NCBI RefSeq assembly: GCF_027319265.1
Contig: NZ_DAHVNP010000070.1
Location: 1-64,000 of the forward strand
DNA from: Ferrimicrobium sp.
GTDB taxonomy: Bacteria > Actinomycetota > Acidimicrobiia > Acidimicrobiales > Acidimicrobiaceae
Reading direction: 5' to 3'
Length of the DNA: 64,000 bases
Shown in pieces: positions 1 through 64,000 of the stretch; position 1 is the first letter of the stretch; every line of letters begins with the position of its first letter. The position numbers were made by a program, and so were the translations under genes. Below the pieces are notes generated by a model. The model ran no database searches, had not been told where the DNA came from, and saw only the letters and a program-made list of their open reading frames with translations.

Positions 1-318
1 TCCAGGAAAACCGATGGCCAGATCGGCTACTCTGCCCATCCCACTGCGATGATGATTGCGACCGGTAAGCAGACAGGCTCGGGTAGGCGAACAGAGTGAG
101 GTCGTATGGAAGTTGGCAAGGCGGACACCCTTGTCAGCTAGCGCATCGATGCGCGGTGTTGCGATATTTGACCCATAGCAACCCAGCTGGGCAAAGCCTA
201 CATCATCGAGTACGATGAGCACCACGTTGGGTGTGCCGACTTTTGGTTTTGGTTGGGGCGGCCACCACGGTACCGAGGTTCGCCAATCTTTACCGATCTT
301 GCCTTGGAACTCTTCCAT
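1..318 (-). CDS. Arylsulfatase, N-terminal 106 residues (cut by window edge)
   Basis: Sulfatase-family hydrolase that would cleave sulfate (or phosphonate) esters. The visible 106 residues hold the family hallmarks in order: the first metal-binding strand with the Asp pair 38-39 (LIVLDDVG), the usual GCYGS and TPRIDALADKG segments, and the C-S-P-T-R motif at 76-80, whose Cys is oxidised to formylglycine in active type I sulfatases, followed by LLTGR. The ATG at 318 is chosen because the protein opens 30 residues before the first strand, as is common in long actinobacterial arylsulfatases. No signal peptide is seen, so it looks cytoplasmic. It is divergent from the flippase-like gene, with about 58 bp between the two starts. 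The remainder lies outside the window, so the true length is unknown. Confidence 0.9.
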   Translation of the reverse strand, partial: MEEFQGKIGKDWRTSVPWWPPQPKPKVGTPNVVLIVLDDVGFAQLGCYGSNIATPRIDALADKGVRLANFHTTSLCSPTRACLLTGRNHHRSGMGRVADLAIGFPG

Positions 319-376
319 GCCTATCCTCGCTCCTCTTTGGCTTCAACCCATGCCACACAGCCAGTACGATGGGCCT

Positions 377-1483
377 ATGGGTCCTCAGCAACGGTCAAGA
401 CGGCTGCTTCTTCGTACCCTGCTCAGCGTTATCGTAATCGTCGTCGTTTTTGTACTCCTCTTTGGCTCACGCTCGGAACTCATCTTTGCCCTGCATCGGC
501 TCACCCATCTCAACTTCGCCTGGGCATTCGCCGCCATTGGATCAGAGATAGCCTCCATCACGTGCTATGCACTTCTACAACGTCAACTCCTCACCCTCAC
601 CGGTCACCATATCCGTTTTGCCTCACTCTTTGGACTCACTCTCGCCACCGATGCAATCGCCGACTCCCTGCCCGGCGAACCGCTCTTCTCCAGCGCTTTT
701 CGCTTCACGCAGTATCGCAGGCATGGTGTCGACCGATCCAACGCTGCCTGGGTGATGGTGGCGGTGTTGGTTGCCCTCGCGCTCGGGCTCTCCATCCTGC
801 TCCTCATCGGAGCCTCATTCGCTGCGATCCTGGGACAGCACGGGACACCTGATCTGGTCTTGATCCTCGTTGCGATCATGCTCCTCGTCGTGATGGTGAT
901 CGTCTTGACGCGTGTATCGCTCTGGCTTTGGACTCTGAACCTCGTTGCCCGTGGCATCAAGTATGCGCCTCGCCGCGTTCGATTGCCGAGTGAACGGGTG
1001 CTCCAACGGGCACACGACATGCTGGCTCACTTCCGCATCGGTCCACGGGATGCGGGGCTGCTTGGGCTGCTCGGGCTTGGGGAATGGGGATTCGATCTCG
1101 GTTGTCTGATCCTCGTCTTTCCGGCACTTCACCTGGCTATCCCGTGGAGTTCCGTGGTATTGGCCTATAGCGCGAGTCAAATCGTCGGAATCCTGCCGAT
1201 CACACCGGGAGGTCTCGGAACGATCGAGGGGAGCCTGAGTGGGGTGCTGGTGGCCTTCGCGGTCAGCACCCATGATGCAATCACCGCGGTGCTGGTGTAT
1301 CGGCTGATCTCCTATTGGATCATCATCGCAGTGGGTTGGACCGCCTTTGTGGTCATCTGGGTCCTCACCCGGCGGGAGACGAGACATCGAGCCAACTCAG
1401 CACCTTCGACGCTCATCGATCATGGTCCCATGATCGATCATGAAGGAGGTAGTAACTCGTCCTCATGCACCCACCGGCGCTAG
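377..1483 (+). CDS. Lysylphosphatidylglycerol synthase TM region / flippase-like (UPF0104) membrane protein
   Basis: Integral membrane protein of the UPF0104 / MprF flippase-domain family, about 368 residues with around eight hydrophobic helices. The C-terminal part carries the typical block SASQIVGILPITPGGLGTIEG, which in this family is followed by a glycine-rich helix and a final transmembrane pair. Related proteins move or modify lipids, but the substrate here is unknown. The open frame continues upstream to 215, which would overlap the divergent sulfatase start; the ATG at 377, just before a basic stretch and the first helix, is more likely, with ATG 350 as the alternative. Neither has a clear ribosome binding site. 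The last 30 residues are hydrophilic and contain a DNA-level palindrome. Convergent with the EAL gene, one base apart. Confidence 0.75.
   Translation: MGPQQRSRRLLLRTLLSVIVIVVVFVLLFGSRSELIFALHRLTHLNFAWAFAAIGSEIASITCYALLQRQLLTLTGHHIRFASLFGLTLATDAIADSLPGEPLFSSAFRFTQYRRHGVDRSNAAWVMVAVLVALALGLSILLLIGASFAAILGQHGTPDLVLILVAIMLLVVMVIVLTRVSLWLWTLNLVARGIKYAPRRVRLPSERVLQRAHDMLAHFRIGPRDAGLLGLLGLGEWGFDLGCLILVFPALHLAIPWSSVVLAYSASQIVGILPITPGGLGTIEGSLSGVLVAFAVSTHDAITAVLVYRLISYWIIIAVGWTAFVVIWVLTRRETRHRANSAPSTLIDHGPMIDHEGGSNSSSCTHRR
1415..1438. repeat. Inverted repeat, 11-bp perfect arms, 2-bp centre
   Basis: ATCGATCATGG and its exact reverse complement are separated by TC. It sits in the 3' end of the flippase-like coding region, about 45 bp before the convergent gene ends, so it may act as a hairpin between converging transcripts. 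There is no T-run. Confidence 0.5.
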
Positions 1484-1484
1484 A

Positions 1485-2558
1485 TCAAAGCAGGGGCCAA
1501 TGGACTTCGCGATCGGGTTGGGCCGCTGGCTTGGCAAAGATAAAACCTTGGATCAGCGTCGCACCGAGGTCGATGACACAGCTAAGCTCTGCCACGGTCT
1601 CGACTCCTTCCGCGACGACCTCGATTCCCTCGCTTCTCACGGCTTGAATCAGCCCACCCACAAGTGCACGCTTCAGGGGTTCACTGTCGATATCAGCGAT
1701 TAACTCTCGATCAATCTTGATGACATCCGGCAACAGACCTGCAATCGTATTCAGGCCTGCGTAGCCACTACCAACATCATCGAGCGCCACCTGGAAACCA
1801 TGACTGCGATAGTAGCGAAAAATCCTCTTGAGATGGGCAAAGTCAAGGATCTGCTGACTCTCGGTGACTTCAAAGACAATGCGACTGGGGTCGAACTGAT
1901 GCTGCTCAGCAATCGCCAGTGTCGTCCTCAGACACTGGCGTGGATCATAGATAGCATTGGGAAGGAAGTTGATGAAGATCCGGCCGTCAAGTTCGATTTT
2001 CGCCGCCGTTGCAATCGCCGTCTCCCGCGAGAGACGATCGAGAAAAAAGATGGCGTCCATCTTTTGCGCATACGAGAATAACCGCAGCGGAGAGATCAAC
2101 GCCCCAGAACGACTTCGCCCTCGACTGAGCGCCTCGTAGGCAATCACCTGCGAGGATTCAACGGAGACAATCGGTTGGAAATGCGTCTCTAACGCCTTGC
2201 GTTCGAGACAATCCTCAACCTCTGGAGCATCCTGAGTGCCGAGGAGGTGTTCGACGGTCGTCACGCTGCGCAACGTATTGCTGTCGATAGCCACCGACGC
2301 ATCGTGTTCGATGACGCGGATCTGTTCACGTTGGTAGGCGGTGAGACGCGTATCGGCACCAATGACCGAGACCACGTACGCGAGGTCGACGTCTTGGGGC
2401 ATGAGGACAGCCCCTTCCTGCCGATATCCGATCCCCGCCTTGCGCAAACCACCGGCAACCCTTCGTCGCAACTCCTCCTGATGAATCACAAGGACGTGTG
2501 GGTCGCTCATATCTGGCGGCCTAGACGGTACAAACCCCTGACAACTTTCACAACCCAA
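1485..2558 (-). CDS. EAL-domain cyclic-di-GMP phosphodiesterase
   Basis: Predicted to hydrolyse cyclic di-GMP. Residues 1-115 are an N-terminal region of no recognised fold; residues about 122-350 form an EAL domain. Seen in order: FQPIV at 127, the signature E-A-L at 142-144, the NFLPNA strand near 197-202, E-V-T-E at 230-233, the D-D pair at 260-261 in ALDDVGSGYAG, K281 in IKIDREL, VAEGVET and IQGFIFAKP. All metal and catalytic positions appear intact, so an active enzyme is expected. No GGDEF domain or transmembrane segment. The start is a TTG preceded by GAGGGG at a six-base distance; the internal ATG at 2510 has no such site. A second EAL gene lies 400 bp upstream on the same strand. Confidence 0.88.
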   Translation of the reverse strand: MGCESCQGFVPSRPPDMSDPHVLVIHQEELRRRVAGGLRKAGIGYRQEGAVLMPQDVDLAYVVSVIGADTRLTAYQREQIRVIEHDASVAIDSNTLRSVTTVEHLLGTQDAPEVEDCLERKALETHFQPIVSVESSQVIAYEALSRGRSRSGALISPLRLFSYAQKMDAIFFLDRLSRETAIATAAKIELDGRIFINFLPNAIYDPRQCLRTTLAIAEQHQFDPSRIVFEVTESQQILDFAHLKRIFRYYRSHGFQVALDDVGSGYAGLNTIAGLLPDVIKIDRELIADIDSEPLKRALVGGLIQAVRSEGIEVVAEGVETVAELSCVIDLGATLIQGFIFAKPAAQPDREVHWPLL

Positions 2559-2693
2559 GATCGACCCCTCGTCTACTCCCTATAGTCAACTTCGGCACCT
2601 GAGTGCGCAACTCAAATCGAAGTAGCAAAGTTGCTCAGTCGTCCCGTCCACACCGATACCATCTCTGCCGAACGACAGGAGGAGTGCCACGAC

Positions 2694-2906
2694 ATGGACC
2701 GAACCCCCGCACCACTAGCTACGTTCAAAGAGCAACAGCTTCCCCGTGTCTCATCACCAGGGGCGGCCCAAGGCTACCACCGCAGCGGCGCCTGGACAGC
2801 ACCGTCCATCACGGGCCACAACATCCGCTCCGATCACCAACGCTTTACATTCCTCGCCCGCCACCCCCAGCTTCTCATCCTGCCTCCCTTGAGTGACAGA
2901 GCCTGA
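2694..2906 (+). CDS. Hypothetical 70-aa protein with strong ribosome binding site
   Basis: Short open frame starting at an ATG with AGGAGG about 10 bases upstream, lying between two EAL genes on the opposite strand. It is Pro-, Ser- and His-rich with no transmembrane helix. The piece GYHRSGAWTA resembles the first motif of acyl-CoA ligases (YrasGaWt), so it might be a leftover 5' end of such a gene rather than a complete small protein; this similarity is recalled, not computed. Coding status is uncertain. The rest of the 2559-2959 gap shows nothing else. Confidence 0.3.
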   Translation: MDRTPAPLATFKEQQLPRVSSPGAAQGYHRSGAWTAPSITGHNIRSDHQRFTFLARHPQLLILPPLSDRA

Positions 2907-2959
2907 GCCCGATGGACACGCTTCGCCGATGGCGATGCCGACGACGAGTCAGCCTGCAG

Positions 2960-4399
2960 TTATCCCACCGAAGGATTCTTGGCATGAGGCGATTGCCTCC
3001 GAGCATCGATCACCGGTGCATCGGGGGAGCTCTCGCGTTCAAAACGAGCGTGTCCCCGATGCCGTGGATGGTGCCTAGCCAAGAGTGGGTCCAACTCGGC
3101 AAGTGGAGCGGGTCGGGCGAGATAAAAGCCCTGGCCATAGCGAACGCCAACATCGACGAGGGTGTTGAGCTGCTCGACGGTCTCGATCCCCTCCGCGACC
3201 ACCTCAGCCCCGATCTCGTTACCAAAGATCACAAGCGCGCTCGCCAAGGCTCTTCTCACGGGATGGGTGTCGATCCCCCTGGTCAACTCCCGATCGAGTT
3301 TGATGATATCCGGGGCCACCTGGAGGACGACGGCCAGGCTAGCAAAGCCAGTACCGGTATCATCGATGGCGATTTTACAACCGAGATCACGAAGGTTCTG
3401 GCAGGCCTCTTGGAGCTGCGGAGAGTCGACGATGTCCGTGTGCTCGGTAAGTTCGACGATCACCCTCGTCGCGTCAACGGTACCGAGCATCTTACAGAGC
3501 TCGTCCGACATAAAAGTCGTAGGGCCCGCGTTGATGGCGAGGGAGATGGGGTTCGGCAATCGCGCGAGAAGTTCAAGCCCACGCCGGATCGCGAAGAGTT
3601 CGAGGGCAACCCCGAGGCCGACTGAAGCTGCCTGGTGAAACCAGTAGTCAGGCGCCCGAGGTGGGGTGGTATGGAATCGAGCGAGCGCCTCGACCTCGGT
3701 GATCCGACGCGATTCATCAAGACGCATGATGGGTTGTGCGACCATCGTGAGCGCGTCGGTTCGCATCATCTTCTCGATCCGACGACGTTTACTGGCGCGC
3801 CGTTGGGTCTCGGGTTGGAGTACCTTGGTGATAAAACTTGAGCGGGCAAGGGCGAAGGGGCACTCATCGGTGGCGAGTTCGGGGACGAGGTGGGTGAGCT
3901 GGCCACGGGTGGTGGCGATCTCGGCCTTCTCAGTCACGTCGATGAAGTCAAGGACCGCACCGGTCACGCTGGCCACAAAATCAGCCACACTCGAGAGCTG
4001 GAGTACATCTTCCGGTGAAAAGGCATGAGGCAGAGGAGAAGCTAGCAGCAAAACTCCGATGCTTTCCTTCCCGCGAAGGAGGGGAACGTACAGCATGGAG
4101 TTGATCCCCAACTCCCTCCAGATCGCTCTCGTTGAGCTAGCTGCACTAGCGATCTCAGGACAGTTTTGCACTGTGCCCATCCTCATCGTCTGACCAGAGG
4201 TGCTCGTTTGGACCCTGATTTGCTTGTCAGCAGGGCGACACAACCGGCCGGACCCAGCGATCTGGTAGAGGACATCCCCTTGGGCGATCTCGACAGCCAC
4301 ACCATCGGCCGCAGGGACCAGTTCCATCGTCTCATCCATCAGCCGTTGGAATATCGACTCTGGCCCACCGGCCCTCCAACCTATCTGCCCTACTCCCAT
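2960..4399 (-). CDS. GAF-EAL cyclic-di-GMP phosphodiesterase
   Basis: A 479-residue cytoplasmic protein. Residues about 15-160 look like a GAF sensor domain (VAVEIAQGDVLYQIAGSGR, then YVPLLRGKESIGVLLLASP). Residues about 215-445 form an EAL domain with the E-A-L triplet in VEALARF, INAGPTTF, VELTEHTD, IDDTGTGFASL, IIKLDRELTR, VAEGIETVEQL and GQGFYLARP, so the catalytic set looks complete and the protein should degrade cyclic di-GMP under control of its GAF ligand. The last 35 residues are basic and disordered-looking. Start at ATG 4399 is supported by GAGGAG six bases upstream. With the neighbouring EAL gene it makes two phosphodiesterases and no visible cyclase in this window. Confidence 0.9.
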   Translation of the reverse strand: MGVGQIGWRAGGPESIFQRLMDETMELVPAADGVAVEIAQGDVLYQIAGSGRLCRPADKQIRVQTSTSGQTMRMGTVQNCPEIASAASSTRAIWRELGINSMLYVPLLRGKESIGVLLLASPLPHAFSPEDVLQLSSVADFVASVTGAVLDFIDVTEKAEIATTRGQLTHLVPELATDECPFALARSSFITKVLQPETQRRASKRRRIEKMMRTDALTMVAQPIMRLDESRRITEVEALARFHTTPPRAPDYWFHQAASVGLGVALELFAIRRGLELLARLPNPISLAINAGPTTFMSDELCKMLGTVDATRVIVELTEHTDIVDSPQLQEACQNLRDLGCKIAIDDTGTGFASLAVVLQVAPDIIKLDRELTRGIDTHPVRRALASALVIFGNEIGAEVVAEGIETVEQLNTLVDVGVRYGQGFYLARPAPLAELDPLLARHHPRHRGHARFERESSPDAPVIDARRQSPHAKNPSVG

Positions 4400-5051
4400 G
4401 GCAGCTCCTCTACTTTTGTCATGGCTTTACTCGTGTCGTAGCTTCCCTGAAGCGACGATTGCTTGTTCCCATGCCGTTATCCGGATATTATCACCTATCG
4501 GTCCGATGGTTATAGAAGGTTAGGGCGAATCTAGGATTGCGTCAGTCAATCTGACCTCATCACAGCGGTTTTGGTCGCCACCAACACCACAAGGCGAGAT
4601 CGACGACGAGGTGGGGTTCTTCCGCGCCACCATCGGGACCCGTTCATGGAAACCGTTCAACGACATTCCTTGTTCGGCCACGCTCGAGGCATGGGTATCG
4701 GCAAGGTCGATGACCCAACTCCAGGGTTCAAGCCAACATGGTTGGCATCTTGTGCCACATCCGCCTGCTTCGATCGTGTGCGCGACGTCACGACGGGGGT
4801 GATGATCGAGCTCGGGACCGCGACCGACGATCCGGGTTTGCGCTCTGTCCTTGATCACCAGCCTGGGCGTCGAGGTGAACGATGCGGCTTGGCACTGCTA
4901 ACTACACACCTCACTGGTCATCCCGCAACGATCAGCAGTCAGTCCCAGGTCTGAGATTCCGACACCTCGCCAACCTGTGGACCAACCACGCTGACACACA
5001 CCAATCGGTCAGTCGCTACCACTGCGACTGGGTCATCAACCGAGAGTGGCG
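4400..5051. other. Gene-poor stretch (about 650 bp)
   Basis: No reading frame here has recognisable motifs or a good ribosome binding site. Frames of 112-127 codons on both strands overlap each other and look like chance. The first 150 bp are AT-richer and may hold the promoter of the GAF-EAL gene. The plus-strand frame ending near 5055 could be a decayed coding remnant, but it matches nothing I know. Confidence 0.4.
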
Positions 5052-5441
5052 CTAGCGATCAGCGCGCGACATGATCGCGGGGTCGTGCTCTGCGAGTTCA
5101 GCCTCCCGACTCACGAGATGTTCAGTCGCCCATCTGGCCAGTTCGTCCAGCACGGGAATGATCGCCGTTCCCGCCGTAGTGAGCTCATAGCTCACCCCCG
5201 GTGGCCGTGTAGCCTTGACGGATCTTGTCAAGAGTCCAGCCGCGACCAGCTCGTTCAATCGTTCAGACAACACCGAATCGGTGATCGGAGCGAGGGACCT
5301 TCGCATCTCCGAAAAGCTCGCTGGCCCCTTACTGAGTGTTCCCAGCACGAGCCCGCTCCAACGCTTTCCTAGCACTTCGAAGGCGCGCACCAGCCCTGCA
5401 TCACAGTGCCGGACGGCGCATGCATCTCGCGAGGACTCCAT
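5052..5441 (-). CDS. HxlR-family transcriptional regulator
   Basis: A 129-residue winged-helix regulator of the HxlR (DUF24) family. Visible: the N-terminal Cys in CDAGLVRAFEVLGKRWSGLVLGTLSKGPASFSEMRRSL, then the recognition helix region ITDSVLSERLNELVAAGLLTRS and the wing with GVSYELTTAG. Many members sense quinones, aldehydes or electrophiles through a conserved Cys near the N-terminus and control a neighbouring reductase. Here the gene is divergent from an azoreductase, fitting that pattern. Start ATG 5441 lacks a clear ribosome binding site and may give a short-leader transcript. It is normal length for the family. Confidence 0.88.
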   Translation of the reverse strand: MESSRDACAVRHCDAGLVRAFEVLGKRWSGLVLGTLSKGPASFSEMRRSLAPITDSVLSERLNELVAAGLLTRSVKATRPPGVSYELTTAGTAIIPVLDELARWATEHLVSREAELAEHDPAIMSRADR

Positions 5442-5495
5442 GGGGCAATGCTAACCGAATTATCTCCACCCCGTCGATCACAGCGTGAGGCTTAT

Positions 5496-5514
5496 TACTA
5501 GTGTTTTCCTAGTA
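5496..5514. promoter_or_regulatory. Candidate HxlR operator between regulator and azoreductase
   Basis: TACTAG and its exact inverse CTAGTA are separated by seven bases, in the divergent intergenic region and about 35 bp before the azoreductase start. A third related copy (TAGCTAGTAG) lies just downstream, next to the AGGAGG site. Placement suggests autoregulation and control of the azoreductase; the assignment is inference. Confidence 0.45.
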
Positions 5515-5549
5515 TATTGGTTAATAGTAGCTAGTAGGAGGATACGACC

Positions 5550-6203
5550 TTGCAACTTTTCCGCCTTGACGCCAGTATTCGCACCGAGGGATCGCACAGC
5601 AGCCAGATGGCCGACATCGTCGAGCAGGAGTGGCGCGACGCTCACCCTGACGGTCGTGTCATCACCCGCCATTTGGGCAAGGATCCGATTGCTTCAACCA
5701 TCTGGCCATTAGCCGTGATGGCCGCCTACACCCCTTCCAACGAGCGGACGCCCCAACAGCGTGACGCACTAGCGCTCGTCGCCGAACTCACCGACGAGTT
5801 GCTCGATGCAGATGCGATCATTGTGGCGGCTCCCCTCTATAACTATGGCGTCTCCCAACACCTGAAGGCCTGGGTCGATCTGATCATCACCGATTCGCGC
5901 ATGAGCGCCGAGACAAGCCCGCTTGCGGGGAAACCGGCCGTGCTGGTGACCGCTAGAGGAGGAGCCTATGGGGCAGGAACACCACGAGAGGGATGGGATC
6001 ATGCGACACCATGGATGCGGCGTATCTTCGCTGATGTCTTCCAACTCGACCTTCGCATCGTTGAAGCAGAATTCACCCTGGTCGGTGTGAACCCCGCATT
6101 GGATGAGTTCAAGGAGCTCGCTGCCACTATGCGTGCAGCGGCAGAGACAACGGCACGCGAATACGGCCGAGCCATCGCTCGGAGTGAAGGTACTGCTGCC
6201 TGA
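5550..6203 (+). CDS. FMN-dependent NADH-azoreductase-like flavoprotein
   Basis: A 217-residue flavodoxin-fold protein of the AzoR / NAD(P)H quinone reductase group, which reduces azo bonds and quinones with two electrons using FMN. Seen: the N-terminal FMN phosphate loop DASIRTEGSHSSQ, AAPLYNYGVSQHLKAWVDLI (the APMYNF-like FMN-binding motif), and the glycine-rich VTARGGAYGAG. The start is TTG at 5550, decided by AGGAGG eight bases upstream. Divergent from the HxlR gene, so probably induced by quinone or electrophile stress. It is close to family length. Confidence 0.85.
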   Translation: MQLFRLDASIRTEGSHSSQMADIVEQEWRDAHPDGRVITRHLGKDPIASTIWPLAVMAAYTPSNERTPQQRDALALVAELTDELLDADAIIVAAPLYNYGVSQHLKAWVDLIITDSRMSAETSPLAGKPAVLVTARGGAYGAGTPREGWDHATPWMRRIFADVFQLDLRIVEAEFTLVGVNPALDEFKELAATMRAAAETTAREYGRAIARSEGTAA

Positions 6204-6649
6204 CCCGATCGAGGGATTGCCGAGGGCGGATCGAGTGGCATCGGCGCGCCTCCATGCCAGCAACTCAACCCCTCGGTGATCGACGTGACCGGACATGAGA
6301 TGATAGGTCCGCTCCGCAGCCCATGCCCGCCACACTCCATTGCCGCGGCGAGGCCCTACCCAGGGTACAAAAGGGTACAAAGCCGCATCGGGAAGGCGCA
6401 AAGGAGGGTACCCTTGGTTGCCTGGCGCTAGCTTGACAGCGCTTGGTCACCCAGTCCGTCCCAGCTCGACGCATGTATCACGCCATGGTACGCTTCGCAT
6501 CGGTGATCGATCCACGACAAGGGACTACGCTCTGACTCGCTCGTCCAGTAGGTCACTCCGCCGACACCGGAGTCACCGCACCTCCTCAGCGACAAATGGG
6601 CTATCCCTTTGGTAGGATTGTCGCCAGTGCCGACTGGAGGGAGCCAGGG
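6204..6649. other. Intergenic region with AGGGTAC boxes
   Basis: No credible gene. It contains the AGGGTAC repeats listed separately and otherwise shows nothing. It would hold the promoter for the amidohydrolase. Confidence 0.45.
6362..6414. repeat. Repeated AGGGTAC boxes, possible operator
   Basis: AGGGTACAAA is perfectly duplicated in tandem at 6362-6371 and 6372-6381, and a 10-bp palindrome AGGGTACCCT follows at 6405-6414. Three copies of one 7-mer in 53 bp upstream of a gene suggest a multi-site operator. The cognate protein is unknown. Confidence 0.4.
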
Positions 6650-7588
6650 ATGCGGATCGTCGCTATCGAAGAACACTATGCCCCGCGGGACCTTGAGGCA
6701 GCGCGAGGTGGCGCGACGAACTACCCCAACGAGCTCGGCACGCTCCTCGACGAGGTGGGTGAACAGCGCATCGCTGACATGGATCGCCATGGGATCTCCT
6801 TTCAAGTACTCGCCTCGACGCCACCGAATGCCGCCAGTGCCGCAGAGGCGACGAGGTGGAACGACAGGCTCGCGGCCATCATCGCTACCCATCCTGATCG
6901 ATTCGGAGGATTCGCCTCACTGTCCACCCCTGAGCCGGAGTCCTGTCCAGCCGAACTTGAGCGAGCGATCAACGACCTCGGATTCTGCGGTACGATGATC
7001 CATGGCCATGCGAACGGTGTCTTCTGCGACTCACCCAGCTTGTATCCTACGTTTGCGAAGGCAGAGGAGCTCGGAGTTCCGATCTATCTGCACCCGACAC
7101 CCCCTGTCCCGGCCGTATTTGATGCATACTATGGTGATCTCAAGCCCGATATCGCACAGGTCCTCTCTACAAGTGGTTGGGGATGGCACGCGGAAACGGG
7201 CCTGCACGCGTTACGTCTCATCGTCACTGGAGTCTTCGAGAGGTTCCCAGGGCTCCAGATCATCATCGGCCACATGGGTGAAAACGTCCCATTTTCGCTC
7301 GCGAGAGCCGAGGCGACCCTCGGGCGTGTCACCCCCGAACTGACCCGCTCGATCAGCCAAACCTTTTGTGAGAATTTCTACGTCACCACTTCGGGCTACT
7401 TCACTCTCCCTCCGTTGCTGTGTGCCGCAATGGTTGTCGGTGTCGACCGACTGATTTTTTCCGTCGATTATCCTTTTGCACGCAACGAAGAGGCTCGAGC
7501 CTTTCTCGATACCATACCGTTCTCTCTCAGCGATCGGCACAAGATCGCCCATGCAAATGTTGAACGCTTACTTCCAATCCCAACCTAG
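6650..7588 (+). CDS. Amidohydrolase-2 family protein (ACMSD / gamma-resorcylate decarboxylase-like)
   Basis: A 312-residue TIM-barrel metal enzyme of the amidohydrolase_2 family, whose members decarboxylate aromatic or muconate acids or hydrate pyrone rings. Seen: the N-terminal strand IVAIEEHYAP (E-x-H type metal site as in resorcylate decarboxylases), the cluster LGVPIYLHPTPP with the metal His, LQIIIGHMGENVP with a second His, and VDRLIFSVDYPF with the catalytic Asp. The start at ATG 6650 has GGAGGG about nine bases upstream; longer frames lack this. It stands alone between two gene-poor stretches. The exact substrate cannot be assigned. Confidence 0.85.
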   Translation: MRIVAIEEHYAPRDLEAARGGATNYPNELGTLLDEVGEQRIADMDRHGISFQVLASTPPNAASAAEATRWNDRLAAIIATHPDRFGGFASLSTPEPESCPAELERAINDLGFCGTMIHGHANGVFCDSPSLYPTFAKAEELGVPIYLHPTPPVPAVFDAYYGDLKPDIAQVLSTSGWGWHAETGLHALRLIVTGVFERFPGLQIIIGHMGENVPFSLARAEATLGRVTPELTRSISQTFCENFYVTTSGYFTLPPLLCAAMVVGVDRLIFSVDYPFARNEEARAFLDTIPFSLSDRHKIAHANVERLLPIPT

Positions 7589-8127
7589 AAGACGTGGAGA
7601 GGATGGCGAGGTAGCTCCGGCCCGGATAGGGCAGCTGTCGATCTCCCCGCAACCGCGCTGAGGGCGAGGCCTACGCTCCTCCTCCAGAAGGACTCCATCC
7701 CAGGTGGAAGTGGTAGCTACCTGCCAACCGTAGACAGAGATTGTGGAATGCGTTCCCATCGAGCGCCACAAGGGAGGCTTCCAGCAGGACCTGCAAGCGA
7801 GGGACGATAGTGCAATTCCCGTCGATACCCGACGCTCCAGGCACCCTATGACATCGCGCCGATGGTGTCGCCAACCAGTTGACCCGCAGCGTTTGTCAGC
7901 AGGCAGTAACCTAGTGCGTTACCTCCACGCCGGTGTAGCCAACGCGATGGGTGCTGGCGATCCGGTGAGGGTCCATCGACCACCTCGATGCAGCTGCCTA
8001 CACGTGAGCTACCAAGCAGGGATAAGCGAGCAACCAGGTTCTCCCCGACATGGTTGACCAATGGACAAGGGCACGAGTGATGCTCGTATCGCACCCGGTG
8101 GGACCGCAAGAGAGGGAAAGGTGATCT
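7589..8127. other. Gene-poor stretch (about 540 bp)
   Basis: No convincing gene. Short frames on the minus strand (7671-7874, 7846-8109) have protein-like pieces but no ribosome binding sites or family motifs and overlap in different frames, so a frameshifted remnant is possible but unproven. Confidence 0.4.
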
Positions 8128-8982
8128 CTACGCTTGTGGGTTTTGTTCGTCAAGGGCTTTGGTAAGAAACTCCCGCATCACCGCCTGGAACGCGGCAAAC
8201 TCCTCGATCTGGGGTGAATGTCCCGACCTCTCAAAGACAACGAGTTCCGCGTTTGGGATCAGTGCAGCAATGGTTTCAGCATACGAGACGGGAGTCACCC
8301 AGTCGGTTCGGCCGACCGTCACCAACGTTGGGCATCGAACCTTGGGCAGCTGTGCGCGCAAATCATAGGCTGGCATATTGTGCTGAAAACACCAGTTATG
8401 CGCCTCATGCCGATAGATGCCCGCATCCACCCGACGCTGTGCCTCTACGGGGTCATACGCAAAATCATAGAGTGGGATGATCTCAGCCCACCTCGCCTTC
8501 AGATCCTCATCGTCGTAGATCTCTCCTTTCCAGTAGCGATCGAAGTTCTCCCAATTAATTTCGATACGCGTCTGGTTGCGAGCATTCTCGTAGGCACGGG
8601 CAAGGTTTGAGTTGTCAGCGGAGGTATCTCGCAATAGCATTGCTTGCACTCTGTCAGGATAGGCAATCGCATACTCCATGGCAATGAAGCCCCCATAGGA
8701 TCCCCCCGCGACTAAGACCTGTTCAACACCCATCCACTCACGCAGTCCATCGATATCGGCGGCCCACTGGGCATGAGAAAACGGAGGCTTACCTTCACTC
8801 AGTCCACAACCCCGGGCGTCAAAGACCACTACCCTCACCATGTCTGATAAGGGAGCAAAGGTCGCTTTTGGTTCGCTGAGCGACCCGATCCCACCTCCAC
8901 CGTGATGGGCAATCAGCACAGGAAGACCCTCTGCACCAAAAACCTCAACGTTTAGCTCATTCTCGTTGATAACGACACGCAT
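8128..8982 (-). CDS. Alpha/beta hydrolase, proline iminopeptidase-like
   Basis: A 284-residue alpha/beta-hydrolase-fold enzyme. The oxyanion region HHGGGGIGS at 26-34, FDARGCGLSEG, the nucleophile elbow G-G-S-Y-G-G with Ser95, the acid in VGRTDWVTP and the catalytic His in ERSGHSPQIEE are all present. The FDxRGxGxSxG and GGSYGG segments resemble proline iminopeptidases and related amidases or esterases. It lies at the end of a minus-strand run behind the M19 and M20 dipeptidases, so hydrolysis of peptide-like amides is plausible. The start at ATG 8982 has GGAGAAGG just upstream. Confidence 0.85.
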   Translation of the reverse strand: MRVVINENELNVEVFGAEGLPVLIAHHGGGGIGSLSEPKATFAPLSDMVRVVVFDARGCGLSEGKPPFSHAQWAADIDGLREWMGVEQVLVAGGSYGGFIAMEYAIAYPDRVQAMLLRDTSADNSNLARAYENARNQTRIEINWENFDRYWKGEIYDDEDLKARWAEIIPLYDFAYDPVEAQRRVDAGIYRHEAHNWCFQHNMPAYDLRAQLPKVRCPTLVTVGRTDWVTPVSYAETIAALIPNAELVVFERSGHSPQIEEFAAFQAVMREFLTKALDEQNPQA

Positions 8983-9053
8983 TCCTTCTCCTTGTTCAAC
9001 GTCTATGGACCCATCCGGTACGTGGAGACCGGGCTACCGATGCTCGCCATCGA

Positions 9054-10283
9054 TCACTTCGGCCACACTGATCCGAGCGCGCGATAGATATTGCCGCCGA
9101 TGACGGCTTGGATGTCCTCATCGGTAAACCCATGCTTGACCAACCAGTTCGAGATGTTGGTGAAGTTCTCCGTCGGATTCTCAAGCCCATCGACATAGGG
9201 GACCGGTTCGTACGGGGGTGTCTGGGGCCGCTCACCGATGCCGAGTAGTGAACCAAAAACCTTGTGCATCTGCACATGATCGCCATAGAGGGTGTCCGGT
9301 CCGAAGGCCACATGTTCGATGCCAACGAGATCGATACAGTAGAGTAGATGGTCCATCACCGACTCGATAGAGTGGCGAGAATGCGCTGGAGAGATGGTGG
9401 TGTGTGGAGCCGCTGACATACCGATCACCCCACCGCTCTCAGCAACCGCACGCAGGACCGCATCAGGCTTCATCCGTGGTGTGTTCCATATCGACCGTGC
9501 TCCCGCATGGGTGATAAACACTGGCTGCTCGCTGTGTTCGCAAGCGTCAAGAGCCGTCCGATCCGAGGAGTGTGACACGTCAATCGCAAGACCGAGTTGA
9601 TTCATTCGACGCACCGCCCGCCTTCCAAACAAGGTGAGGCCCCCGTCAGTGGGCTCATTGAGGCCACTCCCGAGCGCATTGGCATCCGAATAGGCGATGC
9701 CAATCTGGCGAATACCCAAACCAAAGAGGATGTCGAGCCGGTCCAGCTCGTTCTCGATCGGCATTGCCCCCTCCAGACCGAAGACAATCCCGATCTGGCC
9801 AGATCCATAGACCCGATCGATATCGGCCAAGGAGCGAATCGGAACGACCCGATCCTGGTGAGCGAGATCGGCGAGCCGGTGACCGAGATCAGCGATCACA
9901 TCGTCCCAGCGCCATGGAGCTTTACCAGTGACACATGCCGTACCGTCCATCATGTTGTCGAACACCACCGTCATGCCCGAGGCCTCGAGGCCGGCATAAG
10001 CCGTGTACTGACGTCCCGCTCGGTAGTGTTCGGGAGTTTCTTCCATGCGAAGCGGGAAGCGAACCGGATGGTCATGGAAGCTGATCACCAAACTCTCGGC
10101 AAGAAGCCGCTGCGCCCGATCTCGTTCTCCCTCCGTTAACCCCTCCTTATATGCGGGGACCCGATCGAATTCAGGCGCCAACTCAATCGTGGAGAGACCG
10201 GCGTCGGGGCCAAGATAGGTATACGCCAGGTAGGGGTGGGAATTCTCTGGTTCGGTGAAGTCCGGTCGATCCTCATTCGCCAT
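9054..10283 (-). CDS. Membrane dipeptidase (peptidase family M19)
   Basis: A 409-residue renal-dipeptidase-type zinc enzyme that cleaves dipeptides, including some with D-residues. Seen: SFHDHP near residue 70 (the H-x-D zinc pair), VFGLEGAMPIE with the bridging Glu, IAYSDANALGSG, LAIDVSHSSDRT and VFITHAGARSI with two zinc His, and the C-terminal HVAFGPDTLYGD. The start ATG at 10283 overlaps the stop of the upstream M20 gene by 11 bases (GAGG lies upstream), showing translational coupling; a longer frame would run deep into that gene. The two dipeptidases and the following hydrolase form one operon. Confidence 0.9.
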   Translation of the reverse strand: MANEDRPDFTEPENSHPYLAYTYLGPDAGLSTIELAPEFDRVPAYKEGLTEGERDRAQRLLAESLVISFHDHPVRFPLRMEETPEHYRAGRQYTAYAGLEASGMTVVFDNMMDGTACVTGKAPWRWDDVIADLGHRLADLAHQDRVVPIRSLADIDRVYGSGQIGIVFGLEGAMPIENELDRLDILFGLGIRQIGIAYSDANALGSGLNEPTDGGLTLFGRRAVRRMNQLGLAIDVSHSSDRTALDACEHSEQPVFITHAGARSIWNTPRMKPDAVLRAVAESGGVIGMSAAPHTTISPAHSRHSIESVMDHLLYCIDLVGIEHVAFGPDTLYGDHVQMHKVFGSLLGIGERPQTPPYEPVPYVDGLENPTENFTNISNWLVKHGFTDEDIQAVIGGNIYRALGSVWPK

Positions 10284-11697
10284 CGCTGATCCTCGATTCC
10301 CTCTGCGCCAAAGGCTGAAGTCGGTACGGTCCGGAGGCCAATAGGCGCCAGAGTTGTTCCCAGGCGAGCATGCCCTCTCGCAACCGACGAATGCGCAGAT
10401 ATTCGTTGGGGGCATGCAACCTCTCATCGGCCGTTGAGAAGGAGAAAAAGAGTGTCTTGGCCCCGAGGAACTCCTCAAACAGCGTCACCGGTGGCAGCGT
10501 GCCGGCGATCTTGGCGAGCAACACCTCTTGGGTCGGATAGACACTGGCTAGTGCAACTTTCGCTGCGCTGATCGCTGGATGATCGGCGTCGATCGTGTAG
10601 GCCCGACTGCGTGCTGGATCAACGTTGAGCTCGACATCGACTCCGGGTAACGTGATAGCCGCGCAATGGGCTTGCAAGGCAGCGACCACCGCATCCGGTT
10701 CCTGGTCCGGAACCAGGCGGCAAGAGATATTCGCGACGGCCCTGTGAGGGATCACCGTGTACTTGCCACCGGCTTTCACACCGTTGACCTCCAACGTAGG
10801 GCGCTCCCACAACCGTTCCAATAGAGAGTAACCCGCTTCACCAAATCCCTGTCGGAGCCCCAAGCCCTCCAGAAACTCCTGTTCATCAAAGGAGACCGCT
10901 GCTATCGCTCCTCGTCGTTCATCGCTCAGCGCCGCTATGCCGTCGTAGAAGCCCGCCACCGCCACGCTACCATCGGTGTGATGCAGACCGGCGATGATCT
11001 CGCAGAGGGCATGGACAGGGTTGGCGACCACCCCACCATAGCGCCCGGAATGCAGGTCCCCTTCCGCACCGGTCACGACAAGATCCATGGAGAGAAGACC
11101 CTTAGAACCAATGGAGAGTGATGGTTCGTCGGGACGCCACATGGCGCCATCAGCCGAGATCACAAGGTCGGCGCCCAACAGCGCAACGTGTTCTGCGACG
11201 AATGCGGGGAGATGGGGACTCCCGATCTCCTCCTCGCCCTCGAAGAGGAACTTGACATTGAGGGGCAGACGACCCTCTTGGTCGATAAAGGCCTGGGCGA
11301 CCTTGAGGACGATATAGACCGGACCCTTGTCATCGGTCGAACCGCGTCCTCGCATCACCTCCCCATCCACCGTCAAGGAGAACGGGTCGCTCATCCACTC
11401 CTCAAGTTGGCCCGTGGGCTGCACATCGTAGTGGCCATAGATGAGAACGGTCGGTGCCCCCTCAGCACCCAGCCACTCGCCCATTACCACAGGATGACCC
11501 GCTGTCTCCACGAGATGACCATTGGCGAAGGAGAGCTGATCGACAAGCCACTGAGCCGCCGCCCTCATCACCGTTGGTGTCGCATCTCGACTGACGCTGG
11601 GTATGGCTACATAGTCCGCCAATTCGCTGAGATAGCCGGCATCGTCGGGATCAAAGACGAGCACGGCCATGCCTCCCCGTCGCGATACCGCAGACAC
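10273..11697 (-). CDS. M20-family dipeptidase
   Basis: A 474-residue di-zinc peptidase of the M20 family, close to cytosolic nonspecific dipeptidases and bacterial PepV/DapE relatives. Metal and catalytic motifs appear in order: VLIYGHYDVQP (zinc His and catalytic Asp), RGRGSTDDKGP (bridging Asp), FEGEEEIGSP (general-base Glu plus zinc Glu), LVISADG, the dimerisation-domain segment DLHSGRYGG, and the last zinc His in ERLHAPNEY. The start is a GTG at 11697 with GAGG nine bases upstream; ATG 11670 is an alternative but its GGGGAGG lies only one base away. First gene of the dipeptidase operon. Confidence 0.9.
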   Translation of the reverse strand: MSAVSRRGGMAVLVFDPDDAGYLSELADYVAIPSVSRDATPTVMRAAAQWLVDQLSFANGHLVETAGHPVVMGEWLGAEGAPTVLIYGHYDVQPTGQLEEWMSDPFSLTVDGEVMRGRGSTDDKGPVYIVLKVAQAFIDQEGRLPLNVKFLFEGEEEIGSPHLPAFVAEHVALLGADLVISADGAMWRPDEPSLSIGSKGLLSMDLVVTGAEGDLHSGRYGGVVANPVHALCEIIAGLHHTDGSVAVAGFYDGIAALSDERRGAIAAVSFDEQEFLEGLGLRQGFGEAGYSLLERLWERPTLEVNGVKAGGKYTVIPHRAVANISCRLVPDQEPDAVVAALQAHCAAITLPGVDVELNVDPARSRAYTIDADHPAISAAKVALASVYPTQEVLLAKIAGTLPPVTLFEEFLGAKTLFFSFSTADERLHAPNEYLRIRRLREGMLAWEQLWRLLASGPYRLQPLAQRESRISDGE

Positions 11698-11821
11698 CGC
11701 ACCGATCCTCGCGATCTCCCATCCGTTGACCCCCCATTGGTGAACCTCAAACTGGCTCCGTCCACCTCGTCGAGCACGATCGTCGTTTACCAGTTTCTTG
11801 TACTATATCTTACAATTCTAG

Positions 11822-11827
11822 ATTATA
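11822..11827 (-). promoter_or_regulatory. Candidate -10 element for the dipeptidase operon
   Basis: On the minus strand the AT-rich patch upstream of the M20 gene reads TATAAT exactly, about 125 bp before the GTG start. No good -35 is seen at 17 bp (ATGACA sits about 20 bp away), so this is tentative. Confidence 0.3.
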
Positions 11828-11987
11828 TTGAAATGGGATTACCAATCTGTCATACAGGAGCGACCGCCACTACCAACGTCCTCCAGTGATGGCGACTGCT
11901 GATCACAGGACTTGACCTGTGATCGTTCCACAAGCCATGCGACTTGCTAACGCAGTGATGCCATCGCTGTCGGGCCAGTACGCGTCG

Positions 11988-14900
11988 TTACCGGCTTTTG
12001 ATCGGCAACGGACTCAACAGCGAGGAGATGTCATCCTGGCCGAACTTGACCGAACTCGCCTGCGCTTCATCAAGCACCCCAGCGGCCAACTGGGCCTTTC
12101 GCTCCTGCAGTGCGAGGATCTTCTCCTCGATGCTGCCTGCGACGATGAGCTTATAGACAAAAACCGGCTTAGTTTGCCCAATTCTGTGGGCACGATCGGT
12201 TGCTTGATCCTCCGCGGCGGGATTCCACCACGGATCGTAGTGAATCACCGTGTCGGCCGCCGTCAGGTTGAGTCCGACACCGCCGGCCTTCAGGCTGATC
12301 AGAAAGAGAGGTACTTCCCGATTCTGGAATCGATCAACGGGCGTCTTGCGATCCCTGGTATCGCCTCGTAGGGTAACAAAATCGAGCTTTGCCTTCGCTA
12401 ACTCAGCTGCAATAATATCAAGCATCTCCGTAAACTGGGAAAACAACAAAATCCTTCGGCCATCCTCGATCAGCTCCGGAATCATCTCCATGAGCGCGGT
12501 GAGCTTGGCAGAGCTGGTGACCCGTTTGGCCGTGTTGCTCTTGAGAAGTCGTGGGTCACAACAGACCTGTCGCAACTTGAGCAAGGCATCCAGAATGATA
12601 ATATGGCTCCGTTCGATGCCACGGCTCACAATCTCATCGCGAATCCGTTTATCCATCGTTGCTCGTACCGACTCGTAGAGATCGTGTTGTGCACGTTCCA
12701 TCTCCACCGCCTGGATCACCACACTCTTAGCCGGGAGTTCAGCCGCTACCTCAGACTTCGTTCGTCGGAGAATAAAGGGCCGGACGCGTTGAGCCAACAC
12801 GTGGAGGCGATCGAGATCATGGTGCACCTCGACCGGTGTACTCCAAACCTCGCGGAAGAAGTTGCGATCGCCGAGAAACCCTGGGAGCAGGATATCAAAC
12901 TGCGACCAGAGCTCAAGCAAATGATTCTCGATCGGCGTTCCACTCAGGCACAGGCGGTGAATCGCGTTGAGCTGGCGTATAGCACTCGACGCCTTCGCGG
13001 TAGGGTTCTTCACGTTCTGTGCCTCATCAAGGACCAAGAGGTGAAAGGACTGCTCCTGGAGGGCTGCGATATCACGCCAGATGAGCGCATACGTCGTGAG
13101 GACGATGTCGTGTTCCCCAATCGTTGCAAAGGACGCTTTACGATCGGGTCCATGCAGCGTGAGGACACTGAGTTCTGGAGCAAAACGAGACGCCTCGTCC
13201 TGCCAGGTGTTGATCAGGCTCGTCGGCACGACGACCAGGGCTGGCGAAACCAGCCGGCCCGCCTCCTTCTCGGTCAGAATATGGGCAAGCGTCTGCAGCG
13301 TCTTGCCGAGCCCCATATCGTCAGCGAGGATCCCACCAAGATCATGTGCGCGCAGAAACTGCAACCACGACAGACCTTCACGTTGATAGTGTCGCAGGTC
13401 AGCCATGAGTCCTCGCGGTGGTTCAACCAGCGCTGGACCCTCTCCCGTGAGCCGGGCACCAGCGAGTCCAAGCACTCGATCGAGTCCCGTCGTATCCCAC
13501 TGGTGATCCCCGACGAGAGCCTTCACGCGGCCAGCGTCAAAGACCGACAGGCGTAGGTCATCGGCGCTTCGAGAGAACAGATCGATCAAGGTTCCCACGA
13601 TGTGTTTGAGTCTTCTCGCCTCCACGGCCACCCGGGGAGAATCAGGTTGCTTCAGGTAGATCACCTCATCGTCGTCGATCCGCGAGAGACCTCCTGGGCT
13701 GAGCCACCGTGGATCCCGATTGAACAACCCGATCAGCAGCTTGCCGAGATCGAAGCGTTCACCGTCAACGGTGATACCGAGATCGAGGTCAAGCCAGCCC
13801 TCCTGGCTCGACTCTACATCGAGATGCCAGGCAGAGACCGTCGCGTGGTAATAACGGAACATTGGATCGATCTCTACCTGCCAACCCTTGCTCCTGAGCT
13901 CTTGCACGGTCTCGCCCATGAACTTCTCCCATTTGCTTGGGCTAACAGTTCCAAAGGCGAGCCGCGTCGCTGGGCCACCCAATGCTTTGACGACGGAGGG
14001 GCTGAGCTCTTCGAGTTGTATCGACGCTAGCTCTTTTCGTGCCTTCTTCTCTGCCCTCTTGTTACGGGTAAGGTGTACAGTTCGCTGCTCGCTCGTCTCG
14101 ATGAGCTCGCCTTCTTCGCCGACTTCGACCACGACCTCACCATAGCGAAACTCTGCACGTGCAAAATCGATCATCCCATCGCTCATCCGTAGCATCCAGG
14201 TTCCGCCATGCTGGGGCACCGGCGCACTCGAGACGACAAGTGCTGGCACCAATGGCGCCTTTACTGTTGGGAGTGTCTTGTCCGGCCTTTCACTCGGCAG
14301 GGCAATCGGTTGACCAACGTTTTGCAGCACCTCCTTCGCACGCTTGGCTTCAAGAGGATTCAGTGCCGGAGCTCGTAGGATAGCGCTAACAAGGTGCTTC
14401 GGCGCTTCCGTGATGACAGAACCGATCTCTCCGGCCTGCTCATCGATGTAGAGGATCTCATCTTTTGTCGGCAGACACCAAGCATCACGCTCACCAACAT
14501 CAAGAACGGGGACTTGCTCCCCGCTGCTCACCACCCGCCACCGAAGCACGCCTGTCCGTGGGTCACCAAACTTCAGTGGGGACCCGGCATTTGGCCGTCC
14601 AAAGAGACGACCCGTCCCCGCTAGTAACTCGAGGGCCCTTGATGCGTACACTCCCCCAAGCCCGAAGTAATCGAATTGGTACTCATTGGGTTTCACCGCG
14701 TCAAAAAGCAGCATCCTGATGGCGTCGAAATCGATCGGCGTCACAAAGGTAGGTTGGATCTTCAAGATATGGCGAAAGCTCGTCCACGGTTCGAGTTTGG
14801 GGCCGAGCCCTCCATTCTCCTCCCGGCGGGTCTTGAAACATGCCAAACGAGGGGGCAATCGGTCTTCGCCGGGCAAAATTCTCCAGATAATGGCCACCGC

Positions 14901-15275
14901 CTGCTCGCCATCTTCCATCGCTGGAGGTGTCGCAACGACCGCACGCCGTACGTCCTCAAGCCACTCCTTGGCCTGGGACCGGATCTCCGGTCCCCTGTCC
15001 GGCTTCGGGGTCCGCAAGGCCACAAGGGCCGCTGCAGCACCATGTTTGCAGCGCGTCGACACCGGGCAGGTGCAGATCGAGAGCATGCGATTGCTGGCGA
15101 AGTGCACGACCACACGATATGGCCGTACGGCCGTCCCCTGCACGTTGGCCACAATGGCATCGACAGTGACCGACTGCAGATCCACCCGATGGAGATAGCC
15201 TTCACCCTTTTGGATCTCGCGCTCTCCAAAGTAGCTCGCCGCATCTTGCCGGGTGAAATTCAATCCGTCCATCAT
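11988..15275 (-). CDS. SNF2-family DEAD/DEAH helicase with SWIM zinc finger
   Basis: A 1095-residue Swi2/Snf2 ATPase. The N-terminus carries a SWIM zinc finger (C68, C70, C76, H78 in the C-x-C...C-x-H pattern), followed by a long non-catalytic region. The motor occupies about residues 630-1090: Walker A in ADDMGLGKTLQT, motif Ia VVPTSLINTW, Walker B LVLDEAQNVKN, SGTPIENHLLELWS, the C-lobe LLFSQFTEML, and motif VI DPWWNPAAEDQATDRAHRIGQ. Such proteins translocate on duplex DNA and remodel nucleoprotein; SWIM-bearing bacterial members have no firmly assigned role. ATG 15275 or 15272 is preceded by AGGGG. No nuclease or methylase gene is adjacent, so no defence system is indicated. Confidence 0.93.
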   Translation of the reverse strand: MMDGLNFTRQDAASYFGEREIQKGEGYLHRVDLQSVTVDAIVANVQGTAVRPYRVVVHFASNRMLSICTCPVSTRCKHGAAAALVALRTPKPDRGPEIRSQAKEWLEDVRRAVVATPPAMEDGEQAVAIIWRILPGEDRLPPRLACFKTRREENGGLGPKLEPWTSFRHILKIQPTFVTPIDFDAIRMLLFDAVKPNEYQFDYFGLGGVYASRALELLAGTGRLFGRPNAGSPLKFGDPRTGVLRWRVVSSGEQVPVLDVGERDAWCLPTKDEILYIDEQAGEIGSVITEAPKHLVSAILRAPALNPLEAKRAKEVLQNVGQPIALPSERPDKTLPTVKAPLVPALVVSSAPVPQHGGTWMLRMSDGMIDFARAEFRYGEVVVEVGEEGELIETSEQRTVHLTRNKRAEKKARKELASIQLEELSPSVVKALGGPATRLAFGTVSPSKWEKFMGETVQELRSKGWQVEIDPMFRYYHATVSAWHLDVESSQEGWLDLDLGITVDGERFDLGKLLIGLFNRDPRWLSPGGLSRIDDDEVIYLKQPDSPRVAVEARRLKHIVGTLIDLFSRSADDLRLSVFDAGRVKALVGDHQWDTTGLDRVLGLAGARLTGEGPALVEPPRGLMADLRHYQREGLSWLQFLRAHDLGGILADDMGLGKTLQTLAHILTEKEAGRLVSPALVVVPTSLINTWQDEASRFAPELSVLTLHGPDRKASFATIGEHDIVLTTYALIWRDIAALQEQSFHLLVLDEAQNVKNPTAKASSAIRQLNAIHRLCLSGTPIENHLLELWSQFDILLPGFLGDRNFFREVWSTPVEVHHDLDRLHVLAQRVRPFILRRTKSEVAAELPAKSVVIQAVEMERAQHDLYESVRATMDKRIRDEIVSRGIERSHIIILDALLKLRQVCCDPRLLKSNTAKRVTSSAKLTALMEMIPELIEDGRRILLFSQFTEMLDIIAAELAKAKLDFVTLRGDTRDRKTPVDRFQNREVPLFLISLKAGGVGLNLTAADTVIHYDPWWNPAAEDQATDRAHRIGQTKPVFVYKLIVAGSIEEKILALQERKAQLAAGVLDEAQASSVKFGQDDISSLLSPLPIKSR

Positions 15276-15704
15276 CGACCCCTTATTTGCCTCTCAACCC
15301 ATGACAGCGCAGTTGCCACTCTCAAGCCACCAACTCACCATGGAGTGACCCGCCAGCGTCCACCAGCTATTTCTCAACATTTTGGGAACCATCAATGATC
15401 AGAACTGCCAAGCCTAAGCTGCGTCCGAGTGATGAAGGCACCGCCGGTCTCCTCACTTTGTGTCACCGAGACCAATCTACCCAGTGATGCCACCAGGAGC
15501 GAACCGATCCCCTCGATGCACCCATCGACAGCCATGATCAGCCACTCGATTGACTAGCGTGCGGCTGCTCTTGTCGCGGGCCCCACCCCCTGCAGAGCAG
15601 CGTGCTCAATGGCTCCCCAAGGACGACCGCGGCACTGCTCATACCCTCGACTTGCCCATCGACACAACGACCACCACGTGCCGACCTCTCAACAGCGATA
15701 GGGT
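15276..15704. other. Intergenic region between helicase and regulator
   Basis: Divergent promoter region of about 430 bp. No gene is supported; a 70-codon minus frame looks like chance. Confidence 0.4.
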
Positions 15705-16430
15705 ATGGTGGTAGGAATGGTAGTTGGTATACCGAATGTAAGAGCTTCACGGAGCAACGATGCCTACCGTGTCCTCAAAGGTATGATTCTTCGCGGGACG
15801 TTAGCTCCTGGCGCTGAGTTCACTGAATTGGGGGCCGCTGAGCTGGTCGGTTCGAGTCGGACACCAGTCCGTGAGGCGTTGGCGCGACTACGCCACGATC
15901 GCCTCATCGTGTTACTCGCCGCTCGTCGCTACGCCGTCGCCCCCATCGCCATGGGCGATGTCCGCAATCTCTTTGACGTACGCCGACTCATTGAGTCCGA
16001 GACAACCCGATTAGCGGCGGGGAGGGTTGACGGCGAGCAGTTACGCGCACTCGATCAGCTCTGTGCCGACACCTATGATCCAGCCGATCCGGAGAGCATT
16101 CAACGATTCCTACGGGCCAACAGAGAGTTCCATCAAGCCGTAGCCAGAGCCTCGGGTAATCCCCGACTCGTCGACCTGCTCAGCCCGCTCCTCGATGAGA
16201 TGGAACGGCTCCTGTACCTTGGCCTCCAACACAGCGACCGCGGGGCTGCGATCATCCACGAACACCGCTCGCTGATCTCCGCACTTGAGGCCGGCGAGAC
16301 AACCCTCGCTGTAGGAGAGATCCATACCCAGCTTGACGACGCTCTCGAGATGGTCACCCAGGCCTTTCTCGATGGAGCCTTCGACAACGCTTTGCTGACG
16401 GTCAACTTAGATGGAGGAACAGACGCATGA
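15705..16430 (+). CDS. GntR-family regulator, FCD (FadR-C) subfamily
   Basis: A 241-residue repressor-type protein. Residues about 15-80 are the GntR winged helix (AYRVLKGMILRGTLAPGAEFTELGAAELVGSSRTPVREALARL), and about 90-225 the all-helical FCD ligand domain with metal-type residues in LFDVRRLIESETTRLA, REFHQAVARASGN and EHRSLISALEAG. FCD proteins sense small carboxylates or amino acids. Its last four bases (ATGA) overlap the start of the PLP enzyme, so it likely regulates that gene and itself. The start is uncertain: ATG 15705 or 15717, with a palindromic TTGGTATACC site right inside the first codons. Confidence 0.88.
   Translation: MVVGMVVGIPNVRASRSNDAYRVLKGMILRGTLAPGAEFTELGAAELVGSSRTPVREALARLRHDRLIVLLAARRYAVAPIAMGDVRNLFDVRRLIESETTRLAAGRVDGEQLRALDQLCADTYDPADPESIQRFLRANREFHQAVARASGNPRLVDLLSPLLDEMERLLYLGLQHSDRGAAIIHEHRSLISALEAGETTLAVGEIHTQLDDALEMVTQAFLDGAFDNALLTVNLDGGTDA
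15724..15736. promoter_or_regulatory. Candidate GntR/FCD operator overlapping the regulator start
   Basis: TTGGTATACCGAA contains the perfect palindrome GGTATACC and closely resembles TTGGTATACCAA-type sites of FCD regulators. It lies within the first 11 codons of the regulator, so bound protein would block its own expression and that of the coupled aminotransferase. Inference from motif and position. Confidence 0.45.
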
Positions 16431-17833
16431 CCACCAACCCAGTCTCCGAGGCCGCAACAACCGCATCACCGCATCACCAGCTCGACCTAGTAGGTTCTTC
16501 GGTCGAGGTTCCCCTCGTCTCCGGCGAGTGGCGTCGCTATGTCAACCTTGACTATGCGGCCAGCACCCCGGCTCTGGTTGACGTCGCTGCCAAACTCGAG
16601 GCGTTCCTCCCCTATTACAGCAGCGTTCATCGTGGTGCGGGTAGGAAATCACAGATCTCCACCGCTGCCTATGAGGGTGCACGCGAAACGCTCCGTCGAT
16701 TCTTCCACGGACGTCCAACTGATACCGTTATCATCACACGTAACACCACTGACTCGATGAACCTTCTGGCAAGCTGTCTTCCAGCTGGAGCGAGGGTTGT
16801 GGCCTTTACCTCCGAGCACCATGCGACTCTTCTGCCTTGGGCACAGACGCCGGGCAGCATCCACTACCTCACTATGCCAACGAGTGCCAGCGTCGCAATC
16901 CAGGCACTCTCCGACTACCTCACCCAACACCCGGATACCACTCTGGTGGCGGTCACCGGTGCCTCAAATGTCACCGGAGAGGTCTGGCCGATCGCCGAGC
17001 TGACGCGGTTGGCCCACGACCATGGGGCACGCATCGTCGTCGATGCTGCGCAGATGGCCCCGCACCTCCCCATCGATATGACCTCCCTCGACGTCGATTA
17101 TCTTGCAGCCTCGGGTCACAAGCTCTACGCCCCCTATGGGGCAGGCGTGCTGATCGGGAGAGCTGACTGGCTTGACAGCGCAGCTGCCTATCTCCGCGGC
17201 GGGGGTGCGGTCGACTTCGTCACTCCGACCGAGGTTCTCTGGTCGAGCGGTGCACCCCGGCACGAGGCAGGGTCGCCCAATGTTCTTGGCGCAGTCGCGA
17301 TGGCCATCGCCTGTGACACGCTAGCCAACTACGGGATGGACAAACTCGCAGCCGAAGAGATCAGCCTCGCCCAGTACGCTCGCCAGCGCCTAGGCGAGGT
17401 ACCAGGGATCGAACTGTATCGCCTCTGGGAACCTGAGGCACCGCGAATCGGGGTGGTAACCTTCAACCTTGCCCCCTACGATCACAGTCATCTCGCTGCA
17501 ATCTTGAGCGCTGAATACGGAATCGGCGTACGCCACGGATGCTTCTGTGCCCACCCATTGATTCTTGAGTTACTCAACGTCTCCGATGATCAAGCCACGT
17601 CGTTGCGGGCCGAACTCAAGGCTGGCCGACGGCCTCGCCTCCCTGGAGCGGTACGCATGAGCGTGGGAATCGGCACGACCCACGAGGATGTCGATTACCT
17701 CGCCGCATCACTCACTCAAATCGCCAACCATGGAGCGCGCTGGACCTACGCGATCGACCCAACGACCGGCGAGTTCGCACCCGATCCCGACCCCAGACCA
17801 TGGCCTGACCTCCCCATCACGCTCCTCACCTAG
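16427..17833 (+). CDS. Aminotransferase class V / cysteine desulfurase-like PLP enzyme
   Basis: A 468-residue fold-type I PLP enzyme related to cysteine desulfurases and isopenicillin N epimerases. Seen: NLDYAASTP near 40, HRGAGRKSQIS, TRNTTDSMNLLA, EHHATLLPW, VVDAAQMAPHLPID with the PLP Asp, and SGHKLYAPYGAG with the Schiff-base Lys. RHGCFCAHP near 375 supplies cysteines in the active-site loop region, though with different spacing from IscS or SufS. No Suf or Isc genes are nearby. Coupling by ATGA to the FCD regulator suggests an inducible catabolic or epimerase role rather than housekeeping Fe-S assembly. It has a long C-terminal tail after ATHEDVDYLA-type sequence. Confidence 0.87.
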   Translation: MTTNPVSEAATTASPHHQLDLVGSSVEVPLVSGEWRRYVNLDYAASTPALVDVAAKLEAFLPYYSSVHRGAGRKSQISTAAYEGARETLRRFFHGRPTDTVIITRNTTDSMNLLASCLPAGARVVAFTSEHHATLLPWAQTPGSIHYLTMPTSASVAIQALSDYLTQHPDTTLVAVTGASNVTGEVWPIAELTRLAHDHGARIVVDAAQMAPHLPIDMTSLDVDYLAASGHKLYAPYGAGVLIGRADWLDSAAAYLRGGGAVDFVTPTEVLWSSGAPRHEAGSPNVLGAVAMAIACDTLANYGMDKLAAEEISLAQYARQRLGEVPGIELYRLWEPEAPRIGVVTFNLAPYDHSHLAAILSAEYGIGVRHGCFCAHPLILELLNVSDDQATSLRAELKAGRRPRLPGAVRMSVGIGTTHEDVDYLAASLTQIANHGARWTYAIDPTTGEFAPDPDPRPWPDLPITLLT

Positions 17834-17856
17834 CGTCGTTTCACCACCACCAATAC

Positions 17857-17891
17857 GGGAGGCGGCCAACAATATTCTGTGGCCACCTCCC
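17857..17891. terminator. Bidirectional hairpin terminator between convergent genes
   Basis: GGGAGG-C-GGCCA pairs with TGGCC-A-CCTCCC around an AT-rich loop. It lies between the stop codons of the PLP enzyme (plus) and the G1 peptidase (minus), a position that would serve both transcripts. Short T-rich sequence follows on the plus strand. Confidence 0.6.
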
Positions 17892-17910
17892 TTGTTGGCA
17901 AGGAGGAAAC

Positions 17911-19077
17911 TTAGCTCTGCTGGTCGTCGTAGTAGACCTTGAAACCGCTATAGGAGCTATGGAATTGTCCCGGATACGTGGCCACATTCCCTGACTGGAC
18001 CATCGCGGTAGGTACCATCACTTGACTAGCCTGAGCTGAACTCGATACCTTCACGTCGAAGAACTTGATCGGACTCGAGAAGGGCGTCGGGGCCGTCTGA
18101 CCTGCAGCGGTCGTTGGCGCTTCCACAATGAAGTCAGCGCTGTCACCGAAACCATAATAATTTCCGGTCCCACTCACCGACTGTCCAGTGGTCAGGTCAG
18201 CGACCGTCACCTTCCACTCGGTGCCCGTCACCTGCGCAACTGTGACTTGCATGTCATTGCCTGGCGCAACATTCATATTGGGAACCGTCTGCGAGGGTGA
18301 CGGTAAGTTCTCAACCCACGGAACGATCTTCACGGAACCCGTCGTCAGGTCGGGGATCTCATAGACGCCTGCTTGGATGAGGGTCTGATTCCCGGAGGTG
18401 CCACCGATGCCGACCCACTCTGCCAATGAGCAAGAGAGGCTCATACCACCGGAGACATCACTCTGGCACGAGGCCGGCAACGAGGAGGAGATGGTCGGAA
18501 CCACAAACTGAGCACTCGCCCTGGTAAACGGTACCCCGTTTGGCGAGTAGTCAACGTATCCCGACCAGTTGCCCGAAGGAACATCAACGACAACCGGTAC
18601 GGTGACTTGACTCGACTGCCCTGCCGCGTCGGTGACGGTGATCGTTGCATGGCCATTGCCTGGCGCCGTCGGAACGCCATAGAGCAAACCACTCGGCGTT
18701 ATCTGCAGCCAGCCGAGATTGCTGTTAATCGACCACTGTAGCCCACCATTACCGCCAGTTGCGGACAATTGCTGTTGGACTTGGGTCCCCTCGATCGCAC
18801 CGATGCCCGATGGGGCCTGAATCTTGAGGGATGAGGCATTCCCTGTTGAGGAGGAAGCCGGCGTCGCCGCTACCTTGTGATTGTACTGTTGAATGAGGGT
18901 CGCGAGCGAGTTCGAGGAGTTCTTCGACTCAAGGCTCCTCCGCGAGGTCGCAAAAGTACTAGGGTTATTGACCTTGGAATGGGTCACCGGTGCGGTCTGG
19001 GCACCCCAAAAACCGACCGCCAACGCTGCGGTGGCTCCGACAATAGCGAGTTTCCCAGCTGATGAACGTCGTACCAT
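17911..19077 (-). CDS. Secreted G1-family (glutamic) endopeptidase
   Basis: A 388-residue exported protease of the G1 (eqolisin, scytalidoglutamic peptidase) family, active at acid pH. Residues 1-30 are a signal peptide (VRRSSAGK then a hydrophobic run). Residues about 85-166 look like an Ig-like/He_PIG module (GIGAIEGTQVQQQLSATGG...GLLYGVPTAPG...ITVTDAAGQ). The catalytic domain follows: NWSGY at 170-174, AEWVGIGG at 219-226, the catalytic Gln in TLIQAG (Q235) and the catalytic Glu in FIVEAP (E319). Start ATG 19077 has GGAGG ten bases upstream. A protease of this class suits an acidic habitat and would generate peptides for the importers in this window. Confidence 0.9.
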   Translation of the reverse strand: MVRRSSAGKLAIVGATAALAVGFWGAQTAPVTHSKVNNPSTFATSRRSLESKNSSNSLATLIQQYNHKVAATPASSSTGNASSLKIQAPSGIGAIEGTQVQQQLSATGGNGGLQWSINSNLGWLQITPSGLLYGVPTAPGNGHATITVTDAAGQSSQVTVPVVVDVPSGNWSGYVDYSPNGVPFTRASAQFVVPTISSSLPASCQSDVSGGMSLSCSLAEWVGIGGTSGNQTLIQAGVYEIPDLTTGSVKIVPWVENLPSPSQTVPNMNVAPGNDMQVTVAQVTGTEWKVTVADLTTGQSVSGTGNYYGFGDSADFIVEAPTTAAGQTAPTPFSSPIKFFDVKVSSSAQASQVMVPTAMVQSGNVATYPGQFHSSYSGFKVYYDDQQS

Positions 19078-19082
19078 GATCT

Positions 19083-19307
19083 TTACGCCTCCATTTCCTC
19101 TGTCTGATTTTCACGCAACTGGTCACCAAACAACCAAGCATTCAGGGCAACGGTGTCTCTGCGCATCGTCGGCATCCAACGACCGGCTCGTTCGTTGCCC
19201 CTTCCGAACTCGCCCCGAACGACCACAGCAAGACCATCGGCGAACCCGCCATCCGCGTCATTGCCTTGAACCTTGTCACTACCAGTTGTGAGAATCTCAA
19301 TCATCAC
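19083..19307 (-). CDS. Possible 74-aa leader ORF before the G1 peptidase
   Basis: Open frame starting at ATG with GGAG about nine bases upstream, ending five bases before the G1 peptidase ATG so that its end overlaps the peptidase ribosome binding site. It has acidic and basic residues with no membrane segment and no known family. Position is compatible with translational coupling, but composition gives little support. Confidence 0.25.
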   Translation of the reverse strand: MMIEILTTGSDKVQGNDADGGFADGLAVVVRGEFGRGNERAGRWMPTMRRDTVALNAWLFGDQLRENQTEEMEA

Positions 19308-19971
19308 TCGTTACTCCAACGCTTCATTCATCAAGGTAGGTGCGCGGGCTTAGTGGAGCACAAAGCGAAGCGTAAAGAAACCTGGATGAATGAGCAACCA
19401 AGCTGTATCGAGAAGACGCGCCACCAACGACACGTATCAAGGAGTGGTGGCCCCCTTCTCAGACCCACCCGAATACCGCACCCACAACTGGAGGAGATAC
19501 CACCGCAAGCTCGGCCCGGGCTTGGTCCCCTCGTTCAGCACCTCTTCGTCCTCGATACGGGACTCTACTGCTGCGGAGGTCAGCACGCTAGGGCGATACG
19601 TCTCGCGCCGGCGCGAGCGATGGCCCTCCTACCCTGGATCGGCTCATCTACCGCCCTCATCACCTCGCGGGAAGGACGCCTCGCTAGCAGTAGCCTCTCA
19701 CTCTCACCCAGCCCCATCTGATCCGAGCTGTTGGAACGTCATCAAAGAAGATAGGGAATCGAAGTACGGTCCTGCGCCGCCCTATCCCCATTGATCGCTC
19801 ACACGACCCATCGACGAGATCACCGCTCTTGGTGCTCATCAACACCCGCGCTCCACTACACCATCGGCGAAAACGTGGGCTCGCCGCATAGGACCTGTCG
19901 TGAGCGCAAGGTCGATTGACCCGTCCCAGCGAACCAGCGCCAAACACAGAGGACACGGTCGGTGCGTATGC
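19308..19971. other. Gene-poor stretch (about 660 bp)
   Basis: Several overlapping frames of 90-150 codons run on both strands, none with motifs or ribosome binding sites. I see no RNA gene or repeat. Confidence 0.4.
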
Positions 19972-21024
19972 TCATCGCGTCCGACTCCGCCGCATCCAAG
20001 GGTTGACGAGTGCCTCGGTGACGTAGGCATTGCCGTCGTCAGCAACCGTAGTCCCAGGGGCGACAATCTCATCGATGCGATCGAGTACCTCTGTGCTGAG
20101 TTCCACATCCACCGCACCCAACTGACTCTCCAACTGATCCATCGTCCTCGGCCCAATAATTGGGCTCGTCACCGCTGGGTGTTGCAGCACAAAGGCCAGA
20201 GCGAGGTGCACCAGTGTGATGCCGCTGTCCTCAGCAAGCTGGGCAAAGTCTTCGACCGCATCGAGTTTCGCTTGATTAGCAGGCAAAGAGAGGTCAAAAC
20301 GCGCCGGCATCATCTGTGCTCTCCTCGTCTGGGGAGCACCCTGATCTCGACGGATTCGGCCCGATAGCCAACCTCCAGCCAATGGACTCCACGAGAGGAC
20401 ACCGAGATGGTACTTCTCGGCGATCGGCAGTACTTCACGCTCGATGCCACGATCGAGTAGCGAATATGGCGGCTGCTCGGTCACGAAGCGGCCGAGGCCA
20501 CGTCGTTCGGAGATCCACTGATCCTCGACCATCCTTGCGGCGGGGAAGGTCGAGGAACCAAAGGCTCGAATCTTACCTTGGCGCTGAAGGTCGGTTAAGG
20601 CAGCAAGCGTCTCGTCGTCATCGGTGTCAGCATCTGGACGATGAACCTGGTAGAGATCGATCCAGTCGGTCTGTAACCTCCGAAGACTCTGTTCAACCTC
20701 TTGGATCATCCAACGGCGTGAGTTGCCTCGCTTGTTAGGGTCACCGCCGGGCGTTCCCATCGCCACGTCCATCGGTCCATGAAATTTCGTCGCCAGAATC
20801 ACCTCATCGCGGCGTCCTTTCAGGGCCTTGCCAACGATCACCTCAGACTCTCCCTGAGAGTAGACATCAGCAGTGTCAATGAAGTTCACACCCGCATCAA
20901 GGGCGCGGTGAATAATCTGGGTCGCGGCGTCGTGATCGGGTTCTCCCCAAGCTCCAAACATCATCGCGCCGAGGCAGAGTTCACTGACGTACATACCGGT
21001 ATGGCCAAGGTTACGATACTTCAT
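19972..21024 (-). CDS. Aldo/keto reductase
   Basis: A 350-residue NADPH-dependent oxidoreductase of the AKR superfamily. The TIM-barrel landmarks are present: LGAMMFGAWG, the catalytic D50 and Y55 in FIDTADVYSQG, K80 in LATKFHG, H128 in LYQVHRPD, EQPPYSLLDRGIEREVLP, LSWSPLAGGWLSG and the C-terminal cofactor phosphate-binding SPIIGPRTMDQLESQLGA. This subgroup (YajO/Tas-like) reduces aldehydes and ketones; no specific substrate can be named. It stands alone with gene-poor flanks. ATG 21024 has only a weak ribosome binding site. Confidence 0.9.
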   Translation of the reverse strand: MKYRNLGHTGMYVSELCLGAMMFGAWGEPDHDAATQIIHRALDAGVNFIDTADVYSQGESEVIVGKALKGRRDEVILATKFHGPMDVAMGTPGGDPNKRGNSRRWMIQEVEQSLRRLQTDWIDLYQVHRPDADTDDDETLAALTDLQRQGKIRAFGSSTFPAARMVEDQWISERRGLGRFVTEQPPYSLLDRGIEREVLPIAEKYHLGVLSWSPLAGGWLSGRIRRDQGAPQTRRAQMMPARFDLSLPANQAKLDAVEDFAQLAEDSGITLVHLALAFVLQHPAVTSPIIGPRTMDQLESQLGAVDVELSTEVLDRIDEIVAPGTTVADDGNAYVTEALVNPWMRRSRTR

Positions 21025-21373
21025 ACCTTCATGCTATCCCTGTTGGGAGATCTGCGTCCTGGCGCAATCTGGGTCCCAAACGTGGGATCCCCTAGTGTCT
21101 GGGCCCAATCACGCACGTGCGAGGCGTGAAACCCCTACTGATGGCGACATAGTGCCTGCGATGAGCGATCGTCGCCAATCGCTCCTGGGCCGAAAGGCAT
21201 AGTCATGATATCCGCAGACACGCCCGGACTCCTGCGAGGCAACGGCACTGCGATCGCAGGCCCCCTGCATGCCAAACATCCGGACGACGCATGCGAGATG
21301 CACAAGGGTTGCCATGCCAGTCGCTTGATCGGGAGCAGGGCAATGGCCATGTTGGCCTTTAGGATGTAACGAC
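21025..21373. other. Divergent intergenic region
   Basis: Between the reductase and the YihY gene. No gene or clear hairpin is seen; it must contain both promoters, but no strong -35/-10 pair stands out. Confidence 0.35.
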
Positions 21374-22366
21374 ATGCCCGACATCGCCCAGCTCATGCGC
21401 AAAATCGATGGCCTCCAACAACGGACGCGACCACTTGCCTTCGCCTTTGCCGTTCTTCGCAAATACGGGCAGGACTCCGCCTCCAACTGGGCACTTCTCA
21501 TCGCATACTACGGATTTGCCTCCCTTTTCCCACTCCTGCTGGTTGCTGTTACTTTGACTGGGATCATCTTCGCCCACGATCCTGCGCTCTCGCACCGGAT
21601 CTCGAACACCGTCTTTGCGCAGATACCCGTCATCGGACCCGAACTACGCTCCAAGGCAGGCGTCCACGCACTCGATGCCCACAGTCCGATCGCGCTTGTC
21701 GTCGGAGTCGTCGGAACCCTTTGGGGTTCCCAAGGCATCGCGTCCTCGGCACAGGAAGCGATGGCAACCGTCTGGAACGTTCCCATGACCGATCGGCCTG
21801 GATTTCTCCCACGCACAGGGCGGAACTTTGGCATCCTCGCCATCTTGGGCGTCAACGTCCTGGTCACCTCCTCGATCGCCACCTTTACTGCCACGCTCGC
21901 AGGACATGAGATCGGTAAAGTACTGTTGATCATCGGAACTGTCGCGATCAACCTCGGACTCTATGTCGTTGGCTTTCGCCTCTTGGCACCCAAGATGATC
22001 CCCACGAAGGACCTCTTGCCCGGGGCGTTGATCGCAGGCGTCGCCTGGAGTGCCCTCCAACAACTCGGTGGCTTCCTCGTCGGACATGAACTCGCACACG
22101 CTTCGGCAACGTATGGTGTCTTTGGGCTCGTCCTTGGCCTCATCACATGGCTTGGCCTCACCGCCACTCTCACACTCTACGCAGCCGAGGTGAATGTCGT
22201 TCACGTCAGAAAACTCTGGCCCCGCAGCCTCGTTCAACCGCCACTCACTGCAGCAGACAAGGCAGCACTCACCGCGCTCGTAGAGCAGCAACGTTACCGC
22301 CAAGAACAGGAGATCACGGTCGCCTTTGGCACCCCTTCGGACCCGAGTGCCAAAGACGCCAAATAG
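21374..22366 (+). CDS. YihY/BrkB-family inner membrane protein
   Basis: A 330-residue polytopic protein of the YihY (formerly BrkB/RNase BN) family. Seen: WALLIAYYGFASLFPLLLVAVTLTG with the family's conserved Y-x-x-x-xxFP block at the first helix, about six transmembrane helices, LYVVGFRLLAPKMIPTKDLLPGALIAGVAW, then YGVFGLVLGLITWLGLTATLTLYAAEVN, the typical last two helices. Function of the family is unsettled; it is not a ribonuclease. AGGA lies nine bases upstream of the ATG. The C-terminal 45 residues are cytoplasmic and charged. Confidence 0.9.
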   Translation: MPDIAQLMRKIDGLQQRTRPLAFAFAVLRKYGQDSASNWALLIAYYGFASLFPLLLVAVTLTGIIFAHDPALSHRISNTVFAQIPVIGPELRSKAGVHALDAHSPIALVVGVVGTLWGSQGIASSAQEAMATVWNVPMTDRPGFLPRTGRNFGILAILGVNVLVTSSIATFTATLAGHEIGKVLLIIGTVAINLGLYVVGFRLLAPKMIPTKDLLPGALIAGVAWSALQQLGGFLVGHELAHASATYGVFGLVLGLITWLGLTATLTLYAAEVNVVHVRKLWPRSLVQPPLTAADKAALTALVEQQRYRQEQEITVAFGTPSDPSAKDAK

Positions 22367-22626
22367 GCAGGGTTCTGTGGGTACTCTCGCTCAGTATGAA
22401 ACCCATTCTTGCTGAAAGTTGCCACCACACGGAGGGTGCGAGATCAACTGGTTATCGCGTATTTGCAGCACTTGACTGAACTAGCCCCAGTGCGATTGAC
22501 TGAACTTGTCTCACCCTCAACACCACTGGTCAATTGCACAGCACCGAAACCGGCATCGGATCCGTGCTACCCATGATCCAAGTCGTGCACCGATGTTGGT
22601 GGCGTATGATAGGGGCGGGGCAAGGC

Positions 22627-23442
22627 ATGTCGATTATTCGTACAGTTGATTAACGCCTAATCGTTGGCCCCGAGGAAGCGAAGGAACTCCTGTTTAGCGC
22701 TTTCAAGATCGCTGATCTCAGTCCTGAAGTAGCTTCTGGGGCAGTCATTGGCCATGCGAAGGCGAAGTTGACAAGGAACCGTTGGGCTGTGGACGATACT
22801 GCTATAGAGAGACCGCATCCCAATGGATCCTTGACTGAGCTTCGAATCGAGATGCCGGCGGGCACGAAGCACTTTGCCGTCGCCGACGAGATCGCACGCT
22901 ACTTGCCGGAGGAAGTGTTTGACGGTTGCGGGCTGAAGAATGCAGTTGAGTGGCTCAGCAAGGTAAGCAAACTCGCTGGTTGGCGTGAGTTTCGCTCCGT
23001 CGATCACTATCTTTCCTCCACAGAGACACTTCGGGCAATCGGCCAAGGCCCATGGCAGGGGAATCAGTCGATGGTAGTGCTCAGTGATGAGCGCTTGTTC
23101 TTCTTGACAAAAGGCTTCGTCGGTGCTACCAGTGAAGAGTTCTCCCTCACCGCGATCAACTCGGTCGTTGCGAAGCGGAGGCCCATCGGTGAGGAACTCA
23201 TTGTGACCGTGGCTGGTAGCACAACATCCATCAGCCGAATGATGCACGGACAGGGAGATGCAATTGCTCGGGGGTTTAGAAAGGTGAGGACAAACATGAA
23301 GTCCTCCCTCTCGGCTGAGGCTTCGATTGAGTCGGCCACCTCTAGGGCTGAAGAACTGGCTAAGTTCGCGTCCCTTCACTAGCAGGGAGTTCTAACAGAC
23401 GAGGAGTTCGCTGGCATGAAGTAGCAGGTTTTAGGGATTTAG
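22627..23442 (+). pseudogene. Bacterial PH (YokE-like) plus SHOCT gene interrupted by three in-frame stops
   Basis: One uninterrupted frame of 272 codons carries a protein with TAA at codon 9 (22651) and TAG at 23380 and 23422, ending at TAG 23440. From about 22654 the frame reads VGPEEAKELLFSAFKIADLSPEV and on into a YokE-like bacterial PH domain (VVLSDERLFFLTKGF, FSLTAINSVVAKR, ELIVTVAGSTTSISRM). The end reads ELAKFASLH-stop-QGVLTDEEFAGMK-stop-QVLGI, a clear SHOCT domain broken by both amber codons. Reading only from TTG 22768 to 23382 would give a 204-residue protein lacking its N-terminus and most of SHOCT. No frameshift is seen. It could be a recent pseudogene, a truncated functional gene, or a readthrough case. 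Confidence 0.7.
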
Positions 23443-24049
23443 CAGCATTGCAGATACTTGTGGTGGGGACCGCTCGACGGGTTAGTCAAAACTCCCTGAC
23501 ACAACACGGATGGACTGTATGGAATCGCTACCCATGGAAAAAGGGTGACGCCACCATTACGGACACTTCTCCATCAACCTGAGGGGACCGCCACAGAGGT
23601 GTGTCACATCGTAGGACCCAAGCACATGACAGCACGACGATTATTGACGGAGAGCTCATGGTATTCGGAGATGGGGCGGACGGCTCATGAGACTCGTGAT
23701 ATACATCTGAATCGACGGCTGGGCGTAATATCGGCTACTTGTTGCCCCACTATGCAGTCAATCGACGATAAGGAGATCGAGATGACCTGTTCACGGAAGC
23801 TCCGAGAAGCTTATAGTATCACATTATGTAACAGCTGAGCAGTACGCCTCTGTGTCCCACCGGAAACGCGCTTCAGAACCCAAGATGGTAATAGATTGCA
23901 TACCCGAGAGGTAAGGCCGAAACCTTTCAGCCCTGAACAAGGTAGAACCGAACCTCGTTCAACGGTTGGATGCGCTCGAGTGTCAGCGTCACGGCCGACT
24001 GAGTTGGTTGGGAAATCGTTCCACGGAAAGAAAACTTTTTGCGTTTCGC
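23443..24049. other. Gene-poor, AT-richer stretch (about 600 bp)
   Basis: No supported gene. A 97-codon plus frame at 23545-23838 uses a weak start and has no family features. Base composition is lower in GC than the surrounding operons, which fits decayed or foreign DNA. Confidence 0.4.
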
Positions 24050-24078
24050 TTGACAGACTTGTGGGCTGATTGTAACAT
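24050..24078 (+). promoter_or_regulatory. Sigma70-type promoter of the APC permease-P1 peptidase operon
   Basis: TTGACA at 24050-24055 and TAACAT at 24073-24078, with a 17-bp spacer, about 40 bp before the permease ATG at 24119. The -35 is a full consensus match and the -10 matches five of six positions. Confidence 0.65.
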
Positions 24079-24118
24079 TCGGATAGCTGTCTTACTACAT
24101 CCAAAAAGGGGGGATTGT

Positions 24119-25561
24119 ATGGTACAGAATGCTGATCCTGGGGGGCTAGGCGATAAAGCGGGTGCTACCACTGGGCACTACGAACAGAAACTTTCGCGCT
24201 CGCTCTCCACTTGGGGAAACATCATGATTACTTTGTCGGGAGTAACACCAGCGGTGTCAGTTTTCGCGATCGCTCCTGTTGCGCTCGTCGAGGCCGGTAG
24301 CGGTACGTTTCTATCGTTTATTTTTGCGGCAATCCTTGGTGTGGTGATGGCACTTTGTTGGGCGGAGTTGTCTTCGAGCTATCCGATTTCGGGCGGTGAC
24401 TACGCTTTGGTCTGGCACTCTTTCAAAGGGCGAGCCAAGCCACTGGCTGGTCCCATGAGTTTTATCACCTTTGCCCTGTATGTTGACTTCATCGCGTTCA
24501 TCCCTGCCACTATCGCACTCGGTGCTGGTGAGTACTTGGGTGTCGTCTTCAGCGTTGATGCCAAAATTCTCGGGGCCGCGATCATGATCCTCGCAGCACT
24601 GGTGGCGATGCTAAAGATTCGTTTCAATGCTATTCTCACGGGGATCTTCCTCGGAATCGAAATGCTTGCTCTACTGACCCTCACAGTTCTAGGGATCATC
24701 CATGCTCACCACTTTGGTGCACTCATACATCCCCAACTCGGCAACAGCCACAGTGTTCTCGTGCCGGTCGCATTCTCAGGAGTGCTCGCATTAACCGCGG
24801 TCGCCATATTTTCTTACAATGGCTACGCAAATGCTGTCAACTTCGCCGAAGAGACCAAGGGTTCACATCGAACGATTGCGAAGGCAATCCTCATTTCGCT
24901 GTTGATCACCGTTGTCGCAGAGCTCTTGCCTATCACGGCGGTCATCGTAGGTGCACCTTCGTTGAGCAAGCTGACTACGTCGGCGATCCCTCTCGAGTAC
25001 TTTATCAAGGCGACATCCTCAAACACCGTGTATGACATAGTCGCGATTGGCATTGCTCTTGCTGTCTTCAACGCGACACTTGCCATCATTTTGAGTTATG
25101 CGCGCATTTTGTTCAGTGCATCACGTGACAAGGCGTGGCCTGGGAAGTTGAGCGATTGGATGGCTTGGGTGCATCCTAAGACACAGTCGCCATGGCTTCC
25201 AACCGCAATAGTTGGCGTCGCAGGTGCAATTCTTTGCCTGACAGTTTCGCTCGGCACGCTCGCGAACCTGACTGGTGCGAGTCTCGTAGCAGACTATGCG
25301 ATCATCGCCATCGCTGCGATTGTCGCTAGGACCACCGGCGCCACGCGACACTCTCACTACCGCATGCCGCTCTGGCCCCTACCCCCGATCCTTGCCATCG
25401 CTGGTCTTGTCTATGTCTTTACTCAGCAGACCGGCTACCTGTTAGAGGTCACGCTGATCACCATAGCAATCGGTCTTCTCTACTGGCTCATTGTGATTCT
25501 TCCTCAAAAAGGAAAAGCCTGGGACCTTCGTGAAATTGCTCAGGAAGGAGATTCTCAATAA
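24119..25561 (+). CDS. APC-superfamily amino acid permease
   Basis: A 480-residue transporter with 12 predicted helices. Seen: the first unwound-helix motif GVTPAVSVFAIAPVALVEAGSG, WAELSSSYPISGGDYALVW at helix 3, and FSYNGYANAVNFAEETKG before the helix 6-7 loop, all typical of the APC (amino acid-polyamine-organocation) family, here closest to basic or aromatic amino acid carriers. It probably imports an amino acid, amide or small peptide. The ATG at 24119 has a GGGGGG site four bases upstream. Its stop overlaps the ATG of the P1 peptidase by one base (TAATG), so transport and hydrolysis are coupled. Confidence 0.9.
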   Translation: MVQNADPGGLGDKAGATTGHYEQKLSRSLSTWGNIMITLSGVTPAVSVFAIAPVALVEAGSGTFLSFIFAAILGVVMALCWAELSSSYPISGGDYALVWHSFKGRAKPLAGPMSFITFALYVDFIAFIPATIALGAGEYLGVVFSVDAKILGAAIMILAALVAMLKIRFNAILTGIFLGIEMLALLTLTVLGIIHAHHFGALIHPQLGNSHSVLVPVAFSGVLALTAVAIFSYNGYANAVNFAEETKGSHRTIAKAILISLLITVVAELLPITAVIVGAPSLSKLTTSAIPLEYFIKATSSNTVYDIVAIGIALAVFNATLAIILSYARILFSASRDKAWPGKLSDWMAWVHPKTQSPWLPTAIVGVAGAILCLTVSLGTLANLTGASLVADYAIIAIAAIVARTTGATRHSHYRMPLWPLPPILAIAGLVYVFTQQTGYLLEVTLITIAIGLLYWLIVILPQKGKAWDLREIAQEGDSQ

Positions 25562-26682
25562 TGGCCAATCTTGAACGTACGGCGGATGGACGTCCGAGGG
25601 CTCGGGCGCTTGGTTTCGAATTCGATGGAGTTCCTGGAGCAACCAATAGTCTGACCGATGTACCCGGAGTAGAAGTCGGCGTGAAGACCATCATCACCGG
25701 AGACTCAGTGCGTACTGGTGTAACAGCAATCCACCCACGGGGCAAAGGACAGGTGACTGATCCGATAGCAGCGGGATTCCACTCCCAGAACGGGAATGGT
25801 GAAATGACTGGCGTGTCATGGATATCGGAATCCGGCACCTTTGCTGGTCCAGTTGTCATCACCAATACCCATGCAGTTGGCGTTGGCCATGCCGGAGTGG
25901 TCGCTTGGACCGTAAAGCACCACCGTGATGCCGCAGAAGTTTGGTTGCTTCCGGTCGTCGGCGAGACCTGGGATGGATATCTCAATGACATCAATTCGCA
26001 TCCTGTGACCGAGGAGGATGTGATTGAGGCACTTGAAAGCGCTATATCTGGCCCTGTTGCAGAAGGCTCGGTAGGCGGTGGGACAGGAATGAACTGCTAT
26101 GAGTTCAAGGGTGGCAATGGGTCTGCAAGCCGAATTGTCGCTTACGGTGACACGACATATACGGTCGGGGTGCTGTTGCAGGCGAACTTTGGAAGTCGCG
26201 AAGAATTGACGCTTCGAGGAGTTCACTTTGGAAAATTGTTTGCAGACGACAATCCGATGCGCGATAGTGCCCCAGCTCCACCGGGGGCTGGATCGTGCAT
26301 CGCGATTGTCATCACTGATGCACCACTCTTGCCCGGGCAGTGTCAGGCGCTTGCTCGGCGCGTCACGCTCGGATTGGCAAGAACTGGCACGACTGGCTCA
26401 CACTTCTCTGGCGATTTGTTTCTCGCCTGTTCAACCGGGAATGCTCACGCATTCACCCCTGCTCAGGTTACCTTTGCCAATGGAGCATCCGGGGTGCTTG
26501 ATACGATGTCGTTCATTCCCTGGGGCAATCTCGACCCTTTCTATGAGGCAGTTGTGCAAGCAGTCGAAGAGGCGGTTGCCAATTGCTTGGTGGTCAACCA
26601 AGACATGGTAGGTTATCTCGGGCACAGGAGTCCAGCTTTTCCAAAAGAGCGCGCGAGCGAAGAGTTGAAGCGGCGACACTGA
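25561..26682 (+). CDS. P1-family aminopeptidase (DmpA / L-aminopeptidase-D-esterase type)
   Basis: A 373-residue self-processing N-terminal-nucleophile hydrolase of the DmpA/BapA family, which removes L-, D- or beta-amino acids from amides and short peptides. Visible: NSLTDVPGVEVG, TGVTAIHP, VVITNTHAVGVGHAGV, the SVGGGTGMNCYEFKGG segment, QANFGSREEL (Asn208 of the oxyanion site), and the autocleavage site G244-S245 followed by CIAIVITDAPL; Ser245 would become the new N-terminal nucleophile. Its size matches the family. GGAG lies just upstream, and one-base overlap with the permease gene implies joint expression. Confidence 0.92.
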   Translation: MANLERTADGRPRARALGFEFDGVPGATNSLTDVPGVEVGVKTIITGDSVRTGVTAIHPRGKGQVTDPIAAGFHSQNGNGEMTGVSWISESGTFAGPVVITNTHAVGVGHAGVVAWTVKHHRDAAEVWLLPVVGETWDGYLNDINSHPVTEEDVIEALESAISGPVAEGSVGGGTGMNCYEFKGGNGSASRIVAYGDTTYTVGVLLQANFGSREELTLRGVHFGKLFADDNPMRDSAPAPPGAGSCIAIVITDAPLLPGQCQALARRVTLGLARTGTTGSHFSGDLFLACSTGNAHAFTPAQVTFANGASGVLDTMSFIPWGNLDPFYEAVVQAVEEAVANCLVVNQDMVGYLGHRSPAFPKERASEELKRRH

Positions 26683-28066
26683 AGGCAAGAGGACCTGCCG
26701 CGAGTGACACTTCCATCGTGACCTTTGGCGGGTACTACTTGACCTCGACGACTGCATAACCAAATTCTTCCTCGTGCCCAGGTTTGCCTCAATAGAATAT
26801 CTGTCACTTCACCGGCAGTACTTCGTCACGTAGGCCAGCAAATCGGAAGTAGCTGTTCCGACTGCTAATTACAATAGGTCTTTTCGCAACTTATCAAAGG
26901 GTCCACGAGCTGGTTAGCCTGAAAGCTGGCCCTCTCTTCCAATTCGTCACGTGCGGCACCGCACGCACGGCCCACCTAACGATTGGTTGCCTCCGCTTCG
27001 CAGAGATGGCCAGGTTGTTCTACCGATAGGTCGCCACCGCCAGTAATTAGAGGTTCTATGAGGTCCCTCGCCAGGGAAAAGCTTCGATTTCACTCCAGTA
27101 TGTCGACGGTCTCCACTTGAATTTTGCTAGTGGTACGTTTCTCCACAATCAAGAGACCAACCATCGCTTGTGCTACGCTATTGTCAGGTTGATCACTGCT
27201 TATCGCCCAGGCTGCTGCCTGAAATCGCCCCAAAAAGCCGTACGAATCATTTTCGGCTTTGATCGCGACCACGCAAATGCGCCACCCATCACTTTCCGAG
27301 CACTCAGCCGGTGCGATGGGCAGCTAGGTGAAGCGCCAGCGACGTAGTATCGGGTCTACCGGGGGCCACCGCGAGTAGAGCACCCTTTGGGCCATCCATG
27401 CGGCTACCAGGAGATCGCGGCTCCCGGTCCGAAGTTCGAATCGCAACACCTCACACCTAGTCATTGATTAGCATCAGTGCAGTTCAAGGGGGGTGTCTTC
27501 ATCATACGTTGTCATGGATGAGCAGGGTCAGGCAGAACTTCGTGACACACAATGCGACACGGATTCAACTTTTGTAGCACACCTTCGCTCTCAAGCCTAG
27601 AAGGCGTCCCACTACCGGACCGGCACTGTGGTGGCGCGAATCCCGAAGATGCGACACTGGCACCCGCAGATGCGATTACTGCTCGAACTGCTCATACACA
27701 TTAGCGAGATCTACTATTCTTCTTCGCCTCCAAACTCAAACCTTACACCGGAACAGCATGCTCAACATCCCTGCGGGTTTACCCTCTTGGCCCGGTACGA
27801 GAACCTTGGTGACCGAACTGTGGCGCATGCCAACACGGATCGCTCGTCCACAACGCGATAGGCGTCGAGCTCAAAGGAAAATGCACGTGTGACCAGAGGA
27901 GTCGGAAAGAGAAGGAAAGCCGACCCATGGATCTCGGTCTAAGGTGAGTAACGAGTGGTCCAAGGTTGCGCGAAATCGTGGTCCAGGGTACGAGAATAGC
28001 TAGCCCAACACTCCTCGACCCCTGGGAACGTAGCAACTACCACCAGGGGTCGGGTGAGGGGCTGTC
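26683..28066. other. Long gene-poor stretch (about 1.4 kb)
   Basis: The longest gap in the window, between two convergently placed catabolic units. No frame has a ribosome binding site and motifs together. A minus frame around 27090-27320 stays open for about 75 codons and looks protein-like (AQAMVGLLIVEKRTTSKIQV) but has no start, so it could be a remnant. A TTCGAAT at 27435 has no matching T-stem and is not a tRNA. Confidence 0.45.
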
Positions 28067-29503
28067 CTAGTCAGCTATCGGTGCTTGCTCATCGTCCTCA
28101 GCACCTTCGAGCAGAGCCGGTGCCTTGCGCATGACATCTGGCTTGCGCTTGCCAAGATAGAGGGCGTAAGCAACACCAACCGCTATCAACGCAACAGTTA
28201 AGTATGGCAAGGAGTTATAAGGGGCCGCCTGCCCAGGCTGGAGATCACCATAGATGGGGATGGCCAGAATGAGAATGCCGATAATCGGAACGATGAGCTG
28301 CAGTACCACCTTTGATCGCACCCCAGCAGTTCGTGACTTGAACCAGTGGACTACCAATGCGACATTCGCCATCAAGTACATGATGATGACGCCGAGAATC
28401 CCGTAGGTACCCAAGAATCCAGAGGCTGTCCCGGGTTGCGTGAACGCATAGGATACGACCCCAATTGCAATACTGGGGGCGACGAATACAATGACGGCTG
28501 TCCACGGTGTTTTGAACTTTCTAGAGATGAGACCGAACTGCTTTGCCCAGAGTCCGCTGCGCGCACCACCAAAGATCACCCGGGAGGTCTGGGTGTTCGC
28601 TGCCACATAGCTCGACGTCACGGATGTGAGAAAGATCCAGGTCACAAAGGGTGCCAATGCGCCTATGTAGCGCTCGGCCGCAGCATGGAAGGGATTTGGA
28701 TTTGCGGCGAGGGCTCCGATGTGATTGGTTCCAAAGGCGATGACCAGGGCATAGGATCCCAATACATAGATGATCCCACTGACCAAGACGGTACCAAGGA
28801 CTGCGATGGCTACGTTTTTGCGAGGGTTCTTCGTCTCTTCGGCGAGGGGGGCAGACGCCTCAAAGCCGCCAAAGGCGAGAATGGCAAGAGAAAATGCTAG
28901 CAGTACTTCCTTTGAGTGACCCGGCCAGGCAAAAGGTGTCGCGCTCAACCCTTGAGGTCCTCCGTGAATGAGAAAGGCAATGCTCAAAGCCAGGAGGAGC
29001 ACGACTTCAAACACGTAGAGGACGATGGTGACACGCACCCCTACCTTCAAACCCAGTATCACCGGCACCGCGACCAAGACTCCGTAGAGAATCGTCACGA
29101 TTGGCGTAGCACCCCAAAAGTGAAGGCCTCCAAAGAGATTCTGGGTGATATAGCTTCCCACGTAGATGTAGATCCCACCAAAGGCAATGATATAACCCAA
29201 AATGGTGATGATTCCAACGGCAGTCGAAGTCTTTGGACCAATGCTCTTTGCGATATAGGTCAGAAAGGAGCCAGAGCTTGGATAAAGACCAACGAACTGT
29301 GCAAGGGAGTTGGCGGTCGCAGCAACCCCTACCATTGAGATCAAAAAGATCAGCGGCACGGAAGCCCCTGCTAGACCTGCCATCACTGCAGTCGTAAAGA
29401 AGAGGTTGAATGCCGGAGCGACCTGGGCAAGCCCAGGCATGATGACCCCGATCAAACCGATCTGGTTGCGTTCAAGTTGCTCTTCTGTATGATTATTTTC
29501 CAC
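28067..29503 (-). CDS. APC-superfamily amino acid permease
   Basis: A 478-residue, 12-helix carrier of the amino acid/polyamine family. Seen: IGVIMPGLAQVAPAFNLFF at helix 1, FVGLYPSSGSFLTYIAKSIGP at helix 3, FGGFEASAPLAEETKNPRKNVAIA at the helix 6 to 8 region, and YVAANTQTSRVIFGGARSGLWAKQFG. The charged C-terminal tail is cytoplasmic. Start is GTG 29503 with GGGGGA seven bases upstream, lying inside the end of the hydrolase gene, three bases after its stop; this shows tight coupling. It is last in the four-gene operon with M20 peptidase, FCD regulator and hydrolase and probably imports their substrate or exports a product. Confidence 0.9.
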   Translation of the reverse strand: MENNHTEEQLERNQIGLIGVIMPGLAQVAPAFNLFFTTAVMAGLAGASVPLIFLISMVGVAATANSLAQFVGLYPSSGSFLTYIAKSIGPKTSTAVGIITILGYIIAFGGIYIYVGSYITQNLFGGLHFWGATPIVTILYGVLVAVPVILGLKVGVRVTIVLYVFEVVLLLALSIAFLIHGGPQGLSATPFAWPGHSKEVLLAFSLAILAFGGFEASAPLAEETKNPRKNVAIAVLGTVLVSGIIYVLGSYALVIAFGTNHIGALAANPNPFHAAAERYIGALAPFVTWIFLTSVTSSYVAANTQTSRVIFGGARSGLWAKQFGLISRKFKTPWTAVIVFVAPSIAIGVVSYAFTQPGTASGFLGTYGILGVIIMYLMANVALVVHWFKSRTAGVRSKVVLQLIVPIIGILILAIPIYGDLQPGQAAPYNSLPYLTVALIAVGVAYALYLGKRKPDVMRKAPALLEGAEDDEQAPIAD

Positions 29504-29506
29504 TGG

Positions 29507-30307
29507 TTATCCCCCTACTGAGTTGATGAATGATAAAAACGATTGATTGAACTCATCCGGATACTCCCACACACATCCGTGCCCACCCTTGGTTTCGCGG
29601 TAAATACTTCCCGGGGTTAGCTTGGCTAACTCTTTGGAGAGATAGGTAGGAATGAGGATGTCCTGTTCGCCAGCTAAGACCATTACTGGAATTCCCAAAT
29701 CCTGGAGTCGATTTCTTGTATCGTGTGTTTGAATAGCGTTGAGCTGGGCGAGATAGGCATGCGTTGGTTGGTCGCCAAAGACCATGGCTTCCTCGAACTC
29801 TCGGAGTTCATTCTCTCGCTCTTCGAAGAAGGTGTTGGTAAAGGCCCATAGGGTGACGTCTCGCATGACGAAGGGAACTCCAAACACTGGAGCAAGATCT
29901 GCCCACATTGCAAACATTCGAGAGCAGAAGGGACCAGGGGCCGCATAGGTGCACGCGAACGTTACGGAGAGGAGTTGCTCTTGGAACGCAAGGGCATACT
30001 CTTGGGCGATCATTCCACCCATCGAGACACCCATGAGGTGAAATGATTCGATTCCCAGTGCGGTGACCAGATCGTGAGCATCCCTTGCCATCATCTGCGT
30101 CGTGTAGGGACCAGCCGGTTTTGAGGTCGCACCGACTCCTCGGTTGTCAAAACGCAGGACCCGGTAACCCGCCGCCAGAAGATCTGGCACCTGAAGCTCC
30201 CAGGTCTCGAGCGTGTCGGCCAGGCCATTCACCAACACGATTGTCCGCTCTGATTCTCCTTCGAGTTCATAGTGGAACTCGATTTCTCCAACTTGGATTT
30301 TTGACAT
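29507..30307 (-). CDS. Alpha/beta hydrolase (3-oxoadipate enol-lactonase-like)
   Basis: A 266-residue alpha/beta-fold hydrolase. Landmarks: IVLVNGLADTLETW (HG-type oxyanion turn with Asn-Gly replacing His-Gly), LRFDNRGVGATSKP, nucleophile elbow G-V-S-M-G-G with Ser95, VLAGEQDILIP with the acid, and GGHGCVWEYPDEFN with the catalytic His. The fold subgroup includes enol-lactonases, esterases and haloperoxidase-like enzymes, so the name is approximate. ATG 30307 follows GGGGGG at only two bases. It lies 69 bp after the FCD regulator and directly before the permease. Confidence 0.85.
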   Translation of the reverse strand: MSKIQVGEIEFHYELEGESERTIVLVNGLADTLETWELQVPDLLAAGYRVLRFDNRGVGATSKPAGPYTTQMMARDAHDLVTALGIESFHLMGVSMGGMIAQEYALAFQEQLLSVTFACTYAAPGPFCSRMFAMWADLAPVFGVPFVMRDVTLWAFTNTFFEERENELREFEEAMVFGDQPTHAYLAQLNAIQTHDTRNRLQDLGIPVMVLAGEQDILIPTYLSKELAKLTPGSIYRETKGGHGCVWEYPDEFNQSFLSFINSVGG

Positions 30308-30376
30308 TTCCCCCCTTTGGTAAGGTGTATTGCTGCTCTGAAAAGATTTTGCCCAATGTGGGACATGTTCGTGGTC

Positions 30377-31150
30377 TCAATCTGTAGTGTCTTGATCCTC
30401 CTCTCTCGCAACACGTGCGAAGAGGCCGCGAAGTAGGTCCTCGGTGAGCAAGAAGTGTTTCATCGCGAGCTTGGCCGCAGTTTCTGAGTCGCCGTCCAAG
30501 ATAGCTTGAGCCAGTTCCGGGTGTTGATGGAGGGCACGCTCACGAATGTCCTTGGAGTAAGGTTCTGCACCAAAGCCAAGCGATACTTCCTTGCGCAGTT
30601 GCAAGGAGATGTCCACCAACAATGGGTTGTGCGTCGCCCTTGCGATGGCAACGTGTAGCAGCCTGTCAGCTTCGCCCGACGAGAGCCTGTCGTTGTGAGC
30701 CTGGTGGTAACCCTCAACCGCGTCGGCAATCTTTCTTTGATCTTCTGGGGTACGACGATGTGCTGCTGTCCTGGCGATCTCCGACTCGATGAGTGACCGG
30801 AGATCAAGGAGATGCTCTACCCGATTCCATTCGGGCAAGAGCACACGTTTGACCATTTGGTCCACTTCAGGACCGACATAGTCAGTAACAAACGAACCGC
30901 CATCGCGACCGCGTTTGACGATGAGGTAGCCACTCGCAGCAAGTCGTTGTATCGCCTCTCGGATGACACCTCGACTTGTTTGGAGAAGTGTCGCTAACTC
31001 ACGCTCTGAGGGGAGGCGTTGTCCGGGAACGAACTCTCCAAGAGCAATTGCGGTAACGATGCGCTCGGCGATCCTTTCACCAGCGTTTTGCATGGGAAGC
31101 GGAGCAAGTGACTGAGTGATCCATTGGTTGGCAAAGTGTTCTTCATCCAT
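30377..31150 (-). CDS. GntR-family regulator, FCD (FadR-C) subfamily
   Basis: A 257-residue repressor-type protein: winged helix at about 22-88 (AERIVTAIALGEFVPGQRLPSERELATLLQTSRGVIREAIQRL), with a basic wing IVKRGRDGGSFV, then an FCD all-helical domain at about 105-240 (LLDLRSLIESEIARTA, ADRLLHVAIARATHNPLL, HQHPELAQAILDGD). Its ATG overlaps the end of the upstream M20 peptidase gene by eight bases, so it is made with the enzyme it most likely controls. The ligand is probably a carboxylate or amino acid produced in the pathway. Confidence 0.9.
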   Translation of the reverse strand: MDEEHFANQWITQSLAPLPMQNAGERIAERIVTAIALGEFVPGQRLPSERELATLLQTSRGVIREAIQRLAASGYLIVKRGRDGGSFVTDYVGPEVDQMVKRVLLPEWNRVEHLLDLRSLIESEIARTAAHRRTPEDQRKIADAVEGYHQAHNDRLSSGEADRLLHVAIARATHNPLLVDISLQLRKEVSLGFGAEPYSKDIRERALHQHPELAQAILDGDSETAAKLAMKHFLLTEDLLRGLFARVAREEDQDTTD

Positions 31151-32441
31151 GCTTCATCCTTGAGGGGTTAAGAATGTCCAATTCACCGGAGAGATAGGAA
31201 ACGATAAAACTCGCGTAGTGCTTGGCCGTCTCGACGATGCTTGAGATGACCACATATTCGTCGGTCCCGTGCATGTTGCCAACGATTGGGCCATAACAGA
31301 GCGCCTCGCCACGTCCATGGTTGACGTAGTATCGCGCATCGGTCGTGCTACCCATTACTTCGCGGGCAGGTCGTTGTCCATAGTGCCTGACAAGCACATC
31401 GCTAAAGGTGCTCACAAGTGAGCTAGCGGGATCGAGATAGTAACCTTCTGCGCGAAAGCCGGTCGCGGTCACAGTGAGTGAGAAGTCTTCCGGGCCCGCG
31501 ATGACTACCCCTAGGCGCTTCTCCACTAGCTGGGCAATCTCGTCGTGACTGTATCCGTTGGGGAACCCGATCCTCACTTCAAGTGTGACCCACGCAGGAA
31601 CACTCGACGCCCAGTCACCAGCTTGGATCTTCCCAATATTGACGTTATATGGCTGGGACAAGTCAGTAAACGGCTCCTCGATCGATTCGTTGAGTTCGCG
31701 TTCGAGATTCCCTAACTCAGCGATCAAACCAGAGAGGAGCTGTGACGGAGAACGGAGCCTGTCAGCTGCTTCAGCGTGTCCGCCCCTGGTATTGATGGTC
31801 AGCTGTAGCCAGACGATCCCAATCCCTCCAAGGAGAATCGACTGGTTGGTCGGCTCTGGTAGTAGCACCACTTCTGCGTCGATTCCAGAACGAAGGGCTG
31901 ACAGTGTTCCGTTGCCAGTACATTCCTCCTCGATCACTGCCAAAAGTGCCATTGGGTGATCAAGGAAGTCTCCCGCAACTACAGAGATCGCCTGTAGCGC
32001 AAGTGTGGCGGCCACAAGTCCTCCCTTCATGTCACCTGCACCGCGTCCATACATACGGTCACCAGCCAACACTGGTACAAAGGGTGGACTGCTCCAACCG
32101 GGGCCTTCGGCGGGCACCACATCAATGTGTCCGTTGATCAGCAATGAGAGTGAATCGCTTGTTCCGTTTGTCGTGGCCAGTAAATTATGGCGATCTCTAT
32201 AGCCCTGCGACGGTACTCCAGCGAGTGGATCAGCTGCGATACGATCGTCGATTGATACCAGCGTGGGATCGAGGCCAAGACGACTCAGGCGATCCCCAAG
32301 AACCTCGATGGCACCGGCCTCGTTGCCAACGGTGCTTGGCTCGCTCACAAGCGCCCTGAGGAAACCGAGCTCAGCTTCGATGTGGGTCTCGACGGCAGCA
32401 TCCAGTTGCCGAACCAGGCCGTCAGGCAAACAAGCCATCAT
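31143..32441 (-). CDS. M20-family peptidase / deacylase (ArgE-DapE type)
   Basis: A 432-residue di-zinc hydrolase. Motifs: LLINGHIDVVPAEG (zinc His, catalytic Asp), YGRGAGDMKGGL (bridging Asp), VIEEECTGNG (base Glu and zinc Glu), LLPEPTNQSILLGGIG, the dimerisation segment TRGGHAEAAD, and the final zinc His near GNMHGTDEYV. This subgroup holds acetylornithine deacetylases and N-acyl amino acid or carbamoyl hydrolases; sequence alone does not choose. First gene of the operon. Start ATG 32441 has a GAGAG site, with ATG 32438 in the same frame. A perfect inverted repeat lies seven bases upstream. Confidence 0.9.
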   Translation of the reverse strand: MMACLPDGLVRQLDAAVETHIEAELGFLRALVSEPSTVGNEAGAIEVLGDRLSRLGLDPTLVSIDDRIAADPLAGVPSQGYRDRHNLLATTNGTSDSLSLLINGHIDVVPAEGPGWSSPPFVPVLAGDRMYGRGAGDMKGGLVAATLALQAISVVAGDFLDHPMALLAVIEEECTGNGTLSALRSGIDAEVVLLPEPTNQSILLGGIGIVWLQLTINTRGGHAEAADRLRSPSQLLSGLIAELGNLERELNESIEEPFTDLSQPYNVNIGKIQAGDWASSVPAWVTLEVRIGFPNGYSHDEIAQLVEKRLGVVIAGPEDFSLTVTATGFRAEGYYLDPASSLVSTFSDVLVRHYGQRPAREVMGSTTDARYYVNHGRGEALCYGPIVGNMHGTDEYVVISSIVETAKHYASFIVSYLSGELDILNPSRMKHG

Positions 32442-32447
32442 AAACTC

Positions 32448-32466
32448 TCAATGGTGCAGACATTGA
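32448..32466. promoter_or_regulatory. Inverted repeat at the start of the M20-FCD operon, candidate operator
   Basis: TCAATG and its exact inverse CATTGA flank a 7-bp spacer, ending seven bases before the M20 ATG. This is where the operon's own FCD regulator could act; an overlapping imperfect ATTGGT/ACCATT pair covers the same bases. Confidence 0.4.
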
Positions 32467-32666
32467 ACCAATAGTACTTTATCTTTTAGATGTTCATGCA
32501 CATTTTGGCCCCAAGCTCATAATTCCTACTCGGAGTGAACGGCCTAATTCTTGGATTTCTCCTCCAGCCCTCCTTGCTTGATTAGGAGAACTGCTGTGGC
32601 TTAGCATCCAGTCCGTAGTTAGGAATCGCCTTCGACACATCATCACTCATGGGGACTACGCTACAA

Positions 32667-32684
32667 TCTCAAGTTAACTTGAGG
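32667..32684. promoter_or_regulatory. SoxR box
   Basis: TCTCAAGTTAACTTGAGG differs at one position from the SoxR operator known from the enterobacterial soxS promoter (CCTCAAGTTAACTTGAGG) and has a perfect 16-bp palindromic core. It is 30 bp upstream of soxR. TACAAT at 32662-32667 could be a rightward -10; on the minus strand TTGACC and TAGCGT flank the box with a 19-bp spacer, the long spacing used by MerR-type activators, so it may also activate leftward. Confidence 0.8.
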
Positions 32685-32713
32685 TCAAGTCAAGAGAGGA
32701 AAAATTTACCAAC

Positions 32714-33178
32714 ATGTCCCCTAATCAGGAACTACTGCCGATTGGAATAGTCGCTCAGCGCTGTGGCGTCTCGGTGGCGACGCTGCGATTTTACGAGGAG
32801 CGCGGGCTCATCGCCTCAATCCGGCAAGATGGACACAAACGCATGTACCCTCGATCGATGATCCGTCGAGTAGCTTTCATCAAAGTCGCCCAGCGAGTAG
32901 GGCTCTCACTCGACGAGATCACCGAAGCGCTCGCATTGCTCCCTCACAACCGGACTCCAACAGCAAAAGATTGGCGTCAACTATCGGTTAGTTGGCGATC
33001 CCGCATCGACGAACAGATCAAGACCTTGCAAGGACTGCGCGATGACCTTGACTCCTGCATCGGTTGCGGATGCCTTTCACTGGGAACGTGCTCGCTCTAC
33101 AACGCTGGTGATCGAGCTGCCAAGTTCGGAACCGGTGCGAGGTACCTTCTCGGTGACGAATCTTCGCCAAAGGGGTAA
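32714..33178 (+). CDS. soxR: SoxR, redox-sensitive MerR-family transcriptional activator
   Basis: A 154-residue MerR-type regulator. Residues 10-75 are the winged helix (IGIVAQRCGVSVATLRFYEERGLI), 80-112 the dimer helix, and C115, C118, C120, C126 form the C-x2-C-x-C-x5-C [2Fe-2S] site that defines SoxR. Oxidation of the cluster by redox-cycling compounds or superoxide turns on promoters with overlong spacers. A near-canonical SoxR box is 30 bp upstream. In actinobacteria SoxR controls oxidoreductases and transporters rather than soxS. Convergent with the DUF4331 operon and separated from it by a strong hairpin. AGAGG lies upstream of the ATG. Confidence 0.95.
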   Translation: MSPNQELLPIGIVAQRCGVSVATLRFYEERGLIASIRQDGHKRMYPRSMIRRVAFIKVAQRVGLSLDEITEALALLPHNRTPTAKDWRQLSVSWRSRIDEQIKTLQGLRDDLDSCIGCGCLSLGTCSLYNAGDRAAKFGTGARYLLGDESSPKG

Positions 33179-33197
33179 TGCCGCCTACCCACAAGGC

Positions 33198-33231
33198 GAT
33201 ACCCTCCAACACCGCGGCGTTGGAGGGTATC
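33198..33231. terminator. Strong hairpin, 13-bp perfect stem
   Basis: GATACCCTCCAAC pairs perfectly with GTTGGAGGGTATC across an 8-base GC-rich loop, 20 bp after the soxR stop and 70 bp after the end of the convergent operon. It can serve both directions. Only a few T residues follow. Confidence 0.65.
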
Positions 33232-33301
33232 TTCAATGAGGAGCAACAGTGACCCAAGGGAGTTCCCTGCGCTCCCTATTTGCGCTTAATAGCGCAATGT
33301 C

Positions 33302-33670
33302 TTAGACGGAAACCTCGAGTTGGCTCACCGTGAGGGTCTTCACCTGACCGGCGACGATCGTGACCCTCCCCAGCTGTTCCTGGCCCTCGATGTCAAGTGT
33401 ATAGGTCCCCGGCTCCAGGCTTGCAAAGACCGCAGCTACTTGAATCCTTCCAGGAAGGACACGATCGAGGAACCATACGTGCTTATGGAAACCTCCGACA
33501 CCGCGGACAAAACACTCCTTGCCAACGTGGACGTCCTCACCCATAACGATGAGGGCACCCACCGTCTCATCGATATCGACCGCCACTGAACCCGTCATGG
33601 ACGGAAGGTGCTCCTTGGGCAGCATACGCTGCCCAAGGAGCTTCAGGGGAGGAAGTGACTGTTCGGTCAC
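33302..33670 (-). CDS. Hypothetical 122-aa protein coupled to DUF4331 gene
   Basis: The GTG start at 33670 overlaps the DUF4331 stop as GTGA, the typical coupling overlap; an upstream ATG at 33724 in the same frame would overlap by 58 bases. The protein has no signal or membrane helix. It is beta-rich, ending in a segment like a small beta-sandwich or transthyretin-like fold (LPGRIQVAAVFASLEPGTYTLDIE, VTIVAGQVKTLTVSQL). No known family is recognised. Last gene of the Tat protein-DUF4331 operon. Confidence 0.6.
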   Translation of the reverse strand: MTEQSLPPLKLLGQRMLPKEHLPSMTGSVAVDIDETVGALIVMGEDVHVGKECFVRGVGGFHKHVWFLDRVLPGRIQVAAVFASLEPGTYTLDIEGQEQLGRVTIVAGQVKTLTVSQLEVSV

Positions 33671-35091
33671 GAGTTGACCAGACTCGGCGTGGGTGTTGTC
33701 GAAGGATTCGAGAACCCATCCCATGGGATCCCCAAGTAGGGGAAGCTCGGTAGGTATGTCTCTCCAATGGGACCTAGCTGGCTTGGCGAAGTCTTATTGG
33801 GGTTGATGACGTCATAGATCTCACCCGCTGCCGCATCTGGCTTGTAACTCTTATCCACCAGAGGAATCGTCAAACCAGCAATCGCGCGAAGCTCAATGGA
33901 GACGACATCATCGAAGACCCTGCGTCCATTGGGATATCCGGCAAGATCGCCGCCAAGGACCCCGAGAATCGATGGGGAACTCGATGGAGGTATCGCCACA
34001 TTCAGCCGCAACATGTCAGCGTACCATGGGCCGGTGTAGGTGTTCAGGCCGTCCACAATACCGGTTGGGATACCAGTCAAGAGGATGGCGACGAGGTCGG
34101 CTCTGGCCGCCGTGTACTTGGCCAGGTCTGGGAAGACCCCTGGATAGAGGACCGGCAACAACGACCCGAGTTCAGGGTGCTGTACGTAGGAGAGGAACTC
34201 TCGATCGGCAAAGGGTGGCAGTGTATTCCAAAGATCCTTCTTGCCGATTGGAACGATAACCTCATTAAACAGTGGGTTGCCCAACCTTGACACCTGCACG
34301 AAGGGACCCACATCTGAGTTCTGTCCCGAGAAGGCCTGGTCAAAGACACGCACCTTCTGCCGGTTTGCCGAGGTCCAAATGCCAAGCACCGCCGCTGGAT
34401 CGGTGACCGAGGTCGGCATCGATCCATTGCTCGTCAGGAGTGTGATCGGCACCTGGATCGCAATAGAGGCGACATTGAGTCCAGCTGTCGCATTGACTCC
34501 TGCGGAGGCTGGTCCCGGAATGAGCTGATCAGGGGAGAAGGGACGAAGGTCGCCAAGATCAAAGATAGAGCCCAAATCAACATAGAAGCCTTCAGCACGC
34601 TGACCAGCAAAGATCTTCTCTCCATCGCTGGTGGTTACCACTGCTGCATCAGCGAGCGGCGTATAGTGGGGAATCGAACGAGGTCCAACGTTAGAGGGCG
34701 GGCATGGCGCGTTGCTCGCGAGCACGTGAGAGCCGTTTTTATCGATGCGTGTCACCGTATAGAACTGACGACGATTCCAGTTCGGTGAATCCAACGAGGT
34801 GATCTGACCGGTGTTATACAAGAAGGTATTCGGGTCGTTCAACACGGTGTGGAACTGGAACTGATAGGTGATATTTGACAACGGCTCACCGTTGTTCGCG
34901 ATGTGGATCTCATAGAGCACATCATCACCGAACTCATAAAAGTTCGGTCCTCCGGCGGGTAGCTGCAGTGGTAGGTAGTTCGCAATGATCGTAACGGTAT
35001 CTGGATTATCAGGAGAACGAAATGCATAGAGATCCGTTGAATCTGCGACGGGATCTTTTGATATAGCGGGTGCTTCTCGGTGTGACGACAC
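33667..35091 (-). CDS. DUF4331 family protein
   Basis: A 474-residue protein of the DUF4331 family. It opens directly with the family hallmark MSSHREAP...DPVADSTDLYAFRSPDNPDTVTIIANYLPLQ, then FGDDVLYEIHIANNG, FQFHTVLNDPNTF, a central ADREFLSYVQHPELGSLLPVLYP, and near the end RRVFDDVVSIELRAIAG. Members are often secreted beta-rich proteins of unknown function, but this one lacks a signal peptide. Its upstream neighbour is a small Tat-signal protein, so partner-assisted export is possible. Start is GTG 35091 with GGA upstream. It sits in a three-gene operon converging on soxR. Confidence 0.88.
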   Translation of the reverse strand: MSSHREAPAISKDPVADSTDLYAFRSPDNPDTVTIIANYLPLQLPAGGPNFYEFGDDVLYEIHIANNGEPLSNITYQFQFHTVLNDPNTFLYNTGQITSLDSPNWNRRQFYTVTRIDKNGSHVLASNAPCPPSNVGPRSIPHYTPLADAAVVTTSDGEKIFAGQRAEGFYVDLGSIFDLGDLRPFSPDQLIPGPASAGVNATAGLNVASIAIQVPITLLTSNGSMPTSVTDPAAVLGIWTSANRQKVRVFDQAFSGQNSDVGPFVQVSRLGNPLFNEVIVPIGKKDLWNTLPPFADREFLSYVQHPELGSLLPVLYPGVFPDLAKYTAARADLVAILLTGIPTGIVDGLNTYTGPWYADMLRLNVAIPPSSSPSILGVLGGDLAGYPNGRRVFDDVVSIELRAIAGLTIPLVDKSYKPDAAAGEIYDVINPNKTSPSQLGPIGETYLPSFPYLGIPWDGFSNPSTTPTPSLVNS

Positions 35092-35141
35092 GGCAATTTC
35101 CTTTCAGGGAACGATATCTTGGTATTTTCGTTGGTGTGGTA

Positions 35142-35429
35142 TTACTTGGTAGCGCGGATCGTTGAGGCGAGTTGCGCAATGAGGCGGTGATCCTTGATAC
35201 GAACCTCTTGGGTCCCAAACATCACCGACAACTCTCCAGTGGCGGGGTTGGCAACGTGAACCACCAACGACTGCAGAGCACTCGACTCCTCGGGAGTGAG
35301 TTGGGAATATGCTTGCTTCCTGGAATCGACGAGCCGGGCTGCACCACTTGGAACAACGGCAACTGCTCCGGCCGCCGCCAAGGTGGCAGAGGATCGGATC
35401 AGAAAGGAACGACGACTAACTTCGGTCAT
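35142..35429 (-). CDS. Small Tat-exported protein (95 aa)
   Basis: Begins MTEVSRRSFLIRSSATLAAAGAVAVV: twin arginines in S-R-R-S-F-L followed by a hydrophobic run and a likely A-x-A-type cleavage near residue 30. The mature part of about 60 residues has LTPEESSALQSLVVHVANPATGELSVMFGTQEV and no cysteines. The ATG at 35429 has GGAGG four bases upstream; an ATG at 35444 is also in frame. First gene of the operon with DUF4331, 50 bp upstream of it. The function is unknown; it could carry the signal-less DUF4331 protein through the Tat pore. Confidence 0.7.
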   Translation of the reverse strand: MTEVSRRSFLIRSSATLAAAGAVAVVPSGAARLVDSRKQAYSQLTPEESSALQSLVVHVANPATGELSVMFGTQEVRIKDHRLIAQLASTIRATK

Positions 35430-35690
35430 ATGGCCTCCATTCACTAAGCAGCGAATGCTGCTGATGTGTTTGGTTCGTCACCCCTGACGGCGTTGGATGT
35501 CATCGATAGAAAATGTTTGACTACTTTTTGCGGGTGAACCAGCGATTCACCGCCCCCGCTGGACCTCTTCATCGTCAGCGATCGGCGCCGTTGGTCGAGG
35601 AACATGACACCTACACACCAGCCGACACCTCGTGCTAGTGCAGATCGCTCTCGAGTGATTCCTTCCACGCGAGCTAGCACACCGCCGCTA

Positions 35691-37358
35691 TCAGATCACG
35701 CTTGTCCTCACAAACTCGCCAAAATCACGGACATGATCGGCATGAAAAGCCTCCATGAATGCCTCTGAATGCGTGATCACCATAATGGTGGCACCCTCGA
35801 ACTGCGCATTGAGTATTTCAGCGACGATCTGCTCATTTTCTGCATCCAACCCCGCAGTGGGCTCGTCAAGCACGAGGTTCTTTGGGTTCAGGACCAGTAG
35901 GCGCGCCAAGGCAAGTCGTTGCTTTTCCCCTTGGGATACCATCCGATTGTCCTGCCCCATCATCGTCGCGAGCCCATCGGATAACTCCGCGAACCATGGG
36001 CCAAGGCCGACCCGACCAAGCGCATCGATCAACTCAGCATCACTCGCAGCCGCGCGCGCCAGCCGCAGATTGGCGGCGAGTGAGGCTCCAAAGAGGTACG
36101 GCTCCGAGGAGAGGTAGGCGATCGAAGCGGCGATCGTCTCCTCGCTGAGCTCCGTCGTCGGTATCCCACCGATACGCATCACCCCGGCCGTTGGCGTCCA
36201 TGCTCCCAGCACCATGGCAGCCAAGGTAGACTTACCCGATCCCGTCGGTCCAACCACCAACAGCCGCTGACCCCCCTCAAGATGAAGCTCAAAGGAGTGC
36301 AAGATCTCGCGATCAGCGTCTGGGTAGTGAAACGAGACGTCTTCACACTCGATCGTTAAGGCGCTCAAGGGGAGGGTGGTCTGCGAGCACCGCGAACAGT
36401 CGCGACCCTGGAGCGCCAGCGTTCGCTCAAGTCGTGCGACTGCAGGCGTACCAGAACCAGCCGTCGCTGCCTCGAGGCCGACCGCGGTCAGCCCCTCCAC
36501 GATGGCGAGGATCAGAAAGGGAATGACGGCGAGTTCGACCGCATCGAGCCTGTGCGCTGCCATCAGATCAGCACCAATCCATAGCGTGGCCGTGAGAGCC
36601 GTCGCCTCGATCACACCGTTGAAGACGCCGAGCCAGGTCTGGATGCCCGCCTGGCGCCGCTGTGGACGGAGTAGCCGGAACGTTTTGTGTTTGAGTTGGT
36701 CAAGAAGCGGGTCCCCACGGCGAAGAAAGTAGCGGGACTGAAAGGTTGCTGCGGTCGCCAGGGAGGTGTCGTAGGCCTGCGCGCGCAAGACGCTCGTACT
36801 CTGCGCTCCCGAGCGAGCGAGGCGATAGGCCCCAAAGGGGACCACGAGTCCGATCAGGAGCAAGCTCGGTAGGAGAACCACCACAAAGACGGGCGACACC
36901 GCGCCGGCAATGACCACAACCACCAGTGAAGCGAGGCCGACACCGGTGGCGGGACCAACCAGCCGCGCGGCAAGATTCTCAAGCTGTGTCATATCACCGT
37001 TTAACGAGGCGAGCACCTCGCCAAAGACCCCCGGTCGCACCCGATAGGGAACCACCGCCGCCAGACGATCGAAGAGCAGGGTGCGAATCCTTGCTGCCAG
37101 ATCGAGGGTGAGTGAGTGACCCCACATGCGCTCACCATACTGGCTTGCCCCACGGGCCAGCGCGAAGAAACGAACCGATCCGATCACCACTCCGAGCGTC
37201 AAGATACCAGGCTTGAGTGCAGCCTTCGAGATCAGATACGCCGAGAGGCCAAAGAGCACCGCGGGTGAGAGGTAGGCCATGAATCCCGTCCCAAGATAAC
37301 CCCACACCTCCCATCGACGTTCTCGCAGACGTTCGCGCGCCAGTGTACCAAGGGTCAT
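35691..37358 (-). CDS. cydC: CydC, ABC exporter subunit for cytochrome bd assembly
   Basis: A 555-residue half-transporter with a six-helix membrane domain (about 1-310) and an ATPase domain (about 335-555): Walker A GPTGSGKST, signature VSQGEKQRLALARLL (Gln-Gly-Glu in place of Ser-Gly-Gly), Walker B LVLDEPTAGLD and the H-loop ITHSEAF. CydDC moves reductants (glutathione/cysteine, or a heme-linked process) needed for cytochrome bd maturation. Its ATG overlaps the cydD stop by four bases. Last gene of cydABDC. Confidence 0.9.
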   Translation of the reverse strand: MTLGTLARERLRERRWEVWGYLGTGFMAYLSPAVLFGLSAYLISKAALKPGILTLGVVIGSVRFFALARGASQYGERMWGHSLTLDLAARIRTLLFDRLAAVVPYRVRPGVFGEVLASLNGDMTQLENLAARLVGPATGVGLASLVVVVIAGAVSPVFVVVLLPSLLLIGLVVPFGAYRLARSGAQSTSVLRAQAYDTSLATAATFQSRYFLRRGDPLLDQLKHKTFRLLRPQRRQAGIQTWLGVFNGVIEATALTATLWIGADLMAAHRLDAVELAVIPFLILAIVEGLTAVGLEAATAGSGTPAVARLERTLALQGRDCSRCSQTTLPLSALTIECEDVSFHYPDADREILHSFELHLEGGQRLLVVGPTGSGKSTLAAMVLGAWTPTAGVMRIGGIPTTELSEETIAASIAYLSSEPYLFGASLAANLRLARAAASDAELIDALGRVGLGPWFAELSDGLATMMGQDNRMVSQGEKQRLALARLLVLNPKNLVLDEPTAGLDAENEQIVAEILNAQFEGATIMVITHSEAFMEAFHADHVRDFGEFVRTSVI

Positions 37359-39022
37359 AGCTGGGGGCCAATCTCAATCACCTGATTGGCTCGATCCTCT
37401 ACTCGATCCGAGTGCGAAGCGACAAAGAGCACCTTGGCCCTGCCGATCTGGGCTAGCGCGTCCAACAACTGTCGCTCCATCGCCGCGTTGAGATGGGCTG
37501 TGGGTTCATCGAGTAGCAGGAACGGACGCTCCATAAGTACGACGCGGGCGACACCGAGGCGTTGACGCTCACCCGCACTGAGGTTCGAGCCATCTGCCAC
37601 GACATGCTGAGACAGTCTCTCGACAAAACCGTCAGCACCAACGAGTGTCAAGACCTTCCCCACCTCAGCCTCGCTGGCATCGGGATTCAGGAGTGTGACG
37701 TTGTCATAGACACTTCCATCAACAAAGCCGGGAAGTGCGGGGAGAAAACCTACATCGCCGGGAGGGAGCGCCCCGGCCGAATCACCCGATCCCACACGCA
37801 CCGCACCTACCGTAGGCAAGAATCCTGCCAGTCCCTCAAGCCAGGAGGTCTTACCAACGCCACTTGGGCCCCGCAACACGATGAGTTCCCCGCTTGCAGC
37901 GACAAGGTCGATACTCGCTGACTGCTTGCCGTTGGGCATGATCACCCCAAAGTCTGTGAGCGCAAGAGATAGCGACTTCGATGCGAGACTGCGCGTGTGT
38001 TCATCCTCCCTACCACGCTTCACGCGAACGGGGACCACCTCGGTGATCGGCTCTCGCGTATCAGGCATCAGCGCTAGCGCATCCACGCGTCGCACCAGCG
38101 CAGCGGCGTCCTGGGTCGCATGGAACTGCAGCGCTGCCGCGCGTACCGGTCGGAAGATCTCCGGGACGATAAAGAGTACCGCTGCTCCGGTGGCGAGTGA
38201 CATCGATGCGTCGTTGAGACGGATACCGATGGAGACCGCCACAAGGGCCACAATGATGGCGACGAGCGTGTCAAGGCTCACCCCAGAGATGAAGGCGACA
38301 CTCAGCACCCCAAGGGTGCGCTTGCGCAGATCTTGGGCAGCTCTCGCGATAGCAGCCTCCTGCAGGTGCGCTTTGTTAAAGGACTTGAGGGTGACCATGC
38401 CGCTCAGCATGTCGAGGTAGAGCGCGTTCAACCGTACGGTTGCACCGAGTTGACGATCAGCGCGATCCTTCGTGCTCTTGCCGACCACGATCATGATCAC
38501 CGGCAGCACAACGAGTCCACCGACGACCTCGATAAAAGCCATCGGCGACTCGATCAAGGTAAAGAGGATCAGTGCTGGGGTGATAATCGCCGCACCAATC
38601 GCCTCGGGAAGAAAGCGTGACGCATACGGCACAAGGGTGGCGACCCCGTCGGTCAGGAGGTAACCCAACTCCGTCCCGGCCACCGGTGCGGCGCTGCCCT
38701 TTGTGATGAGCTGAGAGATCGTTCGCTGGGCATAGTCGACTCCAAGGAGGACCGCCAGGTAGTCGATGAGTCGCAACATCGCAAGTCGAATGCCAAAGGC
38801 AACACCGAAGAGGAGCGCCAAACGTGGGATAACCCCATATCGGTGCAGCATGACCGCATCCTCGAGCATCCGACCAATGAGGAGTGCGGACACCACCAAC
38901 GATACCAGCGCGACGACTTGGACCGCCACGATGAGGATCGCGAGCGTCCGACTCCGTCGACTCGCTAGTGCGCCCCGCAATAAGGACGGGGCACGACGAA
39001 CACTTGGCTCACTAACAAACAC
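37355..39022 (-). CDS. cydD: CydD, ABC exporter subunit for cytochrome bd assembly
   Basis: A 555-residue half-transporter: membrane helices over about 20-310, ATPase domain over about 350-555 with Walker A GPSGVGKTS, signature LSAGERQRLGVARV, Walker B LLLDEPTAHLN and H-loop VASHSDRVED. It pairs with CydC next door. The start is GTG 39022 with GAGG four bases upstream; longer readings would overlap cydB. Separated from cydB by 26 bp. Confidence 0.9.
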   Translation of the reverse strand: MFVSEPSVRRAPSLLRGALASRRSRTLAILIVAVQVVALVSLVVSALLIGRMLEDAVMLHRYGVIPRLALLFGVAFGIRLAMLRLIDYLAVLLGVDYAQRTISQLITKGSAAPVAGTELGYLLTDGVATLVPYASRFLPEAIGAAIITPALILFTLIESPMAFIEVVGGLVVLPVIMIVVGKSTKDRADRQLGATVRLNALYLDMLSGMVTLKSFNKAHLQEAAIARAAQDLRKRTLGVLSVAFISGVSLDTLVAIIVALVAVSIGIRLNDASMSLATGAAVLFIVPEIFRPVRAAALQFHATQDAAALVRRVDALALMPDTREPITEVVPVRVKRGREDEHTRSLASKSLSLALTDFGVIMPNGKQSASIDLVAASGELIVLRGPSGVGKTSWLEGLAGFLPTVGAVRVGSGDSAGALPPGDVGFLPALPGFVDGSVYDNVTLLNPDASEAEVGKVLTLVGADGFVERLSQHVVADGSNLSAGERQRLGVARVVLMERPFLLLDEPTAHLNAAMERQLLDALAQIGRAKVLFVASHSDRVEDRANQVIEIGPQL

Positions 39023-39048
39023 GTTCCCTCTTTGACCCTCATCCTCAC

Positions 39049-40080
39049 TCAAGACTCGACGGTGGAGGGAGTCTTTGGCAATGTAAGACGCTTGCGGAAG
39101 ATCCAGTAGGTCCAACCCTGATAGAGCAGGACGAAAGGAGTAAAGATCACCGCCACGATCGTCATGATGTTCAAGGTATAGCGCTGCGAAGCGGCCGTGG
39201 CGATGCTCAGCGAATCAGAGAACGCCGTCGATGACGTGATCACATTGGGGTAGAGCGTCATGAAAATGGTGATGGTGAGTGCCAGAATTGCGACCCCCGT
39301 GAAGACAAATGCCCATCCGTTCAGATGTTCTCTCACGAGCCAGGAGACGGCGGCGACCAGTAGGAACGCCGTCACTGGGATGAAGCCTGGCACGGCACCG
39401 CTGTTGCCATGCGCACGCGCAACAAAGTAGGTCCAAGCAAGGAACGCCAAGAGAATGACGGTTGCAGCTGGGGCGACCCGACGAGCCGCCATCGTCGCCT
39501 TATCGTGCAACTCACCGGTTGTCTTCAGGCTCAGGAAAGTCGCCCCGTGGAGCACGAAGAGTGCCACCATCGTAAGGCCACCCAACAACGCATACGGCTG
39601 AAGCAACCCCAAGAACGTACCGGTGTACTGATGCTGGGCATTGAGTGGAATCCCCTTCAAAAGGTCCGCAAAGGCCACACCCCAGATCAACGAGGGGATC
39701 AGCGAGCCGAGAAAGTTGACCCGGTCCCAGTTGGCTCGCCACCGCGTGCTAGTGCGCAAACCACGAAACTCAAAGGACATCCCTCGGACGATCAGCATGA
39801 CCAGCACGACAAAGAGTGCTAGATAGAACGCCGAGAACATCGTCGAGTACCACAGGGGAAAGGCGGCAAAGGTCGCGCCACCAGCCACGATCAGCCAGAC
39901 TTCGTTCCCGTCCCAAATCGGGCCGATCGCGTTGAGCATGCCCCTTCGTTCCAGGTCCCCATTGGTGATGAAGGGAAGCAGCATCCCGATACCAAAATCG
40001 AAACCCTCGAGAAAGAAGTAGCCTGCCCAGAGGAAACCGATCAAGACAAACCAAATCAATTGCAGTCCTGTTACATGCAT
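39049..40080 (-). CDS. cydB: Cytochrome bd ubiquinol/menaquinol oxidase subunit II
   Basis: A 343-residue polytopic protein of the CydB family: LQLIWFVLIGFLWAGYFFLEGFDFGIGMLLPF at the N-terminus, NAIGPIWDGNEVWLIVAGGATFAAFPLWYSTMFSA, then FRGLRTSTRWRANWD, and the C-terminal SSAYTLNIMT-like end. It forms the second subunit of the bd oxidase, which reduces oxygen with quinol and has high oxygen affinity. ATG 40080 has GGAGGG ten bases upstream; the in-frame TTG at 40089 is too close to it. It begins 15 bp after cydA. Confidence 0.95.
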   Translation of the reverse strand: MHVTGLQLIWFVLIGFLWAGYFFLEGFDFGIGMLLPFITNGDLERRGMLNAIGPIWDGNEVWLIVAGGATFAAFPLWYSTMFSAFYLALFVVLVMLIVRGMSFEFRGLRTSTRWRANWDRVNFLGSLIPSLIWGVAFADLLKGIPLNAQHQYTGTFLGLLQPYALLGGLTMVALFVLHGATFLSLKTTGELHDKATMAARRVAPAATVILLAFLAWTYFVARAHGNSGAVPGFIPVTAFLLVAAVSWLVREHLNGWAFVFTGVAILALTITIFMTLYPNVITSSTAFSDSLSIATAASQRYTLNIMTIVAVIFTPFVLLYQGWTYWIFRKRLTLPKTPSTVES

Positions 40081-40095
40081 AATCGTCAATCCCTC

Positions 40096-41514
40096 CTAGT
40101 AAACCAGTGCATCGTGTTCGGCATCCGCATCGTCCTCAGGGGGAAGCACCTCGCCGTTCATCATCGCGAGCTCCTTGCGTGAGTAGTGGTACATCATGGC
40201 GAAATCGATCACTCCCAGTACCGCATAGAGCGCGATGAAGCCAAAGAAGGTGAATCCAACGTCCCAAGCGGAGATGTCACGGGAGACTCCCTGGGCAGTC
40301 CGGAGCACTCCATAGACGATCCAGGGCTGGCGACCGGTCTCGGTGAAGATCCATCCCGTCGTGTTGGCGATGAATGGCAAGGGTATGGCGTAGATCGCCA
40401 CTCTGCGAAACCACTTGGAGTTGTCGAGCTTCTTGCGCCGCAGAAGCCACATACCCCAGAGGGCGATCGCGATGATAACCGCACCGAGACCCGCCATGAT
40501 GCGGAAGTTCCAATACTCAAGCCAGACGGGGGGTACATAGTTGCCCGGTCCATACTTCTTGACGTATTCCTTTTGGAGCTGGTTAATGCCTTGAACCTTG
40601 CCGTTCCAGGAGTTCGTGGCCAGCAACGAGAGCACATGGGGAAGATCGACCTGAAAGATCACCTTGTCGTGGAGATTGCCGATGGTGATGAGGGACTCAG
40701 GCGCCCCTCGCTGGGTGTTATAGAGTGCCTCTCCTGCGGCCATCTTCATCGGCTGGTCCTTGACCATCACCGTTCCCTGGGCTGATCCATCAAGAGCCAT
40801 CCCAAGCGATGCGACAAAGAAGACGATCAGCGCGACGCGGATACCAAGGGAAAAGATCGCCCGCGATCCTTCCCGCTTCATCTGGTAGAAGGCAACACCG
40901 AGGGCGACCGCCGAACCTGTGATGAGCGAGGCAAGAAGCACATGGAAGAGGGTGGTGATAAACAGCTCGTTGGTCAGGATCGCAAAGAAGTTCGTCATCA
41001 CGGCCTGATGGGTCGCGTGATCGATCTTGTAACCAACAGGGTCCTGCATCCAGGTATTGGCAACGAGAATGAACGAGGCCGAGAGCGAGCTACCCAACAC
41101 GACCATCCAGATGGAGAGCATATGGATCCTCGGCGACACCTTGCCTTTGCCAAAGATCCAGATTCCGAGGAACGTTGACTCCATGAAAAAGGCGAGGAGG
41201 CCCTCGATTGCGAGAGGTGGTCCAAAGATATTACCCACAAAGGCCGAGTACTGGGCCCAGTTCATGCCGAACTGAAACTCCTGCACGATGCCGGTCACGA
41301 TCCCGATGGCAAAGTTAATCAGAAAGAGCTTCCCAAAGAAGCGTACGAGATGCTCATATCGGTCATCATGGGTCTTGTAGACCGCCGTCTGAAAAATGGC
41401 GACAATAACCGCCAGACCAATGGTTACAGGCACAAAAAAGAAGTGAAAGATAATCGTCGTAGCGAATTGCCATCGCGACAATGTAAGGGTAACCGTACCC
41501 AGCAAAGGCTCCAT
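40096..41514 (-). CDS. cydA: Cytochrome bd ubiquinol/menaquinol oxidase subunit I
   Basis: A 472-residue quinol oxidase subunit that binds the hemes. Seen: SRWQFATTIIFHFFFVPVTIG with the heme His24, GIVTGIVQEFQFGMNW, ESTFLGIWIFG, FILVANTWMQDPVGYKID, NELFITTLFHVLLAS with a second heme His, and the conserved GRQPWIVYGVLRT. The Q-loop looks of the short type common in actinobacteria. ATG 41514 has GGAG six bases upstream. First gene of cydABDC, a system for low oxygen, nitrosative or acid stress. Confidence 0.96.
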   Translation of the reverse strand: MEPLLGTVTLTLSRWQFATTIIFHFFFVPVTIGLAVIVAIFQTAVYKTHDDRYEHLVRFFGKLFLINFAIGIVTGIVQEFQFGMNWAQYSAFVGNIFGPPLAIEGLLAFFMESTFLGIWIFGKGKVSPRIHMLSIWMVVLGSSLSASFILVANTWMQDPVGYKIDHATHQAVMTNFFAILTNELFITTLFHVLLASLITGSAVALGVAFYQMKREGSRAIFSLGIRVALIVFFVASLGMALDGSAQGTVMVKDQPMKMAAGEALYNTQRGAPESLITIGNLHDKVIFQVDLPHVLSLLATNSWNGKVQGINQLQKEYVKKYGPGNYVPPVWLEYWNFRIMAGLGAVIIAIALWGMWLLRRKKLDNSKWFRRVAIYAIPLPFIANTTGWIFTETGRQPWIVYGVLRTAQGVSRDISAWDVGFTFFGFIALYAVLGVIDFAMMYHYSRKELAMMNGEVLPPEDDADAEHDALVY

Positions 41515-41550
41515 AAGTAACTCCATTCAATTTCTATAAGACAGCCTAAG

Positions 41551-41569
41551 AGAGCTGAGGCATACCTAA
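41551..41569. promoter_or_regulatory. Partial DtxR/IdeR-like box upstream of cydA
   Basis: The minus strand reads TTAGGTATGCCTCAGCTCT, agreeing at 13 of 19 positions with the actinobacterial iron box TTAGGTTAGSCTAACCTAA. It lies 37 bp before the cydA start, at a place where a repressor could act. A further CCTAAG/CTTAGG pair spans the region. Weak evidence. Confidence 0.25.
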
Positions 41570-41643
41570 CTTAGGGTCATAAGTCACATTTTCTTCTCAG
41601 AAAACGCCAGGCGCACCGGCGCACCGAGGGTTCCTCTCAGCTT

Positions 41644-43071
41644 TCACTGTGTTCGCTGCACATAGCTTACGGTGCCACCCTCGAAGTACACACGACCCGC
41701 CGGGTAGACCCAGACCACCTCAGGGTAGCCGTCATAGCTAGCACTCGTCGTCGAGGCTGGCGGCCCCCAAAGCTGGGTCACCTCGGCCTCGGTATCACCA
41801 TCGTTGAGATAGGGATAGGACTGTTGGGAGGCACTCCCGGAGTCCGGTGGGGCTAAAGAGGACGGGGTCGGGGTCGCTGGTACTGGAGTCGGTGACGCCC
41901 CTCCAGACACAGACCAAACCACGGCATCGTTCCACAGTGCATCGAACCATGTCAGAGCCTGCGTTCGCACGCTGGGACTTGAGGTGATCATTCCGACTTC
42001 GCGGTTGTCGTTGAAGGAGACAACTGAGAAGTTTTCAGAGCCCACGAAGGTGGTGTGAGGAGTAACGATGAGCTTGGCATGCACATAGGGACTGCTCAAC
42101 GTTCGCACCTGTACACCAGATCGGACGAGTTCGTTCGCATAGCTCGCCGCTTCCCAGGACGGATCCGCCGGTATCAGCACGCGAGCAGCTGATCCATGGG
42201 TAAGCAGCGCCTGGTAACACGAAGGGGCGTCACCGAGCTCTTCAGCCATGACGGCAACCGGTCCAGCCTGCCCAAGCAACCCGGCGATCGTGGAGGCCGA
42301 CCCGGGGGAGAGTACGAGCGTCGATCTTGGTGATGCTCCAGCAGCTGTTCCAGTCCAGTCTGCGTGAAAAACGGTGGCGAGCGCAGCGATGGCGCTTGGC
42401 TTCGAGGTCACGAAGGCATCTTCGACGTTCTCGCCATCGAAGGCACTCTGGGTCGCATTCGGCGAACCGAACAGAGCAACCTGATCTGGCTGACCAGGAT
42501 CGACGATCAGGTACTTTGCGTGATCGAAGGCATACTGTCCTTCGAAACGTGCTGGAGCCATCTTGAGGTGCACTCCACTTCCTGCAAGTCCAGCGACCGC
42601 GATAGAGGGAGCTGAGGGGTCATCATAGGGATGCCCGTCAACAATGACGTCGACCTGAACTCCTCGAACAGCTGCGCTCCGAAGGGACGAGAGGAACTGG
42701 GGATCGGTGAGGAGGTACTCGTTCACATCGATGACGGAGCGCGCATGATTCATCGCGTTCAACCAAGGTCCAATGCCTGCCTGGGGTTCAGTGATAAAGG
42801 TCAGCGTGCCTTCGGGAACTTGACCCACCGCGACTGGCGCGTTGTGCCCACTGGGACTGGTCGGTCCCCGATCAACGGTGCCAGTTGGAGTCCTGTTAAA
42901 GTTCGGTTGCGAGGAAGGTGCCTGCGTTTTCTTGGCAGACAACGACAGGCCTGCATGATGATGCTTGACGGACTGACGGGGAGCCGCGTCCGTCGTCGCT
43001 TTGCAGCCCCCAAGCGACACCACGCCAACCCCAAGACACAACACCAACGGAACCATGCGCTGACGGCCCAT
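41644..43071 (-). CDS. Phospholipase D-like lipoprotein
   Basis: A 475-residue protein with an N-terminal lipoprotein signal (lipobox L-G-G-C, Cys23), a disordered linker to about 85, and two PLD repeats. The first HKD motif is intact (H184, K186, D191, then GSPN); the second has H331 and K333 in VHAKLIVTP but Pro338 in the Asp position, followed by GSENF. It therefore belongs to the PLD/nuclease superfamily and faces the outside of the membrane. A Pro/Ser linker (about 415-440) leads to a C-terminal SmpA/BamE-like segment (YLNDGDTEAEVTQLWGPPAS). The substrate, phospholipid or nucleic acid, is unknown. GGGAG lies eight bases before the ATG. Confidence 0.85.
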   Translation of the reverse strand: MGRQRMVPLVLCLGVGVVSLGGCKATTDAAPRQSVKHHHAGLSLSAKKTQAPSSQPNFNRTPTGTVDRGPTSPSGHNAPVAVGQVPEGTLTFITEPQAGIGPWLNAMNHARSVIDVNEYLLTDPQFLSSLRSAAVRGVQVDVIVDGHPYDDPSAPSIAVAGLAGSGVHLKMAPARFEGQYAFDHAKYLIVDPGQPDQVALFGSPNATQSAFDGENVEDAFVTSKPSAIAALATVFHADWTGTAAGASPRSTLVLSPGSASTIAGLLGQAGPVAVMAEELGDAPSCYQALLTHGSAARVLIPADPSWEAASYANELVRSGVQVRTLSSPYVHAKLIVTPHTTFVGSENFSVVSFNDNREVGMITSSPSVRTQALTWFDALWNDAVVWSVSGGASPTPVPATPTPSSLAPPDSGSASQQSYPYLNDGDTEAEVTQLWGPPASTTSASYDGYPEVVWVYPAGRVYFEGGTVSYVQRTQ

Positions 43072-43365
43072 TATCTATACTCCCATCCCGTTGATCGCCC
43101 TATCGTGGAGAATACCGCTTGACTCGGACATCGCGAACGCCCGGGTCAATCCGCGGATCTTTGACCAAGACTCATCGTGTTGTGCTCGATCAAGTAGTGC
43201 CATGCTCGATCTTCGCAGTCTCACCGAGATATGTTGCACCCCACCCCCTACCGTCGATGACCAAGCAGACGATCGACCCTCCTATCGAGAACCCAGCCCC
43301 CCAGGGCACGAACGCCATCAGAAGATTTTTCTCCTCTATTCGGAATATCTCGGCACCTCGCAGCA
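43072..43365. other. Divergent intergenic region
   Basis: About 300 bp between the PLD lipoprotein and the APC permease with no gene. Its right end runs into the palindromes listed next. Confidence 0.35.
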
Positions 43366-43394
43366 CTACTATAGTAGTAGAAAAAAATTCTACC
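43366..43394. promoter_or_regulatory. Overlapping palindromes upstream of APC permease
   Basis: ACTACTATAGTAGT is a perfect 14-bp palindrome (43366-43379), and GTAGAA...TTCTAC around five A residues overlaps it (43378-43394). They end 25 bp before the permease ATG and overlap the likely promoter, so a dimeric regulator site is likely; the protein is not known. Confidence 0.5.
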
Positions 43395-43419
43395 TAGTTC
43401 TGGAAAGGGCAAGCATCCG

Positions 43420-44934
43420 ATGGAACCAGACGAGTTGAACAAGGCCGACCCAGCTGCGCTGACCTCACCAGCCGGCCAGCCTCACCATCTCCAGCCTGGG
43501 ATCGTCTCGGTTTGGGGTCTGGTCAGTCAAAGCATCGCCGGCATGGCCCCGACCTGTGACGTCGTCGCCTTTATGACCGCTGGAGCCGCCTTTGCGCTCG
43601 TGGCCCTGCCGCTCTCATACCTCTTTGCCTTCATCCTTATGTTCATCGAGGTCAACACCCTCTATCACCTCTCCAAGCATCGCGGTTCAGCTGGAGGTTA
43701 CTATAGCTACGTCTCGGCAGGGCTCGGAGCAAAGCCAGCATTGGTGACCGCCATCATGGTCGTCTTCTACCAGCTGATCAGTGTCGCTGGTGTACCGATC
43801 TACGTCGCCGGTGTCTTCTTGCCAGGGATCGCTCGATCGTATTTTGGCGTCACCCTTCCGGGCTGGTTCTGGATCCCGATGATGCTGGTCTTCATCGGAG
43901 TACCCTGGCTACTCTCCGTACTCGGCATTCGTCCAACCGTCAAGGCGATGCTCTTCACGAGCTCGCTGGAGATCGTCTTTCTCATCGTCGCGTCGATCAT
44001 CATCATCGCCCGCTCTCATGTCGCAGCTCCCTTGCATCCCTTCACCTTCGCCTCGGTTGGCGTCAAGGGGGTCGCTCTCGGCATGATCTTTGCCATCACC
44101 AGCTTCATCGGTGTCGGTAGCCACGCCCCACTTGGCGAGGAGGCCAAGGGAGTTCGCACCCAACAAGGAAGGCTGATCGGCAAGGCCGCAATCCTCTCCC
44201 TCACTCTGGTAGGAGTAGCACTGACCATCTCGGCCTACGCGCTCACCGTCGGCTGGGGAGAGGCACGAATGGCACTCTTCTCAAAGGCTGCCGCCCCAGG
44301 TGTACAGGTATTCCTCCACTATCTCGGACCCATTGGTGCCGTGGCACTTGTCGTCCTCGCGATCAACAGCGCGCTCATGGACGATCTCGCCCTCATGACC
44401 AGCACCGCTAGGGTCCTCTACGCCGTGAGCCGCGACAAGCTTCTCCAGACGAGCTTTGCCACCGTCAACGGCAAACGTGCGCCAGCGGCCAGTGTCACCT
44501 TCGTGGGCGCCACAGCAATTCTGGTGGGATTGGTCTTTGGCCTCTGGCTTGGGCCAGCTCAGGCCTTTGACGTCCTCACCACCGCGGTCTTATTTGGCCT
44601 TGTGACCGCCCACACGCTCATGAACCTCTCATTGATGCGCATCTCCTACCGAGAACGACGCGTCACCCAGTTGGCTTTTCACTTCGTGCTCCCTATCATC
44701 GCAATGGGCCTGTTTTGGATGGTGCTCTATGAGACCGTTGTCCCGTTGGTCTTCCCACTCGCATGGGCAGCTATCTTCTGGCTCGTGATCCTGATCGGAG
44801 CGATCGTCTGGACTTACATCAAAATGGGCGGTGATCGTGGTCTCACCCGGCAGGCCGGCCATCAACTCGGTCTGGCTCATGAGGAACACCCCCTCGACAC
44901 CGTCGATAGTCTTGGCCTTTGGCGAGAGACTTGA
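43420..44934 (+). CDS. APC-superfamily amino acid permease
   Basis: A 504-residue carrier with about 12 helices. Seen: GIVSVWGLVSQSIAGMAPTCDVVAFMTAGAAF at helix 1, HLSKHRGSAGGYYSYVSAGLGAKPA at helix 3, FIGVGSHAPLGEEAKGVRTQQG before helix 8, and LMTSTARVLYAVSRDKLL. Divergent family members take up amino acids or organic amines. Its TGA overlaps the ATG of the LRV-repeat gene by one base (TGATG), so the two are coupled. The promoter region carries overlapping palindromes. Confidence 0.88.
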   Translation: MEPDELNKADPAALTSPAGQPHHLQPGIVSVWGLVSQSIAGMAPTCDVVAFMTAGAAFALVALPLSYLFAFILMFIEVNTLYHLSKHRGSAGGYYSYVSAGLGAKPALVTAIMVVFYQLISVAGVPIYVAGVFLPGIARSYFGVTLPGWFWIPMMLVFIGVPWLLSVLGIRPTVKAMLFTSSLEIVFLIVASIIIIARSHVAAPLHPFTFASVGVKGVALGMIFAITSFIGVGSHAPLGEEAKGVRTQQGRLIGKAAILSLTLVGVALTISAYALTVGWGEARMALFSKAAAPGVQVFLHYLGPIGAVALVVLAINSALMDDLALMTSTARVLYAVSRDKLLQTSFATVNGKRAPAASVTFVGATAILVGLVFGLWLGPAQAFDVLTTAVLFGLVTAHTLMNLSLMRISYRERRVTQLAFHFVLPIIAMGLFWMVLYETVVPLVFPLAWAAIFWLVILIGAIVWTYIKMGGDRGLTRQAGHQLGLAHEEHPLDTVDSLGLWRET

Positions 44935-45791
44935 TGCTACGCTCGGGCGCGGGGCTCTCCACTCTTGGCAAAGGTACGGTCCTGACCATCGCGAAGTGCC
45001 GTCTCCTAGCGATCACGATCTTCGCAACCCAACCGATCCTGATCGACTGCGAGGTACATCGAAGCGGCGACACTGCCTGTCTTCTCCAGCGACGGTCTCG
45101 TCTCCGCCGTGCATGGGACAACGAGCTCGACCATTTGCTCCAGGCCACCGATGTGCCCCAACCGATCAGGGCGAGCATCTTCGAACAACTCGCGAACTCA
45201 CCCGATCCGAATAGTCGGCTCATCCCAGCTCAAAACCCAGACTGCTCTCCCGGCATCGCTGCAGCGTTAGCCCAGGATTGGTGGTGGGAGGTACGCGCCG
45301 GTATCGCCGCAAATCCGTGCTGCCCCACCGGGGTTCAACAGACACTCGTCACCGATGAGAACCCATGGGTCAGGCGGGCACTGGCTGAAAACCTCCAAGC
45401 CGAACCGGGCTTCATCGGGGTGATGGCCACAGATCCCGACTTCGGGGTACGTGATGCTGCTGCCGAGCATCCCCGTTGTCCAGTGGATGCGCAGATCAGC
45501 CTCACCGAGGATGATCGATGGGAGATTCGCCGATCTATCGCCAAGCGCCAGGATGCTCCGGTCGCGGCGCTTACCATTCTCGCTGTTGATCCTGAGCCGT
45601 GGGTGCGCTTCTTTGTCGCCGCGAACCCACGTACCCCGGATCACCTGCGAGCGGCACTCTTAACCGACCCAGATGCAAAGGTCCGATCGATGGCACGACA
45701 CGCGCATACCACCACCGCTCGCTTGGCCAACTCACTTGCCTTCGGCCTCAACCAAGTCCTCCCTCAGACCAAGAGAGCGGATCAACCCTAG
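44934..45791 (+). CDS. LRV/HEAT-type repeat protein
   Basis: A 285-residue protein. Residues about 105-265 contain at least six tandem repeats of 22-24 residues of the leucine-rich-repeat-variant type, each with an NP-x-x-P turn and W-x-V-R-x-x-x-A helix (WWWEVRAGIAANPCCP, NPWVRRALAENLQAEP, DFGVRDAAAEHPRCP, RWEIRRSIAKRQDAP, PWVRFFVAANPRTP, DAKVRSMARHAH). Such solenoids bind proteins. The N-terminal 40 residues are hydrophobic-basic. ATG 44934 is chosen for its overlap with the permease stop. Convergent, with a four-base overlap, to the next minus-strand gene. The partner is unknown. Confidence 0.75.
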   Translation: MLRSGAGLSTLGKGTVLTIAKCRLLAITIFATQPILIDCEVHRSGDTACLLQRRSRLRRAWDNELDHLLQATDVPQPIRASIFEQLANSPDPNSRLIPAQNPDCSPGIAAALAQDWWWEVRAGIAANPCCPTGVQQTLVTDENPWVRRALAENLQAEPGFIGVMATDPDFGVRDAAAEHPRCPVDAQISLTEDDRWEIRRSIAKRQDAPVAALTILAVDPEPWVRFFVAANPRTPDHLRAALLTDPDAKVRSMARHAHTTTARLANSLAFGLNQVLPQTKRADQP

Positions 45792-46138
45792 CGGTACCCA
45801 TCACCAAACACCGAGACAGGTACCACGGTTGTCTGCAGTGTCGGGTGCGAGCAGGCCCCCAGACCGTTGTCGGACCAGCAAGGGCTCTCGGGGAAACATC
45901 GCTGCACTAGGACGGCATATTTGTTCACTTTGCCTTCTGTAGAAACTGAGAAATCACAGAAGACCAGAGCTGTGTCGACGTCCCAGACGATGACATTGCC
46001 ACGGACGGAGCAATCGAATACGTGATTCGCCAGCCAGCGGCCGTGCTCCTCGATAACCGATGGTATGCGCCAGCGGAACACGAAGTCCGCTACTCTCTGC
46101 CCGCAGACGACCAGGGAACGCACCGGTTGACAACTCAT
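45788..46138 (-). CDS. Hypothetical 116-aa protein
   Basis: Minus-strand frame with GGAGAG six bases before the ATG. Predicted soluble and cysteine-rich (six Cys), with short beta-like stretches such as GNVIVWDVDTALVFCDFSV. No family is recognised. It ends inside the convergent LRV gene. Lies 50 bp after the 80-aa membrane protein gene and could be its partner. Confidence 0.5.
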   Translation of the reverse strand: MSCQPVRSLVVCGQRVADFVFRWRIPSVIEEHGRWLANHVFDCSVRGNVIVWDVDTALVFCDFSVSTEGKVNKYAVLVQRCFPESPCWSDNGLGACSHPTLQTTVVPVSVFGDGYR

Positions 46139-46191
46139 CGCGTTCTCTCCAACACGAGTGGCTCGTGCTGCTCATTGCGGACAGCGAAAAC

Positions 46192-46434
46192 CTAGACGTG
46201 GGCCACCGCCCAGATCAGCTCGGCACCCACGAGTACGCACACAACAGACATCAACACAAACTGCTTGCGCGACATGCATCGATCAGTATCCAGAGCCCCG
46301 CGTGGGCGGAGATATCTCTTCCAGCCTGTATGTTCATCCAGCCATGGAATCCGCGCAGCTAAAGAAACAACAAACGTGATCAAGACCAGCACGTCGATAC
46401 CGATATCCAACCACAACACTTGATAGGGCTTCAT
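46192..46434 (-). CDS. Small membrane protein (80 aa)
   Basis: Two transmembrane helices (LDIGIDVLVLITFVVSLAA near 9-27 and FVLMSVVCVLVGAELIWAVA at the C-terminus) joined by a charged loop. The ATG at 46434 is selected because GAGGAG lies 10 bases upstream; a longer reading from 46473 would overlap the preceding gene. No family is recognised. Confidence 0.55.
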   Translation of the reverse strand: MKPYQVLWLDIGIDVLVLITFVVSLAARIPWLDEHTGWKRYLRPRGALDTDRCMSRKQFVLMSVVCVLVGAELIWAVAHV

Positions 46435-46438
46435 CTCT

Positions 46439-46894
46439 TCACATCTCCTCTTGGGGCGATTCAGTAGCGACACCTAACCCAAAACGTGCGGCCGTCACCG
46501 AACGGCTCGGCCATACGAAGTCACGCGGCAGCAGCTCGAACGCTGAGGCCGTCGCACCAACGGTTGGCCCCGCGAGATCCCCATGTTCGGACCCATCCAA
46601 CGCAGCGAGAACCATCAACGCACCACTACGGAACGCAAGCAGTTCAACCATGCCATTGACATGGCAAGCCTGCATAGATCGTTGCAATCCATCAATGCCA
46701 TCCGATTTCAAGCTGTCCCCAAGCAATGGCCACACGCTCCGACGGTTGCGATCGGCTGCACCACAGTATCGGCAGAGGACCTCACCGCAGCCAGCCGTAG
46801 ACGAGGGAGTCCAGGGCTGAGGGCTACGATCGCACCCTGGCCATACCCCGTTTCGTACCGTTGCACCTGAGTGATTAATAGTGAGTTCACTCAT
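46439..46894 (-). CDS. Hypothetical 151-aa protein overlapping TnpB stop
   Basis: Starts with an ATGA overlap at the end of the TnpB fragment and stops four bases before the small membrane protein. It has C-x2-C near residue 41 (CRYCGAADRN) but no recognised family. In full TnpB elements this location is the right end that encodes the omega RNA, so the frame may be fortuitous. No ribosome binding site of its own is seen. Confidence 0.35.
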   Translation of the reverse strand: MSELTINHSGATVRNGVWPGCDRSPQPWTPSSTAGCGEVLCRYCGAADRNRRSVWPLLGDSLKSDGIDGLQRSMQACHVNGMVELLAFRSGALMVLAALDGSEHGDLAGPTVGATASAFELLPRDFVWPSRSVTAARFGLGVATESPQEEM

Positions 46895-47754
46895 GATGAT
46901 GCACCTTTTACAAGGTTCTCATGCTCACTTGTCCAAGAGTTGTTCTTGCCTCTCCGAGTACGGCCAGCATTGTTACTGGTCTTACGCGCTCTCTCCAGGT
47001 GATGAGTCATCCCATCATCTGAACTGTCGCCTGTACCCGATAAGGGCCTGGGAACGAACAGGGCACTGGCCTCAACTAGACCAGGACTGGTAACCGACCA
47101 GTCACGGATATTGAGCCCAGCATTGTCATCGCGATCCACCTCAACGTGACACACCTCACAAGTGAGCCTCTTGGTGAGCTTTGCACCCATGAGTCTGCCT
47201 GAGCAGTCATGGTGGATTTGCGATGAAGGGAAGAAGCGATCAACGACGACTACCGTTACTCCGGCTCGTTTGGCCTTGTAGGTGAGTGTTGGTCGAAAGC
47301 CTCCGAGTCCGGCATCAGATACCGAACGTCGAAAGGCTCGTCTTCCCATGCTCTGCCTCATGGCGGCGAGATTCAGATCTTCAATATGTACCTCGCCGTA
47401 GTTATCCACCAAATAACGAGTTAGCTGGTGGACACTTTCACGACGGATGTATACGGACTTGCGGTCTAGCTTGGCGAGCTTGGCTTTCGCTCGCCTGTAT
47501 CCGTTTGAACCGGGTATCCGTCGTGAAAGAGCGCGCCCAACCCTACGACGCTCGGTACGCGTCGTACGTAGTGGTGCTGGGTTGGGAAAGACTTCTATAT
47601 TGCCGTCACTGTCGGCTATCGTTGCTAGCGACCTCAGTCCGAGATCCCTAGGGCCTTGCATCAACGGCCATCTCCGTCCAGGTTGCATCGATCGCGAAAG
47701 TTGTCCCACCCGCCCGGTCGTCGTGGCGAGACAGCCTCTCCGATTCAATTCCAT
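46891..47754 (-). pseudogene. tnpB: TnpB (IS200/IS605-IS1341 type) nuclease, N-terminally truncated
   Basis: The C-terminal 250 residues of an RNA-guided TnpB nuclease. Seen: RuvC-I segment DLGLRSLATIADSDG with Asp37, NPAPLRTTRTERRRVGRALSRRIPGSNGYRRAKAKLAKL, RuvC-II VHIEDLNLAAM with Glu125, SMGRRAFRRSVSDAGLG, the zinc-binding FPSSQIHHDCSG...LTCEVC and RuvC-III VDRDDNAGLNIRDW (Asp207/209). The catalytic triad looks intact, but the roughly 150-residue N-terminal recognition half is missing: upstream lies an unrelated membrane protein gene. A nearby frame reads AVDARP-stop just before the DLGLR segment, hinting at a frameshift at about 47650. No TnpA is present. Confidence 0.8.
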
Positions 47755-48218
47755 CCAATCGACAACGACTGCGGCGCTCCTTGCGCATCACCACCACGAC
47801 GCAGCACAAGAATCCGTTCAATCGACGCGAAGATCCGACGATACCGGACAGAGGCGACGATCTCCGCGACGAGAATGGCAATCCCCATGACGTTGATCAC
47901 CACAAAGGCACCCGCAAGGAACAACAGGCTACTGACGACAACTGTCGTGACTATGGCATTGCACAGCCTGATCACGCGGAGGTGCGTTTGCTGCGCCATC
48001 AGGTAGGCGGTGGGGAGGCCCTCTCCGCTGTCAAGGCTGGTGCCATGGAGGCGATCACTCTCGCACAACCGCGTCCTCCAAGGCGCTCGTTCTGTCTCGC
48101 GATACGAGACCCACACTCGATATCCCACCGTCCGGCGCCACAGTAGCTCGATCGCGAACCGCCCCAGCACCAATGCGGTAACGGGCAACCAAATAAGGAA
48201 TTCAATCAGCAGTACCAT
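47745..48218 (-). CDS. Small integral membrane protein (about 157 aa)
   Basis: Hydrophobic helices at the N-terminus (VLLIEFLIWLPVTALVLGRFAIELLW) and two near 85-125 (AIVTTVVVSSLLFLAGAFVVINVMGIAILVAEIV) flank a hydrophilic loop. ATG 48218 is preferred over TTG 48257, but neither has a good ribosome binding site. Its last ten bases overlap the TnpB remnant, so the end may be altered by that insertion. No known family. Confidence 0.5.
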   Translation of the reverse strand: MVLLIEFLIWLPVTALVLGRFAIELLWRRTVGYRVWVSYRETERAPWRTRLCESDRLHGTSLDSGEGLPTAYLMAQQTHLRVIRLCNAIVTTVVVSSLLFLAGAFVVINVMGIAILVAEIVASVRYRRIFASIERILVLRRGGDAQGAPQSLSIGWN

Positions 48219-48279
48219 CAACACACCATATCGCCAACAAAGTGCTGTTGTCCGCAAGTCTGACGCTCACGTCATCCAT

Positions 48280-49146
48280 CTAGCTGACAGACGGGGAGAG
48301 CGGGATGATCAGAGGCTCGTTGCCACACCAGAGGTGATAGTCAAGCGGGTCGCAATCGCCAAGCATCTCTTGGGGCCAGAAGGCCCGAGGCCCTCCTCCA
48401 GGGAGGGAGCGCACCTCAAGGTTGGGTCCCTTGACATCGAGGATCCAACCAGCGCTCGCCCCAGGGCCAAGCCCGCCCGCGGAGAGCTGCACCAGCTCAC
48501 CGCCAAGGGTGGTCACGGTTTGGGCATGGACGTGACCGCAGAGGTAGGCCCGCACCAGTGGTTGTGCCAACAATAGGTTGAGCAGTCGGTCACGCACGCC
48601 GTCGATGTAGCCCTCATAACCAAAAGTCGCTAGCACTCCGAGGTCTTTGGTCGCAACGAGAGGATAGTGACCCAACACGAGTGCCGGACCATCAAGATCG
48701 TCGAGTGCCGCGGAGAGTTGTTCAAGAGCACCGTCGGGATCACCCTCTCGTAACGCGATGGCCAACAGTGTGAGGGGACCCTCTTGGACGATGACAAGTG
48801 GCTCTTGATCGAAGGTGGATGCAAAGTTCGTTCGCTTCCAAGGAACCGCTTCATAAGTCTCCATGATGGGATAGGCGCTGCCACGCACCGTGTTCGCCGA
48901 TAGATCATGATTTCCAGGGATCGCGAGGTACGCAAGACCAAGCCCATCGAGCCATCGACGGACTCCCATGAGTTGACTTCGATCAAAACATCCGTAGCTG
49001 GTGAGGTCACCGGTAACGACGAGGAGATCCGGATCAGTCGCCTGTAGCAGGGGGATCGACCGGTCAAGAATCTGACGAATGCCTGGTTTGAAACGCTCGG
49101 GCGCGAGTTCGAAGTGCAGATCCGAGACATGCACAATCCGTGTCAT
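48280..49146 (-). CDS. Metallophosphoesterase
   Basis: A 288-residue calcineurin-like phosphoesterase. All metal motifs are present in order: VSDLHFE (D9, H11), VVTGDLTSYG, IPGNHDLS, LVLGHYPL and CGHVHAQ. This set fits cyclic-nucleotide phosphodiesterases (CpdA/Icc type) and related enzymes. Its ATG overlaps the stop of the amidase (ATGA), so they are co-translated. The C-terminal 50 residues are variable. It is predicted cytoplasmic. Confidence 0.9.
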   Translation of the reverse strand: MTRIVHVSDLHFELAPERFKPGIRQILDRSIPLLQATDPDLLVVTGDLTSYGCFDRSQLMGVRRWLDGLGLAYLAIPGNHDLSANTVRGSAYPIMETYEAVPWKRTNFASTFDQEPLVIVQEGPLTLLAIALREGDPDGALEQLSAALDDLDGPALVLGHYPLVATKDLGVLATFGYEGYIDGVRDRLLNLLLAQPLVRAYLCGHVHAQTVTTLGGELVQLSAGGLGPGASAGWILDVKGPNLEVRSLPGGGPRAFWPQEMLGDCDPLDYHLWCGNEPLIIPLSPSVS

Positions 49147-50591
49147 GCCGGTGGGCCCTCAAGCGCGATCGTCGGCCAGCGTCCTGCCCACGGCATGGCC
49201 TGTTCCAACCAAGATCCAATCCGTATGAGCAGATCCTCATGCCCATAGGCCGCCACCAACTGGATGCCGATCGGGAGGGGGTCTTCACCAGGGCTCATCG
49301 CAAGCGGCAACGAGATCGTCGGTTGACCCGAGACGTTGAACTGACCGGTGAAGCCGAGAAACTCAAGCTGGCGGTCAAGACCAAGCTTCGGATCGCTGAG
49401 GTAACCCAGCTTGGGTGGCAAACGAGGAGCGACAGGGGTGAGGAGAAGGTCATAGCCATCGATCTCAAAGAACTTGGCGACTCGTCGGCCATAGGACTGC
49501 AGCCAATCCACCGACTCGACGTACCGATATGCTGGCAGCTGACGTCCAAGTTCCACGAAGACTCGGTTATCGGATTCGATCTCGTCAAGATCGACAGAGC
49601 GACCCAGCATCCGTTCGAGAGAACGAAACTGTTGTGCAATCGAGCCCTTCACAACATCGACAAATCGGGGCTGGAACTCCTCCTCCCCTAAGGCCTCCGG
49701 CCACGCCTCTTCAACCATATGGCCGTGTTGCCCGAGCAGATCTGCAACGGCGCGAACGGCCTCCGTGACACGGGGATCAGTCTGTGCCGCACGCAGAAGC
49801 GAGTGGTCGAGTACCCCAATGCGCAGGCGTCTGACCGGTTGGTTCACCTCTTCGATGAGTGGCTGTGCGAAGGCCGGGGCCGTATAGGGATCGCCACTAC
49901 GATACCCAGCCATCACATCGAGCACTGCGGCCGCATCTCGAATCGAACGGGTCAAGGCTCCATCGATCGTCGAACCCGCCCAGCCATCACCGGCCAATGG
50001 GCCCTTCGAGACACGACCTCTCGAGGGTTTCAAGCCGACCAATCCGCAATAACTTGCCGGAAAGCGGATTGATCCACCTCCATCGCTCGCTTGACCAACC
50101 GGTGCCATGCCGCTCGCTACCGCTGCAGCGGATCCACCGGAGGATCCACCGGAGGAGTACTCCAGATTCCAGGGATTTCTGGTGGCACCAGTGGAGACCG
50201 GCTCCGTGGTGATATTGGTGCCGAACTCCGGTGCATTTGTTCTACCGATGACGATGAAGCCTGCGTCGCACAGTGCCTGAACGTAGTAACTCGTCACCGG
50301 GGCTCGATAGTCAGCATTGCGTAGTACCGCAGAGCCGAGCCAGAACGGTTCGCCCTCTTGGGCTGCACCCAGGTCCTTAAGCAACAGGGGGACGCCTGCA
50401 AAGGAGCCGCTGCGGTTGCGTCGGGCTTCTTCTCGCGCCTGCTCAAAGCGATCGACGATGACCGCATTGAGGATGGGGTTGAACATCTCGATACGGCTGA
50501 TCGCAGCGTCAGTCACCTCAAGTGAACTCACCTGCTTTGATCGGATCAGCTCCGCGAGACCAGTCGCGTCATATCGCCAAAGTTCATCCAT
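49143..50591 (-). CDS. Amidase (amidase-signature family)
   Basis: A 482-residue amidase-signature enzyme hydrolysing amides to acid and ammonia. The Ser-cisSer-Lys triad region is clear: K72 in PLLLKDLGA, Ser150 in SGGSSGGSAAAVASG, and the nucleophile Ser174 in SDGGGSIRFPAS. Then GLVGLKPSRGRVS and the C-terminal FNVSGQPTISLPL. ATG 50591 has GGGG upstream and fits family N-termini; a longer frame to 50693 is less likely. Not GatA, since no gatB/gatC is nearby. It may release ammonia and carboxylates from imported amides. Lies downstream of the tyrosine phosphatase gene, 480 bp apart. Confidence 0.9.
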   Translation of the reverse strand: MDELWRYDATGLAELIRSKQVSSLEVTDAAISRIEMFNPILNAVIVDRFEQAREEARRNRSGSFAGVPLLLKDLGAAQEGEPFWLGSAVLRNADYRAPVTSYYVQALCDAGFIVIGRTNAPEFGTNITTEPVSTGATRNPWNLEYSSGGSSGGSAAAVASGMAPVGQASDGGGSIRFPASYCGLVGLKPSRGRVSKGPLAGDGWAGSTIDGALTRSIRDAAAVLDVMAGYRSGDPYTAPAFAQPLIEEVNQPVRRLRIGVLDHSLLRAAQTDPRVTEAVRAVADLLGQHGHMVEEAWPEALGEEEFQPRFVDVVKGSIAQQFRSLERMLGRSVDLDEIESDNRVFVELGRQLPAYRYVESVDWLQSYGRRVAKFFEIDGYDLLLTPVAPRLPPKLGYLSDPKLGLDRQLEFLGFTGQFNVSGQPTISLPLAMSPGEDPLPIGIQLVAAYGHEDLLIRIGSWLEQAMPWAGRWPTIALEGPPA

Positions 50592-51072
50592 ACCTGATCG
50601 TCCCCTCTCATCTTTTTCGAGATGGACCGATCTTCGGTCCCTCCCACCAAAAGCAACACTAGCAGTGATGGCAAATCCGCGTCCAAAGGTCATCTCTCCT
50701 GCCCTCTTCCGCTCCGCTTGCCTCCCTGCGATGAGTCACCGCGAGGATCAAGCCTGGATATGCAGTGCGCATGCATCTCCACAAAGAGCAACTCCCTGCA
50801 CTCTGTTGTCTGTCAACCCCTGAACCGCCTCTGTCAACATTGACTTCCACCAACGCGAGGCAACCTGTGGCCCACTAGAAAGACACCGATCTAGTTGGCT
50901 GGCCGCGAACATCCCCTACTGGTAGGATCGTATGGCTCGCGCCTCATTTTGAGGCCCGGAGATAGTGGTTGTCAACTGGTTTGATTCAGGTCCCTTCTCC
51001 GCAAACTCCTCCTTTTGCAATATCAATGATTCTGTTTGCTCGGTTCTTTGACAGATACGACAGGCAGGACCG
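50592..51072. other. Intergenic region upstream of amidase
   Basis: No gene. It contains a small perfect hairpin (GCCTCA-TTT-TGAGGC at 50941-50955) that could end the phosphatase transcript, and presumably the amidase promoter. Nothing else stands out. Confidence 0.4.
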
Positions 51073-51807
51073 CTACGAGACGACGAGGTCGGCTCGTAGT
51101 CGGCCGATGATCTCGGACGATAAGCCAGCGCCCTCAAGATAGGACTGTGCGGAGCCAAACGTCATCTTCAGCCAATCCAGAGTCGCTGCCATCGTCTCCG
51201 GATCGGCAGCCAATGCTGGGGAGTCCGCCGTCAGCTCACCTTCGCGAGAGATGCCTAACTCCTCGCCGGCTAAGGCCAAGAAGGCATCCCGGACGAGAGT
51301 GGTCTTAGCGTAATCAGCCACAATGACCTCATCAGTTACGCCAAGGACCGATAACAGCAGCGCCGTCAACACCCCTGTCCTATCCTTACCGGCATAACAG
51401 TGGAAAAGCGCAGGTCGCTGTAGCGGATCCGCCAGGAAACGTAGCGCACTGGCCAACTCGTAGGGACTCTCGAGAAGATACCGTCGGTACAGTTCACCAA
51501 GCGACTGCGATCCCGAACCAGGATCTGCCAACGTTGGGCGCAGTGGCGCATGCATCGTGATCGCCACGACCTGACCAATGGGCCCACTACCAAAACGGAT
51601 GAGCTCCTCATCACGTCGTAGATCAATCCGGGTACGGATACCCGCGGCTCGGAGTCGCTCGACGTCGCTGCGGGTGAGGCGATGCGGTGAGTCTCCACGA
51701 AAGATCTCCCTCGATCGAATCACACCATCTCGTCCTACTGGATAGCCTCCAAGGTCGCGAACGTTGGCCGCACCGTCAAGTGGTATCCATCGTTGCTCTT
51801 CAATCAT
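51073..51807 (-). CDS. Tyrosine/serine protein phosphatase (MptpB/Y_phosphatase3 type)
   Basis: A 244-residue phosphatase with the P-loop H-C-Y-A-G-K-D-R-T-G (Cys137, Arg143), which follows the H-C-x-x-G-K-D-R-T-G form of the atypical PTP group that includes mycobacterial PtpB. N-terminal PLDGAANVRDLGGY is the typical first strand. It could act on phosphoproteins or phosphoinositides. The start is uncertain: ATG 51807 fits the family, ATG 51849 is also in frame, and the upstream reading to 52011 does not look like coding. Divergent from the M20 gene. Confidence 0.85.
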   Translation of the reverse strand: MIEEQRWIPLDGAANVRDLGGYPVGRDGVIRSREIFRGDSPHRLTRSDVERLRAAGIRTRIDLRRDEELIRFGSGPIGQVVAITMHAPLRPTLADPGSGSQSLGELYRRYLLESPYELASALRFLADPLQRPALFHCYAGKDRTGVLTALLLSVLGVTDEVIVADYAKTTLVRDAFLALAGEELGISREGELTADSPALAADPETMAATLDWLKMTFGSAQSYLEGAGLSSEIIGRLRADLVVS

Positions 51808-52033
51808 CCGCTGACCATCTCTCGTATTCGCAATCTTGAAGGTATCCATACATCCAGCCTGATGGCCAAAGGTTGCCACCAGGTGAATCGGAGCTTGCAA
51901 GAGCATTACCGATAACAAAAGCTTGTGCACCCCATGACCATTGAGCACTTGAGCTGGTTCTCGAGCAACACAGACCCGCAATAGACTGGACCGCACAAAG
52001 GGGCAGTACAAATAGGCAATACAAAGGGAGCAG

Positions 52034-53248
52034 ATGAGCGCACCATCATCGAACGAACTACTTGGTTATCTCGACACACAGGGTCTCATCGACTTCACCC
52101 AACGCCTCGTTCGTATCCCAAGCGTGAATGATCCAGCAACCGGATCAACCGAGATGGGCGCAGCCCACGCGGTGATCGAGTTGGCCGAGGGGTTCGGTTG
52201 GACTCCGATCGTCGATGAGGTACGGCAAGGTCGACCAAACGTGATCATTCAACTCCGTGGCTCCACCCCTGGACCCCACCTCATCTTTGAGGGCCATACC
52301 GACGTCGTCTCGGAGGGTTCTCGTGATCTCTGGGACTTCGACCCTTACTCCGGTGACATCGTCGATGGCCGTCTACTGGGCAGAGGCTCGGCAGACATGA
52401 AGGGCGGGCTTGCGGCGATGCTCTTTGCAGCCCGTGCACTCCAACTGAGCGGCGAATTGGTAGGAACACTCACGCTTGCAGCGCTCATCGATGAGGAGGA
52501 GTTGATGCTCGGGGTCAAGGACTTCGTCGCCAAGGGCTACTGCAATGAAGCCATCGGGGCAATCGTCTGTGAACCTGAGGCCGGTGAAATCTGTATCACC
52601 CAGAAGGGTGCCATCCGGCTCGAAGTGCGACTGCACGGACGAATCTCCCATGGTGCTATGCCCACCAAAGGTATCAACCCGATACCTGCACTGATGAAGG
52701 TCTTGACCTTCGCCCATGAAACCGAGATCGAACTCCAGAGAGAATATGGCGAAGATCCCCTTCTTGGAGCCATCTCCATCACTCCAACGGTTCTACAGGC
52801 TGGATCGCGAGTTCAGCTCAACGTCACCCCATCCGTCGCCATCGCCGATTTTGACCTCCGGACCACTCCTCTGGTTGATCATGCCCGGCTCATCGATGCC
52901 TTCATCGCCGAGGTTGGACGAATCGCCGAGGCTACTGGCTGTCGAGGAGAGGTCGAGGTGATCGACGATCGTCCACCGACCGACATCTCGCCCGACGCAG
53001 ACCTGGTCCGTTCTCTAACGGCAGCTCACCGGAGAGTGGTTGGCGCTGAACCAACCTATGGTGGGGTTCCGGGCACGACGGATGGGACGATCCTCCACCG
53101 TGATGCGCATCTGCCAGTGGTGGTCTATGGACCGGGAGGAAAATGGATCGCGCATCAGGCCAACGAATTTGTGGAGGTCACAGAGGTGATCGCCGCGGCG
53201 AAGGTCTATCTGCTCGCCGCGAGAGAGCTACTGCACGAAGGCCCATGA
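52034..53248 (+). CDS. M20-family peptidase (ArgE/DapE type)
   Basis: A 404-residue di-zinc hydrolase: LIFEGHTDVVSEGS (zinc His, catalytic Asp), LLGRGSADMKGG (bridging Asp), AALIDEEELMLG (Glu pair), GRISHGAMPTKGINPI in the dimerisation domain, VCEPEAGEICITQKG and the last zinc His in KWIAHQANEFVEV. GGGAG lies four bases before the ATG. It resembles acetylornithine deacetylase or succinyl-diaminopimelate desuccinylase; another M20 role (N-acyl amino acid release) is equally possible. Confidence 0.9.
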   Translation: MSAPSSNELLGYLDTQGLIDFTQRLVRIPSVNDPATGSTEMGAAHAVIELAEGFGWTPIVDEVRQGRPNVIIQLRGSTPGPHLIFEGHTDVVSEGSRDLWDFDPYSGDIVDGRLLGRGSADMKGGLAAMLFAARALQLSGELVGTLTLAALIDEEELMLGVKDFVAKGYCNEAIGAIVCEPEAGEICITQKGAIRLEVRLHGRISHGAMPTKGINPIPALMKVLTFAHETEIELQREYGEDPLLGAISITPTVLQAGSRVQLNVTPSVAIADFDLRTTPLVDHARLIDAFIAEVGRIAEATGCRGEVEVIDDRPPTDISPDADLVRSLTAAHRRVVGAEPTYGGVPGTTDGTILHRDAHLPVVVYGPGGKWIAHQANEFVEVTEVIAAAKVYLLAARELLHEGP

Positions 53249-53282
53249 ATTGCTCGCCGGGTTGGACAGCAGGTAGGCCCTT

Positions 53283-53316
53283 CTCTTGTGCACCTACGCC
53301 TCTTGTGCACCTACGC
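53283..53316. repeat. Exact 17-bp tandem duplication
   Basis: CTCTTGTGCACCTACGC occurs twice end to end between the convergent M20 and SDR genes. The second copy contains the SDR stop codon, so the duplication lies at the gene end without altering it. It is a likely slippage product. Confidence 0.7.
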
Positions 53317-54081
53317 CGGAGGTGTAAACCTCCCATCGGCGGCGAGCCAGCCTCCGTCGACAACAAGATAGGAACCAGTCACATACGAGCTTGCCTCAGA
53401 GGCGAGAAAAACCACTGCCCCAACCATCTCTGATGGTTGTGCCCAACGTCCAAGCATGGTCTTGTCACGGTAGGCCTCGTACCAGCGTTGATCGTTCTTG
53501 ATCTGGGCGGTGAGCGGCGTCTCCACCACGCCCGGAGCGATCGCATTGGCCCGTACTCCTTGGGGTCCAAGCTCTGCAGCAAGTACCTTGAGCATCTGGA
53601 GGACACCAGCCTTGGTGGCCGCATAGACCCCTTGGCCAGGCTCAACGACCTGGGCCCGGATGCTCGAAAAGGCGATCATACTTCCACCACCGTTGGCCGC
53701 CATCGCGCGCCCGAAATCACGCATGACCCGAAAGTTTCCCTTGAGGTTGATTTCGATCACTCGGTCGAACTCCTCGTCACTGACCTCGGTGAGACGCTTG
53801 CGTACATTGATCGCAGGCGTCGACACGACGATGTCAGGAGTCCCGAGCGTTGACAGCACGTTCGCACTCGACCCTGCATCGGCGATATCGAAGTGAAGAC
53901 CTTCAGCTCCGGGCAGATCCTTCACCACTCCTTCAACCGCGGCATCGTTGATGTCGGCACACCAAACTTGCGCGCCAAAGGCGGCCAACCCCTGCGCCGA
54001 GGCAGCTCCAATCCCACTTCCAGCGCCGATGACCAGCGCACGTTTCCCGGTGAGATCAAAGAGTCTCCTGAAGTCTTCCAT
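53311..54081 (-). CDS. Short-chain dehydrogenase/reductase
   Basis: A 256-residue SDR: GAGSGIG cofactor motif near residue 20, DIND acidic stretch, NLKGNFRVMR, the catalytic S in FSSIRAQVV, Y-A-A-T-K (Tyr-x3-Lys) near 153, APGVVETPL and GGWLAADGRF. NAD(P)H oxidoreductase for an alcohol or ketone of unknown nature. The ATG at 54081 has GGAGG four bases upstream; GTG 54084 is too close. Its end lies within a tandem duplication. Confidence 0.9.
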   Translation of the reverse strand: MEDFRRLFDLTGKRALVIGAGSGIGAASAQGLAAFGAQVWCADINDAAVEGVVKDLPGAEGLHFDIADAGSSANVLSTLGTPDIVVSTPAINVRKRLTEVSDEEFDRVIEINLKGNFRVMRDFGRAMAANGGGSMIAFSSIRAQVVEPGQGVYAATKAGVLQMLKVLAAELGPQGVRANAIAPGVVETPLTAQIKNDQRWYEAYRDKTMLGRWAQPSEMVGAVVFLASEASSYVTGSYLVVDGGWLAADGRFTPPA

Positions 54082-54206
54082 CACGCCTCCTCTTCCCCGT
54101 CCTCAATCTATCGCGTCCGATCCCGGACCCGGCGCTGCCCACGCATGCGCCTCCTCCGTACCAGTGCGATACCATCTAAACTTCAGCAGAACCCCAAAGG
54201 AGCACG

Positions 54207-54950
54207 ATGAACGCCGACCGACTACAAACCATTGATGGGCTGATGGCCAACATCGAGAGACTCGCACGGGAACTTCCTGGCAGCAACCCAATCCCAACGT
54301 GCCCCGGCTGGACCGTCGACGATCTGGTCAACCACCTTGCGATCGTGCTCTCTCGTATGCAAGTTCGGATTGAGACCAACGCTGACCCGGAGCCAAACAC
54401 CATGCCTTCCGAACCGCCCATCGGCATGCCTACCTACGAGTGGCTTGCGAGGACCTATCGCGATCTGAAAGAGACCCTGCTTGCACACGACATGGATGAT
54501 CCGGCCTGGAATTGGACCGGGGAGAATCAGCGGGTCAGTTGGTACCTGCGTCGGCTTGCCCACGAACTCGCCATCCACCTCGTAGATCTCGATGCGGCCT
54601 CCCCGACACCATCACGCCCTGAAGCGCTCGGCATCGATCCTCTCTTGGCCGCAGACGGACTCGATGAACTTATCACCGTCTTCTTGCCGAGCCGAGCTCG
54701 ATCAGCACCCCAACTCGTCGATCCGCCTCGCCTATTGAGCTTCATCCCTACCGACGAGGTTGGAAGACCGTGGTCGATCGAACTCGACCAGCAGGGTCTA
54801 CGCGCTGTCGATCCTGTGGGTTCACCAGACGCCACCGTCAAGGGAACCAGCATCGAACTCTACCTCTTTGGTTGGAACCGACCAACAACAGGCCTGTCCA
54901 TCACTGGAGACACTGCCACCGTTCAAGCCTTCTCTGCAATCCCGCGCTGA
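54207..54950 (+). CDS. Maleylpyruvate isomerase N-domain / DinB-like (TIGR03083) protein
   Basis: A 247-residue protein with an N-terminal DinB-type helical bundle: LVNHLAI with a metal His, the motif CPGWTVDDL, and HELAIHLVDLD with further His, as in mycothiol-dependent maleylpyruvate isomerase and related thiol-S-transferases of actinobacteria. The C-terminal part (about 165-245) resembles the SCP2-like domain often fused there (DEVGRPWSIELDQQGLRAVD, GTSIELYLFGWNR). Probable mycothiol-linked enzyme; the substrate is unknown. GGAG lies five bases before the ATG. Confidence 0.8.
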   Translation: MNADRLQTIDGLMANIERLARELPGSNPIPTCPGWTVDDLVNHLAIVLSRMQVRIETNADPEPNTMPSEPPIGMPTYEWLARTYRDLKETLLAHDMDDPAWNWTGENQRVSWYLRRLAHELAIHLVDLDAASPTPSRPEALGIDPLLAADGLDELITVFLPSRARSAPQLVDPPRLLSFIPTDEVGRPWSIELDQQGLRAVDPVGSPDATVKGTSIELYLFGWNRPTTGLSITGDTATVQAFSAIPR

Positions 54951-55515
54951 GATACCGGTGTTCGTGGATGCTCATAGCGAGAGGATCCGCCACAAGACGT
55001 CCTGCGAGAACCAGGGGACCGCTTGCGGGGAACACTCGAGAGACCAGCGGTTCCAGGAGGTAATCGTCAGGTCCTGTAGGAAGCGGTTGCACCAAATCCC
55101 CAGTACGAGAGATGCGTGTGAACTCCTATGAACCCACTCATGTGATCGGTCACAACACTCACCATGCGCTCGATGACACGCCCAGCAGCATCGTCCGGCC
55201 TCGACCTTCCGATCCTCGGAGGAGCACAGGGCATCCCTCGCATCGACCCACCACCGTCACGGTCGCTGGTTGCCGAGCACTCAAGTGCCAACATGGTCGC
55301 CATGAGCGTGCTTGGGACCGCAACGACCGGACGAAATGACAAACTCACGATCACCAGAAGGCTCCACGATTCAGCGCGGGGATGGATCTCCCTTGACCAC
55401 CCCTCCCATCATGGGAGAGGGCAAAGTCGGCGCCAAAACTACCCTGATCGCTGCTCGTGGTCGTTGGCTAGGCTATGGTTACATCCAACGGGGGTTCCTA
55501 ACGAGAGGGGAAGAG
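54951..55515. other. Intergenic region upstream of the peptide ABC operon
   Basis: No gene is supported; in-frame extension of the binding-protein gene across 55312-55515 lacks signal or motifs. The region contains the TGTGA palindrome listed separately and a small hairpin (CTCCC-ATCAT-GGGAG, 55403-55417). Confidence 0.4.
55141..55154. promoter_or_regulatory. TGTGA-N4-TCACA palindrome, possible regulator site
   Basis: TGTGATCGGTCACA has perfect outer arms with a four-base spacer, shorter than the six bases of CRP sites. It lies about 360 bp before the binding-protein gene of the peptide importer. The cognate protein is unknown. Confidence 0.3.
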
Positions 55516-57093
55516 ATGGCTCGTTCGCTTCGACATCTTGCACAGACGACCGCACTGGTGGCTAGCGCCGCACTCATGCTGGCGGCGTGTGGATCCACGA
55601 GTTCAACTGCACCATCGTCGACGAACAAGAGCACTCCGCTCCAGATGCTGACCATCGGCTCCTCCAATGTCTTTCCGCCGACGCTCAACCCCACCGCCAA
55701 CGCCTCACAGGCCATCGATGAGGTCATCGATTACAACGTACTCCAACACCTTGTCCAGCTTGCACCCAATGGATCGATCGTCCCGGTGTTGGCCAGCTCG
55801 TACACGGTGAGCGACGCAAACAAGGTCTACACCTTCACCATCCGCAAAGGCGTAACCTTCTCGAACGGTAATCCGCTCACACCAGCTGACGTCGTCTTCA
55901 GCATGAAACGGGTATACGCCCCTGGCTCGACCTACCCCTACGGCAAGATCTTTGACGTCTCCTCCGTAGAGCAGGTGGGTTCCGATCAGGTGCGTGTGAC
56001 GCTGACGACGCCAAGTTGGAACTGGCTCTATGACTTAGCCGCCTACTCCAACGGCGTTATCCTCGACCCATCGACAGTATCGACCTTGGCAACCGATCCC
56101 ATCGGGACGGGTCCCTTCAAGGTGACCGGTGAGGTCTCGAACTACTCGGTGTCGTTAGCGAGGAACAACCAATACTGGGGATACAAGCCCCATGTCTCGG
56201 GTGTGGTCTTCCGCTACTTCTCCAACGCTGACTCCTTGAATGCAGCGCTGCAAAGCGGTGAGGTAAACATGATCGACAACCTCTCTGCGCCATCGGATGC
56301 GACGCTGTTCAAATCGAATCCAAAGTATAAAGTTGTCTCCAGTCTCACCAACGGCAAGGTTCAGATGACGCTGAACAACACCTATGGACCGCTCAGCAAC
56401 AAATTGGTACGCCAGGCCATCCTCTTCGCAACCGATCGCAAGGCGATCATGAATGCCGCATCGGGTGGCTACGGACTGATCGACGGCACCGATACCGTGC
56501 CCGCCGATCCGTACTACATCAACCTCGCCAGCGAATACCCCTACAACGTCACCAAGGCTAGGAAGTTGATGGCAGAGGCGGGTTATTCCAAGGGGTTTTC
56601 GCTTCAGTTGGTCCTGCCACCGTACTTCTATGCCAAGCTAGCTGCTCCGCTGCTCGTCTCTGAACTCGGTGCCATTGGCATCAAGGTCAGTGTCTCCACG
56701 ATCGATTTTCCCCTCTGGATCTCCCAGGTCTTTGAGGGGGGCGACTTCCAGGCGACCATCATCGACCAGGCGGAAGGGCGAGACGTCTCCAACTATGGGA
56801 CCACCGGCTACTACTGGCACTATGCCAAGACGCCTGAGATTGCCAGTGAGCTGACCGCCGCAAACGCCGCGCCCACAAAGGCACAGTGGATTGCGGGTTA
56901 CCAGAAGGTGCTCAAGCAGATCACCGCCGATGCGGTCAACGATTGGCTCTACATCGCACCCTTCATCACCGTCATCGACAAAAACATCGTAGGCATCCCC
57001 ACCAGCGCCTACACGGAGTCCTACAATCTCTCCTATGTTGGAATCGGTGGCACGATCCCCACTTCAGCCAAACAGCTTGGCTACCTCAGTTAA
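55516..57093 (+). CDS. Peptide/nickel ABC transporter substrate-binding lipoprotein
   Basis: A 525-residue family 5 (DppA/OppA-type) solute-binding protein. Lipoprotein signal with L-A-A-C near residue 25, then LTIGSSNVFPPTLNP, FTIRKGVTFSNGNPLTPADVVFSMKRV (the family signature), DPIGTGPFKVTGE and NNTYGPLSNKLVRQAILFATDRKAIM. It is anchored outside the membrane and delivers oligopeptides or similar solutes to the permease genes that follow. The ATG 55516 is chosen because it starts the signal peptide and has a GGGGA site. First gene of the importer operon. Confidence 0.92.
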   Translation: MARSLRHLAQTTALVASAALMLAACGSTSSTAPSSTNKSTPLQMLTIGSSNVFPPTLNPTANASQAIDEVIDYNVLQHLVQLAPNGSIVPVLASSYTVSDANKVYTFTIRKGVTFSNGNPLTPADVVFSMKRVYAPGSTYPYGKIFDVSSVEQVGSDQVRVTLTTPSWNWLYDLAAYSNGVILDPSTVSTLATDPIGTGPFKVTGEVSNYSVSLARNNQYWGYKPHVSGVVFRYFSNADSLNAALQSGEVNMIDNLSAPSDATLFKSNPKYKVVSSLTNGKVQMTLNNTYGPLSNKLVRQAILFATDRKAIMNAASGGYGLIDGTDTVPADPYYINLASEYPYNVTKARKLMAEAGYSKGFSLQLVLPPYFYAKLAAPLLVSELGAIGIKVSVSTIDFPLWISQVFEGGDFQATIIDQAEGRDVSNYGTTGYYWHYAKTPEIASELTAANAAPTKAQWIAGYQKVLKQITADAVNDWLYIAPFITVIDKNIVGIPTSAYTESYNLSYVGIGGTIPTSAKQLGYLS

Positions 57094-57166
57094 CCACATG
57101 AAGCTGGGGCTGTCTGTCGCCAGAGGAAGAGGTCGATCGCGGGTCTATCGATGACAGGGGTCCACA

Positions 57167-58180
57167 TTGCTCATCGCTGAGCTGCCAAAGGCGGGCGACG
57201 TCGCCACGCGGCGTCGGGTACACGCTCACGAACTCCGAAGGTTCCTCATACGGCGTCTCGCCACACTCCTCATCACTCTGTTTCTCGCCTCGGTGCTCGT
57301 CTTCTGGATCCTCAATATCCTGCCCGGTAAGCCTGCGCAGGTCATTCTCGGAACCCAGGCTACGCCGAGTGCCGTGGCGGCCCTCACCGCAAAATTGGGA
57401 CTCAACCGCCCGCTAGTGGCGCAGTATTTTCACTGGATCCACGGACTTTTGACGTTGCACTTAGGAGACTCCTATATCTCCTCACAACCAATCGCCCCAG
57501 TCATCGGAGCAGCCCTTGAGGTGACCGGTCCACTGATACTGGGTGGGCTCCTCGTGGGCCTCTTGATCGCCGTACCTCTTGGCATCGCCAGCGCAATTCG
57601 CCACACGAAACGCTCAGGCGTCGTACTCTCCGGGCTCGCCCAAGTTGGCATCGCAATACCAAACTTTGTACTCGGAATCCTGTTGATCATCGTGTTCGCC
57701 GTCGATCTCAAGGTGCTGCCAGCAAGTGGCTTCACCACCTGGTCTACCAGCGTAACGGGGGCGCTGCAGTCGTTGATTCTGCCAGCGATCTCGCTCGGAC
57801 TCGTCGAGGGTGCGATTCTGGCGCGCTACATCCGCACCTCAGTGGTGGAGGTGTTAGGTGCCGACTTTCTTCGTACCGCTCGCGCGAAGGGGCTTCGCCC
57901 CAACCAGGCCCTCATTCGTCACGGGCTTCGCAATGCCAGCATCCCAGTGCTCACCGTCCTTGGCCTCGAACTCTCCGGGCTCATCATCGGAGCGGTCGTC
58001 ATCGAAGCCGTCTTTACCCTCCCCGGCCTCGGAAGTCTCCTGCTCTCGAGTGTGGCGAATCGTGACCTCATCACCGTCCAAGACATCGTCATGCTCGTCG
58101 CAGCCACCGTCCTGGTCGTCAATCTTATCGTCGACCTGCTCTATCGGATCATCGATCCTCGCATGGGGCTACGTTCATGA
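57167..58180 (+). CDS. Dipeptide/oligopeptide ABC transporter permease (DppB type)
   Basis: A 337-residue permease with six helices; N-terminal FLIRRLATLLITLFLASVLVFWIL, then LGLNRPLVAQYFHWI, and the EAA loop region with FLRTARAKGLRPNQALIRHGLRNASIPVLTVLGLELSGLIIGAVVIEAVFTLPGLG. Start is TTG 57167 with GGGG seven bases upstream; no ATG fits. Its end overlaps the next permease by ATGA. With the DppC-type partner it forms the membrane channel. Confidence 0.9.
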   Translation: MLIAELPKAGDVATRRRVHAHELRRFLIRRLATLLITLFLASVLVFWILNILPGKPAQVILGTQATPSAVAALTAKLGLNRPLVAQYFHWIHGLLTLHLGDSYISSQPIAPVIGAALEVTGPLILGGLLVGLLIAVPLGIASAIRHTKRSGVVLSGLAQVGIAIPNFVLGILLIIVFAVDLKVLPASGFTTWSTSVTGALQSLILPAISLGLVEGAILARYIRTSVVEVLGADFLRTARAKGLRPNQALIRHGLRNASIPVLTVLGLELSGLIIGAVVIEAVFTLPGLGSLLLSSVANRDLITVQDIVMLVAATVLVVNLIVDLLYRIIDPRMGLRS

Positions 58181-59079
58181 ACGAACGCATCACCACCGCA
58201 ACGACGGGCACCGATGAGCCGTCGCCACGCCCTGGTGTGACAAAACCTTCACGCCTACGGTTACTCCTATCGAGTCCGAGCGCAACCGCGGGTGCCATCA
58301 TCGTCGGCATCGCCATCATCGTCGCCATCGTCTCGATCTGGTGGACACCGTATGGTCCTCTGGCTGTGAACACAGCTGCAGAGTTTCTCCGTCCGAGTCT
58401 TGCGCATCCACTTGGTACCGATGAGTATGGCCGAGACGTACTCTCGCGGCTGATGACGGGGACGCAGATCACCCTGTTGTCGAGTCTGGGTGCGGTTGCC
58501 ATCGCTCTGGTGATTGGGGTGCCGGCCGGTCTCGTCGCTGCCTTCCGGCGCGGAGCGACTGGCGAGATCATTATGCGAGGGGCCGACCTGCTCTACTCCT
58601 TTCCTGCCCTCCTGGCCGCTATCACGTTGGTGGCCGCACTCGGTGCGTCTACCCTCACAGCCACCCTGGCCATCGGGATCGCCTCGATTCCCGTCTTTGC
58701 GAGGGTCACTCGATCGACTGCACTGGGCATTCTCTCAACCGACTACGTGCTCGCTGCGCGGGCCTATGGGCGCTCGAACATCCAGATCGCCCGGCGACAT
58801 GTCCTGCCAAACATCATGCCAATTCTGGTAGCGCAGATCGCGCTCCTCCTTTCGGTGACCATTTTGGCGGTTGCCGCACTCTCGTACCTAGGCCTTGGCA
58901 CACCACCACCCGCCCCGACCTGGGGCGGCATGCTCGAAAGCGCGCAGAACTACCTCTATCAAGACCCACTCCTGGCCCTCTGGCCCGGTCTCGCTATCGC
59001 CGTGACGGTCTTCGGCCTCAATGCGCTTGGCGATGGGTTGCGCGATATTCTCGACCCCACCCTCAAGGGACGATCATGA
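58177..59079 (+). CDS. Dipeptide/oligopeptide ABC transporter permease (DppC type)
   Basis: A 300-residue permease: SWWTPYGPLAVN-type first segment, HPLGTDEYGRDVLSRLMTGTQI (the DppC hallmark), and EAA loop DYVLAARAYGRSNIQIARRHVLPNIMPILVAQIALLLSVTILAVAALSYLGLGTPPPAPTWGGML. ATGA overlaps on both sides show coupling to its neighbours. Confidence 0.92.
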   Translation: MNERITTATTGTDEPSPRPGVTKPSRLRLLLSSPSATAGAIIVGIAIIVAIVSIWWTPYGPLAVNTAAEFLRPSLAHPLGTDEYGRDVLSRLMTGTQITLLSSLGAVAIALVIGVPAGLVAAFRRGATGEIIMRGADLLYSFPALLAAITLVAALGASTLTATLAIGIASIPVFARVTRSTALGILSTDYVLAARAYGRSNIQIARRHVLPNIMPILVAQIALLLSVTILAVAALSYLGLGTPPPAPTWGGMLESAQNYLYQDPLLALWPGLAIAVTVFGLNALGDGLRDILDPTLKGRS

Positions 59080-60035
59080 GTCTGCTAGAGGTCGCCGATC
59101 TTCGGCTCTCGATCGACGACACGGAACTGCTTCGCGGCATCAGCTTCCAGATGGCGCCCGCTGAACGCCTCGGTCTCATCGGGGAGTCTGGATCAGGAAA
59201 GTCGTTAACGGCATTGACCATCATGGGTCTTCTGCCCCCGCGAGGTCGTCGCTCGGGTTCGGTACGACTAGCAGATCAGGAACTCACTGACCTCAACGAA
59301 CGACGCTACTCTCGCTTGCGCGGTGATCGGATCGCTATGATCTTCCAGGAACCGATGACCAGCTTAAACCCACTGATGCGAGTCGGAAAGCAGGTCGGCG
59401 AGGTGCTCCGGATCCATCAGGGTCTTTCTCGCAAGGCGAGTATTGCCCAGGCCATCACACTCCTTGAACGGGTCGGCTTCGACACACCAGCACAGCAAGC
59501 CCGTGCCTTTCCACATCAGCTCTCAGGAGGACAGCGCCAACGGGTGATGATCGCCACCGCGATCGCTTGCAACCCTGATCTGATCTTGGCGGACGAGCCA
59601 ACGACGGCCCTCGACGTAACCGTCCAGGCACAGGTTCTTAAACTCTTAGGAGAGCTGACCACAGAGCATGGGTGTGCCTTGATGCTGATCAGTCATGATC
59701 TTGCCGTTGTCGCTAGTGTCTGCGAGCGCATCCAGGTCATGTACGGCGGCGTGATCGTAGAATCGGGCCCTACCCATGAGTTGCTGCGTGCACCACAGCA
59801 CCCCTACACTCGCGCCCTCTTGGCTACCTCGCGGGGGATTGAGGACCTTGACCAAGAACTATTCGGGCAACTTCCGACGATCCCAGGAGTCGTTGCAGAG
59901 GCCGGTCGATTCCCTCAGGGTTGTACCTTTCGCGGCCGATGCGAACGTGAATCGGAACGCTGTCGCTCTGCGCCGTCGGCTGAGGGCACCCAACACCAGG
60001 TACGGTGCTGGCATCCCTACGGGATAAAAAGTTAA
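59076..60035 (+). CDS. Peptide ABC transporter ATP-binding protein (DppD type)
   Basis: A 319-residue ATPase: Walker [11 protein letters not shown]-loop [14 protein letters not shown], signature [14 protein letters not shown], Walker [13 protein letters not shown] and H-loop ISHDLAV. The C-terminus has the oligopeptide-transporter domain with Cys residues ([18 protein letters not shown]). Start overlaps the permease by ATGA and stops directly before the GTG of the second ATPase. Confidence 0.95.
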
Positions 60036-60818
60036 GTGTCAAGCGCGCCCGCCACCCCATCAGCACTCTTCGCGCTTCATCAAGTCAGCCGGATCTACGG
60101 TGGAAGTCGCCGCAACGTTGTCGCTCTCGATGGCCTCAACCTAACCATCCACACGGGGGAACGTGTGGGAATCGTGGGTGAGTCCGGGTCAGGCAAAACG
60201 ACACTCGCGCGGCTCCTGGTAGCTCTCGATACGCCAAGCTCCGGTGAGCTCCTCTTCATGGGTCAACCACTCCCTGCAAAAGGAGAGCCGCTGCTCAACT
60301 TCCGCCAACAGGTGCAGATCGTCTTCCAAGATCCTTTTGGTTCCCTGGATCCGCGCCTCTCTATCGGTGCTTCGATCGAGGAACCGCTGCGGGCTCTCCG
60401 TTTGGCTGGCGATCCGCACCTGCGAGTGCAAGAGCTCCTGCGGGCTGTTGGACTCACTCCCAATACCGAGACGCTCTATCCCCATCAGCTCTCCGGAGGA
60501 CAGCGCCAGCGGGTCGCCATCGCGCGGGCTCTCGCTCCACGACCATCGGTGCTCATCGCCGACGAAGCTGTCTCGGCCCTCGACGTCTCGGTTCGAGCTC
60601 AAGTTCTTAATCTCATCGCCAACCTCGTTGCTGAGCTCGGTTTGACGCTGGTATTCATCTCCCATGACCTAGCGGTCATTCGCCACATCTGTTCACGAGT
60701 AGTCGTCCTCTATCGGGGAAAACTGGTCGAAGAGAATACCACCGAGATGCTCTTCACACACCCACAGCACCCATATACCCGAGAGTTACTGGCGTCAATA
60801 CCGCGATTGCCCGAATGA
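60036..60818 (+). CDS. Peptide ABC transporter ATP-binding protein (DppF type)
   Basis: A 260-residue ATPase: Walker A GESGSGKTT, IVFQDPFGSLDPRLSIG, signature [14 protein letters not shown], Walker B VLIADEAVSALD and H-loop ISHDLAV. It lacks the long Cys-bearing C-terminal domain, ending at PYTRELLASIPRL, so it is slightly short for DppF. GTG 60036 starts on the base after the preceding stop. Last gene of the importer operon. Confidence 0.93.
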   Translation: MSSAPATPSALFALHQVSRIYGGSRRNVVALDGLNLTIHTGERVGIVGESGSGKTTLARLLVALDTPSSGELLFMGQPLPAKGEPLLNFRQQVQIVFQDPFGSLDPRLSIGASIEEPLRALRLAGDPHLRVQELLRAVGLTPNTETLYPHQLSGGQRQRVAIARALAPRPSVLIADEAVSALDVSVRAQVLNLIANLVAELGLTLVFISHDLAVIRHICSRVVVLYRGKLVEENTTEMLFTHPQHPYTRELLASIPRLPE

Positions 60819-60861
60819 TCGCACCTGCCTGGGATGCTCGAAGGCAGTAGACTGCCCAACA

Positions 60862-61785
60862 GTGTCGTATCTCCCCTTCAACAGTGCCACGTCTCCCAAG
60901 GTGGCACTCGTCACTGGTGCCAACGGTGGCTTAGGTCGGTGGTGTAGCCTTGGACTTGCCCAGCGCGGCTCCGTGGTGATCCTCGGCTGCCGGAGTGCTC
61001 AACGCGGACAAGCAGCTATCGATTGGATTCACCAACGAGTACCAGCGGCTCATCTCGAACTACTCACGATGGACCTAGCGAACCTTTCGTCAGTTCAAGA
61101 GGCGGCGCAGGAGCTCGCCGAACGTCACGACGTCCTTGACGTCCTCGTCAACAACGCAGGGGTCATGATGCTGCCTAGAGCGATGACGGTGGATGGATTT
61201 GAGCAACAGTTTGGAATCAACTACCTTGCCCACTACGCCCTGACTGCCCAACTGTTCGAGCGGCTGCTGGCAAGCGAGACCCCAAGGGTCGTCTCGGTCG
61301 CGAGTTTGGTAGCGAATCATGGGAGCGTTCAGCTCGACGATCTCCAAGGACTCACCCATTATGGGCGCTCTCGCGCCTATGCCCAGTCCAAGCTCGCCAA
61401 CCTGCTCTTTGGCAAGGAGCTCGCACGCAGGGCAGCGGCAAAGGGTCTCTCGCTCACCAGCGTGATCGCTCATCCCGGTTTTGCTAACACTGGCCTCCAA
61501 CGACGGACCGGCCGGGCCAATCTTGGTCGAGTGGGCGAGGTCGCTATGATCGGCGCCAATCTCCTCTTTGCACAGTCTGCCGAACGAGGCGCCATACCTC
61601 TCATTCGAGCGGCGACTGACTTCACTCTTGACAATGGGACCTATCTCGGACCCGATGGATTGAAAGAACTCTGGGGCAGAAAAGCGGCCCCTGCTCACGT
61701 ACCAAAAGCCGCGCTCGATGAGGAGCTCGCACGCGAACTCTGGGAGATCTCCGCCACCCTCTCTGGCGTCAGTTTCCCACTCTAG
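60862..61785 (+). CDS. Short-chain dehydrogenase/reductase
   Basis: A 307-residue SDR of the retinol-dehydrogenase-like group: TGANGGLG at 18-25, DLANLSSV, VNNAGVMMLPRAMT, INYLAHYALTAQL, S in SVASLVAN, and Y-A-Q-S-K (Tyr-x3-Lys). C-terminal VIAHPGFANTGL and NGTYLGPDGLKELWGR are typical. GTG 60862 is used; the ribosome binding site is weak. Lies 43 bp after the importer operon, so read-through is possible. Confidence 0.9.
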   Translation: MSYLPFNSATSPKVALVTGANGGLGRWCSLGLAQRGSVVILGCRSAQRGQAAIDWIHQRVPAAHLELLTMDLANLSSVQEAAQELAERHDVLDVLVNNAGVMMLPRAMTVDGFEQQFGINYLAHYALTAQLFERLLASETPRVVSVASLVANHGSVQLDDLQGLTHYGRSRAYAQSKLANLLFGKELARRAAAKGLSLTSVIAHPGFANTGLQRRTGRANLGRVGEVAMIGANLLFAQSAERGAIPLIRAATDFTLDNGTYLGPDGLKELWGRKAAPAHVPKAALDEELARELWEISATLSGVSFPL

Positions 61786-61852
61786 CAGACCTGTACAGCT
61801 CGACTACGAAGCCGTAGTTTACACAACGGAAATTGGCAGGGCTAATCGCCCG

Positions 61853-62311
61853 TCACTCGTGATCCTGGATTCCAAGTACGAGCTGACACTCTGGGCAAAT
61901 GCCTTTGAAGACGATATCCATTCCAGTAAGTATGAAGCCGAAACGTTCAGCGTCAGGGAGTTCAACACCATCATCACCGCTTGGGTGCACGTCCTTAAAG
62001 GTTTGGCAATGGACACACAACAGATGATGATGCGCCACCGCAACATTTGGGTCATAGCGTTTTACCCCATCGTCAGCCAAGAGTACGCGGACCTCGCCCA
62101 TGCTGACAAGTTCACGTAGGGTGTTGTAAACGGTAGCCTGACTGATCTCCTCGAGCCGCTCGCGCGCAAGACTGTAGATCTCTTCAGCGCTCATATGGAC
62201 ATGGTCGCCTTGGAGCGCCTCTGCCACCACACGACGCTGGGCACTGAGTCGCCAACCCCGACTGCGCAGGCGATCAATTAACTGTTCAGGGTTTGCTACA
62301 GCCGACTCCAT
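61853..62311 (-). CDS. Fur-family regulator (FurA/PerR-like)
   Basis: A 152-residue metalloregulator with an N-terminal winged helix (RLSAQRRVVAEALQGDHVHMSAEEIYSLARERLEEISQATVYNTLREL), the metal-site segment HHHLLCVHCQTFKDV at 94-108, and two Cys pairs C99/C102 and C139/C142 for structural zinc. Combined with its operator palindromes this fits a peroxide- or iron-responsive repressor; no catalase gene is visible beside it. The ATG at 62311 follows GGAGG by only one base, so the transcript start or start codon needs checking. Confidence 0.88.
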   Translation of the reverse strand: MESAVANPEQLIDRLRSRGWRLSAQRRVVAEALQGDHVHMSAEEIYSLARERLEEISQATVYNTLRELVSMGEVRVLLADDGVKRYDPNVAVAHHHLLCVHCQTFKDVHPSGDDGVELPDAERFGFILTGMDIVFKGICPECQLVLGIQDHE

Positions 62312-62340
62312 GCCTCCAGTATAGAGACTTGTCGAAAAAC

Positions 62341-62360
62341 AGAAGTTCTGCCGTACTTCT
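62341..62360. promoter_or_regulatory. Inverted repeat in the Fur promoter region
   Basis: AGAAGT and ACTTCT are perfectly inverted with eight bases between, about 30 bp before the Fur ATG. It is a second candidate site beside the Fur box. Confidence 0.4.
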
Positions 62361-62363
62361 AGT

Positions 62364-62380
62364 TTTAGAATCGTTCTAAA
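62364..62380. promoter_or_regulatory. Fur/PerR-type box upstream of fur-family gene
   Basis: TTTAGAATCGTTCTAAA is a perfect palindrome with 7-bp arms and a 3-bp centre. Shape and base content resemble PerR/FurA boxes (TTATAAT-N-ATTATAA type). It lies about 55 bp before the start, where it could act in autoregulation. Confidence 0.55.
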
Positions 62381-62729
62381 CCCACCCCGGAACCCGCTCG
62401 TGAACTCATTGCCTTTCACAACGTTGTGCCGGACAAAAACTGACCGCCAATCCTCCGATAGAACCCATCTCGCCAATCATCAACGTGGCCGTCGTCGGTA
62501 GCATACGGATCTCATGTCCAAAGAGCAAGACTATAGCTGAGCCTGCTCAGTCGCGGTTCGGCTGTTGGGGAGTACGCCTTTGAAAGGCGTGCCGGAAACG
62601 TGTTGGAAGGAGACCGAACCGATGTGCGAGGATGATAGATCCGCGAACTACAACCGGACGATCGGCCCCTCCACCCTGGCAATGCATTCCTCTGCGTGAT
62701 CTTTGCAACCCTGCGATCTTTGCAGCGTC

Positions 62730-63176
62730 CTAGCTCTTGGCGGTCGCCACAAAGACAGGAATGTGGCGGGTCGTCTTGGTCTGATATTCCGCATAGGGCG
62801 GGAAGGCGGCAACCGCACGCTCCCACCACAACACCCGCTCCTGACCCTCAACCTGGCGAACCGTCGCATCCATGAGAAGCTCCCTATCATGGATGGTTAC
62901 TTTGTTGGGATGGGCGATGAGATTGTAGAACCAGAACGGATGTTCAGGTGCGCCGCCCTTTGAGGCGACAAGTGCATACTCGCCTTCATGCTCCACCCTC
63001 ATGAGCGGCGTTTTGCGCAACTTACCGGTCTTTGCCCCTAGGGTCCAGAGAATAATCACTGGGAGTCCGGTATCGGCTAGTGTCCCGCCTTCACGCCCAT
63101 TCGTGCGCTCATAACGTTCTACTTGATCGCGAACCCACTCTTGGGTACTCGGCTCGTACTCACCTAACAGCGCCAT
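62730..63176 (-). CDS. Deazaflavin (F420)-dependent nitroreductase family protein (Ddn-like)
   Basis: A 148-residue protein of the Ddn/F420-binding family. Seen: LTLGAKTGKLRKTPLMRVEHEGEYALVASKGGAPEHPFWFYNLIAHPNKVTIHDRE, the family core with R-K-T-P-L and the G-G-x-x-x-H-P-x-W-x-x-N-L signature. Members use reduced F420 to reduce quinones or nitro compounds. It therefore indicates an F420-making actinobacterium. The start ATG 63176 has only a weak ribosome binding site. Confidence 0.92.
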   Translation of the reverse strand: MALLGEYEPSTQEWVRDQVERYERTNGREGGTLADTGLPVIILWTLGAKTGKLRKTPLMRVEHEGEYALVASKGGAPEHPFWFYNLIAHPNKVTIHDRELLMDATVRQVEGQERVLWWERAVAAFPPYAEYQTKTTRHIPVFVATAKS

Positions 63177-63961
63177 ATCGCCAGTTTAGGAGATGGACCG
63201 CAAAAGGTCACCATCATCGATCGCTCTCGAGCCAGGAAACTTGACGATCTTGCCCTCACGAAGGTCCTGCCTCTTTCAACATCCGATCACCCTCCCACAA
63301 GTTTTGCAAAGACTCGACCTCGGATTTGTAACTTGACCAAACAGCAGCGTCGTCTCGCATCTGTCCTCGTTGTTTCTGTCAATCAGAGGTGTGTCGTGTA
63401 CGAGGGGCCGTCCATTGTCAATTTGACCCTGGAGAATGGAGTACACGGTAGTGTGGTTATTCTTTCATGACTAGCCGACTGTCCTGATTGCACATTCCAT
63501 AGCCCTGAAATGGTACTTCCCGTAAGAATTTGGAACGAGTTTCCAAAATCTCCGGGGATAGTGGACAGCGTAGCTCATGAGGGTGCCTCGAGATCGTTGC
63601 AAGAGCAAGCATCTCCCCATCAACACATACCGGTCGAGACACGTATTAGGTGAACTAGGTGCGAGTGGCCTTTCAACGGCCCTCTCTGAAGCGATTCCGC
63701 ATCCTCCGAGATGATCACCGGAGAGGCAATTGGCATCTTGCGATGATCGCGCAAAAAGTAGACGACTTGACCTGGCACTTGTAGCTTGGGTACGTAGACG
63801 CATCGCTAGATCCGGTCGAGACACTGAACGATCGAGAATCACATGGTTATCGAGGAGATCATGCACGTTTGCAATGTCGCCCACATTCGACCTTTACCAG
63901 GGTAAGGTCAGTTCTTGGTGAGTTTCGCAAACGTGGATGGGGCAATTTCGCAAACAGCCCT
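63177..63961. other. Gene-poor stretch between Ddn-like gene and tRNA
   Basis: About 785 bp with no supported gene. A 137-codon minus frame (63471-63884) has no motif, and another minus frame in the same place stays open for stretches (VPGQVVYFLRDHRKMPIASPVI), which could be a frameshifted remnant. Because it lies 3' of a tRNA, it could contain integration remnants, but no att repeat was found. Confidence 0.4.
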
Positions 63962-64000
63962 TGGTGGAGACGAGGGGACTCGAACCCCTGACCTCCTGCG
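63962..64000 (-). tRNA. tRNA 3' part, probably tRNA-Ala (cut by window edge)
   Basis: Minus strand reads a T-arm (AGGGG-TTCGAGT-CCCCT), a 7-base 3' acceptor strand CGTCTCC, the discriminator A and an encoded CCA. The visible GCAGG-AGGTC matches the 3' anticodon stem and variable loop seen in actinobacterial tRNA-Ala. The anticodon itself lies outside the window, so the identity is inference. Confidence 0.85.

Follow-up and report, generated by a model that had tools for sequence, protein, structure and literature searches.

Probable horizontal acquisition of a PH-SHOCT gene in Ferrimicrobium and its inactivation by point changes

The frame at positions 22627-23442 on the forward strand of the window, the whole 64,000-nucleotide stretch of Ferrimicrobium sp. 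DNA analyzed here, is probably an ordinary pseudogene: a PH-SHOCT gene that was acquired horizontally and inactivated by point changes, and not an instance of new stop reading. The gene would have been brought into the genome in, or next to, a variable segment bearing mobile-element scars; point changes would then have created three in-frame stops, inactivating it. Such a gene would be expected to yield a peptide of 8 residues, begun at the ATG, and at most a 204-residue fragment begun at an internal TTG, in which the N-terminal domain and SHOCT are each reduced to half. The PH-SHOCT frame, judged from these lesions, probably no longer functions.

Read directly from the window sequence, the frame is single and uninterrupted by frameshifts over its 272 codons, with a TAA at codon 9 (22651-22653), TAG at codons 252 (23380-23382) and 266 (23422-23424), and a final TAG at codon 272, at position 23440. 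The first-pass annotation had described one 272-codon frame holding PH and SHOCT domains, with TAA at codon 9 and TAG twice inside SHOCT; its account of the stops agrees with the sequence, and the frame reading, Pfam and the homolog profile described below all confirm the single frame. Its headline, three internal stops that are all ambers followed by CAG, fits the two internal TAG codons and fails for the third internal stop, the TAA, which is followed by CGC; CAG does follow all three TAG codons (252, 266 and 272). The 242 codons between the TAA and the first internal TAG stay open. The stretch from the TAA to the first in-frame ATG, GTG or TTG (22654-22767) is as family-like as the same part of an intact Paenarthrobacter homolog, and the longest conventional open part (22768-23382), as given by the ORF list and Pfam, encodes 204 residues from a TTG and contains the PH domain. 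On the minus strand, an open frame of 240 residues (22657-23379) covers almost the whole pseudogene and is probably a chance product of codon make-up.

Eight distinct intact actinobacterial homologs, 267-274 residues long and 28-32% identical to the whole frame, are colinear with it from the ATG to the last codons, with no frameshift. They comprise L003, L004 and L082-L087, the starts of the latter six being trimmed to the conserved beginning; L006 (same protein accession as L003), H3 (same match values as L003), L005 (a 130-residue partial protein) and L008-L011 (partial) were dropped before counting. A profile of the eight, built without the window, matches codons 1-269 with an E value of 2.5e-55 (search size set to 1), and the +1 frame of 22627-23442 scores -3.3 bits, that of the +2 frame being unreported. 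Since the frame matches the profile of intact homologs over its whole length, the stops interrupt a true former coding frame. The match persists beyond the stops: the 18 residues past the first internal TAG, with the second TAG omitted, score 7.0 bits, versus at most 2.4 bits in every reported shuffle (1000 shuffles were made, and 811 sequences, the real one included, were reported). The alignment with full-length PH-SHOCT proteins that the first-pass annotation proposed as a check has thus been made, and it finds colinearity and conservation past the stops. As expected of a bacterial pseudogene, disabling changes are present, three stops here versus eight intact homologs.

By its sequence, the frame is best described as a former gene of an actinobacterial PH-SHOCT family resembling phrog_2700. 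The family's order of parts, an N-terminal domain, a bacterial PH domain and SHOCT in about 270 residues, is retained, the last being recognized only with TAG read through and then just below cut-off; an intact reading frame is what the TAA and the two TAG codons have taken away. The PH domain, bPH_3 (PF14470), lies at 23056-23241 on the forward strand (residues 135-196 in the translation of 22654-23379) and is above cut-off at E 3.2e-6. SHOCT, found by a six-frame Pfam search at 23350-23433 on the same strand with both TAG codons inside it, reaches E 5.1e-6 and 26.5 bits with TAG read as a residue, the cut-off being 27, and is the only locus in the whole genome with an E value of 0.001 or better in a six-frame search with the SHOCT model. 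In an earlier survey, SHOCT (PF09851) was found paired with the bacterial PH domain PF03703 in nine proteins, and nucleic-acid binding, protein binding or localization was proposed for it, oligomerization being unsupported by the tests in that paper (PMC3581485). The window copy shares with that SHOCT its small size, C-terminal position and two-helix form, but it is broken by two TAG codons, and the PH model that it accompanies is PF14470 rather than PF03703.

The closest known relatives, intact genes of soil-dwelling actinobacteria, are carried in part on plasmids. Five plasmid records were matched by tblastn. Four of them, three Rhodococcus plasmids with identical match values and one Paenarthrobacter plasmid, align over 80% or more of the query; the fifth is a partial Streptomyces match. 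The annotated Rhodococcus and Paenarthrobacter homologs are “PH domain-containing proteins” of 274 and 272 residues; WP_138845955.1, the Rhodococcus plasmid protein, resembles the window frame in length and in the order of its parts but is intact, whereas the window frame has three internal stops. An alignment-profile search of genome contigs added six more loci, in Rhodococcus, Mycobacterium/Mycolicibacterium and Nocardia; a single-protein search of the same collection gave no match. All three homologs scanned match phrog_2700, the Rhodococcus protein with E 1.7e-33, and the window matches it with E 1.7e-10, although this family covers only the PH and C-terminal parts of these proteins. Among the partial relatives, L009 and L011 score 97.8 and 94.2 bits against the eight-homolog profile, both as PH-SHOCT, and L008 scores 43.7 bits in the PH part only; L010, judged by eye, resembles PH-SHOCT.

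A structure model of one homolog, L084 (pLDDT 82), and not of the window sequence itself, has an alpha/beta domain at its N terminus, then a PH-like barrel and, at the C terminus, two helices. Mapped onto this model, the TAA is in the opening strand of the N-terminal domain, the codon-252 TAG is where the first SHOCT helix ends, and the codon-266 TAG is in the second SHOCT helix, which is also the last helix. The best viral structure match to the model is a 267-residue Siphoviridae “Bacterial PH domain protein” (E 2.9e-12, TM 0.60); its PDB matches, mostly PH-like folds with query-length TM-scores of about 0.3 or less, were set aside.

All eight homologs, each of them distant from the window frame, have a residue rather than a stop in each of the three columns. 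The first-pass annotation had suggested that Gln, converted from CAG to TAG by a single transition, would restore the domain; this finds no support in the alignment, where Gln is absent at every stop column in all eight homologs. The column of the TAA holds T in six, A in one and W in one; that of codon 252 holds D in six, E in one and S in one; and that of codon 266 holds A in five, S in two and T in one. In L009-L011, compared by eye, the residues at the columns of the two TAG codons are E, A and T, and S, A and A, again with no Q. A CAG-to-TAG origin is accordingly not supported rather than disproved, the ancestral residue not being inferable at 28-32% identity.

Searches aimed at closer relatives returned little. 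A protein search of 60 genomes gave one match, the source genome itself, and nothing in six congeners (one of them 83% complete); the same search of 296 genomes gave two, the source genome and a weak match in G070 (E 1.3e-4), and of 396 genomes four, the source genome and three partial relatives. With the alignment profile, 21 of 42 genomes matched; except at the window's own locus, these matches are confined to the later part of the profile, and the six congeners again gave none. Across these genome, contig, plasmid and phage searches, no close intact relative was found. A tblastn search of 50,697 phage records with the protein was negative, as were two scans of viral contigs and an exact-pattern search. 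Another contig of the same genome does hold a distant second relative, G000:C18:23673-24050, where a 235-residue open frame matches the later profile part only (E 3.2e-4).

The loss is probably recent, as there is no frameshift and the SHOCT tail is still family-like. Frame-preserving decay of this sort is mildly unlikely under neutrality: three stops with no frameshift have a probability of 0.006-0.14 for assumed indel:substitution ratios of 0.15-0.03, and at the neutral rate three stops would take some 115 random substitutions to arise. The N-terminal, PH and SHOCT parts are no more decayed than in the intact, equally distant Paenarthrobacter homolog, and the linker is worse. Columns invariant in the other homologs, counted leave-one-out with near-identical pairs not counted against each other, are retained at 51 of 115 by the window and at 55 of 115 by the intact Paenarthrobacter homolog, a count that does not separate decay from distance. 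The stops are confined to the first 9 and last 20 codons, which has a probability of 4.5e-4 under uniform placement in a test set post hoc. Either the stops arose recently and sit where they do by chance, or loss began at the ends while the middle was kept. The proposal, already made in the first reading of this DNA, of a recent decay by nonsense changes without frameshift is supported, if not proved.

The setting is that of a variable locus. The pseudogene is found at the left end of a segment of 10.25 kb (22361-32611) that, by locus comparison, is missing at this site in both of the sisters that could be read far enough on that side. In G004, the BrkB-like gene (21318-22360) is 94% identical, and matching resumes at 32612-39425 (90%); in G003, BrkB is followed by sequence matching from 32647 on. 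The two ORFs that separate BrkB from the resumed match in G004 look to us like two halves of a transketolase. Three further congeners, followed for about 1.5 kb past BrkB, have no match to the window at E 1e-4; the sixth, G005, does not match the BrkB-permease stretch at all; and in five congener loci a tblastn search with the protein reaches E 2.7 at best. The segment encodes two amino-acid permeases, an S58 peptidase, an alpha/beta hydrolase, a GntR/FCD regulator and an M20 peptidase, and the six genes scanned in it have Pfam domains above cut-off. The patch around the pseudogene had been called GC-poor and gene-poor; the former is only mildly so (54.0% GC in the pseudogene and 51.1% in the gap downstream versus 57.5% in the window), and the latter is true of the stretch between the end of the BrkB-like gene at 22366 and the permease ORF listed from 23966.

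Two scars lie between BrkB and the pseudogene. The first (22376-22462) resembles the end of a multi-copy mobile element and has several congener copies near contig ends; the second (22471-22532), with short multi-copy congener matches, resembles an end of what we take to be an IS21-type element. An ORF that we presume to be IstA-like lies within about 0.5 kb in three of the six loci with a copy of the second scar, all in G003 or G002. In the one such piece scanned (L052), Mu-transpos_C_2 is above and rve below cut-off, a pattern consistent with what we take to be an IS21-type transposase. No repeat joining both ends of 22361-32611 was found, and neither the gap at 23443-24119, searched for gene remnants in four of six frames, nor the 1.4-kb gap at 26683-28066, searched in all six, contains a Pfam match better than E 0.062. 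The gene would have arrived with a plasmid, phage or transposon-borne segment, as suggested by its ties to mobile DNA: the phrog_2700 match, the plasmid records of Rhodococcus, Paenarthrobacter and Streptomyces, and the likeness of the L084 model to the Siphoviridae PH protein. Against a mobile origin stand the lack of a match in phage records or viral contigs and the location of six of the eight homologs on genome contigs, which may or may not be plasmids.

The alternative that survives best, unlikely as we consider it, is that the cell still makes a shortened PH protein, starting at the internal TTG (22768) or at a non-standard start codon after the TAA, only the ends having been lost. The distribution of the stops at the two ends, with 242 codons open between them, and a PH domain above cut-off are what this would predict, and shorter intact relatives exist: L009 is an open frame of 173 residues with PH and SHOCT parts and no N-terminal domain, and L005 a 130-residue plasmid protein with no SHOCT-like end by eye. 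However, a start at codon 48 would cut off strand 1 and helix 1 of the N-terminal domain in the L084 model, along with two further strands, leaving half a domain rather than removing it cleanly, and the outer parts are as family-like as those of the intact Paenarthrobacter homolog, which is unexpected after long free drift.

Read-through of the stops at some level, giving a little full-length protein, is very unlikely, and the option of read-through or recoding that the first-pass annotation held open is unsupported. The SHOCT tail past the first TAG is still family-like, CAG is common to all three TAG codons, and many bacterial in-frame stops have been argued to be under purifying selection, with frequent read-through (PMC7918605). 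The means of reading them are, however, missing from the genome as scanned. The tRNA family RF00005 has 48 matches, 47 of them above cut-off; ARAGORN called all 47 as tRNAs but not the one match below cut-off, and neither a CUA nor a UUA anticodon, and so none of the amber suppressors that had been suggested as a target of search, is among those typed (the genome is 95.9% complete, and the scan covers tRNAs caught by the RF00005 model). RF1 is present, above cut-off, so that neither a stop-reading tRNA nor loss of RF1 was found to back a recoded gene. Furthermore, one TAA and two TAG codons would all have to be read, and the TAA is not followed by CAG.

No amber-suppressor or pyrrolysine system was found, either among the tRNAs typed or by way of PylS, which has two matches in the genome, both below cut-off; the PylS model also matches 13 of 14 control genomes, one above cut-off. 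Global reassignment of TAG was rejected: TAG ends 13 of 47 selected window ORFs (12 without the antisense ORF over the pseudogene), and in 12 of the 13 the next in-frame stop follows after 9-93 codons, in the remaining one after 348. The shared TAG-CAG context is real, but it was spotted after the fact; CAG is next to 23 of the 921 TAG triplets in the window, and the probability of three TAGs sharing any next triplet in the window is about 4e-4, post hoc. An apparently ordinary gene-length ORF at 60862-61785 also ends in TAG followed by CAG.

Little credence attaches to sequencing or assembly error as the source of the stops. Many internal stops in assemblies are errors (PMC11017572), and this assembly is in 82 contigs, but three separate substitution-type errors would be needed in 816 bp, and ten other window genes scanned have Pfam domains above cut-off in open frames. 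That the TAG-CAG context marks tolerated or regulated read-through, keeping a mobile-element PH-SHOCT protein very low with SHOCT in a minor product only, is scarcely to be credited.

In-frame stops within bacterial genes are reported to be widespread, to tend to be short-lived and to be over-represented in the mobilome category (PMC7918605), so that the window case is of a known kind. The cases in that study resemble it in being nonsense changes in gene-like frames, with mobilome genes over-represented among them, but they rely on stops common to related species, whereas the window case comes from a single genome. The PH-SHOCT family is hereby recorded outside the hosts of its closest known relatives. 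The pseudogene itself is ordinary, another gene lost after transfer, and it carries a caution: a few stops without a frameshift are, on their own, no evidence for recoding.
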